A stretch of 45,460 nucleotides of DNA from a virus. The notes under the pieces were generated by a model. It worked only from the letters and a program-made list of their open reading frames with translations. It did no database searches and was not told the origin of the DNA. Of the stretch, positions 1-45,460 are shown one piece after another; the first letter of the stretch is position 1, and the number at the start of each line of letters is the position of its first letter. The stretch lies in the IMG/VR virus record IMGVR_UViG_3300031673_000111, positions 1 to 45,460 of that record; one strand, 5' to 3'. A program made the position numbers and the translations under genes.

Positions 1-269
1 GACAAAATGGATTGGTTGAGGCAGGGGCTTGTGGAAAACCATTAATTTCTACTCGTGTAGGGATAGCTGAACAATTAATTAAAGATAGAATAAACGGAGT
101 TTTAGTTGATAGAAATATCAATAGCATAGCCCAAGGTTTGGTTAACATAACACCATATATAAACTTATTTGGAGAAAGGATACGAGAAGAAATAGAGGAA
201 AATTGGTCGTGGGAAAAACATGTGCCAAAATTTGAAAATTTATTTAGTGAAGTATTGGCCCAACAATGA
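1..269 (+). CDS. Glycosyltransferase family 4-like, C-terminal fragment (cut by window edge)
   Basis: The frame is open from the first bases, so the gene starts outside the window. The visible 85-90 residues carry the GT-B C-terminal signature EAGACGKPLISTRVG, the donor-nucleotide-sugar binding strand-loop of GT4 enzymes. It ends with a W-W-x(n)-F-x(n)-F helix typical of the GT4 C-terminus. It would transfer a sugar from a nucleotide donor in the cytoplasm. Its TGA stop overlaps the ATG of the next gene (ATGA), so it is the upstream member of the glycan operon that runs to 6254. The acceptor and sugar cannot be read from the fragment. A closely similar C-terminus occurs in the 4190-5143 gene. 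Confidence 0.8.
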   Translation, partial: QNGLVEAGACGKPLISTRVGIAEQLIKDRINGVLVDRNINSIAQGLVNITPYINLFGERIREEIEENWSWEKHVPKFENLFSEVLAQQ

Positions 270-961
270 AGAAATGTGTTTATACCGTAATAGTAAACGG
301 ATATGATTCTTTAAAAGAACCTTTGATAAAATCAGAAGGTTGGGATCATATATGTTTTACTGATAAAATGTTTAAACACGATAGTAAAATATGGAAACTT
401 AGAGTATTTGATAAGGGAAAATTGGATAAATATAAAGCTTCTAGATTTCCAAAAATAAATCCACATAAATTTGTTCAGGACTATGATTACAGCGTATATA
501 TTGATGGTTCCATGAGAATATTAAGGGATTTAAACTCTTTCTGTGAGGGTTTAAAATGGCCATCCTTTGCAATACCCAGACATTATAGAGAAAAATGTTT
601 ATTTAACGAAATATTTATGTGTATCAAAAAGCGTAAAGCAGATGCTAATCTTTTACGCAGTCAGTTGTACCAATATCGAAGAGATAAGATGCCTTTTAAT
701 TTTGGCCTTTATGCTTGTGGGTTGATGTTAAGAAATCACAATGAGATAGAAAATATAAATATATGCGAGAGATGGTGGGATGAAATCATGAAATATTCTC
801 ACAGAGATCAAATTCCTTTATCATATGTTCTGTGGAAGTTGGATAAAAAAATAACACCTTTTAATTGGAGAAGATTTTTAGATTATAATGAAAACGGGCC
901 AAATAGAAGAAGTGGTATCTTTTTTTTGGTTGGTGAGCATGGATATAGGTGCGGGGCATGA
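266..961 (+). CDS. DUF616 (TOD1/MUCI70-like) glycosyltransferase
   Basis: 231 aa. The N-terminus (VYTVIVNGYD, then ICFTD at residues 29-33) and the block YIDGS at about 78-82 followed by FAIPRH..REKCLFNE match the DUF616/TOD1-MUCI70 GT-A-like family. The D of YID is the likely metal/sugar-nucleotide ligand. A late HRDQIPLSYVLW stretch (about 179-190) is the typical acceptor-side helix. The start is the ATG of an ATGA overlap with the upstream GT4, and the stop overlaps the next start in the same way, so translation is probably coupled. It belongs to the surface-glycan operon. Substrate unknown; family assignment fairly sure. Confidence 0.75.
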   Translation: MKKCVYTVIVNGYDSLKEPLIKSEGWDHICFTDKMFKHDSKIWKLRVFDKGKLDKYKASRFPKINPHKFVQDYDYSVYIDGSMRILRDLNSFCEGLKWPSFAIPRHYREKCLFNEIFMCIKKRKADANLLRSQLYQYRRDKMPFNFGLYACGLMLRNHNEIENINICERWWDEIMKYSHRDQIPLSYVLWKLDKKITPFNWRRFLDYNENGPNRRSGIFFLVGEHGYRCGA

Positions 962-1875
962 AAAGGGTTATTTATAAGCAATTGTATGCCGTACATGGTG
1001 CTTCATCAAGGATAAGATGTGTTCGTATTTTTAAATTCATGAATAAAACAAAGTATAGAAGTTCCGCTTATAGAAAGCAGGTAAAAACAGATGTATTTTA
1101 TATTCAACAGGAAGCTAATGTAAATACGATAAAAATAGCGAAAGAATTTAAACTTAAAAAAATACCAATAGTGTATGATATATCTGATGATTTTGGGATA
1201 AGTGGGAATACTCTTGCTAAACAAATGTTTGGTTTAGCATCAGCTATTACAACCAATACATCGGGAAATAAAGAATATTTTGAAAAATTTACAGATACGC
1301 CCATTTATGTAATACCCGATAGCATAGATTATTTTGATGAAAGACCAACTCCCATAAAAATTGCCAAGGATATAAAAAACATAACAACTTTTGGGGGTTG
1401 CAATGTTCCCCCAAATACTATTACCTATGCTAATGTTATTCCCCCAAAATACCAATTCAATTATATATACGGTAACCGTAATCCTAAAATTAAGAAAGGA
1501 AACCACATAAGGTGGACGCTGAAAAAATTCATTGCGAGTTTAAAGAATAATACTGATCTTTGCATGTTAATTCATGATGATACCCCCAGAGGTAACAAAA
1601 AATCCAATAATAAGTTATTAGTTGCAATGGCTTTAGGTATACCAACTATAGTTTCAAATACTCAATCATATGCAGAAACGATGAAGGATATTGGACTTGA
1701 AAATTTAATTGTATCATCACCAGAAAAAATGAGGACGGTTTTAAAACAAATATGTGATGTAAATTTGAGAAAGGTCATCCAAAAAAGATTTATAGAGTAT
1801 GTTTGGGATAAATATCATCCCAAAAATTCAAGTAACTTGTTGATCAGGGTTTTTAATTCGGTAATTAAAAATTGA
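958..1875 (+). CDS. GT-B-like glycosyltransferase, paralogue of the next gene
   Basis: 305 aa from the ATG at 958, chosen because it forms an ATGA overlap with the previous stop; a GTG at 949 is also in frame. Visible marks are an N-terminal ASSRIR motif, a central VYDISDDFG block and a C-terminal GIPTIVSNTQSYAETM block. These correspond to the inter-domain aspartates and the donor-binding loop of GT4-like GT-B enzymes. All three blocks recur in the gene at 1872, and both proteins end in a W-x-x-Y-HP helix, so the two are tandem duplicates. Probably a cytoplasmic sugar transferase of the same glycan pathway. Donor and acceptor are unknown, and the catalytic N-terminal domain is short. Confidence 0.65.
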   Translation: MKRVIYKQLYAVHGASSRIRCVRIFKFMNKTKYRSSAYRKQVKTDVFYIQQEANVNTIKIAKEFKLKKIPIVYDISDDFGISGNTLAKQMFGLASAITTNTSGNKEYFEKFTDTPIYVIPDSIDYFDERPTPIKIAKDIKNITTFGGCNVPPNTITYANVIPPKYQFNYIYGNRNPKIKKGNHIRWTLKKFIASLKNNTDLCMLIHDDTPRGNKKSNNKLLVAMALGIPTIVSNTQSYAETMKDIGLENLIVSSPEKMRTVLKQICDVNLRKVIQKRFIEYVWDKYHPKNSSNLLIRVFNSVIKN

Positions 1876-2777
1876 AAAGAATAATAGGAAAAGCTATAGG
1901 TGATATTGATACCGCTTCTTCAAGAATCAGGTTTTTTAATTTTTTAAATTATCTCCCGAAGGAGTTTAATTATGCGATGTATGCAGGTAGTTTAGACTGC
2001 GATTATCTTTTTATACAAAAAGATGCAAGCTCGAAAATGATTGGGGTGGTTAAAGAAGCAAAAAGTAAAAATATTCCTGTGGTATATGACATTGATGATG
2101 ATATTGGTGTATGGCCCAATATGCATGAAAAAGAAATGCTTAACTTAGTTGATGCAGTTACCACATCAACAGAAGAATTACGTGGTAAGTTAAAAACACT
2201 AACCAAGAAACCAATACATATTGTGCCTAATGGTCTAGACTATTTATCCAGTAAAAGGGTAGATTGTAACATAAATAATAACATTGAAAAGGTTGTAACC
2301 TTTGGAAACGTTGATAGCGTTGAAAAAACGATTAAATACTTAAATACAGCAGGTTACAAATATGATGTTAGTTATATCACGGATCGTAGAAATTCTAGAT
2401 TGAAAAATTTTAGGTTTATTAAGTGGGAATTGAATACATTTTTAAAAAATCTAAGTTATTTTGACTTATGTATATTGAACCACTTCGATACGCCGTATGA
2501 AAATATCAAGTCAAATAATCGTCTAACAACGTGCGTGTCAATAGGAATACCCACCATTGTTTCAAACACGATGGAATATAAAAACACAATGAAAAAAATG
2601 GGTATGGATTTCTTGATTTTCGATGATAAGTTTCACATGAATAACATAATAAATAGCATAGCATTGAAAGATGACAGGGAGAAAATCAAGAAAATATTTG
2701 TGGAACATGCTTGGAAATATTATCACCCAAGTTTATCGGGTAAAATTTTAGCAAAAGTTTTCATGGGATTAAAATGA
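1872..2777 (+). CDS. GT-B-like glycosyltransferase, tandem paralogue
   Basis: 301 aa from a TTG start overlapping the previous TGA (TTGA). It has the same architecture as the preceding gene: TASSRIRFFNFL near the N-terminus, VYDIDDDIGVW around residue 75, TSTEELRGKL (the usual GT4 'T-S-x-x-L' strand), IVPNGLDY, and GIPTIVSNTMEYKNTM near residue 230. The IVPNGLDY block is better preserved than in its neighbour, so this copy looks more like a canonical GT4. It is probably a nucleotide-sugar-dependent transferase acting in sequence with its paralogue. Its stop overlaps the start of the next gene. Function beyond glycosyl transfer is inference. Confidence 0.68.
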   Translation: MKRIIGKAIGDIDTASSRIRFFNFLNYLPKEFNYAMYAGSLDCDYLFIQKDASSKMIGVVKEAKSKNIPVVYDIDDDIGVWPNMHEKEMLNLVDAVTTSTEELRGKLKTLTKKPIHIVPNGLDYLSSKRVDCNINNNIEKVVTFGNVDSVEKTIKYLNTAGYKYDVSYITDRRNSRLKNFRFIKWELNTFLKNLSYFDLCILNHFDTPYENIKSNNRLTTCVSIGIPTIVSNTMEYKNTMKKMGMDFLIFDDKFHMNNIINSIALKDDREKIKKIFVEHAWKYYHPSLSGKILAKVFMGLK

Positions 2778-3610
2778 AACAGTTGTGCATAGCTAATATT
2801 GTTAACAAAAAATATCAGGGATATATTCCCTTTTATATTTATTATGTGTTTAGGCTGTACCCTGATTATAGTGTTTTTATTTACACTGACAGTACCCTTA
2901 ATCCCCATGTCAAGGAGAGTTTAAAATTATTGGAAGGTATGGGGGAGTTTAAGATAAAACCCCTGAATTATAAATGTGACAAAAACAATATTCAAGCGTT
3001 TAAAACGTTACGATGGGTATTGTATGATAAAGAATTTAATGATTTTGAAAATATTTACATTGGTGATATCGACATACTGTTATTGAAAGAAAAATTGCCT
3101 TTACTTGAGGCGCATATTAACCACTGTAGAGAGCAAAATTTACCATACAGTAATTGTGTAAGGACAGGGAATAAAAAGCTCACAGGGCTGCATTTTATGC
3201 AGACTGAGCCGTATTTTAAAAAGACACTACCTGCTATTAAAAAATACCAGAGATTAATAGAAGCTAATAAATTTAATGGTCACAACGAAGAAACGTTACT
3301 TAAAATAATAACGGAATCCCAATTAACACTTCCAACAAAACAAGGGGATTATATTAATCACCATGGACTTCATTTAAGGGTGTTTGTTAGGAATGTACCC
3401 ATATCCCAATATAAACGCTTGAAAAATTATGCATTTACCAGAATTTTTAAACATTACTATAAGCAGTTTTGGGAAGCAACTACGGAGAAAAAATTTTCAC
3501 AATTGATGAATATTGCAAAAAAATGCAGATATAGTAGAGATGCAGATCCATATTCACAGATATCTAACGTTAAACGGTTATGTATAGAAGCCGAGAAAGG
3601 AAGATTATAA
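2774..3610 (+). CDS. GT-A-type glycosyltransferase with DxD motif
   Basis: 278 aa. The region YIGDIDILLL (residues about 95-104) supplies a D-x-D preceded by a hydrophobic strand, as in GT8-like GT-A enzymes. LTGLHFMQ and GHNEETLL follow where GT8-type enzymes have acceptor and metal-binding loops. A later HHGLHLR could supply the C-terminal His metal ligand. No signal peptide or membrane segment is visible, so it would act in the cytoplasm. The start is an ATGA overlap. Exact GT family is uncertain; the general fold is reasonably supported. Confidence 0.6.
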   Translation: MKQLCIANIVNKKYQGYIPFYIYYVFRLYPDYSVFIYTDSTLNPHVKESLKLLEGMGEFKIKPLNYKCDKNNIQAFKTLRWVLYDKEFNDFENIYIGDIDILLLKEKLPLLEAHINHCREQNLPYSNCVRTGNKKLTGLHFMQTEPYFKKTLPAIKKYQRLIEANKFNGHNEETLLKIITESQLTLPTKQGDYINHHGLHLRVFVRNVPISQYKRLKNYAFTRIFKHYYKQFWEATTEKKFSQLMNIAKKCRYSRDADPYSQISNVKRLCIEAEKGRL

Positions 3611-4212
3611 TGACTACAAAGGTTGAAATAATAAATTTTTTAATAGAAACGTATGGGTATGAAACATACTTAGAAATTGGTGTGAGAAACCCGGATGATA
3701 ATTTTAATAAAATAAAGATTATCAATAAGGATGCAGTTGACCCCGCCCCAAGAGGGAAATGTGAAAACTTACACATAATGACATCAGATAAATTTTTCGA
3801 ACATAATAATAAAATGTACGATATAATATTTATTGATGGGTTGCATCTAGATTATCAAGTGTTAGATGATATTGAAAATTCCTTAAAATATCTTAATAAC
3901 TGGGGTACAATTGTACTTCATGATTGTAGCCCCGCAAAAAAAGAACATCAGGTAGAGGTGTATAAGGGTGGGACGTGGAACGGAACCGTTTGGAAAGCAT
4001 TTGCAAAGTTAAGGATGACACGGGAAGATTTAGACATGTTTGTTGTAAATGAAGATCATGGCATGGGTATAGTGAAACGTGGCCACCAAAACTTATTCGA
4101 ACCCAAGGTTGAAAAATTGGAGTTTGAATTTCTACAAAAAAACCGAAAGAAATTATTGAATTTAATAACATTTGATGAATTTAAACAATATGAAAATTCT
4201 ATTAATAGTTGA
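3610..4212 (+). CDS. Class I SAM-dependent methyltransferase (Methyltransf_24-like)
   Basis: 200 aa from the ATG at 3610, which has an AAGGA Shine-Dalgarno site about eight bases upstream; the in-frame ATG at 3580 has none. Motif I is YLEIGVRNPDD (20-30). The acidic strand-2 end is VDPAP (43-47). IIFIDGLHLDYQVLDDI (72-88) and GTIVLHDCSP (99-108) are the hallmark blocks of the Methyltransf_24 family. Many relatives O-methylate sugars in polysaccharide pathways. Lying among glycosyltransferases and overlapping the next gene by 23 bases, it probably methylates a sugar of the same glycan. The methyl acceptor is not shown by the sequence. Confidence 0.75.
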   Translation: MTTKVEIINFLIETYGYETYLEIGVRNPDDNFNKIKIINKDAVDPAPRGKCENLHIMTSDKFFEHNNKMYDIIFIDGLHLDYQVLDDIENSLKYLNNWGTIVLHDCSPAKKEHQVEVYKGGTWNGTVWKAFAKLRMTREDLDMFVVNEDHGMGIVKRGHQNLFEPKVEKLEFEFLQKNRKKLLNLITFDEFKQYENSINS

Positions 4213-5143
4213 TTTTTTAAATTGGGCGTGGGGAATTAAAGCAAAAGCTTTAAAGAAATATCTCCCTCAATATGACATTGATATTGTCACTATTAAAAAT
4301 TTACCCAAAACAAACGTAAAACGGTATGATGTGATTCATTCCTTTAGTTGGACGGATACAACTTTAGCAGGTCATAGAAAACTTTCAACGTGTGGTATTT
4401 CGGGTCATGTGTTTTTAGCTCGATATCAAGAGGCTAAAAGTAAAATTAAAATGTTTAGTGCTGCGACAACTACATCTAAAAAATTATATACTTTAGCGAA
4501 AAAACATAACCTTAATAAGGTTATTTACAATACACCTAATGGGGTAGATGAAACATTTTTTTATCCAAAAATAAATAAGAAGAAAAATGATAAATTTGTT
4601 ATAGGTTGGGTTGGGAAGGAAACAACGGGGGGGTTTAATAAAGTACCAATTGATTTTAAAGGTTATGGTCATGTGTTGCAACCACTGATGCGTAAATTGA
4701 AAAATAGAAAAAATATTGAATTGAGATTTGTTAAAAATGATTTTAGAAATTCCATAAGTAGGGAAGCTATGATTGATTTTTATCAGAAACTTGATTTATT
4801 TATCTGTACCAGCTATAGAGAAGGAACACCTAATCCAGTATTTGAAGCATCTGCTTGTGGAATACCTGTAATATCAACAGACGTTGGTTGCATACCGGAG
4901 TTGATAACTAATAACCATAATGGGTTGATTATTCCTTCATATGACAATAAAAATGATATAGTTGAAAAAAATATCATTAATTTATTTTATAAAAATATAA
5001 TATTATTGAAAGAAAACAACGATTTAACTAGACAAATGGGCGAACATAACAGAGAAACAATTGAACGAGATTGGAAATGGGAGACCAGAGCTAAACAATG
5101 GATACCTGTTTTTGAAAATCACAAAAGGAGTAGAAATGCATAA
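4190..5143 (+). CDS. Glycosyltransferase family 4
   Basis: 317 aa starting at the ATG of MKILLIVDFLNWAWG, which overlaps the previous gene's end; upstream TTG/ATG codons are poorer choices. It is a complete GT4: Rossmann-like N-domain, TTTSKKLY and NTPNGVDETFF (about 114-124) at the domain hinge, VIGWVGKETTGG opening the second domain, and the E-x7-E catalytic/donor motif with glutamates at 211 and 219 inside YREGTPNPVFEASACG. The C-terminal W-x-W helix returns to the N-domain. It is a retaining transferase using a nucleotide-sugar donor. Among the GTs of the first 6 kb this is the most canonical. Confidence 0.85.
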   Translation: MKILLIVDFLNWAWGIKAKALKKYLPQYDIDIVTIKNLPKTNVKRYDVIHSFSWTDTTLAGHRKLSTCGISGHVFLARYQEAKSKIKMFSAATTTSKKLYTLAKKHNLNKVIYNTPNGVDETFFYPKINKKKNDKFVIGWVGKETTGGFNKVPIDFKGYGHVLQPLMRKLKNRKNIELRFVKNDFRNSISREAMIDFYQKLDLFICTSYREGTPNPVFEASACGIPVISTDVGCIPELITNNHNGLIIPSYDNKNDIVEKNIINLFYKNIILLKENNDLTRQMGEHNRETIERDWKWETRAKQWIPVFENHKRSRNA

Positions 5144-5654
5144 ATCTTCAGCACTACGAATGAAAGAGTTCGTGAGAAAATATTTACCACCAAAGAAAAA
5201 TTTAAAAATTTTGGACGTTGGTAGTATGGATGTTACTAAACCAAATAGCAAAAATGATTTTTGTAACACTTATAAAGATCTATTCAAGAAAAATGATAAT
5301 TGGGTGTATAAAGGATTAGATATATCAGAAGGGAAGAATGTCGATATTATTGCACCAGATCTTTATGATTGGGGGGTAGAAGATGAGTTCAATGTAGTCA
5401 TATCTGGTCAATGCTTGGAACATGTAAAGGATACCAAGGAATGGATATTACAGGTAGAAAAAGCATTAAAGGTAGATGGTGTTGTTTGTATCATAGCACC
5501 GTGGCAATGGCCTGAACATAAATATCCAGTAGACTGTTGGAGAATACTTCCTGATGGGATGAAATTTTTATTAAAAGATGTTTGTGGGTTTAAATTGTTG
5601 GAAGTGTTTAAAAAAGAAAGAGATTGTATTGGTATAGCAAGAAAAGTCAAATAA
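5136..5654 (+). CDS. SAM-dependent methyltransferase (Methyltransf_11-like)
   Basis: 172 aa from the ATG at 5136, preceded by AGGAG at good spacing; it overlaps the previous gene by eight bases. SAM-binding motif I is LKILDVGS (23-30), the acidic ribose-binding residue lies in YKGLDIS (59-65), and SGQCLEHVKD (91-100) is the post-II signature of type-11 methyltransferases. The conserved W-R-hydrophobic-PDG-M block near residue 140 resembles phage and bacterial methyltransferases found in glycan clusters. Probable role: methyl capping or decoration of a sugar or small molecule. Acceptor unknown. Confidence 0.75.
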   Translation: MHKSSALRMKEFVRKYLPPKKNLKILDVGSMDVTKPNSKNDFCNTYKDLFKKNDNWVYKGLDISEGKNVDIIAPDLYDWGVEDEFNVVISGQCLEHVKDTKEWILQVEKALKVDGVVCIIAPWQWPEHKYPVDCWRILPDGMKFLLKDVCGFKLLEVFKKERDCIGIARKVK

Positions 5655-6254
5655 ATGATATGTCATAGAAAAAAGTTCATTTTTATTGATATCTGTAAAA
5701 CTGCTGGTACAAGTATAAATAAGACGTTCAGTAAAAAATACAAGTGTATCGGGAAACATCATAGCATAACTAATATAGTTGGTGATTTTTCGTTTTGTAC
5801 CAATTTAACCAAAGAACAAATTGATAAATACTTCAAATTTACCTTTGTCAGGAACCCATACGATAGGATTGTTTCTTTATGGTTGTGGGGAGTAAAAAGC
5901 ACATATAAAGAGTATAATTTTAAGCAATTTGTACTTGGTATTAAAAATAAAAAGTTTGATGATCACAACTTTGTTAGGTATATACCAATGGTTGATTGGT
6001 TATGTGATAAAAGTGGAAAAATTCGGGTAGATTATATTGGTCGCTACGAAAATCTAGAAGATGATTTTGCCAAAGTTTGTAAAAAAGTAAAGGTAAATAA
6101 ATTACCGTTGGAGAAGATAAACACGGCTGAATACAGGAATAGGAAACCCAGAAAAAAGTATTGGGAATATTACGATGATGAAACACGAGATGTAGTTACG
6201 GAAATATATAAGAAAGATATCGATAAATTTGATTATAAATTTAATTTTAATTAA
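5655..6254 (+). CDS. Sulfotransferase (Sulfotransfer_2-like)
   Basis: 199 aa. The 5'-phosphosulfate loop is KTAGTSINKTF (15-25), matching K-x-A/G-x-T-S. The 3'-phosphate block is FVRNPYDRIVSLW (64-76), with the R and S that bind PAPS. YIGRYENLEDDF (127-138) is the characteristic third block of carbohydrate sulfotransferases. It would transfer sulfate from PAPS to a hydroxyl, most plausibly of the glycan built by the upstream GTs. It starts directly after the previous stop (TAAATG) and closes the operon. A sulfotransferase in a phage is unusual but the motif match is strong. PAPS would have to come from the host. Confidence 0.85.
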   Translation: MICHRKKFIFIDICKTAGTSINKTFSKKYKCIGKHHSITNIVGDFSFCTNLTKEQIDKYFKFTFVRNPYDRIVSLWLWGVKSTYKEYNFKQFVLGIKNKKFDDHNFVRYIPMVDWLCDKSGKIRVDYIGRYENLEDDFAKVCKKVKVNKLPLEKINTAEYRNRKPRKKYWEYYDDETRDVVTEIYKKDIDKFDYKFNFN

Positions 6255-6343
6255 AAACTATTCAAAATATTGACATTTTTTTCCAAAATAATTTAAACTT
6301 ATTAGTAGTAAGAATTTTATTCACTTTAATATGATTTGAATTA
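6255..6343 (+). promoter_or_regulatory. Operon boundary with candidate promoter upstream of the gp47-like gene
   Basis: This 89-base AT-rich gap separates the glycan operon from the nuclease gene. TTGACA at 6270-6275 is followed 17 bases later by TTAAAC, a possible sigma70-type promoter with a weak -10. No hairpin terminator is evident. No good Shine-Dalgarno site precedes the ATG at 6344. Confidence 0.35.
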
Positions 6344-7468
6344 ATGGAAAAAATAGCCCTAATTGGGGACATTCATTTCAACCGGAAGGCTGAAAACCCA
6401 ATTATTAAAAAATATATCAAGGACGGACAAAGAAAATTCTTTGATTTCGTTGTAAAAGAGCTAAAAGAACGTAAAGTAAAAATCGTTCTTTTTACTGGCG
6501 ATATCCATGATAATCGTATTACCATAGATGTTGAAGCGTTGGTACATACAAAAAGATTACTCCAAGAAAAATTTAAAGATTTTGATATTCATATCATTCT
6601 TGGTAATCATGACATGTACTATGATAATTCATATGACATATCAGCATTAGAGTTATTCGAGGATATTCCTAATGTCACCGTTTACAGGGATACAGTCGTT
6701 AAGAAATCATTTTTTGGTAAAGAATGGTACTTTATCCCTTGGCTCTTGGAAAAGAATGAAGAAAAATTCATTGGATTTTTGAAAAAACTTGCTGAAACAC
6801 CCGTAGCCAAAAGGGATAATACAGTTTTATTTGGGCATTTTGAAATGCTTGATATTAACATGGAAGGTGGGAATATCTCAACTTTCGGCCTTGATTCAAA
6901 TTTATTTTTCAATGCTGCTAAGATGACCATAAGTGGTCACTATCATGGCTTATCAGCCGAAACCAAGTCCGGTAACGAGCTATTATATCTGGGGTCACCT
7001 TACCCCATGACATTTGCAAACGCTGACCAGAAGCACGGTATATGGATTCTAAACGAAGACTTAACATATGACTTCATTGAGAACACCATTTCTCCAAAAT
7101 TTACTGATGTATGGGATACCGATTTGGATACATTAACAGACAAAGATGTTTCGAATTCATTTGTCAGGTTTTATATGAGCAACGATAGGACGATGGAAGA
7201 AAGCTTTGAAATGCGTTTAATTGTCGAAAGTAAGAATCCTTTGATAATAAAAAAAATACCTTATAGTGGAGAGAAGAAGGAAATAGCCCAAAAGACAGAA
7301 GTACAACGTGAAGCAAATAGGCTTTTAGGCATGGATACATTAAAGTTATCAGAAGTTTGGATTGAACAGAATTCGGAAGATTTGCCTGAATTAAGTATGG
7401 GTAAAGCTTCTAAGGATTTGATACTCGATAAGATTAAAAGTTTTAAAAAGGAACTTAATTTAGTTTAA
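6344..7468 (+). CDS. Metallophosphoesterase nuclease, SbcD/Mre11/T4 gp47-like
   Basis: 374 aa. All five calcineurin-type metallophosphatase blocks are visible: GDIHFN (8-13), TGDIHDN (51-57), GNHDM (87-91), GHFEM (164-168) and SGHYHG (197-202). The order and spacing fit the Mre11/SbcD/gp47 nuclease family, dinuclear-metal enzymes that process DNA ends with an SMC-type partner (SbcC/gp46). No gp46 gene is in the window; it may lie elsewhere. LGSPYPM after the last motif is also typical of the family. It heads a transcript that continues into the GT-B-like and P-loop genes. Other phosphoesterase roles are possible but less likely. Confidence 0.8.
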   Translation: MEKIALIGDIHFNRKAENPIIKKYIKDGQRKFFDFVVKELKERKVKIVLFTGDIHDNRITIDVEALVHTKRLLQEKFKDFDIHIILGNHDMYYDNSYDISALELFEDIPNVTVYRDTVVKKSFFGKEWYFIPWLLEKNEEKFIGFLKKLAETPVAKRDNTVLFGHFEMLDINMEGGNISTFGLDSNLFFNAAKMTISGHYHGLSAETKSGNELLYLGSPYPMTFANADQKHGIWILNEDLTYDFIENTISPKFTDVWDTDLDTLTDKDVSNSFVRFYMSNDRTMEESFEMRLIVESKNPLIIKKIPYSGEKKEIAQKTEVQREANRLLGMDTLKLSEVWIEQNSEDLPELSMGKASKDLILDKIKSFKKELNLV

Positions 7469-7481
7469 AAAGGAAATTAAA

Positions 7482-8999
7482 ATGACAGAAGAAGTTAAGG
7501 TAGAAGAAATAGAAAAAACAAAAGACGATTCTTTTGTTTTAACCGATGAGCTTAGAAAAAAAGCAACGGAAAAACCAAAGTTTAATATTCTCTATGTTGG
7601 GGATGGTGATACACGGTTGTTACCTTTCCGTGGTGAAAAAATATTAAAAACATTTGTAGACTTCTATGAACGTCAGGCCGATATAGAGTATTACACAATT
7701 TCTTCCAAGATGTTTGGAGAGTTTAAGCTGGATGACTTGCGTAATGTAAATATCATATGGGCAGATAATGTATCTGAGTTTAAGGCGGTTAAAAATCTTT
7801 CCGATTTACAGAATCAGGTATTAACTAGCATTGAACCCGATTGGAAGAAAAACCTTGAAGAATTAAACAAGGATGAAAATAAAGACAAGGCCATAGAATA
7901 TCTGAAAGAATTAAACAAAGAACGTTCTGAAAAATTACGTATTGTTTATTCTCTCGATGAATTTATTTGGCAGGGAACAGTCGGCAGATCTCGTGATGTA
8001 GGCACTGTTCAATTGATGGAGACCTTCATGAGCATTGCAGATACGGTTGTGGTTCCAACTCCAGAATTAAAGGAAGCCATAATGTATTACAAATTCATTC
8101 AAGATCCAAATAAGGATATTTTTGTTGTTCCTTCAGCAGTTAATGCAGATTTTTTTCCATTGTTTAAAGATTTTACAAAAAAGGGAAAAGCTGAATTATC
8201 GCAGTTAAGGGATAAACCTAAAATTTTAATAAAAGGATTATCAATTCCAAAAAACGTTGAGGAATTTATTATCAACAATTACAAAAAGGCTAATATTACC
8301 ATTTGTTCAGTTGATGAAGTGAACGATCATGTTATGGCATTGATAGCAAGAAGGAAAATTAATCACATATATCATTGGGCTAATCCATATGTTAATAGAA
8401 GGAATATTTCACCAACATATGCCATTGAAAGGGATTTCGGGTTTGATATGGTGATACATACAAAACCCGATAACATGAAGGGTGATATGTATGAGTTAAC
8501 CACTGGAGATGAAGACATTTTATTTTCTATTTCCTATGGTGCTTTACCAATCTGTGGTATTGACCATTTGGGTTATGAAAAAGATAGTAACCACTTAGCA
8601 ATGTCTGCGGGAGTTACATTTGGGAAAGATACCCCTGCTAAAAAGATAGCTGGTATGGTTAACAGATTTCAAACACCTGCTCTTTTTAACGAAGTGTTTA
8701 ATAAATGCAGACAGGAAGTGGAAAATAGAATAGCCACTTCACCTTTTATCATAGCTAGATATTTTTCTGTTATGCTTGGTAGAGAATTATCACAAGCAAG
8801 GGCTGCAATGTCCAGAGAAAAACAAGAGGAACTGGCACAAAAGCAAAAGGAAGAAGAAATCGCAGCAGCTAAAAAAGTTGATGAAAAAAGAGATGGTAAA
8901 ATTGAAACCGAAGTGCCTGAAAAAGCTGAAGCCAAAGCTGAAACCAAAGTACCTGAGAAACCTGAGAATGTTATCGAAGCTGATTTTAAACAAAAATAA
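7482..8999 (+). CDS. GT-B-like protein with charged C-terminal tail
   Basis: 505 aa, preceded by AAGGAA. The middle resembles a GT-B glycosyltransferase: RIVYSLDEFIW (where GT4 proteins have a V-Y-D-x-D-D block), DTVVVPTPELKEAI (the usual 'V-x-T-P-E-L' strand) and FVVPSAVNADFFP (the 'V-I-P-N-G-V-D' hinge). The donor-site glutamates are not obvious: the equivalent region reads GDEDILFSISYGALPICG. The last 75 residues are a Lys/Glu/Ala/Pro-rich tail with imperfect 'EAKAETKVPEKPE'-type repeats. It sits between the gp47-like and P-loop genes, away from the other GTs, so a structural or DNA-related role is possible. Function unknown beyond the fold. Confidence 0.5.
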   Translation: MTEEVKVEEIEKTKDDSFVLTDELRKKATEKPKFNILYVGDGDTRLLPFRGEKILKTFVDFYERQADIEYYTISSKMFGEFKLDDLRNVNIIWADNVSEFKAVKNLSDLQNQVLTSIEPDWKKNLEELNKDENKDKAIEYLKELNKERSEKLRIVYSLDEFIWQGTVGRSRDVGTVQLMETFMSIADTVVVPTPELKEAIMYYKFIQDPNKDIFVVPSAVNADFFPLFKDFTKKGKAELSQLRDKPKILIKGLSIPKNVEEFIINNYKKANITICSVDEVNDHVMALIARRKINHIYHWANPYVNRRNISPTYAIERDFGFDMVIHTKPDNMKGDMYELTTGDEDILFSISYGALPICGIDHLGYEKDSNHLAMSAGVTFGKDTPAKKIAGMVNRFQTPALFNEVFNKCRQEVENRIATSPFIIARYFSVMLGRELSQARAAMSREKQEELAQKQKEEEIAAAKKVDEKRDGKIETEVPEKAEAKAETKVPEKPENVIEADFKQK

Positions 9000-9014
9000 T
9001 TGAAGGGAGATATG

Positions 9015-9755
9015 ATGCCTAATTACAATAGAAATAAAAATTTAAAAATTGCTGGTTTTTTTGGTCAGTCCGGTTCAGGTAAAACTACCATTATACGAAA
9101 CACTGCCAAAAAAATAAATTCCCATGTAATTTTTCAAAATACTGGGATAATCAGGTATTTATTCAAAAAGAATTCACATATTAAAGGTTATTATGTTAGC
9201 CCCCGACAGTTAATAGATGATAATGCAAAAATACTCGAAGAGCTGGAAGGTGAAAAAAGGGATGCTAAAATTGACGAAATTTATGAGTCATATATCCGAT
9301 CTCAATTCAGATTGTTGAATGATTGGTCAACTGAAGTTTATCTGACAACAACTGAAGAGTATTCTACTCCTTGTATCCTTTTAGTTGATAGAAGCCCCAT
9401 TGATTTTTATGCCCTTACTATTTGTGGCATGAGACTTTTAAGGGAAACTTACAAGAAAAGGTTGAATGATTTGTGTTCTTGGTTAATGTATTTAATTAGA
9501 CAAACTGCCGAAGATAACACAAATAATTTTTTTAATGCCATTTTTGTGACTAAACCGTGGAAGACCAGTGATATAAACAAATTGAAAGATGGAATCAGGG
9601 ATCAATATTTGGAAGACCATTATGTTGGTAAAAAGTGGTATAACAAATATAAGGATGTAGACCTTCGTGATACTGAAACATTTTATATAAATGAAAGTGT
9701 AATCAAGTTAGAAGAAAGGGCAGAGCTGGTTAATGAAAAGCTCAAGGAGATTTAA
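9015..9755 (+). CDS. P-loop NTPase/kinase-like protein (AAA_28/NadR-like)
   Basis: 246 aa from the ATG at 9015, placed five bases after AGGGAG; the ATG at 9012 and TTG at 9000 are worse spaced. The Walker A motif is GQSGSGKTT (17-25). A DRSPIDFYALT block near residue 125 matches the AAA_28/NadR-type kinase fold, where the D-R acts in phosphoryl transfer. No C-terminal DNA-binding domain is visible. The gene ends as TTTAATGG, overlapping the start of the hub-assembly gene. It may be a nucleotide/nucleoside kinase or a packaging/assembly ATPase; the sequence alone does not decide. Confidence 0.6.
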   Translation: MPNYNRNKNLKIAGFFGQSGSGKTTIIRNTAKKINSHVIFQNTGIIRYLFKKNSHIKGYYVSPRQLIDDNAKILEELEGEKRDAKIDEIYESYIRSQFRLLNDWSTEVYLTTTEEYSTPCILLVDRSPIDFYALTICGMRLLRETYKKRLNDLCSWLMYLIRQTAEDNTNNFFNAIFVTKPWKTSDINKLKDGIRDQYLEDHYVGKKWYNKYKDVDLRDTETFYINESVIKLEERAELVNEKLKEI

Positions 9756-10627
9756 TGGAACAAAAGCTATCCCAAGAAGCTGTTGATGCTGTTAAAAAAG
9801 CAACAGAACAACAGCAAAAGTTAAACGTGGCGGGGATGGAACCCGCCACGGAAACACAAAAAGTATATGAAAATTTTGTAGAAATCGGAGGGCTTCCTTC
9901 GAAGGGTTTATTTTATAAAAATGCCATAAAAGGTCAAGCGTTAAAAGTTGAAGATTTACTCCAAATACAAAATGTCACTGAAGAAAATGTTCATCAAAGA
10001 TTTAATGAAATTTTTTCAAGAAGAATACGTGGCATTGAACCACATGAAATATTATACGGGGATGAAGTATATATTGCTTTATGGCTCAGAGAATCTTCTT
10101 ATCCGGGATACGCTTTCCCGCATTCTGGGTTTACGTGTAAAAAATGTGGATTAGATGTTCCTGAAGACGCTGCTGAATTTGGTTTTGAATCACTTTCCTT
10201 TAAAACAAACGCAGAAGAAATTTTAAAAGCATATAGTGGAACAGGGTTTGTGGAATTTACATTACCAAACGGTACTAAATGTAAAATTTTTCTAAAACAA
10301 AGAAGCCATATTTCAAGAGTTCAAACTGTATTGCATCGGGATTACTATCAATATAACAGAAAACCACCGGAAGGACGAGATGAATTATTAGAGTTGTTAT
10401 CCGTGGTTGATATTGGTATACCTGATTTAGCAGAAGCAGCTAATGAATTTATGAAATTTGATGCAATTGATTTTACTGAATTCATAAATAATGTACAAAA
10501 AAATACGTTAAATACTGATATTATTGTCAATTTAACATGTCCCGACCCAGAATGCAAGGAGGTTACTCCGATGATGGGGTATCCGTTTCGTCCTGAAATA
10601 TATTTTCCCATTAATACCAGACGATAA
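9755..10627 (+). CDS. Baseplate hub assembly protein, T4 gp26/gp51-like, with zinc-ribbon
   Basis: 290 aa, AAGGAG Shine-Dalgarno. The stretch IGGLPSKGLFY (44-54) followed by Y-G-D-E-V-Y-I-A-LW (101-110) resembles the T4 baseplate family (PF12322 type) found in T4-like hub/tail genes. Four cysteines form a putative zinc ribbon: C128/C131 in FTCKKCG and C262/C267 in LTCPDPEC. It lies directly upstream of the tape-measure-like gene, as expected of a hub/tail assembly chaperone. After its stop, the +1 frame stays open for another 55 codons (see the separate entry), so a longer frameshift product is possible. Family assignment is by motif reading. Confidence 0.6.
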   Translation: MEQKLSQEAVDAVKKATEQQQKLNVAGMEPATETQKVYENFVEIGGLPSKGLFYKNAIKGQALKVEDLLQIQNVTEENVHQRFNEIFSRRIRGIEPHEILYGDEVYIALWLRESSYPGYAFPHSGFTCKKCGLDVPEDAAEFGFESLSFKTNAEEILKAYSGTGFVEFTLPNGTKCKIFLKQRSHISRVQTVLHRDYYQYNRKPPEGRDELLELLSVVDIGIPDLAEAANEFMKFDAIDFTEFINNVQKNTLNTDIIVNLTCPDPECKEVTPMMGYPFRPEIYFPINTRR

Positions 10628-10793
10628 TGTCAGGAAAATAAGAGCTTCTATCTCAATACATACATCTAATTCTATTAAAGACTGCGATGCCATGTTTATC
10701 CCAGATTTTTTAGACTTGGCGAAAGAAGTTTCTGATGTACATAAAAACAAGCAAAAAACCATGGAATCCTTCTTGCAAAACGTTAATATGTAA
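10575..10793 (+). other. Open +1-frame extension of the hub-assembly gene (candidate frameshift product or small ORF)
   Basis: The +1 frame relative to the preceding gene is open from 10575 to a TAA at 10791-10793. It encodes natural-looking protein sequence (DNVRKIRASISI, then FIPDFLDLAKEVSDVHKNKQ) but has no ATG until 10692, which would give only 33 residues and has no clear Shine-Dalgarno site. The frames overlap around TTT-CCC-A (10604-10610), where a Pro-tRNA could slip +1 from CCC to CCA. Frameshifted chaperones directly before the tape-measure gene are a known tail-gene theme. A sequencing or assembly indel in one long gene would look the same. Confidence 0.45.
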
Positions 10794-10839
10794 AAATTTT
10801 TCCAAAATAATATATTTTTTCATTTAAATTCGATTTTTA

Positions 10840-10878
10840 TAATATAAACTATTTAAAACAATAGTTAAATATAATTAT
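10840..10878 (+). promoter_or_regulatory. Candidate late-type promoter before the tape-measure gene
   Basis: TTATAATATAAACTATTT followed by TTAAATATAATTAT runs up to the ATG at 10879. No Shine-Dalgarno site is present. The element resembles the TATAAA-containing boxes seen before other first-in-transcript genes of this window (24681, 26528, 37057, 41233), so it is probably a phage-specific promoter giving a very short or absent leader. Confidence 0.45.
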
Positions 10879-13197
10879 ATGGCTGAAAAAAAGAAAAAAT
10901 CTGGATATGAGGAAGAAGCTAATAAAGAACCTTCTAAAAAAGAAGAAAAAGAAATATTAGAAGAGACTAAAAGAGCATCCGAAAAAATAGATGAACATGA
11001 TGAAAAAGTGTCTTCATCGTTTGAAGAGTTTCATAAAAAATCTGAAAATTTTGCCAAAAACCAAAAGCTGAATATACCCGATCCAGAGTCAGATTCTAGT
11101 AGTTCTGCTAATAATACCATTTTAATATTAATACAAAACATGGTGAAAAATCAAAGATCATCCATGTCGTTACAATCCGATGCTAATAAATATTTAAAAG
11201 AATTAGATATCATTAAAAAAAGCAACGATGCCCTTGCTAAGGGACAGAAAAAACAAATCAAAAACCAAGATGAAAATGGTGGTTTTTTAAAAAGTATATA
11301 CAAAGGATTTAAAACTGGGTTACGTGGCGCAGCAAGAACTTCTGCTCCCTTTGGCATTGTACATGGCATGTTGGGAATGGCTTCTACCATTAAAGGTGGT
11401 ATCAAGTCAGGTTTAAGGGCAAAAGACAACTTACAGGCACGGTTCGATCCCAATGAAAAGGCAAGTAGAGAAAGATTTAAAAATATTGAAAAATTAAAAA
11501 AGGATATAACTAAAGAAAAATCTGTCTTGAGTGCAATGGGTGGTGAGATAACGGATATCGGTGATCCATCAAAAGACACGGAAGAAGGAAGAGCACAAAG
11601 GGCAAAAAAATTAGAATTAATTCGAGAAGCCAAAAGAAAGCAACAATTAATAAAAGAACAGTCCGGGGCGTTATCCGAAGCAACCGGAAAGGAATTTTTA
11701 TATCAGAAGGGAAAAGCCGATCCAGAACACTTTGGTAAAAATTTATCTGAAAAGGAACGTGAATTATTAGAAGCACAAACTAAAAGAAAAATGCAGTCTT
11801 CTTTACTTAAGGATACAATAGGTAAAGAAAGTCTTATTGATGCAATGATAAGGGGTAGAAAAACGGAAGAAGAACAGTCCATGGGTTCAGATTACATGGC
11901 TAGTATTATAGGTGGAGGAAGCGGTAAGAAAGGCGATACATCATCAGGTAAAGGTGGTACATCAAAGGGAAAAAGAGATACCAATACTGCAATGGGGATT
12001 TCAAAAGCATTATTAAATACACCTATTACACCCGCCGACCCACCATCTACATTTGGTCAATACATTGCTGGAATTTATTTTAAACTGGATGATCTCAATG
12101 ATAATTTAGGTGGTGGGGGTGGTGGTAAAGGCGATGGCCCTAAAAAAGGCGATGGCCCTAAAAAAGGTGGAGGTCTTTTCGGTGGTATTTTAGGTAGTAT
12201 TTTAGGAACGGGTGCCAGCTTATTAGGTGGTAAATTATTAGGCAAATTATTTGGTAAGGCAGGAATAAAAGGACTTCTCGGTAAAGGTTTAGGTAAAGTA
12301 GGACTTAAAGGCATTCTTGGTAAAGGTTTAGGTAAGATAGGAATTAAAAGTTTTTTACCAGCAGCAGCAGGGGTAGGTGCGGGTGCAATAGCGTCCGGTG
12401 TCGGGGGAAGACTTCGAGATCCAAAAACGGGTAGATTTGTAGCAAAAACAGGATTGTCAGCACTTGGTAAAGCTGGTGTTAAAACGGGTGCTACGAAAGG
12501 AATAGGAAAATTAGCAGCAAAAGGACTTGGTAAATCATTATTGAAAAAAATCCCCGGTGTAGGTGCTTTAATGGGGTTGGGATTCGGTATATCAAGAGCC
12601 ATGAAGGGTGATTGGACAGGAGCAGGTTTAGAAATTGTCTCAGGGCTTGCCAGTACCATTCCGGGCATCGGTACGGCTGCATCATTGGCAATTGATGCTG
12701 GTCTGATGTATAAGGATGTCAAGGCTGGAAGAGCTGGTGCAGGTGCTGGTGGAATGGCTGCAAAGACAGCCACAAAGGCGTTAATGGGAAAATCTGGTCT
12801 TGCTAGAGGTTTAATGACAGCCAAACCATTTATGCCAAAGTTAGGAATGATGGCTGGAATGGGCGGTGCTTCAATGTATGCATTATCAAAATTAAAAAAC
12901 GAAACAGAGCCTACACCTGACACGGGTTTTGGACAGACAGGTGATATGGGTGGAGTACCAATGCCTAACATGACACCGGAAGAAACAATATCAAGAGTAA
13001 ACGCACCAATCATGGGTTCAACATCTGAAATGAATAAAGGACAGCAAGAAGAGTTTGCTGGTTTATTAGCTGATAAAATGCTTGAAAGATTAAATATGTT
13101 TATTGATTCAGACGGATGGAAACGATACCAAACGTGGCAAATGCAACGTATGGGTGCTGAAACAGCAGCAGGTATGGGCATGGGTGCATCAGTATAA
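10879..13197 (+). CDS. Tail tape-measure / gp29-like protein
   Basis: 772 aa. The N-terminal 130 residues are Lys/Glu-rich and coiled-coil-like, followed by a charged helical region to about 330. A poly-Gly/Lys-Gly linker (about 412-436) leads to a Gly/Ala/Leu-rich hydrophobic region with repeated GKGLGK and LGKLFGK units. GGRLRDPKTGRFVAK (about 507-521) is a motif often seen in myovirus tape-measure/hub proteins. IPGIGTAASLAIDAG near 595 is typical of membrane-active tape-measure segments. Its place between the hub-assembly gene and the tube-cap gene matches T4 gp29 between 26/28 and 48. It would set tail length and may pass into the host membrane at DNA ejection. The size is close to T4 gp29 (590 aa) but larger. 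Confidence 0.7.
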   Translation: MAEKKKKSGYEEEANKEPSKKEEKEILEETKRASEKIDEHDEKVSSSFEEFHKKSENFAKNQKLNIPDPESDSSSSANNTILILIQNMVKNQRSSMSLQSDANKYLKELDIIKKSNDALAKGQKKQIKNQDENGGFLKSIYKGFKTGLRGAARTSAPFGIVHGMLGMASTIKGGIKSGLRAKDNLQARFDPNEKASRERFKNIEKLKKDITKEKSVLSAMGGEITDIGDPSKDTEEGRAQRAKKLELIREAKRKQQLIKEQSGALSEATGKEFLYQKGKADPEHFGKNLSEKERELLEAQTKRKMQSSLLKDTIGKESLIDAMIRGRKTEEEQSMGSDYMASIIGGGSGKKGDTSSGKGGTSKGKRDTNTAMGISKALLNTPITPADPPSTFGQYIAGIYFKLDDLNDNLGGGGGGKGDGPKKGDGPKKGGGLFGGILGSILGTGASLLGGKLLGKLFGKAGIKGLLGKGLGKVGLKGILGKGLGKIGIKSFLPAAAGVGAGAIASGVGGRLRDPKTGRFVAKTGLSALGKAGVKTGATKGIGKLAAKGLGKSLLKKIPGVGALMGLGFGISRAMKGDWTGAGLEIVSGLASTIPGIGTAASLAIDAGLMYKDVKAGRAGAGAGGMAAKTATKALMGKSGLARGLMTAKPFMPKLGMMAGMGGASMYALSKLKNETEPTPDTGFGQTGDMGGVPMPNMTPEETISRVNAPIMGSTSEMNKGQQEEFAGLLADKMLERLNMFIDSDGWKRYQTWQMQRMGAETAAGMGMGASV

Positions 13198-13207
13198 GGA
13201 GTAAAAT

Positions 13208-14476
13208 ATGGCAGACAATTTAGAACTACATAGAGATTCAGTGGATCATTTTAAGAACAGAGGCTTATCATCAAATATTCCAAAACCTAATATTGTTAGA
13301 ATTGAAGTATTGGATGGCAATGCTAGAAGACGTTATTTGGGAACATTACAACGACAGGGTGATCAGTTAAGATCTAATTTATATGATGAACTAACTGCAA
13401 GATCAGATAGGGTATTTTTTGGTTTTTTGAGAAATGGTGGTAATCAGGATTTTGGGTTTACTAACAAATGGAAAAATCAACCCGGAAGTGGTAATCTTTT
13501 GGGTGGTATTAAAAAATTAGCATCGGGCATTGCTCCTAACCTTACTGAAACGGTAGTTAATGTTGCTAATGTAGCTGCTGATTTGACAGGCACCAACGCA
13601 ACATCAACCGGAAGTAGTTCTTTGAAAAAATACGAAGAGCTGGTGTTGGATGATTTTAATGTAGAATGTTCATGGTATCTACCAGAACAATATAACCTTT
13701 GTATAACTTCGTTACAGATACTTGCTAGAATGGGCTACCCAAGACAAGCACCAAGTAAAGTTTTAGAAGCTGAATTACCATCAATTCTTGAAAGCATGTT
13801 CAATGATTTTTCAAAGGCTAATGATGCACAAACAAGTACCCAAACAACAGCAGACGGAAACAACCCACAAGTAAAAGCTTCTCCTACCGCTAGTTATGGT
13901 AGCTTATTAGGCCAATTAGCAATAAAAGGCGGTCAGACAGCAATTAATGGGATGACTACTTTCAATAGATTCTTTGGAAGAAATCTTACGTTTGATCCGC
14001 TACCAGTAAGGGTTAATGTTGGACAATACATAGATATTGAACCATTAGTTATAACTAAAATAAAATTTAATTTTTCAAAAGAAACATTTGTACAATCAGC
14101 CACTGGAAGACATCTTCCCATTTTATGTTCAGTTAATATAAATTTTGAATATTGGTTGAAACCAGCACCTGAAATGGAATTCACTTCATTATTGGGTAGA
14201 GAACTTTTTGGACAGGATTTTTCAAAACAGCATAAAGCATTACAAGAAGCTCAGGCTAAACAACAGAAAAAGAAAATGGAAGAGGAAGCAAAAGCTACTC
14301 AACCAACATTTAAAGTTGAGGTAACAGATTATTTGGCTAACAAAGCAGCCCCCTCTGATACATTATTGAGACAGGAACAATTATCTCAACGACCACCATC
14401 TAATACTGCAAGGGCTAAACCTGTAAGTGAGAGTACACGAGAAATATTTGGTGCAGTTGTTGAGCGAGGAACTTAA
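13208..14476 (+). CDS. Baseplate tail-tube cap / initiator, T4 gp48/gp54-like
   Basis: 422 aa with GGAG at proper spacing. The conserved C-terminal half contains FDPLPVRVNVGQYIDIEP, then ITKIKFNFSKETF and LPILCSVNINFEYW, the pattern of the gp48/gp54 tube-like fold that caps the baseplate hub and starts tail-tube polymerisation. The N-terminal half is low in recognisable motifs, and the last 80 residues are Gln/Lys/Glu-rich. Gene order (after the tape-measure-like gene, before the gp53-like gene) supports the assignment. Whether it corresponds to gp48 or gp54 cannot be told. Confidence 0.65.
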   Translation: MADNLELHRDSVDHFKNRGLSSNIPKPNIVRIEVLDGNARRRYLGTLQRQGDQLRSNLYDELTARSDRVFFGFLRNGGNQDFGFTNKWKNQPGSGNLLGGIKKLASGIAPNLTETVVNVANVAADLTGTNATSTGSSSLKKYEELVLDDFNVECSWYLPEQYNLCITSLQILARMGYPRQAPSKVLEAELPSILESMFNDFSKANDAQTSTQTTADGNNPQVKASPTASYGSLLGQLAIKGGQTAINGMTTFNRFFGRNLTFDPLPVRVNVGQYIDIEPLVITKIKFNFSKETFVQSATGRHLPILCSVNINFEYWLKPAPEMEFTSLLGRELFGQDFSKQHKALQEAQAKQQKKKMEEEAKATQPTFKVEVTDYLANKAAPSDTLLRQEQLSQRPPSNTARAKPVSESTREIFGAVVERGT

Positions 14477-14479
14477 TAA

Positions 14480-14902
14480 ATGAATTATCCTAGAATAAAA
14501 GAATTCGATTTCGATATAGAAAAAACTTTTAAAGTCCCTTCTCATTTGGTGGGTCGTTTGTCTAGAATAGCATTTCAACTATTTGGGGATTTTAAATATT
14601 ACAAACCATTGGCTGCTGCAAATGATATAAAATTATCAAGTGGTTTTAGGGTGGGTTTAAGACCAATTGAAAAAGCATTGGATACAGAATTAAAAGAAGA
14701 CGGATTTACAGAAAGGGAACGAGAAGAACTTATATTTAATAAGATGGGTGATAAAAGAATTAATGATTTGGATTGGTATAATTATTTTGATGTAAGTTAT
14801 GGTTATATGAGTGAAGTTTCTGAAGGTAGATTGTTATTAGTACCATCTTTCTCCAGTGCTACACAATATTTAAATCAATTTGAATTTATAAAGGGATCAT
14901 AA
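14480..14902 (+). CDS. Baseplate wedge protein, T4 gp53-like
   Basis: 140 aa, GAGGAA upstream. The short N-terminal arm is followed by SRIAFQLFGDFKYYKPLAAAND, the usual gp53-type 'D-x-x-Y-R-I-A...W-x-I-A-x-x-N' region, and ends in GRLLLVPSFSSA (about 118-129), which resembles the LysM-like 'G-x-x-L-x-I-P' ending of wedge proteins. It would join wedges to the hub. Size is smaller than T4 gp53 (196 aa). Position next to gp48-like and gp27-like genes is supportive. Confidence 0.6.
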   Translation: MNYPRIKEFDFDIEKTFKVPSHLVGRLSRIAFQLFGDFKYYKPLAAANDIKLSSGFRVGLRPIEKALDTELKEDGFTEREREELIFNKMGDKRINDLDWYNYFDVSYGYMSEVSEGRLLLVPSFSSATQYLNQFEFIKGS

Positions 14903-14905
14903 TAA

Positions 14906-16219
14906 ATGCCCGGAGCAGCAACCACAAATTTAGATTCAGAACTAAATATAGTAATTCAGTTCGGTGAAATATTAATCACACATGCTGATTTATTAAGGTT
15001 TGAATATTCTAACGCTATCAATACTGTCCCAAGTGGTCAATTTACATTAATTGATAAAAATTCTGATTTTGTTAAAGCTAAGAGTGGTGATTTTGGTAGA
15101 ATAATTTTTACCAATACAACTGATGTTGCAACTGATAAATTCTCATCCATAGAATTTATAGTCGATGACATCATTCAAGAAGATGTGGTGGCCGCAAACT
15201 CTGTATATAGGTTAATGTGGAGTGCGGGTAATAAGGCACAACTAAAGAAGAAAACAAGATCGTTTAGTGGGAATAGCGTGGATGCAATGGCTGAAGTTTT
15301 TAATATTATGGAAATAGAAAATAACCCATACCCATCTGATGCATCTAAACCAACTGATCGTATGGTCTGGAGAAATATTCAAGAAAATATGTGGGATCAG
15401 TTGGATACCATTGTAAGTAAATCTTTTTTGAAAAATGATTATTTATTTTGGGCGTGGGATGATGTTAACAACAAATTTAAAATATCATCTTTGGGATTAG
15501 AAAAAGAATATGAAGATAGGTTTATATTAACACAATCATCGGAATCGGTAACCTCTACATCTGCCGGAAAAGCTTTTTTAGATAACCCGAATTTTACGAT
15601 ATGGCAATATGATAAGCAGAAAACCATGAACGATTTAGGTAAACATAGGGAAAAATTATTTCCTAATGTATCTTTTTCTGGTATCAGGGGAAGTAAATTA
15701 TTAACGGCTGGCGTAAAACAAGCATCTTTTTCTGAGTTGTTGACAGAAATGGGTGATATTAAACAGAATGAAGTGATGGAAGCAAGTGGGTTGGATGATA
15801 AAACAGATACATTTGGTAATTTAAAAATTAAAAGACACTGGCCAAATAATACACATAACTTGTATTCATTTGCAGATATATATAGAAATTACAAAATATC
15901 TACGTATGCTAAAATAATTATGGTTCAAACTTATAATAACGTTGGGCCAGCTTTGGGTTCTAAAGTATCTGTCATAAAAATGGGTGATGATTATAGAATC
16001 AGAGGACTATCATTGGATGTAGATTTTTCAGATGCGTTTATAGTTCAAGAAAAATTAATATCATACAATCCGGTAACTGATTTATCACCAACTGGCCCAA
16101 AGAACGTTAACTTGGAATTTGTCACAACATTAAAACTGGTGTCTGATAATTTTGCAGGAACTGGTGAAGAACATATTGCTAAAATTTTTAAACAACTTTT
16201 GGAAAAATCAAATGCATAA
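14906..16219 (+). CDS. Baseplate hub protein, gp27-like
   Basis: 437 aa, AGGGA upstream. It contains the hub-type pair of beta-rich halves. A central block (RMVWRNIQENMWDQLDTIV, then NDYLFWAWDD) matches the 'M-x-x-E-N-x-W-x-L-x-x-I...D-x-L-F-W-x-D' helical/strand region of gp27/gpD-like hub proteins. LYSFADIYRNYKISTYAKII and GSKVSVIKMGD fit the second tail-tube-like domain. It directly precedes and overlaps the spike gene, as gp27 partners gp5. It would form the trimeric hub cup at the tail tip. Confidence 0.6.
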   Translation: MPGAATTNLDSELNIVIQFGEILITHADLLRFEYSNAINTVPSGQFTLIDKNSDFVKAKSGDFGRIIFTNTTDVATDKFSSIEFIVDDIIQEDVVAANSVYRLMWSAGNKAQLKKKTRSFSGNSVDAMAEVFNIMEIENNPYPSDASKPTDRMVWRNIQENMWDQLDTIVSKSFLKNDYLFWAWDDVNNKFKISSLGLEKEYEDRFILTQSSESVTSTSAGKAFLDNPNFTIWQYDKQKTMNDLGKHREKLFPNVSFSGIRGSKLLTAGVKQASFSELLTEMGDIKQNEVMEASGLDDKTDTFGNLKIKRHWPNNTHNLYSFADIYRNYKISTYAKIIMVQTYNNVGPALGSKVSVIKMGDDYRIRGLSLDVDFSDAFIVQEKLISYNPVTDLSPTGPKNVNLEFVTTLKLVSDNFAGTGEEHIAKIFKQLLEKSNA

Positions 16220-17420
16220 TCTAAACGAAAGTTATTATGATGCAATTGTCTTAACAGATGAAGTTGATCCGAATCACGCAGGTGCTGTTCGTGTGAAAAT
16301 ATTTGGTGTTACTGATGAGTTGAAAAAAGAACATCAACCATATGCTATTCCTGCCGTTAGTTCATTAATGGCCGTTCCTACTAAAGGAACACATTTGAGG
16401 GTTGGATTTGATGAAGGTGATGTGAATAAACCTAAATATTTTAGCTCATCCCCGGAAAAGTCAGATGCATATTTACCTAAAAACTATGTGGATGAGTATC
16501 CAAATGTAGCTATTGCCAATTTAGGCGGGGATCTTTTTTCCATGTATCATAACAGAAAAAGTAAAGATACATTATTTACACACCCAAGTAGAAGTGCTGT
16601 AATTTGGAATAATTTTGGGACTCTAGTACATGATAGTGAAGACGGTTATGAAAATGCGGGAAGGGGCGCAAATGAACAACGTGGTGGTAAAATACATCCT
16701 GTATTAACAGAAGCAACCATTGATCCATTTTGTTGTACTCCTGTGGGGTCGGGCGATGCTTTTCAGGGTTCTGAGTACTTAATAATTACTCACGTATCAA
16801 GGTCTACAGTTGATTTAATAAATGGCGAATCAAATGCAAATGTTACTACGGATGCTGAACAGTTTGAACCAACCGGAATAGATACATCAGTAATTAATCC
16901 ACTATTAAACTCCAGTGGAAACAAGGTAGGTGAAGTTACTTTCTTGCGTTCACCAACACCCATAGAAATTAATTCTGAAAGAAAACCAACACATATTTTT
17001 GTTGGAATTACTGGATCAAATGATTTTGTTGATTTCTCACAGAAAATATTGGACAAAAACACTCAGTTAAGCGCACATTATCTAGTTGGTAAACAACTAA
17101 AACCACCACCATCTTTCGATGATCCTGATGCGCCCCTTGATGACGGTGATAAATCTGGTGGATTTGCTCAATTCGTTGAATTGAAAAATGATACAACTTA
17201 TGGAAATAAATTACCATCTCCTAAAAAACCGTTGTTATTTCCACAGGTAAAAGGTAATAAAAATGCAATAACTGTTTTGGTTGTCGGTACAAGCCCCAAC
17301 CGTGAAAGTTGGAAACCTTTTCAAAAGGATACTGTAAATACAATTAAAGAGCACGTAAAATATACTTTTAATATAAAGGAGCAAGATTTAATAGTTCAAG
17401 ATGTTGGATTTGTAGGATAA
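16212..17420 (+). CDS. Baseplate central spike, gp5-like OB domain with a degenerate amidase-like C-terminal domain
   Basis: 402 aa from the ATG at 16212, overlapping the hub gene stop by eight bases. Residues about 8-80 form the spike OB-fold: HAGAVRVKIFGVTDE (22-36), YAIPAV, PTKGTHLRVGFDEGD and KPKYF. Residues about 259-402 read like an Amidase_2/PGRP fold: THIFVGITGS where active enzymes have I-V-x-H-x-T, QLSAHYLVGK where they have S-A-H-Y-L-I-G, then AITVLVVG, FQKDTVNTIKEHVKYTFNI and DLIVQDVGF. The zinc ligands look lost (G265 and Q396 in place of His). T4 gp5 carries a lysozyme domain at this position; here a dead cell-wall domain may serve for binding. No beta-helix tip is seen. Confidence 0.6.
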   Translation: MHNLNESYYDAIVLTDEVDPNHAGAVRVKIFGVTDELKKEHQPYAIPAVSSLMAVPTKGTHLRVGFDEGDVNKPKYFSSSPEKSDAYLPKNYVDEYPNVAIANLGGDLFSMYHNRKSKDTLFTHPSRSAVIWNNFGTLVHDSEDGYENAGRGANEQRGGKIHPVLTEATIDPFCCTPVGSGDAFQGSEYLIITHVSRSTVDLINGESNANVTTDAEQFEPTGIDTSVINPLLNSSGNKVGEVTFLRSPTPIEINSERKPTHIFVGITGSNDFVDFSQKILDKNTQLSAHYLVGKQLKPPPSFDDPDAPLDDGDKSGGFAQFVELKNDTTYGNKLPSPKKPLLFPQVKGNKNAITVLVVGTSPNRESWKPFQKDTVNTIKEHVKYTFNIKEQDLIVQDVGFVG

Positions 17421-17424
17421 GATT

Positions 17425-19176
17425 ATGGCTGGTAAACCTATATTTGAAAATTTAAACGCTTTCCATCAGATTATAACTGGAGACACCAAGGCAGGTGGAG
17501 TTCAAAATGCTGCCAGTAAAGCAGCAGAAACCCTTAAAACAATTAAAACATTTGAGGATTCTTTTTTTGATAGCATACAAGATGCAGCAAAACGATTGAA
17601 GATAGATGGGAATTGTGGCGAAAATTTAATGAATTGGGTAGGGAATCTTCCTTATGCTGGCCCCGTTGTGGGTGGTCTCAATTTTGTAAAAGGTAGCAGT
17701 TTAGATGTACGTGATGGTCTTTCTTATTTGGGTGGTAAATTTTTAACTCCAGAATCAATGGCCGGAAATATTTGTTTTTTTACTAATAAGTGGATGAGTA
17801 TTATAGATTTTTATGTTAACCTTGCATTAAGTTCTGCTGTAATGTTATTCAAACTAATCGATGGTTATAAAACTAGATTAGAAAAAGCCCTAATGGAATT
17901 TATGAATGATGTTAAAGGTTGTTTGGTATCTTCGTTAAGGGAGTTAAAAGAATTAACGGGTGTTAGAAAAGCTACTACATCATTTTTAGATTTTGGTGTG
18001 TTGGAAGAGTTAATGGTTAAGTGTCCCTGTATTGAAGAAATATTGGGTAATATGTTTGGTGGTAAATGCTTTGAGGAAAATAAAGGTAATCCTGCTGCTA
18101 TCGTTAGGTGTTTAGAAAATATCGGAATTGATGCAGTGGGTGCTTTGGATATCACAAATAGATTTTTAGATAAAATTTTAAAAGAAATGGCTAAAGCATT
18201 CAATGAAACTCAAAAATTTCTCAAAAGACAATTGGATAGAATATTAAGACCGTTAAGAAATTTAATAAAACAATATTGTGCTCTTCTTACAAAAAAACTT
18301 GACATGACAACGTTAATTGGAATGGCAAAACGAAATGGTTTTGATTGTTTATTTATTTATTCAATAGAAAAAAGAAGAAATGGTACTGAGTATCCGGGTA
18401 TGAGTATTCTGGATATGATTAAAACATTTAAATTATGGGCAAATTGTTTTGAGCACGTATGTACCTCTTTTTCAGATGACTTAAAAAGAAAAATAAAAGA
18501 TTACAATGAAGGATTAAGACTTAACCCAAAATTTTGGAACGATCCAAATAGCATAGATATATTTCTAGCATGTCTATTTTTCAAGTCAGGTTCTAGTTCC
18601 CCACGTTCCTCTATGATTAGAGAAATATATACCCGCCAAAAACCACTAAACGCTAAAAGTAATATTACTGAAGTATTGGATGTGTACAAAGCATTAGGAA
18701 AAATCACAGCATTTGATGATATTTTTGATGATGAGGTAGAAGAAAAAAATGCAGTAGCCGATGCCGTAGTTAATTCAGATGGATTGGAAGAGAAAACATT
18801 AACGGGAAATGGTGATTTATTATTTAAGAAGAACATAGAAAAATTAATTATTGCAATGACGAAAAATATTGGTAATGCCGCTGGAAGTGATTCATATGAA
18901 GATAAATTTTCTGAATTGACCGAATGGGAATTTGAATTTGTTAAAAGTCAAAACCATCTTGATGCTTTAAATATCGTTAATGAAAAGTTTAAGAACACAA
19001 TCTATTCTACGGAAGAAACGGATTCACGCACCATAGATGAGGAAATCTCACCAGTGCTTCCTTCTTATGAAATAGTTGATGATTATTCTGAGTTAAGATC
19101 TACTCCTAAACCGGAACAAGGTGAAAATGAAACTGACTTGGATTATTATACAAGATGGTTTAATTTACAAACTTAA
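17425..19176 (+). CDS. Unknown tail/baseplate-associated protein
   Basis: 583 aa, no family recognised. It is largely alpha-helical in character with a Cys-rich middle (CPCIEEILGNMFGGKC near 200 and other single cysteines). A hydrophobic helix-rich part lies near 130-150, and the C-terminal 150 residues are acidic. It lies between the spike and the gp4-like gene in the same operon with close spacing, so it is probably a virion component of the hub or tail, perhaps occupying the place of gp28. No membrane segment is convincing. Function not assigned. Confidence 0.45.
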   Translation: MAGKPIFENLNAFHQIITGDTKAGGVQNAASKAAETLKTIKTFEDSFFDSIQDAAKRLKIDGNCGENLMNWVGNLPYAGPVVGGLNFVKGSSLDVRDGLSYLGGKFLTPESMAGNICFFTNKWMSIIDFYVNLALSSAVMLFKLIDGYKTRLEKALMEFMNDVKGCLVSSLRELKELTGVRKATTSFLDFGVLEELMVKCPCIEEILGNMFGGKCFEENKGNPAAIVRCLENIGIDAVGALDITNRFLDKILKEMAKAFNETQKFLKRQLDRILRPLRNLIKQYCALLTKKLDMTTLIGMAKRNGFDCLFIYSIEKRRNGTEYPGMSILDMIKTFKLWANCFEHVCTSFSDDLKRKIKDYNEGLRLNPKFWNDPNSIDIFLACLFFKSGSSSPRSSMIREIYTRQKPLNAKSNITEVLDVYKALGKITAFDDIFDDEVEEKNAVADAVVNSDGLEEKTLTGNGDLLFKKNIEKLIIAMTKNIGNAAGSDSYEDKFSELTEWEFEFVKSQNHLDALNIVNEKFKNTIYSTEETDSRTIDEEISPVLPSYEIVDDYSELRSTPKPEQGENETDLDYYTRWFNLQT

Positions 19177-19183
19177 CAATTGA

Positions 19184-19696
19184 ATGAATTATAAAAAAGA
19201 TACCATTAAAGGTCTATTTCGTCCACAACATCCTGAAAAGTATTTAGGAAATAAATTACCAATTTATAAATCCAGATGGGAAAAAAGAGTATTTTATGCT
19301 ATGGATATCAATCCTTTTATTATGAAATGGGGATATGAGTGTATAGAAATATATTATCACCATCCTATTTTTAATAATTTTACGATTTATTATCCAGATG
19401 TTTTTTGCCACGTTAAAAATGATAGAGGTAAATTCGAAAGATTATTGATTGAAATTAAGCCAGCTAAAATGTGTGTTTTACCAAAGGAGCCTAAGTATCC
19501 GAAAAACAGGACTGTTAAATCATTGGAAAGATATCAGCGTTCAGTAAAACGATATCAATGTGGTTGTAGGGATTATGTGGTAAATGTGGCTAAATGGGAA
19601 GCAGCACAAAAATGGTGCTTAAAACATGGAGTAACGTGGCGTATATTGAACGAAGACAATGTGAAAGGGTTATTTGATCAGAAAAATAGGATGTAA
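19184..19696 (+). CDS. Head-completion nuclease, T4 gp4-like
   Basis: 170 aa. YKSRWEKRVFYAMDINPFIMKWG (28 onward), YYPDVFCHV and LLIEIKPAKMC form the D-x(n)-E-x-K core of the restriction-endonuclease-like/TnsA-like fold used by T4 gp4. AKWEAAQKWCLKHGVTWRIL near the C-terminus is also characteristic. The catalytic residues would be the D of PDVF and the E and K of EIK. In T4-like phages gp4 (gp50) completes the filled head before tail joining. Its position at the end of the tail cluster fits. Confidence 0.75.
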   Translation: MNYKKDTIKGLFRPQHPEKYLGNKLPIYKSRWEKRVFYAMDINPFIMKWGYECIEIYYHHPIFNNFTIYYPDVFCHVKNDRGKFERLLIEIKPAKMCVLPKEPKYPKNRTVKSLERYQRSVKRYQCGCRDYVVNVAKWEAAQKWCLKHGVTWRILNEDNVKGLFDQKNRM

Positions 19697-19699
19697 ATT

Positions 19700-20122
19700 A
19701 TGGGATGCTGCGAAGATATACCGATAGACGATGTTTATATTCCTTTGAGTACAAGGTTAGTGGATTATGGCACTGATTCATATGGTGAACAATTATTGAA
19801 TAAATTCCCACATACCCATATGTGGATTTTTTCTTTTTACAAAGATGAAGAATTATGTATTGATTGTGAACAGAAATTTGCTGATATGGCGGGATGGTTT
19901 ACTAAATATGGATTATTAGAGGATTCCTTGAAAAATGTTAAGTGGGTAGTTGATGATGATGTTGACAATAATTTGATATTAAAGGATTTGGCCATACAAA
20001 AAACCCCATTACATCTATTTTCTGATGAACATGGTAAAATAATTGATGTAGTTTTTGGTTTTCCTTCTCCGCAGTGGTTAGAAAAACATATCTTACCATT
20101 AATACGAAACGATGTTATTTAA
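19700..20122 (+). CDS. Thioredoxin-like protein with CxxC
   Basis: 140 aa. MWIFSFYKDEELCIDCEQKF holds a C-I-D-C redox motif after a hydrophobic strand, and KTPLHLF later supplies the cis-proline strand of the thioredoxin fold. VFGFPSPQWLEKHI forms the final helix. There is no signal peptide, so it would be cytoplasmic. It sits four bases after the gp4-like gene and before the UGM-like gene, in the structural operon rather than beside a ribonucleotide reductase. It may therefore help fold Cys-containing virion proteins (the 17425 gene is Cys-rich) instead of feeding nucleotide reduction. That role is inference. Confidence 0.6.
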   Translation: MGCCEDIPIDDVYIPLSTRLVDYGTDSYGEQLLNKFPHTHMWIFSFYKDEELCIDCEQKFADMAGWFTKYGLLEDSLKNVKWVVDDDVDNNLILKDLAIQKTPLHLFSDEHGKIIDVVFGFPSPQWLEKHILPLIRNDVI

Positions 20123-20125
20123 TTT

Positions 20126-21157
20126 ATGAAAAGACCCATATTTGCACTTATTGGCTATTCCCTTGATTCTGTCATGTGGGCGAGGGAAATAGCTCTGTCC
20201 GGTGAAAAGGTTTATTACATTAAAACTGGTAAACTAGGATATCCTTTAGATGACATAAGGGATTATATTTCATATGAAGATGTTTTAAAGATTAAGACTC
20301 TTCAAATTAATCCACTATTTAAAAGAATGCACAATTCCTCTTATGTATTTTTACCGTATGAACAATTGAAGTTTGTAAATAACCGTAACGGATTGATCAG
20401 TTATCCTTTAAATGAAAATAGTTTTGAATCAGCAGAAGAGTGGGAACAAATAGAGGTTTGTTTATCTAAAATTAACAAATTCAGGGATGAATTAGAAAAA
20501 GCAAATAATTTTTTAAACATATATAAAAAGTTCTTCCCTAAATGGTTATATGATTGCCTTTTGAAATACATGGGTGTCAATAAATGGGGCGGTTTTAGAC
20601 AATCAAAATTTACAAAAGCAGCTCTTGCTAAAGAGATTAATTTATCCTGTTTAGATGGGACTACAACTGGTTCAATTTTCAGACCGGAAGTAGGATATGA
20701 AAAATTATGTGATATGATGTTGGAGCACGAGAATATAAAAACTTTTGATATGAGTATAGTTGATCTGAAAAAATTTATAATCCAACGACATAAAAACATG
20801 GAAGTTGTTTTGATGGATAATAGGGTAGATTACATTTGCAATTATACTTGTGATAATTTTGATAGGGTTAAGTTTACAGGTGAACGTATTAAGGATTTGC
20901 ATTTGGAAGAATTCATGGATATAAGTGAAGGAATCGTTCTAACACCGATGAAGGATTATTTTTGTATAACAAATGAAGAAGGCAGGGTCATAAAAGTAAA
21001 GGCAACCAAGATAGAAGATTTTAATTATATAGAACAATCTGACATTTCTCCTACTAATTATAATAAGAAATTGTACAACGAGTATAAAAAAATGATAAAT
21101 TTATATTCTGGAAAAACGCTTAATTTAGACCCCGTTGTTGTAACAACCATAAAATAG
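20126..21157 (+). CDS. UDP-galactopyranose-mutase-like protein with altered nucleotide-binding loop
   Basis: 343 aa. The N-terminus ALIGYSLDSVMWAREIALSG follows the beta-alpha-beta layout of UDP-galactopyranose mutase, but the flavin-binding G-x-G-x-x-G reads G-Y-S-L-D-S. The middle (PKWLYDCLLKYMGVNKWGGF) and IFRPEVGYEKLCDMMLEHENI around residues 190-211 resemble the UGM substrate-domain block with P-x-x-G-Y. It could be a diverged, possibly non-enzymatic relative, or an enzyme making galactofuranose for the phage glycan. It closes the + strand structural operon. Confidence 0.45.
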   Translation: MKRPIFALIGYSLDSVMWAREIALSGEKVYYIKTGKLGYPLDDIRDYISYEDVLKIKTLQINPLFKRMHNSSYVFLPYEQLKFVNNRNGLISYPLNENSFESAEEWEQIEVCLSKINKFRDELEKANNFLNIYKKFFPKWLYDCLLKYMGVNKWGGFRQSKFTKAALAKEINLSCLDGTTTGSIFRPEVGYEKLCDMMLEHENIKTFDMSIVDLKKFIIQRHKNMEVVLMDNRVDYICNYTCDNFDRVKFTGERIKDLHLEEFMDISEGIVLTPMKDYFCITNEEGRVIKVKATKIEDFNYIEQSDISPTNYNKKLYNEYKKMINLYSGKTLNLDPVVVTTIK

Positions 21158-21234
21158 TGGCTAAAACCCATAAAAAGCATAAAAACCATAGAAATAGGCG
21201 TTGACAATAAGCTGTAATTTTATATTTTATAATT
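21158..21234 (+). promoter_or_regulatory. Intergenic spacer with repeats and candidate promoter
   Basis: After the UGM-like gene there is a short run of imperfect repeats of CCATAAAA/GCATAAAA. TTGACA follows at 21201-21206, and then TTTTATATTTTATAATT ends right at the ATG at 21235. TATTTT at 21223-21228 lies 16 bases after TTGACA. No terminator hairpin is visible. Confidence 0.35.
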
Positions 21235-21387
21235 ATGGAATCAAACGGAGAAGATAAGATGGATAAAGCAAATAAAAAACAGCAAGAACAACGCCCCCCA
21301 AAAGATTGGACTCCGGGATGTGCTGAAGAAAAAGACTACAAAAAATGGCGCAGAAAAAAGCTGTTAACTGATAGCAAGTATCTATAA
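21235..21387 (+). CDS. Small basic hypothetical protein
   Basis: 50 aa (MESNGEDKMDKANKK...), Lys/Gln-rich with KDWTPGCAEEKDYKKWRRKK. Two starts are possible. The ATG at 21235 touches a TATA-like promoter element with no ribosome site, as in other genes here. The ATG at 21259 has GGAG eight bases upstream and would give 42 residues. No family recognised. It precedes another very small gene, and together they face the convergent GT2 gene. Confidence 0.5.
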   Translation: MESNGEDKMDKANKKQQEQRPPKDWTPGCAEEKDYKKWRRKKLLTDSKYL

Positions 21388-21398
21388 TATAGACACCA

Positions 21399-21494
21399 AT
21401 GAAACATACGAAAGAAACGAAAGAACAGGCCATCGGGATATTAATAGGTGCCGTGGTTGTTTGGGGAATGCTTGTTTATTATTTAGTTAAGTAA
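21399..21494 (+). CDS. Very small membrane protein
   Basis: 31 aa: a charged N-terminus (MKHTKETKEQ) and then one hydrophobic segment, AIGILIGAVVVWGMLVYYLV, ending in Lys. This is a single-span membrane peptide with N-terminus probably inside or outside by charge. Such peptides can be holin/antiholin-like or superinfection factors; nothing specific can be said. It overlaps the convergent GT2 gene by eight bases. No strong Shine-Dalgarno site is seen, so it may also be spurious. Confidence 0.4.
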   Translation: MKHTKETKEQAIGILIGAVVVWGMLVYYLVK

Positions 21495-22344
21495 CAAAAA
21501 AATCGATTTCCATAGGATTAAGCATAATTTTTTTACTCAGCTTTTCCATTTCATTGTTAAGAAATTTCATGTGTTCTAAGTTGTATTTTTCCGGTGGTCG
21601 TGGGTGATCTATGTGTTCAATACCTGATGATTTTTCTCCGATGGTGGTTATAAAAACTCTACAGTAATGAGATTGGATTCCTAGAAAAGCATCTTCACCA
21701 CCCCATTTTCCAACGAACTCACTTGAAAAAACTTCATCCCTAAAGTAATATTTTTTGTTGAATTTTTTTATTAATTTAATGGCTGGTAAATTCATGGCCA
21801 TGTTACAGCTCCAAACAATTAAAGATTGCTTCAACAGTTGTGGATTATTGATTAAGGTTCCCTTTTCACGAAACAAATTCAAATTAAGTAATTCTGGAAC
21901 GTGTTCTCTTCTGTCCTGCCATTTGTAAATTGCTTCACGTCTGCGCCCGACACTTAAAACAGGGATATGATGATTTAATTTTTTGAGATGTGATTGTATG
22001 AGATTCTTTTGTGGGATGCAATCACCATCTATGAATATAAAGTTATCGCATCCTTCACTGAGAGCATTTGCTATTCCCGAATTGCGAATGTAAGGTGTTA
22101 AGAAAGGATTGTTTGTTGATCTGAACTCTATATTCTTGGGTATTTTGTTAACATATTTGATCACTATATTTAAATTTAGTTTGGAAATTTGTTTTAAATA
22201 TTGTTCAATTGTTTCATCATCTTCTGGTCTATCAACCATTAAATAAATAACGGATGGCTTAATGCTTTGTAATTCAATTGCTTTGAAAATCCTTGGCAAG
22301 TATTTTGATTGATTATATGATGGGATTATTAATGCTGTCTTCAT
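21487..22344 (-). CDS. Glycosyltransferase family 2
   Basis: 285 aa. It opens with TALIIPSYNQSKYLPRIFKA, the GT2 nucleotide-binding strand and loop. NFIFIDGDCIPQ supplies the D-x-D metal site (around 104-106), and FVGKWGGEDAFLGIQ supplies the E-D catalytic-base block (around 218-220). MAMNLPAI precedes it as in galactosyl/GalNAc-type GT2 enzymes. No membrane helices, so it is a soluble transferase. The start codon lies directly after ATTTATATTTTTATTA with no Shine-Dalgarno site, so it may be leaderless. It is isolated on the minus strand between the tail operon and tube-like genes. Confidence 0.8.
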   Translation of the reverse strand: MKTALIIPSYNQSKYLPRIFKAIELQSIKPSVIYLMVDRPEDDETIEQYLKQISKLNLNIVIKYVNKIPKNIEFRSTNNPFLTPYIRNSGIANALSEGCDNFIFIDGDCIPQKNLIQSHLKKLNHHIPVLSVGRRREAIYKWQDRREHVPELLNLNLFREKGTLINNPQLLKQSLIVWSCNMAMNLPAIKLIKKFNKKYYFRDEVFSSEFVGKWGGEDAFLGIQSHYCRVFITTIGEKSSGIEHIDHPRPPEKYNLEHMKFLNNEMEKLSKKIMLNPMEIDFFVT

Positions 22345-22385
22345 TAATAAAAATATAAATGATTTTTACCAAAAACCGAAATTAG

Positions 22386-23360
22386 TTAAACATCTTTTGG
22401 GAAATATTGATTTGATGAGGTTATTAATTCTTCTTTAGTTAATTCAAATACTGTTTTAAGTGGTTCATTTTTATTAGCTTCGGTTTTTGTTATACGTGTT
22501 GCATACTCACCCCCAACAGATATTCCACCGTTATCTGTATTTTCATTTTCTACTTTAAGAAATTGCCTTCCGCTTGTATTATCTCTCAACCCTTTAAATT
22601 CACTAATTGTTTTAAATGAACTTTGAAATAAGTTGGGTGCTTCAAACGTTACATTATATTCTAATTTTTTAGTTGGTATGGTTTGCGAAAGGGATATTTC
22701 GGATATACCAAGTGGAACTATTGAATTAAATTCAAACACCTGTAAAGGAACGTTGCTAGATTCGTCTACACTTAAATAAGAGTTATCACCCGATTTTTCG
22801 ATTTTTGTTACCACGTCATTGCCTAATACAATTATATACATTCCCAATTTTTGAAAAGAACTTCTTGGTCTTAATGCTTTTGGATAAAAGAATCTATTTT
22901 GAATCGCATTAAAAAAATGATACATTGTCATTGTTCGATTTTCTACTATGTCGATTTTAATTTTTCCCGTATTCGTGTGTTTTTTGATTAAGGGATAATT
23001 TATGTTTTTAACTGAATCAATATTAACATCACTAACAGTTTCAGCTTGTACATTTGGAATGGATACATTTACAGCAGTCCATTTAAGTTCCACTTCATAT
23101 TTATCACTGGACGCATGAGTGGTTAAGAATTGGGCCAAGTGTTTGTTATATAATTCTTTATTCCCAATCATTTTGTTATATACAGCTTCGTTGGTGATAG
23201 TTGCATCTCTTCCCATTTTATCTAATGCTTCTTTAACATTTATTCCATAAAAACCAACCAAGTATTTGTTAATAGGGAGTACGCTGGCATTATCATAAAA
23301 GAACTTAACACGTTCTCTCATGTTTTTATTATAATCAGATAGTTCGTGTGGACTTGACAT
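22386..23360 (-). CDS. Tail-tube-like structural protein (large)
   Basis: 324 aa, transcribed after the 208-aa gene with a two-base gap. The C-terminal half has ENRTMTMYHFFNAIQNRFFY, FEFNSIVPLGISEISLSQ and KKLEYNVTFEAPNLFQSSFK, a strand pattern like gp19-type tail-tube domains, where the last long strand reads 'Y-x-V-x-F'. The N-terminal 100 residues are helical. It is probably a virion tail or tube-related protein, paralogous in fold to its neighbour. The relationship is read from pattern only. Confidence 0.45.
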   Translation of the reverse strand: MSSPHELSDYNKNMRERVKFFYDNASVLPINKYLVGFYGINVKEALDKMGRDATITNEAVYNKMIGNKELYNKHLAQFLTTHASSDKYEVELKWTAVNVSIPNVQAETVSDVNIDSVKNINYPLIKKHTNTGKIKIDIVENRTMTMYHFFNAIQNRFFYPKALRPRSSFQKLGMYIIVLGNDVVTKIEKSGDNSYLSVDESSNVPLQVFEFNSIVPLGISEISLSQTIPTKKLEYNVTFEAPNLFQSSFKTISEFKGLRDNTSGRQFLKVENENTDNGGISVGGEYATRITKTEANKNEPLKTVFELTKEELITSSNQYFPKDV

Positions 23361-23362
23361 AA

Positions 23363-23989
23363 TTAATCTACTACTCCTATTGGCGGTACGATATCTTCAC
23401 TTGGTGGAAGTTCTCGAATTATTTCTCTGGTAGTGTAAACAAAACTTACAGAAAATGTTACAGGATCTGGGTTACCAAAATTCAATTTTAAACTGTCTAG
23501 TCTGATGGGTTTACACCTTCCAAATCTTACGGTTTGATGCTTTTGAAATGAATCATCTGCCATTATAATATCAATTCTGGGTATATACATTACCCTGTTT
23601 CTATATCTACGGTCATTTCCATATACCCTATGATTGGTATCCATTATAGGAAAACCATTTGTCATCCCGCTTTGGATGGTTTCCATATATCGGTGCAATG
23701 CCCAATAATTTTCTTGCCTACCATCACAAATCATATCTATTGATAACACCTTATCGTAATATGCGTTGTCTTCTGTAATTGGAATATGAACTAATCCTTT
23801 ATAACTACCATCTATTGCATATTTTAATTCCAGCTCTGGGGCGATAAATGCTTTTATATTAGCATTAATAGTTTCTGAAGGAGGGGCATTCTCTTGCTCA
23901 TAGGAAACTGGCATTAACCCAATAACACATCTGGCAGTACCTTGATGTAGTCTATTTGGATTATGATCTAAAAAAGGCCCATCTGTCAT
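23363..23989 (-). CDS. Tail-tube-like structural protein (gp19-like fold)
   Basis: 208 aa. PIRLDSLKLNFGNPDPVTFSVSFVYTTREI near the C-terminus is the pattern with which T4 gp19-like tube proteins end (a loop of the form L-x-x-x-x-x-x-x-F-x-V-x-F-x-Y). WALHRYMETIQSGM in the middle is the usual tube helix. It precedes the larger tube-like protein. Either could be the tail tube or a tube-like baseplate component; no sheath gene is seen in the window. Confidence 0.5.
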   Translation of the reverse strand: MTDGPFLDHNPNRLHQGTARCVIGLMPVSYEQENAPPSETINANIKAFIAPELELKYAIDGSYKGLVHIPITEDNAYYDKVLSIDMICDGRQENYWALHRYMETIQSGMTNGFPIMDTNHRVYGNDRRYRNRVMYIPRIDIIMADDSFQKHQTVRFGRCKPIRLDSLKLNFGNPDPVTFSVSFVYTTREIIRELPPSEDIVPPIGVVD

Positions 23990-23991
23990 AA

Positions 23992-24681
23992 TTATAACCC
24001 TATGTAATATTCTTCACCCGTTCTGGAAGTGAAATATATTTCATCTATTTCATCTTCTAAATCTTTGAAAAAATCATTGTTAACTAAATCTTTACAGCAT
24101 CCTTTTTTAATATATGCCAGCGTGGCATGCGGTGTGTATTTATCAAATTTGTCACTGTGTTCCATGTTATCTGATAGTATTTTATTTAGTTCTTTTAATT
24201 TGTCGCCGGATATGTCTATTTTAAGAACATCAAAATTTGGATTTTCTTCAAATTTTGTTACATCGCCAAGTTTTATTTTTATCTTACCAAATCCTTTGCT
24301 TAGTTTTTTTACTTCATCGGGTGTTGTATCATGTAATCCATATTTAATTGTTACATGTGGCATATCTTCTAGTCCTTCAATTCCTTCATCTTCGCTAACA
24401 TATAAGGAATCTTTTGGAATCATTTTTTTAGCCCAATGTCTTAAAATAGGTGCCATGCTTTCAGGTAGATTCAACATTGCACAACTATAATTATAAAGAA
24501 ATTTTTTATCCTTTTTACTCACACTTTCTCCTATCCCCCCGCCATTGCTACCGCCATCACCTACGGGGTTTCCAAAACCAACTCCATGGTCGCCTATATT
24601 TTTTCCGGTATGCCCTACAACCCAATCTTTTTTTCTTTTCTTGGGTCTATAAGGAAACGGTATTTTTGGAATTTCTTTCAT
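23992..24681 (-). CDS. 2H phosphoesterase (2'-5' RNA ligase-like) with Gly-rich N-terminal extension
   Basis: 229 aa from the ATG at 24681; an upstream in-frame start would run through the promoter. Both H-x-T motifs are clear: HVTIKYGL (about 117) and HATLAYIKKG (about 193), spaced as in 2H phosphoesterases. These enzymes hydrolyse 2',5' or 2',3'-cyclic phosphodiesters; phage members can destroy cyclic-oligonucleotide or 2-5A-type alarm signals or repair RNA ends. The first ~60 residues are Gly-rich and charged (GDHGVGFGNPVGDGG), unlike the family. No Shine-Dalgarno site; a TTTATAAACTATAA box lies just upstream. Confidence 0.75.
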   Translation of the reverse strand: MKEIPKIPFPYRPKKRKKDWVVGHTGKNIGDHGVGFGNPVGDGGSNGGGIGESVSKKDKKFLYNYSCAMLNLPESMAPILRHWAKKMIPKDSLYVSEDEGIEGLEDMPHVTIKYGLHDTTPDEVKKLSKGFGKIKIKLGDVTKFEENPNFDVLKIDISGDKLKELNKILSDNMEHSDKFDKYTPHATLAYIKKGCCKDLVNNDFFKDLEDEIDEIYFTSRTGEEYYIGL

Positions 24682-24726
24682 ATGATTATAGTTTATAAAC
24701 AAATATATATTGAACAGGAGTTTAAA
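24682..24726. promoter_or_regulatory. Divergent promoter region
   Basis: A perfect palindrome GTTTATAAAC (24691-24700) lies between divergent starts. Minus-strand reading gives GTTTATAAACTATAATCAT directly against the ATG of the 2H gene (apparently leaderless). Plus-strand reading gives the same box, then AACAGGAG and the ATG at 24727. One palindromic box may serve both directions. Confidence 0.5.
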
Positions 24727-24903
24727 ATGACAGAAGATCAATGCAACGTCCCTAAAGTGCTAAGAGATGGCACTACAAGGCAAGATCCCTTTGAAACGCA
24801 GGGTGGTAAGTATAGTCCACAAAAAACGGGTGGTTGGCGACCAAATGAAGGGGATACGCATGGAGATCAGGTATTAGAAGTACCTGATTGCACAGATAAT
24901 TGA
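24727..24903 (+). CDS. Small hydrophilic hypothetical protein
   Basis: 58 aa with an ideal AGGAG six bases before the ATG. It is Asp/Gly/Gln-rich (DGTTRQDPFETQGGKYSPQK, GGWRPNEGDTHGDQ) and probably disordered. No family recognised. It begins at the divergent promoter shared with the 2H phosphoesterase and overlaps the 3' end of the convergent GT9-like gene by 30 bases. Confidence 0.6.
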   Translation: MTEDQCNVPKVLRDGTTRQDPFETQGGKYSPQKTGGWRPNEGDTHGDQVLEVPDCTDN

Positions 24904-25665
24904 TTCAAATATTTCTTCAACTGAAGGGTTAGTTTTTACAAAAAATTTTACCTGTGTTTTAAATGGATTGGTTGTTCGTCTATACATATCTTTGATAGAA
25001 TTACTTTCACCCCAAATCACATGAGGACAACCACAGAACGATGCAAAATGACCGACTCCACTGGATTGACCTACAAAAAGCTTTGAAGAATGTAATATGT
25101 CAGCTAATTTTTTTAGGGGAATATTCATTAAATTATCAACCATTTCGACATTGAGAGATTCTTCGGTTGTACCAACACATGCTATTTTTAGATTTTCTTT
25201 TTTTAATTTTTTGATTAATTTTAACCACTTATGTAAATCCCAATTACGATATTTACAAAATTCTCTATTTCTTATATGTAGAACAACATCATAGCATTGG
25301 TTTATTTTTCTACCATATTTGATAAATTTTTGGTCATGAAAGTGTGATGTTAGTTTTTTCAACCTAGATGGGTGAAAATAAAAATGATCGTTGTATTTAT
25401 TTTTAATTGATTTATTCAGTTTTACTATTTTGCCTTTGTAAAGCGAGTAATTTGCAAATTTTCCTTCGCCTTCAACAAAAATAAATTCATCTGCAAAATC
25501 TTCATATAAAAAGGTTCTGTTTGCTTTTGCAGCTATTACAACGTGTTTTGGTTTGTATTGATGTACGATTGATCTTAATATTCCCTGCCAACAAAAAATT
25601 TCCCAACCAAATTCACCTAACCATGGGCCAGCAAGTAATTTTTTACCTTCGTATAATCCTGTTAT
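24874..25665 (-). CDS. Glycosyltransferase family 9-like, no canonical start codon
   Basis: About 263 aa. The C-terminal half (LKIACVGTTEES, SSKLFVGQSSGVGHFASFCG, PHVIWG) matches the GT9/heptosyltransferase-like nucleotide-binding domain. The conserved N-terminal start LLAGPWLGEFGWEIFCWQG lies upstream of a TTG at 25362, so the gene must begin near 25665. No ATG, GTG or TTG exists in that frame between its upstream stop (25684-25686) and 25362. Translation must start at ATA/ATT or arrive by a -1 slip on the A6 run that ends the upstream gene (25665-25670). The boundary given is where the -1 reading would enter. Confidence 0.6.
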   Translation of the reverse strand: MTGLYEGKKLLAGPWLGEFGWEIFCWQGILRSIVHQYKPKHVVIAAKANRTFLYEDFADEFIFVEGEGKFANYSLYKGKIVKLNKSIKNKYNDHFYFHPSRLKKLTSHFHDQKFIKYGRKINQCYDVVLHIRNREFCKYRNWDLHKWLKLIKKLKKENLKIACVGTTEESLNVEMVDNLMNIPLKKLADILHSSKLFVGQSSGVGHFASFCGCPHVIWGESNSIKDMYRRTTNPFKTQVKFFVKTNPSVEEIFESIICAIRYF

Positions 25666-26468
25666 TTTTTGAATGGGCTTTTCTTAATCTGATCAGTTTT
25701 ATATTTATCAAAGTTAATATCTGTGGGGTTAGCCTTCGTTTCTGATGTAGGTTTCACGGCACCAACATTACCACCTTTAGCTTTTTCAGAGCCTTTAGTC
25801 ATATCGGGCATGTTTTGTTTTCCCATACCATCTTGTGGTTTAACTGCTCCCATATTACCCTTTTCGCCTTTCCCAACTTTAGCTTTAGCAGCCTTTTCAA
25901 CTGTTGCTTTTGGTTCACCGACTACATTAGTAGTTTCCGGTTTGGCAGTTTTGGTGGGCATGTTTTCTGATTTAGGTGTTACGGCACCAACACCAGTTTT
26001 TGCATCGGCTGATTTTTCAACTTTTACTTCTTTTGCTTCACCCGCATTATTATCGGTGACAACTTTGTCAGTTGAAGTATTATCCATTTTTTCAGAAATA
26101 GCTTTTACAGCACCACTATTATCAAAAGGTTGAGAACCGTTATGAGAATTAATCAAATTACTTATTTTGTCAAGTAATGATACGTCTTCATATGTTTTCC
26201 CGGCATCTTTTGGTTGTACCACGCCAACATTGTCTTTTTTATCTTTTATATCAAGAGCTTTTTCTTTACCGCTGAGAAAAGAACTGACATCGGTGAAGGT
26301 TGTGCCACCAGCATCTTTAACGGGAGTCCAGAAAGGGAATAGCTTTTTTGAGCCATCTGCGCCCTTAACTTCTTTCATTTCAACAGGGTTTATGGTGTCA
26401 AAATTTTTCTTGAGAACCTTTTCTAAATCTGTGTTTGTTGGTAATTCAAATGGATTATTGCCGAACAT
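25662..26468 (-). CDS. Low-complexity repeat protein with G-A-V-x-P motifs
   Basis: 268 aa, AAGGAA before the ATG. After an N-terminal ordered-looking stretch (residues 1-90) the sequence is Lys/Glu/Thr/Gly-rich with four copies of a short motif: NVGVVQPKD, GVGAVTPKS, NMGAVKPQD and NVGAVKPTS. It ends KKSPFKK at an AAAAAA run followed by TAA, where the downstream GT frame is entered by a -1 shift. It may be a flexible virion or scaffold protein, or a glycan acceptor given the many Thr/Ser residues. No family recognised. Confidence 0.55.
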   Translation of the reverse strand: MFGNNPFELPTNTDLEKVLKKNFDTINPVEMKEVKGADGSKKLFPFWTPVKDAGGTTFTDVSSFLSGKEKALDIKDKKDNVGVVQPKDAGKTYEDVSLLDKISNLINSHNGSQPFDNSGAVKAISEKMDNTSTDKVVTDNNAGEAKEVKVEKSADAKTGVGAVTPKSENMPTKTAKPETTNVVGEPKATVEKAAKAKVGKGEKGNMGAVKPQDGMGKQNMPDMTKGSEKAKGGNVGAVKPTSETKANPTDINFDKYKTDQIKKSPFKK

Positions 26469-26527
26469 AATTTTTTCCTTTTATAATATATTATTAGTTT
26501 ATAATAATTAATTTATAAACTATAAAT
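26469..26527. promoter_or_regulatory. Divergent promoter region with two TATAAA boxes
   Basis: On the + strand ATTTATAAACTATAAAT (26511-26527) ends directly at the ATG of the 91-aa gene and leaves no room for a leader or ribosome site. On the - strand ATTATAAACTAATAATATATTATAA precedes AAGGAA and the ATG at 26468. The boxes share the TTATAAACTA core. Confidence 0.55.
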
Positions 26528-26803
26528 ATGAACTATTCAAATAAATTTCAAGAGTTTCTTAACAACATGAAGAACCAAAACCCTCCCTTGATTGAAGTAA
26601 TACAGAAGGGATTCAGCCTTTTATTCGAAACAACTGAAGAAGTGGTGGAAAAAGTTAAAGAAAAAGTAGGCTCTAAGAAAGAAGATTGGGGAAGTTTAAT
26701 ATCAGATGATGAAGAAAATGAAGAAAATGAATGGTTGAATGAATTAGCAGAAACCGCATCCAAAGAAGCATCAGAAGAATTGGATATTGAAAATTTTAAA
26801 TAA
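26528..26803 (+). CDS. Small acidic protein with a capsid-targeting-like N-terminus
   Basis: 91 aa, Glu/Lys-rich and helical, no family recognised. The N-terminal 30 residues (NKFQEFLNNMKNQNPP then LIEVIQKGF) are alike in pattern to those of the passenger gene at 43862 (EKFESFLESLK... LIESVKKGF). Both resemble T4 capsid-targeting sequences, which start like 'M-K-x-Y-Q-E-F-I', and both contain L-I-E, which fits the (L/I)-x-E rule of the T4 prohead protease. The protein may be packaged in the head. It starts flush against a TATAAACTATAAAT box with no Shine-Dalgarno site. The packaging role is inference. Confidence 0.6.
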   Translation: MNYSNKFQEFLNNMKNQNPPLIEVIQKGFSLLFETTEEVVEKVKEKVGSKKEDWGSLISDDEENEENEWLNELAETASKEASEELDIENFK

Positions 26804-26806
26804 GAT

Positions 26807-27652
26807 ATGGTTGAGGTTAGTTATATTATTCCTGTATGTAGGATAGATTCTGACATTTTACCTCGTTTAAATGCATTAAATTTTCAAATAAATAATTTTT
26901 TGGCAATACAAAGGAATGTAAAGATAGAATTGATATTAGTAGAACAGGTAATTAAACGCCCGTATAATTTGAAAAAATACATAAATATACCCAAACATAT
27001 TTCATTTAAGCACATTGTTGTTAAATATCCCATATTTTCAAAGTCGTGGTTGTATAATGTTGGATTTAGGTCAGCAAAATTTAAGCATTGTTTTGTTGCA
27101 GAAATGGAAATATCATCTTTGTATAATGATCATTTAATTGATATAATAAATCATGTTACAAAAGAAAATAAAAACTGTTATTATGGTTGTAAGGGGGTAT
27201 TTTTTTTAGGAGAAGAATTAACGAAAAATCTTATCGATACTAATAAAGTTAGGGTAGAACAGGAAACCCGTTACAGCCAGATACACATAGGCAAGTTAGC
27301 GGGTGGATTGGTATATTTCAAAAAATGCTTCTGGATGAATAGATTGGGCGGTGCAAATGAATGTTTTTCTAATTTACTTGGTAATGATAATGAGATTGCG
27401 ATACGAACGACTGATATTGATAAAAGGTTTAAACATGAAAAGTTTAACCACGAATTGTTGCATTTATATCATCCAGTATCAAAAATGAAGAAAGCTGGAA
27501 AAAGAAGTTTAAATAGGAAAATGGTTTATTTCACCAGACGGCATTGTAAATTAATTTCACATTTTTTATCAACAAAAAAATTGGGAAATATTAAAGCTCC
27601 CCTTATGATGTTGTTCGATAATTTTAAAAAAGAGATCAATGCTATTTCTTAG
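26807..27652 (+). CDS. Glycosyltransferase family 2/7-like
   Basis: 281 aa. It starts VEVSYIIPVCR (GT2-type strand). The C-terminal acceptor/catalytic block is GGLVYFKKCFWMNRLGGANE followed by GNDNEIAIR, which fits the 'G-G-x-x...F-W-x-x-G-G-x-N-E...G-x-x-D-x-E' of GT7-like galactosyl/GalNAc transferases. The expected DxD near residue 105 reads VAEMEIS, so the metal site is altered. It starts three bases after the small acidic gene and its end overlaps the convergent 369-aa gene by 11 bases. Probably part of the dispersed glycan set. Confidence 0.65.
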   Translation: MVEVSYIIPVCRIDSDILPRLNALNFQINNFLAIQRNVKIELILVEQVIKRPYNLKKYINIPKHISFKHIVVKYPIFSKSWLYNVGFRSAKFKHCFVAEMEISSLYNDHLIDIINHVTKENKNCYYGCKGVFFLGEELTKNLIDTNKVRVEQETRYSQIHIGKLAGGLVYFKKCFWMNRLGGANECFSNLLGNDNEIAIRTTDIDKRFKHEKFNHELLHLYHPVSKMKKAGKRSLNRKMVYFTRRHCKLISHFLSTKKLGNIKAPLMMLFDNFKKEINAIS

Positions 27653-28751
27653 ATAAAAATGGATTAAGTCGGTTCCTGTCTTTTCTATCCTTTTTACCTT
27701 TTTCTTTTTCCTGTTCACGTATATGCTTTCTGATTTCCTTTTCCCTTAATTTGTTTTTCTCCCGGATAGCCTGTCTAATGGTCTTATTTCTTTCTCTTCT
27801 CTCAGGGCTTACATTTCCCTTTGCAATAAATTTTGTGATATCTTCAATTACTTTTCCTATTTTTACTTCTTCGTCATTCATTGTATTCACAGCATTTTTT
27901 CTCTGGTTGGCAGCTTCTCTGGTATCCTTTGTAATTTCATCTATCCCATCCCAGATCCCATACATGCTGTGATAGTTTTTTTGTATGTATTTCAATAACG
28001 TTTTTCCGGTCATTGGATTTTTTGGGGTATTTTCTTGGGGAACTAATCTATCACTTTTCCATGCTTTCCCTTCCACAAATATTTGCTGCATTAAAAATCT
28101 ACCACTACCTGCAACTTTTAGCAACGTTATGTGCTTGCAGTCAGCAGCCCAATTGATACATCTACTTTTGGTTTTCCCATCAGCTTCATAATACAATTTA
28201 ACGGTGTCAGGTGGGCATTGGAAAATTACCGCCCAATAATATCCTCTGGTATCTCTTGGTTCAACCATACCCAATTCATTTGAAAATAAATATCCGTTTC
28301 GTCTACCCCCTACTTCTTCAGCTTTTGTGTTGGTATCCAATTTCCAGAATGAAAGAATATTTGGGTTTCCGTGGAATATTTGGGTTTCACATATTTCCCT
28401 TGCTTCGACTTCAGACTTCATCAGAACGCAATACCACGTTTCTTCAGGCATCAGAGTAGGATTGCTGGTGTGGTAAAATATGTTTAGGGTGCCATCTATG
28501 AAGGTAATCCATTTATCATCATCCCCATTTTGAAAATCGTAATCATTGAACCAGTTTTCATACTGTTTTTGGATTTCTGTGGGTAATTCCTCAACATAAT
28601 ACATGTCTTTGAATTGTCTGGGGTTATGACCAATTTCCCTGCATTTATTTTCAATCCAGAAGTCTAATATAATATCTTTATGATCTTTCCAATTAATATT
28701 GTCGTTTAAATAATTGATTAAACGGACTCCTGCGATTTTTACTGCTTTCAT
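27642..28751 (-). CDS. Hypothetical protein with basic coiled C-terminus
   Basis: 369 aa, no family recognised. Residues 1-260 look globular with many aromatic residues (DKWITFIDGTLNIFYHTSN, ETWYCVLMKSE, RGYYWAVIFQCPP). From about 290 it is a Lys/Arg/Glu helix (RRERNKTIRQAIREKNKLRE and onward), likely a coiled coil or nucleic-acid/partner-binding arm. It is transcribed alone from the 28752-28858 divergent region. No membrane segment. Function unknown. Confidence 0.5.
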   Translation of the reverse strand: MKAVKIAGVRLINYLNDNINWKDHKDIILDFWIENKCREIGHNPRQFKDMYYVEELPTEIQKQYENWFNDYDFQNGDDDKWITFIDGTLNIFYHTSNPTLMPEETWYCVLMKSEVEAREICETQIFHGNPNILSFWKLDTNTKAEEVGGRRNGYLFSNELGMVEPRDTRGYYWAVIFQCPPDTVKLYYEADGKTKSRCINWAADCKHITLLKVAGSGRFLMQQIFVEGKAWKSDRLVPQENTPKNPMTGKTLLKYIQKNYHSMYGIWDGIDEITKDTREAANQRKNAVNTMNDEEVKIGKVIEDITKFIAKGNVSPERRERNKTIRQAIREKNKLREKEIRKHIREQEKEKGKKDRKDRNRLNPFLSKK

Positions 28752-28858
28752 AATAAATTCTTCTTCTACTCAAGTTTATATAAAAAATAAATATTTCTTT
28801 AGGGTTTTTTAAAATAATGATTTAAATTTTTATAGATGAATAAATTTTGGGATGAAAA
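28752..28858. promoter_or_regulatory. Divergent intergenic region
   Basis: This is a very AT-rich gap between divergent genes. Minus-strand TTTATATAAACTTGAG lies upstream of the 369-aa gene. On the plus strand, ATTTAAATTTTTATAGATG precedes the 166-aa gene, whose ATG has GGGAT a few bases upstream. Confidence 0.35.
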
Positions 28859-29359
28859 ATGGTAGATCAAAGATTTCTTGGGACACTTAAAAAATACGAA
28901 ACAGTACGGATTGACGATGAAATCCAAGTAAAAGTATTAATTAAACACTCAGACGAAGGCTCTGTACAGACATTTTTAAATTCCTTTTCAAAGAAATTAG
29001 GCATTGACAATGTTGAATCCTTGTTCACTTACCCCGTAAGATGGAAAAAAATGGTACTGGATACCTCTGATTTTATCCAACGAACGTACACAATTACATT
29101 CGGGGAAGTTGAATTTATTGCAAATTTGCAAGAAATTTCAATAGCACATAAATTGAACCAAGGATCAGAGTTGTTTGATTATTCCCTTCATTTTACGAAG
29201 GAAGCGAGTACAGATTTACTCGATAAATTGGTTGCGGAAGCGTATTTGGATTACAAAGAAGAAAATGATGACGGTAAAAAAGTCATAGTTGAATTTGATG
29301 TAAGCCTTGAATTAATGGAAGGCGTTAAACAACAAACAGAAGAACAAAAAATTTTTTAA
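28859..29359 (+). CDS. Hypothetical protein
   Basis: 166 aa, acidic, mixed alpha/beta in appearance, no family recognised. Predicted strands (IQVKVLIKHS, RTYTITFGEVEFIANLQ) alternate with helices, and the C-terminus is Glu/Gln-rich. An 18-base gap with AGGAGAAA leads to the next gene, so the two are co-transcribed up to the terminator at 30065. Base composition is less AT-rich than the neighbours, so it may be conserved and highly expressed; that is only a hint. Confidence 0.5.
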   Translation: MVDQRFLGTLKKYETVRIDDEIQVKVLIKHSDEGSVQTFLNSFSKKLGIDNVESLFTYPVRWKKMVLDTSDFIQRTYTITFGEVEFIANLQEISIAHKLNQGSELFDYSLHFTKEASTDLLDKLVAEAYLDYKEENDDGKKVIVEFDVSLELMEGVKQQTEEQKIF

Positions 29360-29377
29360 ACCCAAAAAGGAGAAAAA

Positions 29378-30046
29378 ATGAAAAAAACAGAAAGTAAAAC
29401 ACTGAGGGAATTTTCTTTGGTAGTTGTAAACAACCGGGGAAATACTTTTACCATTAAATATGGATATGACTTGAGCACCAAGCATCCATGTCATTATGTA
29501 AAAGCTTCGATTAATGGGAGTAACTTTTCCTCAAATAAGAAAACCTTGAGCAGGGTTCGTGCATTGGGTATCACAGCAATCAACGAATTAATTGAAGCAG
29601 TTGACACCAATGTTTCCGGCGCACCGGAAGATTACGAATCCGTGACATCCATCATTGTCAACAGTTATGTTGAGGGCAATATAGGATTTGATGAAGTCAA
29701 GGAATGTTATCGAATTACAACTGTTGATGAAGAAGAAGCATTGGGTGATTTCCTTGATTCTTATTCTGAGGCTTCCACACGCTCACAGAAGTCCCTTTTA
29801 AGGAAGTATAACAACTCCCGCAGGGAAACATTCCTAGAACGCTCAAAGAGCCTTATAAAGGGTCTGAGGAATCTTTATTTGAAGGGTGTGAGGATTAATG
29901 ATGAGCAGTATGTTCCTAAATTTGAAGGAATATTGAAAAATACATATTATCCATTCTATTACAAACGGGATGTTGATTATATCCGCAAAGCTCGTGTAAA
30001 TATTTTCACCAATGTTTTAAAAAGGAAATACAAACCTTTTAAATAA
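29378..30046 (+). CDS. Hypothetical protein
   Basis: 222 aa with AAGGAG at optimal spacing. The first 70 residues look like a small beta-rich domain followed by a Ser/Arg/Lys helix (NKKTLSRVRALGITAINELI). The rest is helical and basic, ending in RKARVNIFTNVLKRKYKPF. No family is recognised. The high content of basic residues could suit nucleic-acid binding, but no motif proves it. It is the last gene before a strong intrinsic terminator. Confidence 0.5.
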   Translation: MKKTESKTLREFSLVVVNNRGNTFTIKYGYDLSTKHPCHYVKASINGSNFSSNKKTLSRVRALGITAINELIEAVDTNVSGAPEDYESVTSIIVNSYVEGNIGFDEVKECYRITTVDEEEALGDFLDSYSEASTRSQKSLLRKYNNSRRETFLERSKSLIKGLRNLYLKGVRINDEQYVPKFEGILKNTYYPFYYKRDVDYIRKARVNIFTNVLKRKYKPFK

Positions 30047-30064
30047 TATCGGTAAAATATCAAT

Positions 30065-30098
30065 AAAAAAGGGTTGCTTTCCAAGCAACCCTTTTTTT
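30065..30098. terminator. Bidirectional intrinsic terminator
   Basis: A perfect 9-bp stem, GGGTTGCTT (30071-30079) and AAGCAACCC (30083-30091), with a 3-base loop, is flanked by A6 before and T7 after. It ends the two-gene + operon and, read from the other strand, the convergent 81-aa gene. Confidence 0.92.
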
Positions 30099-30114
30099 AT
30101 TATTTTATAAAAGT

Positions 30115-30360
30115 TTAATAGAACTTTTTTTCACGCTTAATAACGCTGAAGTTTATTTTTGCGGGTTTCTCTTTTTTTATAACCTTGGAATAATTGTAAT
30201 TTGGTTCAACCGTTTCGACTACTGTTTTTTCCAAAATTACCTTTTCGGGTGACTTTTCAGTTACCTTTTTCTTTTTACTTTTTTTGGTAGGTTTTTTGGC
30301 AGGTTTTTCTTCTACAGCCACTTCTACCACTTCTTCCATTGTTTTTTCTTCCTTTTCCAT
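30115..30360 (-). CDS. Small Lys/Glu/Val-rich hypothetical protein
   Basis: 81 aa, almost entirely charged: an acidic N-terminus (MEKEEKTMEEVVEVAVEEK), a Lys tract KKPTKKSKKKKV, and a basic tail ending KREKKFY. It is probably disordered and may be nucleic-acid- or capsid-associated. No family recognised. It starts at the 30361-30430 divergent promoter and ends at the bidirectional terminator, so it is a single-gene transcript. Confidence 0.5.
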   Translation of the reverse strand: MEKEEKTMEEVVEVAVEEKPAKKPTKKSKKKKVTEKSPEKVILEKTVVETVEPNYNYSKVIKKEKPAKINFSVIKREKKFY

Positions 30361-30430
30361 ATAATACCTGTAATTTACAATAGTTTATAAACTTTAATCA
30401 TATAATATATGTTTTTTATAGGTGGAAATT
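30361..30430. promoter_or_regulatory. Divergent promoter region
   Basis: It contains the box AGTTTATAAACT (30382-30393), a perfect palindrome of the same kind as at 24691. On the + side TATAATATATG and ATAGGTGG precede the endolysin ATG. On the - side the box is followed by ACAGG and the start at 30360. Confidence 0.5.
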
Positions 30431-31402
30431 ATGAAAGCGGAAAAAATACCAGAACAAGAAAAAAAATTTACCGATACATTGACCAATAGTAGCGGGACTA
30501 AATACACTCTTGATAAAATTACAGTGCTAGACAAATGTGAAATTCATCACATCAGACCAAGTTTTGATAGTTACTATTACAAAGAAGTGGTAGATAAAAA
30601 GAAAATCGTACTGCACTTTACGGTTGGGACTATTCGTGGTGACATGGCTTCTTTGACAAAGAAAGATAACCACATGAGCGTGTCTTATGTTATTGCTAGG
30701 AATGGAATCATATATGAATTATTTGAACCAAAATATTGGTCATATCATCTTGGTAGAGGTTCAGTTGGCGGGAATGGTTACAATTCCAAAGAAAGTATTG
30801 GGATTGAATTATCCAATTACGGCCCACTCAACGAGGTAGGATCTAATTTAGAAAGCGTTTATTCGGAAGTCGAATATACAGATTCTAAAGGGCAGAAGAA
30901 AAAAACAAAAAAAGATATTTATTGTTCTACGTCCGAAATTCAATATTTTAAGAGAGCACCTTTGAGAGGGTATGATTACTTTGCTTCATTTACAGATAAG
31001 CAGCTACTCGCAACCAAAGAATTGGTGAATTACTTAAGTAAGAAGTTTAATATTCCCAAAACGTTATTGGATGAAAAGGATCGTTACAATATATTTTCAA
31101 GTTCAACAAAAGCAAAAGAATTCAAGGGCATCTGCACTCATATCAATTTTCGTTCATCTGGTAAATGGGATATAGGTTCTCATTTTGATTGGGAAATATT
31201 TGAAGATAAAAAACCGGAACCAGTGAAGGAAATTAAAAAGGAACCAGTAGTGGTGGAAGAAATAAGACCCATTTATACTAAGGATGACAAACCTGATTAC
31301 GATATACCTGCTAAACAGGACAATAAATCTTCCAAATGGGCAATGATTATGAAGGTAGTTACTTTTATATTAGGGTTTATTAAGAAACTTAAAAAGAAAT
31401 AA
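30431..31402 (+). CDS. N-acetylmuramoyl-L-alanine amidase (Amidase_2) endolysin
   Basis: 323 aa from the ATG at 30431, five bases after AGGTGG; a GTG at 30422 is in frame but lies within that site. Amidase_2 features are IVLHFTVG (zinc ligand H62), MSVSYVIARNG (82-92), SIGIELSNYG (122-131), and THINFRSSGKWDIG with ligands H237 and D247. It cuts the MurNAc-L-Ala bond of peptidoglycan for lysis. Residues 257-300 are a Lys/Glu/Pro linker, and the C-terminus WAMIMKVVTFILGFIKKLKK is an amphipathic or membrane-touching helix with a basic end, which could help cross or disrupt the envelope. No holin is identified next to it. Confidence 0.88.
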   Translation: MKAEKIPEQEKKFTDTLTNSSGTKYTLDKITVLDKCEIHHIRPSFDSYYYKEVVDKKKIVLHFTVGTIRGDMASLTKKDNHMSVSYVIARNGIIYELFEPKYWSYHLGRGSVGGNGYNSKESIGIELSNYGPLNEVGSNLESVYSEVEYTDSKGQKKKTKKDIYCSTSEIQYFKRAPLRGYDYFASFTDKQLLATKELVNYLSKKFNIPKTLLDEKDRYNIFSSSTKAKEFKGICTHINFRSSGKWDIGSHFDWEIFEDKKPEPVKEIKKEPVVVEEIRPIYTKDDKPDYDIPAKQDNKSSKWAMIMKVVTFILGFIKKLKKK

Positions 31403-31403
31403 C

Positions 31404-32051
31404 ATGTCAATAGGCATTGTTACCTTACATACATCAGAAATTGAATGCTATTCTAAGTATACGTTACCAATATTTCAAAAATATTGCTTGGCTCACAATT
31501 ATACGCTAATTATCGGTGAACGATGTAGTGACAGAGCACCAACGTGGGATAAAATATTATTGTTGAAAAAATATCACAAATTATTTGATTATTTATTTTG
31601 GCTTGATGCTGACATGGTAATAAATAAATTAGAACATAAATTGGAAGATATAATTGAACAACTGGAAAAACCCATCGGTGTATGTGAGAACGGAACCAAA
31701 TATCGGGAATTTAATTGTGGTTCCATCGTGGTAAAAAATGATAAAAAAGTTGAAAAATTTTTAAATATATGGTGGGGACTAGGACAAAATTGGGGGCTTG
31801 AGAATCGAATTGCCCATGAACAGCAGGTATTAAACAGAATAGCATTTGTAAATAAAACCCAAAAACAAAGATGGAACTTGGATATGAATGTCGCTAATAT
31901 GTATGGTGAATTATTACAGAAATTACCGTGTAATCTTATGAACAACGCCCATAAAATATATCCAGAAAAAAATTTTGTCCATCATATGCTATGTGAGCAT
32001 ATGACAGACAAAATAAGAATAGCTAAACAAAAATACGATGAAATTGTTTAA
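31404..32051 (+). CDS. GT34-like (GMA12/MNN10-type) glycosyltransferase
   Basis: 215 aa. SIGIVTLHTSEI opens a GT-A fold. The motif DYLFWLDADMVI (about 66-77) is the D-x-D block of galactosyl/mannosyltransferases of the GMA12/MNN10 type. NCGSIVVKND follows where these enzymes recognise the acceptor. WWGLGQNW and HEQQVLN are the catalytic-side helices, and FVHHMLCEHM provides late His residues for metal. It begins one base after the endolysin stop. A truncated paralogue lies at 32613. Confidence 0.7.
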   Translation: MSIGIVTLHTSEIECYSKYTLPIFQKYCLAHNYTLIIGERCSDRAPTWDKILLLKKYHKLFDYLFWLDADMVINKLEHKLEDIIEQLEKPIGVCENGTKYREFNCGSIVVKNDKKVEKFLNIWWGLGQNWGLENRIAHEQQVLNRIAFVNKTQKQRWNLDMNVANMYGELLQKLPCNLMNNAHKIYPEKNFVHHMLCEHMTDKIRIAKQKYDEIV

Positions 32052-32551
32052 ACTGGATATACAAATGTTATTGCTATGATGCCATCATAATAACTTTGGG
32101 GTTCTTCTAAAAAGTACCTAACATTTACTTGATAAGTACCTACTGAACTAGATGGTAGATTCTCGTATTCCAGAACAAACTGAATAACGTCCCCTGCATT
32201 TCCTGTTACTACAAATTCCATAAGATCGATTATATCATCAAATCCTTCAGTTTCTGAACCAAGTATACACATGCTGTCAGCATTTCTGTATGATCCATCA
32301 TATTTTATTTGTGCCCAACCTTCTACAATACCTGTGCTGCTTCCGTAATTACTGATATCGATGTTATCAACATTTGCATAATAAATGTAAGTATCAATGC
32401 TATCAAGTCCATCTGTTGGGCAACGAACAGCCACTGTAGTAGTAGGTACAGGAGTCGTGGTTGGTACAGGAGTCGTGGTTGGTACAGGAGTCGTGGTTGG
32501 TACAGGAGTCGTGGTTGGCTCTGGTGTAGTTGTTGTTATTGGTATTCCCAT
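32048..32551 (-). CDS. Thr/Pro-repeat protein with beta-sandwich-like domain
   Basis: 167 aa from the ATG at 32551 (AAAGGAAATTT upstream). After MGIPI it has a mucin-like linker of TTTP and PVP units (residues about 6-37), encoded by four exact 18-base repeats. A roughly 130-aa domain follows (CPTDGLDSIDTYIYYANVD, IVEGWAQIKYDGSY, DVIQFVLEYENL, TYQVNVRYF), alternating strands like an Ig-like or carbohydrate-binding sandwich. It resembles a surface-exposed capsid or fibre decoration protein. The Thr-rich stem would be a natural O-glycosylation target for the neighbouring GTs; that is inference. It overlaps the end of the GT34-like gene by four bases. Confidence 0.6.
   Translation of the reverse strand: MGIPITTTTPEPTTTPVPTTTPVPTTTPVPTTTPVPTTTVAVRCPTDGLDSIDTYIYYANVDNIDISNYGSSTGIVEGWAQIKYDGSYRNADSMCILGSETEGFDDIIDLMEFVVTGNAGDVIQFVLEYENLPSSSVGTYQVNVRYFLEEPQSYYDGIIAITFVYPV
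32445..32516 (-). repeat. Four exact 18-bp tandem repeats coding PVPTTT units
   Basis: The + strand unit GGTACAGGAGTCGTGGTT occurs four times in a row (32445, 32463, 32481, 32499), followed by a degenerate fifth unit. Each encodes one hexapeptide of the Thr/Pro linker. Exact identity at DNA level implies recent expansion, so copy number may vary between relatives. Confidence 0.95.
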
Positions 32552-32612
32552 AATAAATTTCCTTTTTTGATATATTATTAGTTTATATAAGGATAAAAAT
32601 ATTTTTTTTTTT
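32552..32612. promoter_or_regulatory. Divergent intergenic region with TATA-type box
   Basis: On the minus strand TTATATAAACTAATAATATATC precedes AAAGGAAATT and the start of the Thr/Pro-repeat gene. On the plus strand, a T-run immediately precedes the truncated GT paralogue, with no ribosome site. Confidence 0.4.
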
Positions 32613-33026
32613 ATGGAAATGATTGCAATAGTCACGGTAACAACTCCTGAAATAGAAGAATATTCTAAGTATACGCTTGAAATATTTAAAAAGTATTGTT
32701 CAATGCATAATTATGATTTAATTATTGGGGATCACAATACTGATAGGCATCCATCATGGAATAAAGTTTTATTATTGAAAAAATATTACAAGAAATACGA
32801 TTATTTATTTTGGTTTGATGTTGATATAATAATTCAACAATTAGACTACAAGCTTGAAAATATAACTAAATTACTGCAACGTCCTTTTGGGATATGCAAA
32901 GATTACAGGCACAGTTTTTTAAATTGTGGTTCTATCGTAGTTAGTAATGATAGGCGTATAGAACCACGTTTTTTTGATCATTGGTGGGAACTTGGAAAGC
33001 AGTGGTTAATTACGTCCTGTATTTAG
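32613..33026 (+). pseudogene. Truncated paralogue of the GT34-like glycosyltransferase
   Basis: 137 aa that align along their whole length with the first two-thirds of the 31404 gene: SKYTLEIFKKYCSMHNYDLIIG versus SKYTLPIFQKYCLAHNYTLIIG (compared in parts), DYLFWFDVDIII versus DYLFWLDADMVI, NCGSIVVSND versus NCGSIVVKND, and WWELGKQW versus WWGLGQNW. Directly after this W the frame diverges (LITSCI) and stops, so the catalytic-side helices are missing. The D-x-D is kept. It is probably a decaying duplicate; a short functional form cannot be excluded. No Shine-Dalgarno site. Confidence 0.65.
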
Positions 33027-33073
33027 AAATTATTCAATTTTAAGTATTTATTAAAAATATATATTTAAATATT

Positions 33074-33913
33074 ATGACCGAAAAAAAGTTAACTGTTGGG
33101 ATGGCAACCTATGATGATTTTGATGGAGTTTATTTTTCAATTCAATCCATAGAGTTATATCATCCGAAAGTGTCGAAAGACATTGAATATTTAGTAATTG
33201 ATAATAACCCCGATGGAAAGCACAGTAAGGCAATACTTGATTTTTTGAAGTCGGAAGTGCCTAATAAACATAGATATATACCTTTTGGTAAAAAAATATC
33301 ATCGTTTACAAAATACAAGGTTTTTGAACTGGCGAAAACACCGTTAATTCTTTGTATGGATTCTCATGTATTTCTTGAGAAGGGTAGTTTGAATCGATTA
33401 TTGAATTATTACAAGAATCACCCTAAAACTAAAAATCTTCTCCAAGGCCCACTTGTTCGTGGGGGTTCTATATCTACCGATATGCGACCTGAATGGAGTG
33501 GTGGTATGTGGGGAACATGGAACACTGACAAAAGGGGGATATATAAAAACCAAAAACCCTTTGAAATTAAAATGCAGGGAATGGGATTATTATCATGTAG
33601 AAAAGAAGCTTGGCCACATATTAGTCAATTATTTAGTGGTTTCGGGGCTGAAGAAGGTTATATACAAGGAAAATTCAAACAAAAAGGGGCGAAAACTTTA
33701 TGTTTACCATTTCTCAGGTGGTATCACAGGTTCTATCGACCAGAAGGTGTTGCTTTTACGCTTACTTGGGAAGATAGGGTTAGGAATTATTTTATAGGAT
33801 TTGTAGAATTAGGGTGGGATGTTAAACCTGTAATGGATCATTTTAAGTGGATTGACAAAAAAAAGATGGGTAAAATACTTAATGAAGTTAAAAATAAAAT
33901 GAAACAAAAATAA
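33074..33913 (+). CDS. Glycosyltransferase family 2-like (GalNAc-T-like)
   Basis: 279 aa. It begins KLTVGMATYDDFDGVYFSIQ, a GT2 opening. ILCMDSHVFLEKG (about 96-108) takes the D-x-H form of the metal site known in polypeptide GalNAc-transferases. MQGMGLLSCRKEAWPHI and FSGFGAEEGYIQGKF give the 'G-M-x-L-x-x-R-K-x-W' and acidic catalytic block of the same group. This family adds GalNAc to Ser/Thr in eukaryotes; here the likeness is only at motif level, but a Thr-rich protein lies 500 bases away. The ATG sits right after ATATATTTAAATATT without a ribosome site. Confidence 0.7.
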   Translation: MTEKKLTVGMATYDDFDGVYFSIQSIELYHPKVSKDIEYLVIDNNPDGKHSKAILDFLKSEVPNKHRYIPFGKKISSFTKYKVFELAKTPLILCMDSHVFLEKGSLNRLLNYYKNHPKTKNLLQGPLVRGGSISTDMRPEWSGGMWGTWNTDKRGIYKNQKPFEIKMQGMGLLSCRKEAWPHISQLFSGFGAEEGYIQGKFKQKGAKTLCLPFLRWYHRFYRPEGVAFTLTWEDRVRNYFIGFVELGWDVKPVMDHFKWIDKKKMGKILNEVKNKMKQK

Positions 33914-33967
33914 AAATTTATCATAAAATCGTATATATTTTATAGTGTAATTTTTAAGGGGGTAAAA

Positions 33968-34117
33968 GTGGGTAACGAAAATTTCTACGATGACGATGAT
34001 GACGATGACGATGATGACGATGACATCACCTATAATGAAAACCGTTATAGTTTATTTGAACTACAAAACAATTGTGACGATTTTGAGTTAGAATTAACGC
34101 CAGAAGATTTTGAGTAG
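33968..34117 (+). CDS. Poly-aspartate acidic small protein
   Basis: 49 aa from a GTG preceded by an excellent AAGGGGG. Residues 8-19 are twelve consecutive Asp, encoded by mixed GAT/GAC codons, and the remainder is acidic too (NCDDFELELTPEDFE). No family recognised. Very acidic small phage proteins can mimic DNA or RNA and block host nucleases or polymerases, or bind metal; nothing here decides. Its end overlaps the TTG start of the fucosyltransferase-like gene by eight bases, so the two are translationally coupled. Confidence 0.6.
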   Translation: MGNENFYDDDDDDDDDDDDITYNENRYSLFELQNNCDDFELELTPEDFE

Positions 34118-34955
34118 AAAATTAGTATTATTTAATCGTGCAGGATTGTGCAACAGGATAGATAATATCATCAATGGGTTATTTCTGAATGACATATTTA
34201 GAAATGGTGCTTACGATATTACGTTGTTTTGGCCAATAACCCCTCATTGTGCGATAGAATACAATAAGTTGTTTGAAGAACCAAAATTCAATACTATTAT
34301 TTCAGAAGATAGTCGAGAAAAATTAAAAGAAATCAAGCAAGAAAAAACATGTGAAATTGCATTAGAAACATTTTCAATTCCAAGCAACATGTTACAGGAT
34401 AAAAAATATATAAGTAAGTATTTGAACTTATTTGTTCCTGAAAGGGATATCTATAAAAAAGCAAAGAAATTTATTGATGAAAATAATATTGATAAATCTG
34501 TATTTTCAGTTCACTTGAGAAGTTGGGAGTTCTTTTTTGAAATAGACAAAAAGAAAGCCCTTGGGGATTATGATAAAAGAAAGGGTTATTTATTAAAAAA
34601 AATACGGGAGGAAATAGCTTTGAATAGAAATATTAAAATTTTTTTGATTAGTGATTCATCGCAGGTTGAAAAAGAATTCAAAAATATATTCCCTAAAAAT
34701 ATCATCATTAAGGAAAAGAAAGCTTCTTTGGAAGTCAATGACAAAAAAGAAGAAATGATAAATGATAAAAATTATAATTTTGAGACTCATTTAAATAGAA
34801 ACGAAGAATTGGTGAAAGAAAGTTTAATTGATTTATTAATAATGTCAAAAACAAAATTTATACCGCCCAACGTTAGATCAGGAAGTTTTACAAAAACCTG
34901 TGGCCTAATGAGTAATTATTATGATTTTGATAAATTAGAGTCATATTACAGTTAA
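34110..34955 (+). CDS. Fucosyltransferase-like protein (GT23/O-fucosyltransferase superfamily)
   Basis: 281 aa from a TTG start overlapping the previous gene. LVLFNRAGLCNRIDNIINGL is the 'G-R-x-G-L-x-N-R-L' N-terminal GDP-sugar domain. SVHLRSWEFFF (about 132-142) is the H-x-R block. IFLISDSSQVEKEF (188-201) and LIDLLIMSKTKFIPP...SGSFTK are the C-terminal blocks of the alpha-1,6/O-fucosyltransferase superfamily. It would use GDP-fucose or a related donor, adding a deoxysugar to the phage-directed glycan. Donor and acceptor are inferred from family only. Confidence 0.7.
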   Translation: MSRKLVLFNRAGLCNRIDNIINGLFLNDIFRNGAYDITLFWPITPHCAIEYNKLFEEPKFNTIISEDSREKLKEIKQEKTCEIALETFSIPSNMLQDKKYISKYLNLFVPERDIYKKAKKFIDENNIDKSVFSVHLRSWEFFFEIDKKKALGDYDKRKGYLLKKIREEIALNRNIKIFLISDSSQVEKEFKNIFPKNIIIKEKKASLEVNDKKEEMINDKNYNFETHLNRNEELVKESLIDLLIMSKTKFIPPNVRSGSFTKTCGLMSNYYDFDKLESYYS

Positions 34956-34975
34956 TTTAATTTATATTTTATCTT

Positions 34976-35281
34976 ATGAGTGTTTCATTTTCATGCTGTA
35001 GTTGTACGTTGGGTTACGGGATGTTATTGGATCTTGTGGATAAATTAAAGGAAGATCATGGAGTCTGTTTTTTTAATCACCCAATTGAACATCTTTACAA
35101 ACCCAACATCACCCCCGATAATTTAAAAGAACTCCTTCCATTCATGGAAGAGACAATACCTAAATGGGAAGTATCTGACGATCAACATGATTATGATGGT
35201 TACATTAAATCATGGGCATTGGATTTTATTGAAGGGGCTAAGAAAGCAATTAAAAGCAACAAGTGTATAACGGTTACGTAA
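34976..35281 (+). CDS. Hypothetical protein with N-terminal cysteine cluster
   Basis: 101 aa, beginning MSVSFSCCSCTLGYG, then helical. C-C-x-C near the N-terminus could bind metal or be redox active; no family recognised. TTTATATTTTATCTT abuts the ATG with no ribosome site, suggesting a leaderless first gene of the small-gene operon. The stop is followed at once by the GTG start of the DUF4326 gene. Confidence 0.5.
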   Translation: MSVSFSCCSCTLGYGMLLDLVDKLKEDHGVCFFNHPIEHLYKPNITPDNLKELLPFMEETIPKWEVSDDQHDYDGYIKSWALDFIEGAKKAIKSNKCITVT

Positions 35282-35554
35282 GTGACAAAAGTAGTTAATT
35301 TAAAAGATTCTCCTTATGATGTTTACATTGGTCGCCCTAGCATATGGGGCAATCCATTTGAAATCGGCAAAGATGGCACAAGGAGAGAGGTTATTGAAAA
35401 ATATCGTGCGTGGATTAAAACACAACCGGATATTTTAAAACATCTTCCAGAATTAAAACGTAAAATGTTAGGATGCTACTGTCACCCGAAGCCCTGCCAT
35501 GGAGATGTTTTAGTTGAATTAATTAATCAATTGGACTTGGAGAAAATATTCTAA
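35282..35554 (+). CDS. DUF4326 protein
   Basis: 90 aa from a GTG immediately after the previous stop. VVNLKDSPYDVYIGRPSIWG, NPFEIGKDGTRREVIEKYR and the metal-like C-terminal LGCYCHPKPCHGDVL are the full signature of DUF4326 (PF14216), a small family widespread in phages and bacteria. The C-x-C-x4-C-H cluster suggests a zinc or other metal site. The biochemical function of the family is not established. It overlaps the next gene's ATG by one base. Confidence 0.85.
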   Translation: MTKVVNLKDSPYDVYIGRPSIWGNPFEIGKDGTRREVIEKYRAWIKTQPDILKHLPELKRKMLGCYCHPKPCHGDVLVELINQLDLEKIF

Positions 35555-35847
35555 TGCTATTAACAAAAGACAAACACGCCTTTCTAAAACGATGTATTGA
35601 AGTTATTGAAGTTTTTGGCGAGGAAAATAATGTTATAATTTTAGGACGTGAGTTAAATGGTAAAACGTATGAAGATGATTTGATTTCAATTGAATTGTCT
35701 GAGAATAATTATTTTATGGAAGTCATGAGGAAAATAGATGGAGACCCAATTATTTATGTTCAAGATGGGGAAACTATCTTATTTGAAAATGATTTCATTT
35801 ACCTAGTTGAACATGTTGAAAATTTGTTGAAAAAAACACCCCATTAA
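35554..35847 (+). CDS. Hypothetical protein
   Basis: 97 aa, acidic, predicted alpha/beta (KRCIEVIEVFG, NVIILGREL, FIYLVEHVENLLKK). No family recognised. It starts at the ATG overlapping the DUF4326 stop by one base, so it is probably coupled to it. No membrane segments or metal motifs. Confidence 0.5.
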   Translation: MLLTKDKHAFLKRCIEVIEVFGEENNVIILGRELNGKTYEDDLISIELSENNYFMEVMRKIDGDPIIYVQDGETILFENDFIYLVEHVENLLKKTPH

Positions 35848-35874
35848 TAAATAAAAATTTTATATTTAGTTCAT

Positions 35875-36402
35875 ATGAAAATTGATCATTCAAAGGATAA
35901 GGATAAGAAATCAGATAAAAAATCTACGTTTGATGAACTTATTTTCAAAGATCCTAAAGATTTAGGTGCGAACGAAATAAGGGAAATAAGAGAAAATTAT
36001 AAATCATATCTTGATAAAAAAGGAAAAGAAAAATTTATCCCAAAAAGTGAAGAAATATATCATTTGTACAATCAATTTTGTAATTTTGCAACTATCCAAT
36101 CACTGGCATTGTTTTCGAGCCATCTTTTTGGGAATGAAAAAGAAGCAAATGGTTTTTTAAGGGGTATGGTTAAAGATTTTCTTAACCAAATCAAAACTAA
36201 TTATTATCGTGGATTTGAATTATTTGAATTAAAGCAGCAAGACAGTACGTTGTTTAAAGTGATCGGTAAAGAAATTTTAAACCAAGAAAATGAACAAACC
36301 AAAGAGCATTTATCACAACTTATAAAGTCTTTCGAAGAACAAGTTAAAAAAAGCCTGAACTTGGATGATAGCGATAATAACATAGACGAAGAGATAGTAT
36401 GA
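35875..36402 (+). CDS. Hypothetical charged helical protein
   Basis: 175 aa, starting with a Lys/Asp-rich tract (KIDHSKDKDKKSDKK) and then helices, including NFATIQSLALFSSHLFGNEKE. It ends in an acidic tail (LDDSDNNIDEEIV). No family recognised. TTTATATTTAGTTCAT abuts the ATG without a ribosome site, again a leaderless arrangement. Its stop overlaps the next start (ATGA). Confidence 0.5.
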   Translation: MKIDHSKDKDKKSDKKSTFDELIFKDPKDLGANEIREIRENYKSYLDKKGKEKFIPKSEEIYHLYNQFCNFATIQSLALFSSHLFGNEKEANGFLRGMVKDFLNQIKTNYYRGFELFELKQQDSTLFKVIGKEILNQENEQTKEHLSQLIKSFEEQVKKSLNLDDSDNNIDEEIV

Positions 36403-37010
36403 ATGAAAAAAATAAAAAAATAGTAGAAAAGATAATAGACGAATGTATCAATGCAGATGTTGCCTTTACTGAGTATGATATAATACCCGAAGCGATAGCC
36501 AGAGGGTGTAAGTTAGATAAATCTCAAATGATCAACGTCATAAAAACGTCCAAGATTTATCCTCTTTATTATAATACTACTTCGTTTAAGGTGAAGAATA
36601 TTGTTATAGATGTTCACCATCCGGGTGATGTTGATCCTGTTACTTATGATTATTCAGATATTATTAATGATGTACAAAAAACAGCCAAATATAAAAATAT
36701 TAAAAAAGATTTGGATAAAGCATTGTACGCTAAACCATGTTTATTTGATAAAGGAAATAACAGGTACAGTGTACCATCATCTAAAATTAGGGGGGCTGGC
36801 TTTAATGCTGGTAATCAATTAAGGGTGAAATACTACCCAGACAGGATTGAATTAAAAAGAAAAGGTGATTTTGATAGATTAATAAAAATTGATTGCAAAC
36901 ATAATGTAAAGATACAAAAGACCACATTCATGAAGGCTTTTAACAAATTACCTGATTCATTATATGTAGAGAGTGCCAAAGGGATTGTTAAAATATTCCC
37001 TGATAATTAA
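36399..37010 (+). CDS. Hypothetical protein with possible AbrB/SpoVT-like C-terminal domain
   Basis: 203 aa in an ATGA overlap with the previous gene. The N-terminal 60 residues look like a helical, possibly winged-helix unit (EYDIIPEAIARGCKLDKSQ). Near residue 130, YSVPSSKIRGAGFNAGNQLR then VKYYPDRIELKRKG resembles the swapped-hairpin DNA-binding pattern 'V-P-x-x-L-R-x-A-G-x-x-x-G-D'. It could be a transcription regulator of the phage. The resemblance is short and the assignment tentative. Confidence 0.45.
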   Translation: MNEKNKKIVEKIIDECINADVAFTEYDIIPEAIARGCKLDKSQMINVIKTSKIYPLYYNTTSFKVKNIVIDVHHPGDVDPVTYDYSDIINDVQKTAKYKNIKKDLDKALYAKPCLFDKGNNRYSVPSSKIRGAGFNAGNQLRVKYYPDRIELKRKGDFDRLIKIDCKHNVKIQKTTFMKAFNKLPDSLYVESAKGIVKIFPDN

Positions 37011-37030
37011 TCATTATTTTTCATAAAAAG

Positions 37031-37048
37031 ATTTATATTATAAACAAA
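37031..37048 (+). promoter_or_regulatory. Candidate promoter of the translation island
   Basis: ATTTATATTATAAACAAA lies about ten bases before the tRNA-like gene. It is the same TTTATA-TATAAAC element as before protein genes of this genome, so the tRNA-like gene, structured RNA and IF-1 gene may be one transcript. Confidence 0.5.
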
Positions 37049-37056
37049 TTATACGA

Positions 37057-37134
37057 TGCGGGGACGATAGAGCCTCGGATGGCTGTCTAGTCTCATAAGC
37101 TGGAGTTTAGCAGGTTCAACTCCTGCTCCCGCTA
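37057..37134 (+). tRNA. tRNA-like gene, anticodon CAT (Met/initiator or Ile2 type), atypical geometry
   Basis: The anticodon arm is CTAGT-CTCATAA-GCTGG (loop 37092-37098, anticodon CAT at 37094-37096). The T arm is GCAGG-TTCAACT-CCTGC (37110-37126), a textbook T-loop. The acceptor strands TGCGGGG (37057-37063) and TCCCGCT (37127-37133) pair at positions 2-7 but have T opposite T at 1-72; an unpaired 1-72 is a hallmark of bacterial initiator tRNA. The D arm AGCC-TCGGAT-GGCT pairs perfectly, but seven bases rather than two separate it from the acceptor. No CCA is encoded. The odd spacing means it may be a tRNA-like element rather than a working tRNA. Confidence 0.6.
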
Positions 37135-37140
37135 GTGTAA

Positions 37141-37346
37141 GGATGGTAGGGCGGTGTGATCAGCCGAAATTGATTGCTTGCAGTCCTACAAAGAAATGAG
37201 GAACCTCTGTCTGGCAGAGTGGAGTCGTTAGTACCACGCCTTAGTAGGGATGACCGAATGGGTAAGCAGCGAGGATGCAGTGGGAGACATAGAAGCGTTG
37301 AAGCCAGTTATGTTAAACCAAGCTTAGGAGTGGTTCCCTACCATCC
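37141..37346 (+). ncRNA. GC-rich structured RNA closed by an 11-bp helix, class unknown
   Basis: GGATGGTAGGG (37141-37151) pairs perfectly with CCCTACCATCC (37336-37346). Inside are further hairpins: CGGT..GCCG (37152-37166), CTCTG-TCTGG-CAGAG (about 37205-37219), GTGG..CCAC (about 37219-37237) and AACCA..TGGTT (about 37316-37335). About half of the bases are G or C against roughly a third outside. A second segment, GTAGGGA (37244-37250), could compete for the 3' strand TCCCTAC, so the RNA might switch. No coding sense. It does not show the conserved cores of RNase P RNA, tmRNA, SRP RNA or group I introns that I can recall. It lies between the CAT tRNA-like gene and the IF-1 gene. Confidence 0.65.
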
Positions 37347-37370
37347 ATTTTTTAACAAAAGGAAAAGCAC

Positions 37371-37586
37371 TTGGCAAAAGAAGAAGGAATAATGGTAGAA
37401 GGAAAAGTAGTGAAGGCGAAACCTAACGCTACATTTGATATAATACTTGAGAATGGTCATATGGTAGAGGGACATATTTCTGGAAAGATAAGAAAGCATT
37501 ATATAAGAATTTTACCGGATGATATTGTAGAAGTAGAACTTTCCCCATACGATCTCCACAGAGGTAGAATAAGGTTAAGAAAATAA
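37371..37586 (+). CDS. infA: Translation initiation factor IF-1 homologue
   Basis: 71 aa from a TTG start with AAGGAAAA upstream; E. coli IF-1 has 72. The sequence follows bacterial IF-1 almost block by block: [60 protein letters not shown], then [10 protein letters not shown]. This S1-like OB-fold binds the ribosomal A site of the 30S subunit during initiation. The R-K-H-Y-I-R and S-P-Y-D-L-x-x-G-R-I surface residues that contact 16S rRNA are kept, so it should be able to act on host ribosomes. It follows the structured RNA by 24 bases, so expression may be controlled by that RNA. Identity is very sure; benefit to the phage is inference. Confidence 0.95.
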
Positions 37587-37657
37587 AAAAAGCTTCATGG
37601 TTTTTTTAAAAAATGATTTATACTTAATTATACCCTGAATTTAAACTTGGAGATAGA

Positions 37658-37846
37658 ATGATAGTCAAACTTAAAAAAATTATAATGTATAGCGTCATGA
37701 TAGCCCTTCCCGTTGGTTTAATATACATTGGAGCGAAGTATTTTTTCAACAAGAGTAGCGGTAGTGATGTTAAACCCGAAGAAGCAGTGGCAGAAGCAGT
37801 TGGCTTTGTAAAGAGGGTTTTTAAAATTGTATCAACTAGCGCATGA
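37658..37846 (+). CDS. Small single-span membrane protein
   Basis: 62 aa, TTGGAG before the ATG. Basic start MIVKLKK, one transmembrane segment IIMYSVMIALPVGLIYIGAK (8-27), and then a hydrophilic tail with an acidic stretch and an amphipathic helix (FVKRVFKIVS). Topology is probably N-in. It may be a signal-anchor protein; a holin or superinfection-exclusion role is possible but unproven. It overlaps the Nudix gene start (ATGA). Confidence 0.6.
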   Translation: MIVKLKKIIMYSVMIALPVGLIYIGAKYFFNKSSGSDVKPEEAVAEAVGFVKRVFKIVSTSA

Positions 37847-38307
37847 AACTTACCACCGCAGGGTTTTTACTCCGATCAAATGATCTATATTTAATTTGTC
37901 ATATAACGCAAGATTCAAATTACATCTATAAAGAATCTGATCCTTTCTGGTCAATACCAAAAGGCACTGTAGAAGAACGTGAGCGTCCTATTCAAGCTGC
38001 GTTAAGGGAAGTTAAGGAAGAAACGGGATTGGACTTAAGAGAATATTTTGAGGTTCCTCCAAGTACAGAACCTTTCCACGTATACGAAACTAAACATAAG
38101 ATTTATTATATTTTCTTTATAAATGATATGACAGGTCATTTAACGAAGATGGAATATAAATGCGAGTCCATTATAGACAATCCAAAATACAAAATAAGAA
38201 ATGGCCTACCAGAGCATGATATGTTCAGATGGGTAACAAAAGAAAAAGCAAAAGAGTTGGTGTTTGAAAGCTTAAAACATATATTTGATTTACATGACCT
38301 TGGATGA
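37843..38307 (+). CDS. Nudix hydrolase
   Basis: 154 aa in an ATGA overlap with the membrane-protein gene. A complete Nudix box, G-x5-E-x7-R-E-U-x-E-E-x-G-U, runs from G41 to L63 (GTVEERERPIQAALREVKEE then TGL), preceded by FWSIPKG as in Ap4A/dATP-type enzymes. It would hydrolyse a nucleoside diphosphate linked to another group: mutagenic nucleotides, dinucleoside polyphosphates, sugar nucleotides or RNA caps. T4 NudE is a precedent for phage Nudix enzymes. Exact substrate unknown. Confidence 0.88.
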   Translation: MKLTTAGFLLRSNDLYLICHITQDSNYIYKESDPFWSIPKGTVEERERPIQAALREVKEETGLDLREYFEVPPSTEPFHVYETKHKIYYIFFINDMTGHLTKMEYKCESIIDNPKYKIRNGLPEHDMFRWVTKEKAKELVFESLKHIFDLHDLG

Positions 38308-38542
38308 AGCAACCAATGCATTATTGGAAAAAAATGAACTGTCCATCGGCCTTTCTACTTTTAAAATCAAATCATTAGAACGTTATAAAGAAGCCGATAA
38401 TAAATTTTATTATGACTGTGAATTAACTCGTGATACGAGCGGTATTATTTACGGTCATATAAATAAAACGAGAACTAAACAGGAAGCCATAAAATCTGCA
38501 CTGGAACAACTCCTGAAGATGGGTTATGAGTTAGACGAATAG
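38294..38542 (+). CDS. Hypothetical small protein
   Basis: 82 aa from the ATG at 38294, which overlaps the Nudix gene end by 14 bases; a TTG at 38285 is also in frame. Predicted helix, strands (STFKIKSLERY, KFYYDCELTRD, IIYGHINKT) and final helix (EAIKSALEQLLKMGYEL), like a small double-stranded-RNA-binding or KTSC-like fold. No family can be claimed. Co-transcribed with its neighbours. Confidence 0.5.
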   Translation: MTLDEATNALLEKNELSIGLSTFKIKSLERYKEADNKFYYDCELTRDTSGIIYGHINKTRTKQEAIKSALEQLLKMGYELDE

Positions 38543-38543
38543 C

Positions 38544-38972
38544 ATGGATGAAAAAATATTAAAAAAATATGCTAAGAAATTGATTCTTCCTATAAAACCT
38601 TTATATCCAGATAACGAATTATGTGTAGGGTTTTATGTAGATGACCCTATTCCAATAGCAAAAGGTTATGAGAGGGTTGTTATTGGTGAACGTGGCCCAT
38701 ATATAGAATTTAATACAAACCAGCTACAATGGCCTGATACACGTCTCTATGTACCCGAAGACCAAATGTGGCGATTCCAAGCTAATTGGGAAAATGTGAT
38801 CTTTTATCATGAATACAGGACTGTAAAAGGTAATATAATGGTGTACCGTCAGACCAGAGCTGTTAACTATGCTGATTATAAAGTTGATATGTGGTACATA
38901 AGCCCTTGGGACTTAACATCCGATCAATATCCCATGTTGATTAAAGGCAATAAACCGAAACACGTAAAATAA
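38544..38972 (+). CDS. Hypothetical protein
   Basis: 142 aa, one base after the previous stop. Rich in aromatic residues and proline (LPIKPLYPDNELCVGFYV, NQLQWPDTRLYVPEDQMWRF, YRTVKGNIMVYRQTR), probably a beta-rich single domain. No family recognised. It closes the + operon and meets the convergent ATP-grasp-like gene with a two-base gap; no terminator hairpin is evident between them. Confidence 0.5.
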   Translation: MDEKILKKYAKKLILPIKPLYPDNELCVGFYVDDPIPIAKGYERVVIGERGPYIEFNTNQLQWPDTRLYVPEDQMWRFQANWENVIFYHEYRTVKGNIMVYRQTRAVNYADYKVDMWYISPWDLTSDQYPMLIKGNKPKHVK

Positions 38973-38974
38973 TT

Positions 38975-39856
38975 TTAATCTTCTATTTCAGGTGGTTCAC
39001 TTGTTTCGGGTTCACTTGTGGTGGTTGGTTTTTTTGTAATTGGTATTTTGAATGCATTGTACATTTTTTCAAATGAAATTGTTAATTTATTAATAGCATA
39101 ATCAAATTGTTCAGTATCTAAATGTCCGGGTGGGCCTGTGGGTGTGTCATTAGCATCAACGATATACAATTTACCGTTTTTCTTATCCCTTAAAACATCC
39201 AATTCACCGTAATCTAATCCTATCCCTTGGCAAAAATCTATCGTGTTTTTTATTTCTTCATTTGAGAATATGCTATTTGTATCATTTATTAATTCAACCT
39301 TTACAAGTTTATTATTGAATCTATCCTTCATTTTTCTATAAAATAAATATACGAAGGGTATATTATCACCGAAGATCGGAACCCTTATATTTATGAAATA
39401 TTCCTTTTCTTGAGCATCTACATATTTTTGAAAAATTTTTTCTTTTTTGACACCATGGGAATCTTTTTCAATTGGGCATTCAATTACTTTACCGTCATGT
39501 GATGCATTCCATACGGATTTTCTGATGGCTTTACCTTTATGCTTAAAAGGATTAACTAAAATTGGATATCCAAAAGTCTTGTTAAAAATTATACCTATTT
39601 TTCTTTTTGATATATTTATGCACCCGTAATTAATAATTTTGTAATTTTTTTTGTTGTGAAAATTCTGTAATACTTTACCCGGATGTTTAAAGGTGTTATC
39701 ATTCCAATGTATTATTAAGCAAAATTTATCTTTTACTTTATTACTTAACCACCAACCACCCGTTGATATAATTCGTGATATTGTATAATGGCGATTTGGT
39801 AATTCTGGGTAGAACAGAATAGTATCTAATGTTCTTATGTGATTAATTGGGTGCAT
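38975..39856 (-). CDS. ATP-grasp-like protein with Thr/Pro/Glu tail
   Basis: 293 aa. The C-terminal catalytic region GLDYGELDVLRDKKNGKLY followed by IVDANDTPTGPPG fits the ATP-grasp metal-binding block (D-x-x...D-x-N). YFINIRVPIFGD and Y-L-F-Y-R-K strands precede it. ATP-grasp enzymes ligate a carboxylate to an amine or thiol. The last 20 residues are a TTTSEPETSEPP-type disordered tail, similar in flavour to the Thr/Pro linker of the 32048 protein. It overlaps the thymidine kinase gene by 14 bases (downstream of it). Substrate unknown. Confidence 0.6.
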   Translation of the reverse strand: MHPINHIRTLDTILFYPELPNRHYTISRIISTGGWWLSNKVKDKFCLIIHWNDNTFKHPGKVLQNFHNKKNYKIINYGCINISKRKIGIIFNKTFGYPILVNPFKHKGKAIRKSVWNASHDGKVIECPIEKDSHGVKKEKIFQKYVDAQEKEYFINIRVPIFGDNIPFVYLFYRKMKDRFNNKLVKVELINDTNSIFSNEEIKNTIDFCQGIGLDYGELDVLRDKKNGKLYIVDANDTPTGPPGHLDTEQFDYAINKLTISFEKMYNAFKIPITKKPTTTSEPETSEPPEIED

Positions 39857-40391
39857 ATTGTTTTGACCAACATTCTATACATCTGGCTTCATATTTTTCT
39901 TTACCACCAACATCAACAATCGAATCATTTTTTGTTATTTTATAAGACATTTTAGCATCTTTACCGCATTTCACACATACAGCAGATAATTTTTTAACAT
40001 GATCTGCCATTGGAAGCAATTGTTCCATAAGATAAAAAGCATCCCCGTTTGAATCCATATCCAAACCAGCAACTATAATTCGATAATCGGGATCAAGTTT
40101 TTTACATAATTCAATTATTCGAGCATCTAAAAACTGAATTTCATCAACGGCAATTGTTTTGTAGGTAGGATTTCCTTCAACATAGGGAAAGATTTCATCA
40201 CTACAACCAATTGGTATTGATTTAATTGTTCTTTTGTTATGAGATACTACCTTATCAGAATCATCGTATCGATTATCAATGTTGGATTTAAATAGTAAAA
40301 ATGGTACTTTAGCGTATGATAATCTATTTAATCTTCGTATTAATTCTTCGGTCTTACCGGAGAACATAGGCCCACAAATGACTTCAATCAT
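39843..40391 (-). CDS. tdk: Thymidine kinase (type II)
   Basis: 182 aa, the usual length for type II enzymes. Walker A is GPMFSGKTEEL (7-17), Walker B AVDEIQFLD (81-89), and the lasso/substrate loop contains GLDMDSNGDAFYLM. A structural zinc site is formed by C139/C142 (CVKC) and C171/C174 (CIEC). It phosphorylates thymidine to dTMP for phage DNA synthesis, in keeping with an AT-rich genome. ATTTATATTTTAACT touches the ATG with no ribosome site, so the mRNA may be leaderless. Downstream it is coupled to the ATP-grasp-like gene. Confidence 0.95.
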   Translation of the reverse strand: MIEVICGPMFSGKTEELIRRLNRLSYAKVPFLLFKSNIDNRYDDSDKVVSHNKRTIKSIPIGCSDEIFPYVEGNPTYKTIAVDEIQFLDARIIELCKKLDPDYRIIVAGLDMDSNGDAFYLMEQLLPMADHVKKLSAVCVKCGKDAKMSYKITKNDSIVDVGGKEKYEARCIECWSKQYAPN

Positions 40392-40410
40392 AGTTAAAAT
40401 ATAAATTATT
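40392..40410 (-). promoter_or_regulatory. Candidate promoter abutting the thymidine kinase start
   Basis: Minus-strand AATAATTTATATTTTAACT ends at the ATG at 40391. There is no Shine-Dalgarno site between the box and the start, like several other genes here. Confidence 0.45.
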
Positions 40411-40417
40411 TTTTATC

Positions 40418-41233
40418 TTAAATGTCACTTTGCTGTGTGTTTCGTTCAAATTGTCTCATAATTTTACTAAACAATTTTGTATTTTCGGGTATCATATTTT
40501 TTAAATTATCTATGGGTACTGTTTTGTATATTTTCGGTACAAATTTTTCTATGCCGTGTTTTTTAGAAACTATATCCCAACTATTAAATTTTGTGGTTTC
40601 TGATATATATTTGTGTATTTCTCTATTTTTAGTTTCTGTTCCTGTTTTTTTAAGATTTGTTGGGTTTTCGCACGTTATTGCATCTATAACTGCGTATTTA
40701 TCTTTCACATCTATTCCTAGCGTTCTGGTACACCAAAAATCAATACCTGTACTTAATAATTCCGGGTCGTACACGGCCATAAATTTTTCAAGCGCATATT
40801 TGGAAAAGATTGGAGTATTTATTTCAACAAAATTGGTATAGTGCATAAAAGAATTTGATATTTGTCTATTAGTTTCCCAATACATCAAACTTTTGTCATT
40901 GAAAGCTGGTTGCATGACCCATAAATCCAGCTCCATTATAATTTGGAATAATAGACGTATTTGTTGCGTTTTGATTATAATATCATCATCAATAAGAAAA
41001 ACCGCATCATATTTTTTTATTATATCATAATGTTTTTTATATACATCATAAAAATTTGGAAATTTATAATTTCTGTTAACAAAATACTTGTCTACGTGCT
41101 TTTCAAATCCGTGGTCGGTGCGGTCTCCATAAAAAGATATCCATATATCAAAATTTCGTCCTTTCCCAGATAACCAATATTTTGGGAATTTAGAAAGATC
41201 GCCCACTGATGAATAAAGTAAAAATTTTCGCAT
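40418..41233 (-). CDS. DUF707 glycosyltransferase-like protein
   Basis: 271 aa. FLLYSSVGDLSKFPKYWL, FDIWISFYGD, KFPNFYDVYKKH, YDAVFLIDDDIII (about 75-87) and WVMQPAFNDK, followed by HYTNFVEINTPIFSKYALEKF and GIDFWCT, match the DUF707 (PF05212) family block by block. The family is thought to be GT-A-like with the DDD metal site. CTTATATTATAAAT lies directly on the ATG with no ribosome site. One of three GT-like genes in the minus-strand block. Confidence 0.8.
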   Translation of the reverse strand: MRKFLLYSSVGDLSKFPKYWLSGKGRNFDIWISFYGDRTDHGFEKHVDKYFVNRNYKFPNFYDVYKKHYDIIKKYDAVFLIDDDIIIKTQQIRLLFQIIMELDLWVMQPAFNDKSLMYWETNRQISNSFMHYTNFVEINTPIFSKYALEKFMAVYDPELLSTGIDFWCTRTLGIDVKDKYAVIDAITCENPTNLKKTGTETKNREIHKYISETTKFNSWDIVSKKHGIEKFVPKIYKTVPIDNLKNMIPENTKLFSKIMRQFERNTQQSDI

Positions 41234-41250
41234 ATTTATAATATAAGTTA
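41234..41250 (-). promoter_or_regulatory. Candidate promoter abutting the DUF707 gene start
   Basis: Minus-strand TAACTTATATTATAAAT ends at the ATG at 41233, a clean example of the TTATATTATAAA element with zero leader. Confidence 0.5.
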
Positions 41251-41973
41251 TTTCTTTGTTTTTATTTTACGTATGGCTTGCTTTACATCTTTTATGTAGT
41301 TTCTATCCCATTTAGGTTTTAATAGTATTTTCCCAGAGGGTTCGATCCCTTTTTTTATTTTTTCCAATACATCCATTTCCATTTTTTTTCTCGAATTAGT
41401 ACTGATATGCAAAATAGAACCACTCCATCTGTATACGTAATGCAATCTATGATAAGGCCGTTTACTCTCGTAAACATATTTTAGGTCGTTAGGAATTTTT
41501 TGTTCAAAATCTGTGTCTTCTCCAACGTCCGTCTCTGAGTAACCACTAATTTTATTATAAAGGTTTTTTGTGAAAATTGCTTGGCCGTGGAATATATTGG
41601 TGGTTACTTCATAATGGTTACCGTCAAAATAATAAAAACCGACTGTAAATTTAGAAAATTCGGTTTTCATAAATTTCATTCTTATTGATAGACTGTGTGG
41701 TAAATAAATATCATCATCATCCCAGTTAGCAATTATGTCATAGTCTGCTGCTTCTACAGATAAATTCCTAGCGTTTCCAAGATTTCTCGCTGTTGAATTA
41801 ACTATTTTAATTTCCGGGTGTTTAAAAACTAGCTGTTGCTGTGGAAAATTATTAAAAATTACCAGTTGTTTTTTCCCTTTATAATCTTGTTTTAAGAAAC
41901 ACTTGATAGATTCTTCAACCATGTGTACCCTACCATACGTAGGACACACACAGGATATTGGTGGGTATTTCAT
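41248..41973 (-). CDS. Glycosyltransferase family 2
   Basis: 241 aa. It starts YPPISCVCPTYGRVHMVEES (GT2 donor loop). DIIANWDDDDIYLPHSL (about 80-96) gives the D-x-D metal site. ETDVGEDTDFEQKI supplies the E-D catalytic-base region, and HRLHYVYRW closes the active site as in GT2 proteins. Soluble, no membrane helices. It is followed by the DUF707 gene on the same strand, so the two may act on the same glycan. AGTATAAACACC lies about ten bases before the start. Confidence 0.85.
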   Translation of the reverse strand: MKYPPISCVCPTYGRVHMVEESIKCFLKQDYKGKKQLVIFNNFPQQQLVFKHPEIKIVNSTARNLGNARNLSVEAADYDIIANWDDDDIYLPHSLSIRMKFMKTEFSKFTVGFYYFDGNHYEVTTNIFHGQAIFTKNLYNKISGYSETDVGEDTDFEQKIPNDLKYVYESKRPYHRLHYVYRWSGSILHISTNSRKKMEMDVLEKIKKGIEPSGKILLKPKWDRNYIKDVKQAIRKIKTKK

Positions 41974-41987
41974 AATTGGTGTTTATA

Positions 41988-42239
41988 CTATTTCCTTATG
42001 CATTTCCATTTTGGGGTTGGTTCGTACCATTCTTGTGTATAATTGCACCAGTGGAGTTTCCAATCTTCGTAATATTTCCAATCAACAATATCCCATGAAT
42101 TGAATACTCTTTTATACCCCATATGTTCGGGAAAATTTGTTGCTTTTCTTACTACTTTGTTGGCGTAACGCTTAAAAAATCTTTTGTAGCGTGAGCCATA
42201 AGTATCAACCATCCAAGGTTTACGATATGATCTAGACAT
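41988..42239 (-). CDS. Small basic phage protein
   Basis: 83 aa, AGGAG before the ATG. MSRSYRKPWMVDTYGSRYKR is a start I associate with small conserved phage hypotheticals; the whole protein is rich in Trp, Tyr, Lys and Arg. It may bind nucleic acid. No function can be given. It lies just upstream of the GT2 gene with a 14-base gap and is probably co-transcribed. Confidence 0.6.
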   Translation of the reverse strand: MSRSYRKPWMVDTYGSRYKRFFKRYANKVVRKATNFPEHMGYKRVFNSWDIVDWKYYEDWKLHWCNYTQEWYEPTPKWKCIRK

Positions 42240-42314
42240 GATTTTATCTCCTGTGTTATTTTAAATCACATCATATGAACCTCCCGTTGATTGTTATTTA
42301 TAGTTTATAAATTT
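42240..42314 (-). promoter_or_regulatory. Candidate promoter region of the 83-aa gene
   Basis: Minus-strand AAATTTATAAACTATAAATA (42295-42314) contains both the palindromic TTTATAAA and a perfect T4-late-like TATAAATA. It overlaps the 3' end of the 68-aa gene. A 70-base leader with GGGAGG and then AGGAG precedes the start at 42239. Confidence 0.5.
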
Positions 42315-42511
42315 CTTTTAGCAATCATTTTCTTGGCTTCTCCAACCAATTTTCTAAATGGGCCTTTACCATATTGCAAGTCCGTATAGTGTTTCATGTG
42401 GTCATCGTGCCAATCTTCAATGAAGTCAATAAACATTTTTTCAACTTCCGTTATTGGGAGTTTGGTTTTATTTTCATCAAATCCAATTTTTAATTTATCG
42501 CTGTTATCCAT
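42305..42511 (-). CDS. Small hypothetical protein
   Basis: 68 aa, helical, charged: a middle EVEKMFIDFIEDWHDDHMKH with several His/Asp and a C-terminal GPFRKLVGEAKKMIAKRNL. No family recognised. TTTATATTTATAAAATAGGATTTTC precedes the ATG, giving a TATA-type box plus AGGA. It lies just downstream of the tRNA-Leu gene on the same strand. Confidence 0.5.
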   Translation of the reverse strand: MDNSDKLKIGFDENKTKLPITEVEKMFIDFIEDWHDDHMKHYTDLQYGKGPFRKLVGEAKKMIAKRNL

Positions 42512-42557
42512 GTTGAAAATCCTATTTTATAAATATAAATTATTTTTGAAAAAAAAA

Positions 42558-42642
42558 TGGTAGGCATGGGGAGACTTGAACTCCCACGCATTTAAGCACC
42601 ACATCCTAAGTGTGGCGGGTCTACCAATTCCCCCACATGCCC
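42558..42642 (-). tRNA. tRNA-Leu, anticodon UAG
   Basis: Read on the minus strand: acceptor GGGCATG paired with CATGCCT, then A and an encoded CCA. D arm with GGTAGA, anticodon arm CCACA-CTTAGGA-TGTGG (anticodon TAG), a long class II variable arm around TGCTTAAATGCG, and T arm GGGAG-TTCAAGT-CTCCC. It is a complete leucine tRNA for CUA/CUN codons. It follows the 281-aa GT-like gene by four bases. Confidence 0.93.
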
Positions 42643-42646
42643 ATAA

Positions 42647-43492
42647 TTATAATTTACTGGCTTTAACTGCATTATATATACAATAATTAGAAATTATTTT
42701 TTTATTTAGTTTTCTTAGATTTACTTTGTTATAATCCCCGGATGCAAATTTAAATTTGGAAAATCCCTCTTCATTACTACTAGTATGCCATGAATGAATA
42801 TGGGGGTGTTTCCATATGCTATTTTTTGAAGTGCTAAAGAAATCTAATTTATCTGGAACCATTTTTACTTTATTTTTCATCAAATGGTTTATTGCTATTT
42901 CTGAAGCATACATTGATGATACTGGACGATACCAAGAAGGCCACTCACCATTACCATTTTTAAAATAGTTTTTTAAAATATGGTACAACACTTTAGTTGT
43001 AAGTGAGCCAACATTTACAACATCGTTGCCAGATCCGTACCAAGTTGAACCAATATTGTAGATATCATAATGGTTCAAATTAAGTTCTTTTGATATTTTT
43101 TTTATATTGGATTTTACTTTAATATCATTATTATATCCACCCCCACCAGTAAAAAACTTTTTGCCTTTGATGTGCCATTTTTTGAAAGCTGGTGTGAGAA
43201 AAACATCAAGATCTGTTTTGAGCACTTCCTTATATTTTCTTATAAAATTTGCTTTTTGCTTTGAAAATATTTCAATTGAGTTGATGTAGGGATAATTTAT
43301 TTTATTATTTTCTCTGTGTCCAATAATGATACAGTCGTTATCTATTTTATGTTTAATTTTCCACGCACAAAATACGATTAAATCAGTATCTTCATATAGT
43401 TTTAAATTTTTCCAACAATTATAAAGGATTTTATATTCCACAAAAAAATGGGGGTGTTTTGGGACAAATACTACGATTGCTCTAGGTTTCAT
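42647..43492 (-). CDS. GT-A-like glycosyltransferase-related protein
   Basis: 281 aa. RAIVVFVPKHPHFFVEYKIL opens an alpha/beta fold. YKEVLKTDLDVFLTPAF (about 89-105) holds a D-x-D preceded by a strand, as in GT-A enzymes and DUF7164-like proteins. NIGSTWYGSGNDVVNVGSL and KNGNGEWPSWYRPVSSMYASE follow in positions used for donor and acceptor binding. It sits between tRNA-Ser and tRNA-Leu in what looks like one transcript. The general GT link is plausible; the precise family is not certain. Confidence 0.5.
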   Translation of the reverse strand: MKPRAIVVFVPKHPHFFVEYKILYNCWKNLKLYEDTDLIVFCAWKIKHKIDNDCIIIGHRENNKINYPYINSIEIFSKQKANFIRKYKEVLKTDLDVFLTPAFKKWHIKGKKFFTGGGGYNNDIKVKSNIKKISKELNLNHYDIYNIGSTWYGSGNDVVNVGSLTTKVLYHILKNYFKNGNGEWPSWYRPVSSMYASEIAINHLMKNKVKMVPDKLDFFSTSKNSIWKHPHIHSWHTSSNEEGFSKFKFASGDYNKVNLRKLNKKIISNYCIYNAVKASKL

Positions 43493-43575
43493 ATTATTTT
43501 AGGGTCTATGAATATTTTTTTAACAACTTACCAAGTAATATTTCCCATATGTCATTAGTTTATACAAGATTCCAG

Positions 43576-43660
43576 CGGAAGAGACAGGATTTGAACCTGC
43601 AAGGGACGTTAATCCCGCTGCCGTTCCAAGGCAGTGCCTTACCAATTAGACTACTCTTCC
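43576..43660 (-). tRNA. tRNA-Ser, anticodon GGA
   Basis: Minus-strand acceptor GGAAGAG with CTCTTCC, discriminator G (as in serine tRNAs). Anticodon arm CTGCC-TTGGAAC-GGCAG (anticodon GGA), a long variable arm GGGATTAACGTCCC, and T arm GCAGG-TTCAAAT-CCTGT. The 3' end is not followed by CCA, so the host must add it. It reads UCC/UCU codons. Confidence 0.92.
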
Positions 43661-43769
43661 TTTGTTTTTTACGTTTTTTCCCATTTTTTATAAAAAAAAT
43701 GATATTTTGAAAAGACTTATTGACAGCCGTGTTGTCACGGAAAAAATATCTCTAACAATTAAACATTTA
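43661..43769. other. Intergenic spacer left of the IS1-like element
   Basis: No gene is seen here. It holds TTGACA, a short hairpin CCGTG-TTGT-CACGG not followed by a T-run, and the left target-site copy AACATTTA at 43762-43769. Joined to the sequence right of the element, it would restore a spacer between tRNA-Leu(GAG) and tRNA-Ser. Confidence 0.5.
43762..43769. repeat. Left copy of the target-site duplication
   Basis: AACATTTA occurs here and at 45295-45302, directly flanking the IS1-like element. Eight bases is within the usual range for IS1 insertions (mostly 8-9). Confidence 0.7.
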
Positions 43770-43772
43770 AAG

Positions 43773-43796
43773 GGGTGGGGTACTTCATTGTTGCTA
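43773..43796 (+). repeat. Left terminal inverted repeat of the IS1-like element
   Basis: The 24-base segment starts GGGTGGGGTACTTCATTGTT and ends GCTA. It matches the right end at 45268-45291 (reverse complement) with four mismatches. Confidence 0.8.
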
Positions 43797-43824
43797 ATGA
43801 CCAAAATATAAAGATTTTTCTCAG

Positions 43825-43835
43825 ATTATAAACTA
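43825..43835 (+). promoter_or_regulatory. Phage-type promoter box of the passenger gene
   Basis: ATTATAAACTA, identical in core to boxes at 26483-26505 and 43555 in the phage proper, lies 27 bases before the passenger ATG. AGGA follows with correct spacing. The passenger gene therefore appears wired to phage transcription. Confidence 0.45.
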
Positions 43836-43861
43836 ATAGAAACACTAATTAGGATATAATC

Positions 43862-44218
43862 ATGAATAAAAAAGAAAAATTTGAATCTTTTCTTGAATCA
43901 CTGAAAGGAAATGGAGAGGATAAGCTGATTGAATCTGTTAAAAAAGGTTTTCAGGTATGTTATGAAAACAATCCTATTGGGCAAAGACAGAGAGATGAAG
44001 CATTTTGGGAAGAAACTCACTCAGAAATGGAAGAAGAATCCCCTGTGGTTGAAGAAGAAGTGATTGATATAAAGGGACACAAAGTTTATTTACTTCACTA
44101 TGATAGTGGCAGAACTCAAGCATGGGTAAAAGGAATAGGTAATATTGCTTCACTTGAATCTTGGGAAGGTATGTCAAGAGAAGACTTTCTGAAAAAGGTT
44201 GAATCTAAATTACCTTAA
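43862..44218 (+). CDS. IS passenger protein with capsid-targeting-like N-terminus
   Basis: 118 aa, AGGA seven bases before the ATG. The N-terminal module KKEKFESFLESLK then KLIESVKKGFQVCYE matches the pattern of the 26528 phage protein (KFQEFLNNMK, LIEVIQKGFSLLFE), including the L-I-E that would suit a T4-type prohead protease. The middle is acidic (EEESPVVEEEV). The last 50 residues look like a small beta domain (HKVYLLHYDSGRTQAWVKGI) with a final helix. It lies inside an IS1-like element, convergent with the transposase (four-base overlap). Probably a phage gene captured by the element, or the element's own fitness gene. No known family. Confidence 0.65.
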   Translation: MNKKEKFESFLESLKGNGEDKLIESVKKGFQVCYENNPIGQRQRDEAFWEETHSEMEEESPVVEEEVIDIKGHKVYLLHYDSGRTQAWVKGIGNIASLESWEGMSREDFLKKVESKLP

Positions 44219-45189
44219 ATAGTATTGTAAAGGAACTCTATACCAACGGGTTCGTTCAAAATCCCTAAATGCATGGCGGGTGTCATCTTCACTCGCCTTT
44301 TTCTTTCCCCATCCCCAATTTTATACATCTTCTCTAAAAAGTAGTTCCCAAAGAACTTATATATCGATAGGTGAGCATTGAGCATTTCCATGCTCTTACA
44401 AATATGCCATGTTTTGCGTCTGAGCATTGATATGTTAGCTCTCATACAGGCTATGGAATTGTTAATACTGAACAGCTTTTTCTTGTTTTTCTCCTTAGAA
44501 GCATCATATTCAAGGTGTACACCATTTTCCCCGAATATTTCAGCCATGTAACTGGGATAGGTTTTCTTTTTATCAGATTCCACCACAATTCTACCTTTGG
44601 GTTTCATTTTCCGACATGCGCCCAGTACTCTCTTAATGTATCTGTGACGGAGTTTAATCTGATCCTTGTATTCATCCTCATAGTCATCCTTAAGATAGGG
44701 ATATTGGCATCTGGAAGTGGTTCTGACGGACATAACATCAACGATGAAATGACTGTCTACTTCGACTACGGCAGGGAGTGTTAAAGTATGAACACGGTTC
44801 TGTTCCATGGATTCAAATTCATCAAACTGGAATCTGGGCTTGGGTGACCTCATCCACTTGTCCATGTATTCCTTATGGAACATTTCACATACATTAGCTA
44901 ACCAGAGAATCTTTCTCTGGACAGTCTTTTTGGTGGTACGATGAATCAGGGCTGTTTTTCGGACACCTACACCCACGGAAACTATCTCCATGACCTTTTT
45001 ATTGAGGTCTGGGCGTTTATGGCGATAGGTGGGGTGGAAAGTCTGGTCACTGAAACTTTTAAAACATTGGGTGCATTTATATCTCTGGACTATCTGATGA
45101 TTCCTTTTTCGTTGAAAACGACCATCTTTCTTGATTTGTCTTGACCCACAGTGTGGACAATTCGATATTTTGGCTAGTATGTGTCTCAT
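44215..45189 (-). CDS. IS1-family-like transposase, InsA and InsB domains in a single frame
   Basis: 324 aa from the ATG at 45189; a GTG at 45207 is in frame but inside the promoter-like box. Zinc ribbon C11/C14 and C39/C42 (CPHC, CTQC) followed by a helix-turn-helix with VGVGVRKTALI (72-82) matches InsA of IS1. FQFDEFES (D123), VVESDKKKTY (D206) and the end block INNSIACMRANISMLRRKT then CKSMEML match InsB. IS1 makes InsAB by frameshift; here the two are fused. In the end block IS1 has I-E-R-x-N; this copy has I-N-N, so the third catalytic acid appears replaced by N243. GTTTTATATTATAAGT abuts the ATG with no ribosome site. Confidence 0.8.
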   Translation of the reverse strand: MRHILAKISNCPHCGSRQIKKDGRFQRKRNHQIVQRYKCTQCFKSFSDQTFHPTYRHKRPDLNKKVMEIVSVGVGVRKTALIHRTTKKTVQRKILWLANVCEMFHKEYMDKWMRSPKPRFQFDEFESMEQNRVHTLTLPAVVEVDSHFIVDVMSVRTTSRCQYPYLKDDYEDEYKDQIKLRHRYIKRVLGACRKMKPKGRIVVESDKKKTYPSYMAEIFGENGVHLEYDASKEKNKKKLFSINNSIACMRANISMLRRKTWHICKSMEMLNAHLSIYKFFGNYFLEKMYKIGDGERKRRVKMTPAMHLGILNEPVGIEFLYNTI

Positions 45190-45205
45190 ACTTATAATAT
45201 AAAAC
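45190..45205 (-). promoter_or_regulatory. TATA-type box abutting the transposase start
   Basis: Minus-strand GTTTTATATTATAAGT ends at the ATG at 45189. It is nearly the same as the box at 41234-41250 before a phage gene. Confidence 0.45.
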
Positions 45206-45267
45206 ACTACTATGACAAATGGTGTCTTTGGATTATAAGTATTTTATTATAAGGACTTACAGAAGAA

Positions 45268-45291
45268 TAGCACCATTATAGTACCCCACCC
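45268..45291 (-). repeat. Right terminal inverted repeat of the IS1-like element
   Basis: Reverse complement begins GGGTGGGGTACTATAATGGT and ends GCTA; 20 of 24 positions equal the left end. Confidence 0.8.
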
Positions 45292-45294
45292 TTT

Positions 45295-45302
45295 AACATT
45301 TA
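45295..45302. repeat. Right copy of the target-site duplication
   Basis: AACATTTA, identical to 43762-43769. Confidence 0.7.
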
Positions 45303-45306
45303 TTTA

Positions 45307-45345
45307 AGGGTCACTCCATTTGGGGTGGCCTTTTTATTTTTTTTT
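45307..45345 (+). terminator. Intrinsic terminator, plus strand
   Basis: AGGGTCACTCC (45307-45317) can pair over 11 positions, three of them G-T, with GGGGTGGCCTT, leaving a short loop. It is followed by TTTTATTTTTTTTT. It would stop plus-strand transcription before the tRNA-Leu gene. Whatever gene it served before the IS insertion lies to the left of the element or has been lost. Confidence 0.65.
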
Positions 45346-45347
45346 AG

Positions 45348-45427
45348 TACCGGGAGGGGGAGTCGAACCCCCAGACAAAATCACAGCCCTCTCATGGCTG
45401 CTGCTTTACCAGTTTGCATACCCCGGC
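45348..45427 (-). tRNA. tRNA-Leu, anticodon GAG
   Basis: Minus-strand acceptor GCCGGGG with TCCCGGT (two G-T pairs) and discriminator A. D arm TGC-AAACTGGTAAA-GCA, anticodon arm CAGCC-ATGAGAG-GGCTG (anticodon GAG), short class II variable arm TGATTTTGTCT, and T arm GGGGG-TTCGACT-CCCCC. No encoded CCA. It reads CUC/CUU leucine codons, complementing the UAG tRNA at 42558. Confidence 0.88.
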
Positions 45428-45460
45428 ATGTAAATAATTAGAAACCCTGTCCGTTTTTAA

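Follow-up and report, generated by a model that had tools for sequence, protein, structure and literature searches.

The window (the whole viral contig analysed here, IMGVR_UViG_3300031673_000111, 45,460 nucleotides) carries a transposable unit of two genes enclosed by inverted ends at 43770-45294. The unit has inserted twice, independently, at unrelated places in two phages, with target duplications lying outside both genes, which shows that the two genes move together as a whole. Judging from the sequence comparisons described below, it is probably an element that lives in T4-like phages, and its cargo would be a gene for an internal-head protein under phage late control.

Structure of the element and its insertion site

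The ends of the element read AARGGGTGGGGTACT, and an exact 8-bp repeat lies directly outside them (Table 1). When end pairs of similar distance were drawn at random from this window, an inverted match of at least 20/27 was found in 0 of 400,000 pairs, and an 8-bp flanking repeat was found in 24 of 400,000. A sequence-only reading had proposed an 8-bp repeat on both sides, an insertion between tRNA-Ser and tRNA-Leu, and a 118-aa plus-strand gene inside the element, all of which are present. It had also proposed inverted ends matching at 20 of 24 positions; the ends are real, with 22 matches over 27 positions, but the count was off, as 19 of the first 24 positions match. The 118-aa ORF and the transposase ORF are convergent, tail to tail, and their stop codons overlap in TTAA.

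Table 1 Features of the element, its flanks and the resident tagged gene in the window
Feature	Position	Strand	Evidence or remark
tRNA-Ser(GGA)	43575-43660	-	One flank of the insertion
Left target-site duplication, AACATTTA	43762-43769		Exact repeat of 45295-45302; abuts the inverted ends
Left terminal inverted repeat, AAGGGGTGGGGTACTTCATTGTTGCTA	43770-43796	+	22/27 against right end; nearly identical to left end of second copy
Late-promoter-like box before tagged gene, TATAAACTA	43827-43835	+	Enriched; conserved in second element copy
Tagged gene in element, 118 aa	43862-44218	+	ORF; N-terminal tag common to other phage genes
N-terminal tag, 36 residues, capsid-targeting-like, predicted two-helix hairpin	43862-43969	+	Tag alignment; model
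L-I-E, codons 22-24, candidate prohead-protease site	43925-43933	+	L-x-E here in all 11 tags of window and G001
Variable C-terminal domain, four strands and a helix (predicted)	44045-44215	+	Single-sequence AlphaFold2, pLDDT about 85-92 over residues 61-118
Transposase, 324 aa (ATG) or 330 aa (GTG 45207)	44215-45189	-	IS1-type Zn-ribbon and HTH N-terminus, diverged catalytic domain, D123, D206, N243
Predicted RNA hairpin over transposase start codon	45176-45256	-	MFE -16.1 kcal/mol, z -3.8
Right terminal inverted repeat	45268-45294	-	22/27 against left end
Right target-site duplication, AACATTTA	45295-45302		Exact match to left copy
tRNA-Leu(GAG)	45347-45427	-	Other flank of the insertion
Resident tagged gene, 91 aa	26528-26803	+	tblastn E 7e-6; outside element; behind TATAAACTA box at 26514

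An additional tRNA-Leu gene is located at 42558-42642. The empty site in the spacer between tRNA-Ser and tRNA-Leu would read TTAAACATTTATTTAAGGGTC. Neither such a site nor a relative sharing this locus was found; the flank beyond tRNA-Leu matched no phage record, and a pattern of the tRNA-Ser anticodon arm, used in the search for an empty site or a relative, had no match in viral contigs. The window phage encodes a tail-tube match (phrog_45, E 4e-9) and a thymidine kinase (phrog_592). By eye, the window also seems rich in glycosyltransferase-like and sulfotransferase-like ORFs among its structural genes (266-5143, 21487-22344, 26807-27652, 31404-34955, and 40418-43492).

A second copy in another phage

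A DNA scan with the inverted-end pattern GGGTGGGGTACTNNANTG matched 18 contigs. One of them, the T4-like phage contig IMGVR_UViG_3300009514_000034 (53,938 bp, hereafter G001), has a second, inverted end 1.65 kb from the first with a transposase in between. This copy of the element occupies 10347-12007 and is flanked by an exact 8-bp duplication of its own, TTTAATAA, at 10339-10346 and 12008-12015. Its transposase is 65% identical to that of the window (E 4e-147), and the order of parts is the same, namely left end, TATAAACTA, plus-strand gene (here 158 aa), convergent transposase, and right end. The other 17 contigs had no second end or no transposase match in the stretches inspected and were dismissed as chance matches. 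The earlier proposal that the whole unit had moved, cargo included, is thereby upheld, and the possibility that no second copy shares its ends is excluded.

Only the inverted-end DNA pattern led to this copy; single-protein searches with either gene returned no close relative in viral contigs or genome contigs. Plasmid and phage collections held no close relative of the transposase and no relative of the tagged gene. Furthermore, scans with the motif RANISMLRRK, the two-copy alignment, and the tag alignment recovered only G001 again plus a third phage, IMGVR_UViG_3300031673_012906 (G007). The element is thus known from two copies and the comparison covers three phage contigs in all, which are uncultured and probably incomplete.

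The 92 bp from the left end to the start codon align between the two elements (z 8.7), but this leader scarcely matches the sequence ahead of resident tagged genes (z no higher than about 2.3). We therefore infer that the promoter and the tagged gene were already present in the common ancestor of both elements. The alignable stretch starts at the left end, includes the promoter box, and extends to codon 35, and the C-terminal domain appears to have been exchanged, or to have diverged beyond recognition, since the two copies separated.

In G001, the element sits at the very end of a homing-endonuclease ORF and leaves it unbroken. The endonuclease gene (phrog_3339, E 1e-117; L032 8805-10343) directly follows the major head protein gene, and the two mobile elements stand back to back, with the insertion at the stop codon of the endonuclease.

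A diverged transposase of the IS1/IS1595 superfamily

The transposase matched the NCBIfam IS1 model NF033558 at residues 11-99 only (E 1.6e-10), and its 41.3 bits do not reach the equivalog cut-off of 100 bits. It also matched NF050000, the Zn-binding domain shared by IS1 and IS1595 (E 1.2e-5), and the transposase family phrog_1191 (E 2.6e-9). With hhalign, 87 columns were aligned to the IS1 transposase of Riemerella (E 4e-9), which identifies an InsA-type Zn-ribbon and HTH, while alignments to two IS1595 proteins covered the Zn-ribbon and the following HTH region only. The Zn_ribbon_IS1595 model gave E 0.43, short of its cut-off, and no match to an IS1595 catalytic domain was obtained.

The catalytic half contains insertions and has diverged too far to be compared by profiles. 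A full-length alignment with the Riemerella IS1 protein, weak in this half, places D123 and D206 at the first two acidic residues. At the third catalytic position both copies have Asn243 in place of Glu, seven positions before a conserved Arg (R250); this placement follows the ungapped reading of the Riemerella alignment. The AlphaFold model of the transposase, built with few relatives, reached a pLDDT of 36. Comparison of the two transposases gave pS 0.85 and pN 0.23 (pN/pS about 0.28), so the protein has been kept functional under selection. By the sequence criteria tested, the enzyme is a diverged member of the IS1/IS1595 superfamily that falls in neither curated family, and it most likely works like a DDE transposase of that superfamily. 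The label "IS1-like" given to it by the sequence-only reading accordingly fits the N-terminal Zn-ribbon and HTH but does not extend to the catalytic half or to the family score.

An RNA hairpin is predicted over the transposase start codon (Table 1), and could protect the element when transcription of the tRNAs reads through. In the matching stretch of the second copy, z is only -1.7 and the hairpin is not evident.

A family of tagged phage genes

The 118-aa gene had been taken for an unexpected passenger, since IS1 elements usually carry no cargo. This description did not survive the comparison: on sequence grounds the gene is a phage-type gene rather than foreign cargo, because its 36-residue tag and its TATAAACTA box are those of the phages' own genes and because tagged genes exist without the element. 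Over the first 36 residues, the 118-aa protein of the window and the 158-aa protein of the G001 element are about 75% identical, and their remainders align only in scattered residues. Nine tagged genes were found in G001, comprising the element copy and eight resident genes (13352, 13825, 14172, 25959, 26279, and, on the minus strand, 29412, 29893, and 33712). The window has two tagged genes and G007 has three; no transposase was detected in G007.

An all-against-all BLASTP of the C-terminal parts of the 11 tagged proteins of the window and G001 gave no match better than E 0.008. The mean pS of the tags was 0.69 and the mean pN 0.16 (nine ungapped tags, 36 pairs); the conserved thing is therefore the protein tag and not recently copied DNA. 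The resident tagged genes were also considered as decayed copies of the element. This was rejected, as no remnants of the ends rose above background within 300 bp upstream or 2.2 kb downstream of them.

In the predicted structure of the 118-aa protein, the tag forms two helices (residues 3-14 and 20-36), followed by a linker and a compact domain (61-118). Fold searches with this model returned only generic beta-meander or propeller-blade matches, with Z at most 5.4, and we read no function from them. A phmmer match of residues 72-101 to CylK (E 0.0016) was not accepted as homology, being weak and involving the same kind of beta structure. For the tag itself, tblastn found no match in phages and PHROGs none better than E 0.03, in searches to which 36 residues lend little power. 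Among the libraries searched, the tagged gene family appears undescribed.

Several of the resident tagged genes of G001 are arranged head to tail in twos or threes, their starts overlapping or abutting, and each has a different C-terminus (L033 5959-13712; L032 13352-14549). In the tagged protein of the G001 element (L029 1631-2107), the C-terminal part looks like two tandem repeats of ~40 residues (LYKELVSEYG..NEVKRAID and LQDLSEEYG..RKIRHALD). One tagged ORF of G007 (L042 8261-8848, minus strand) has its tag from about residue 54, after a basic stretch, and a TATAAACTA box 34 nt before its ATG.

A candidate late promoter ahead of the tagged genes

We counted 9 copies of the box TATAAACTA in the window and 11 in G001, where dinucleotide content predicts 1.2 for each, an enrichment of about eightfold. 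Of these 20 copies, 18 stand 5-63 nt ahead of an ORF on the same strand that is 60 aa or longer. They precede the portal gene (3451), ORFs of 1330 aa and 772 aa, resident tagged genes, and the tagged genes of both elements, and the box is also found ahead of tail genes in these phages. The late promoter of T4 is TATAAATA. By analogy, we infer that late transcription in this phage group starts from TATAAACTA, in which case the tagged gene would be made together with virion parts. Some boxes stand only 5-7 nt before a start codon, which counts against this reading. The resident tagged gene of the window starts 5 nt past its box, and a divergent box (26503, minus strand) serves a 268-aa ORF on the opposite strand.

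Capsid targeting and competing explanations

In T4, the internal head proteins carry a short N-terminal capsid targeting sequence (CTS) of 10-19 residues that docks on the prohead core and is removed by the protease gp21 after the motif L/I-X-E (PMC9026906). Once mature, these proteins are unrelated to one another, and many of them enter the host by ejection (PMC9026906). One of them, IPI, keeps a restriction enzyme of the host from attacking the phage DNA (PMC9026906). The tags described here have an invariant L-x-E at residues 21-24 (11/11 in the window and G001). G001 is a T4-like phage by its T4-type head cluster, which consists of a portal (phrog_213, E 8e-70), a head maturation protease (phrog_207, E 1e-36), and a major head protein (phrog_138, E 9e-72). 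The head protein carries LPE-S at 49-51, within the region in which T4 gp23 is cleaved, and the 6 kb downstream of this cluster contain the element together with three of the resident tagged genes of G001. These comparisons suggest, with somewhat better than even confidence, that the product of the tagged gene is an internal head protein bearing a capsid-targeting-like propeptide. In G007, a 70-aa ORF beside the tRNA cluster (50656-50868, minus strand; L044 10656-10868) resembles the N-terminal propeptide of a gp23-type head protein (LIEKWSPVLEL...LLESQ), and is perhaps another stand-alone or mobile head-targeting segment.

Under the mechanism we propose, the tagged gene would be transcribed late from TATAAACTA, alongside virion parts, and the tag would act like the CTS of a T4 internal protein by docking the protein on the prohead core. 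A gp21-type protease would then cut the tag at the invariant L-x-E, leaving the variable domain in the head, from which it would be ejected into the next host. By carrying such a gene, the element might offset the cost of its presence in a lytic phage.

A less probable reading, though one with a real share of the probability, is that the element carries a phage gene whose tag is put to some other use, either docking to a replication or assembly complex or forming a regulator-binding helical hairpin, and that the protein is not packaged in the head. It draws on the tag having no detectable relative among known phage head proteins. This counts against capsid targeting, as does the length of the tag, which exceeds that of the T4 CTSs. 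Some tagged genes of G001 also lie outside the head cluster (25959-33712), and the last conserved glutamate is preceded by C-F/Y, a misfit to L/I-X-E. This use of the tag is nevertheless harder to square with a common tag that joins unrelated C-termini and keeps L-x-E invariant, in a phage that has a T4-type protease and three tagged genes adjoining its head cluster.

Two further alternatives were weighed. The element might be an ordinary transporter insertion sequence that twice, independently and by chance, captured a nearby phage gene that benefits neither the phage nor the element. These phages have many tagged genes, which are therefore likely neighbours of insertions, and insertion sequences with passenger genes are known (PMC9330008). 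Yet two captures would not be expected to leave the copies alignable from the left end through the box to codon 35, and selection acts on the tag and the reading frames, which are intact; we regard this account as improbable. We consider it very unlikely that the second gene serves transposition as a regulator or accessory factor and that the resident tagged genes are remnants of old insertions. A tagged gene does occupy the same place, in the same orientation, in both copies of the element; but the resident genes lack remnants of the inverted ends above background, G007 has its three tagged genes with no detected transposase, and the C-termini are wholly different between elements whose transposases are 65% identical. 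On balance we favour a head-packaged protein carried by a phage-dwelling element.

Comparison with known mobile elements and head proteins

The element resembles the IS1 and IS1595 families in the N-terminal Zn-ribbon and HTH, the putative DDE-type motif order, and the 8-bp target duplication (8 bp in both copies here). It differs from them in its single 324-aa ORF, the insertions in the catalytic half, and Asn as the putative third residue, as well as, apparently, in its ends, and in its second gene and its occurrence, known only from two phage contigs. The terminal inverted repeats of IS1 are GGT-type ends, and those found here read AARGGGTGGGGTACT; the ends of the plasmid IS1 copies that we fetched were not reliably delimited. 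A passage in PMC12888890 cites Siguier et al. 2009 on IS1595.

Transporter insertion sequences are a known class of insertion sequences with passenger genes (PMC9330008), exemplified by the tIS66 element ISPa75 with fosZ (PMC9330008, PMC12888890). As in that class, one pair of inverted ends encloses a transposase and a passenger, here one that is probably not needed for transposition, and each of the two copies has its own 8-bp duplication outside both genes. The passenger is different in that it is a phage-type tagged gene with a phage-type box, residing in lytic-type T4-like phages.

Several genes with a common short N-terminal segment and L-x-E joined to unrelated mature parts recall IPI, IPII, IPIII, and Alt of T4 (PMC9026906), as does the presence of a T4-type protease and head genes in the same phage. 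Compared with these T4 proteins, the tag is longer and shows no detectable kinship to known head proteins, packaging is putative, the copies are more numerous (nine in 54 kb), and one rides on a transposon. Giant phages such as SPN3US and phiKZ have families of head and ejection paralogs whose copy number varies, some with identical N-terminal propeptides cut at A/S-x-E (PMC5694885). The tagged genes resemble those families in varying copy number and in the likeness of their putative propeptides, whereas the paralogs share sequence beyond the propeptide and, in the passages of PMC5694885 consulted, none is reported on a transposon.

Transporter insertion sequences and the T4-type capsid targeting of unrelated proteins are thus known separately. 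In the literature, we found no report of a transposon of T4-like phages whose passenger bears the phages' own promoter box and N-terminal tag.

Implications

Regardless of the capsid reading, the tagged genes form a new multi-copy family, and searching uncultured T4-like phages for the tag is a way to single out candidate injected proteins. If the tag is a capsid-targeting propeptide, the cargo of this transposon would be built for the phage and not for the bacterium, being expressed late, packaged, and perhaps ejected, and the element could be spreading such genes between viruses. We tentatively suggest, at somewhat less than even confidence, that a phage-adapted transposon family ferries genes of head-packaged, host-injected proteins between T4-like phages, combining a fixed late promoter and targeting tag with an exchangeable effector domain. 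If true, this would show concretely how internal head proteins, which are known to be varied, are gained and shuffled by T4-like phages. The persistence of a transposable element in a lytic phage, despite strong selection against dead weight, would be explained as well.
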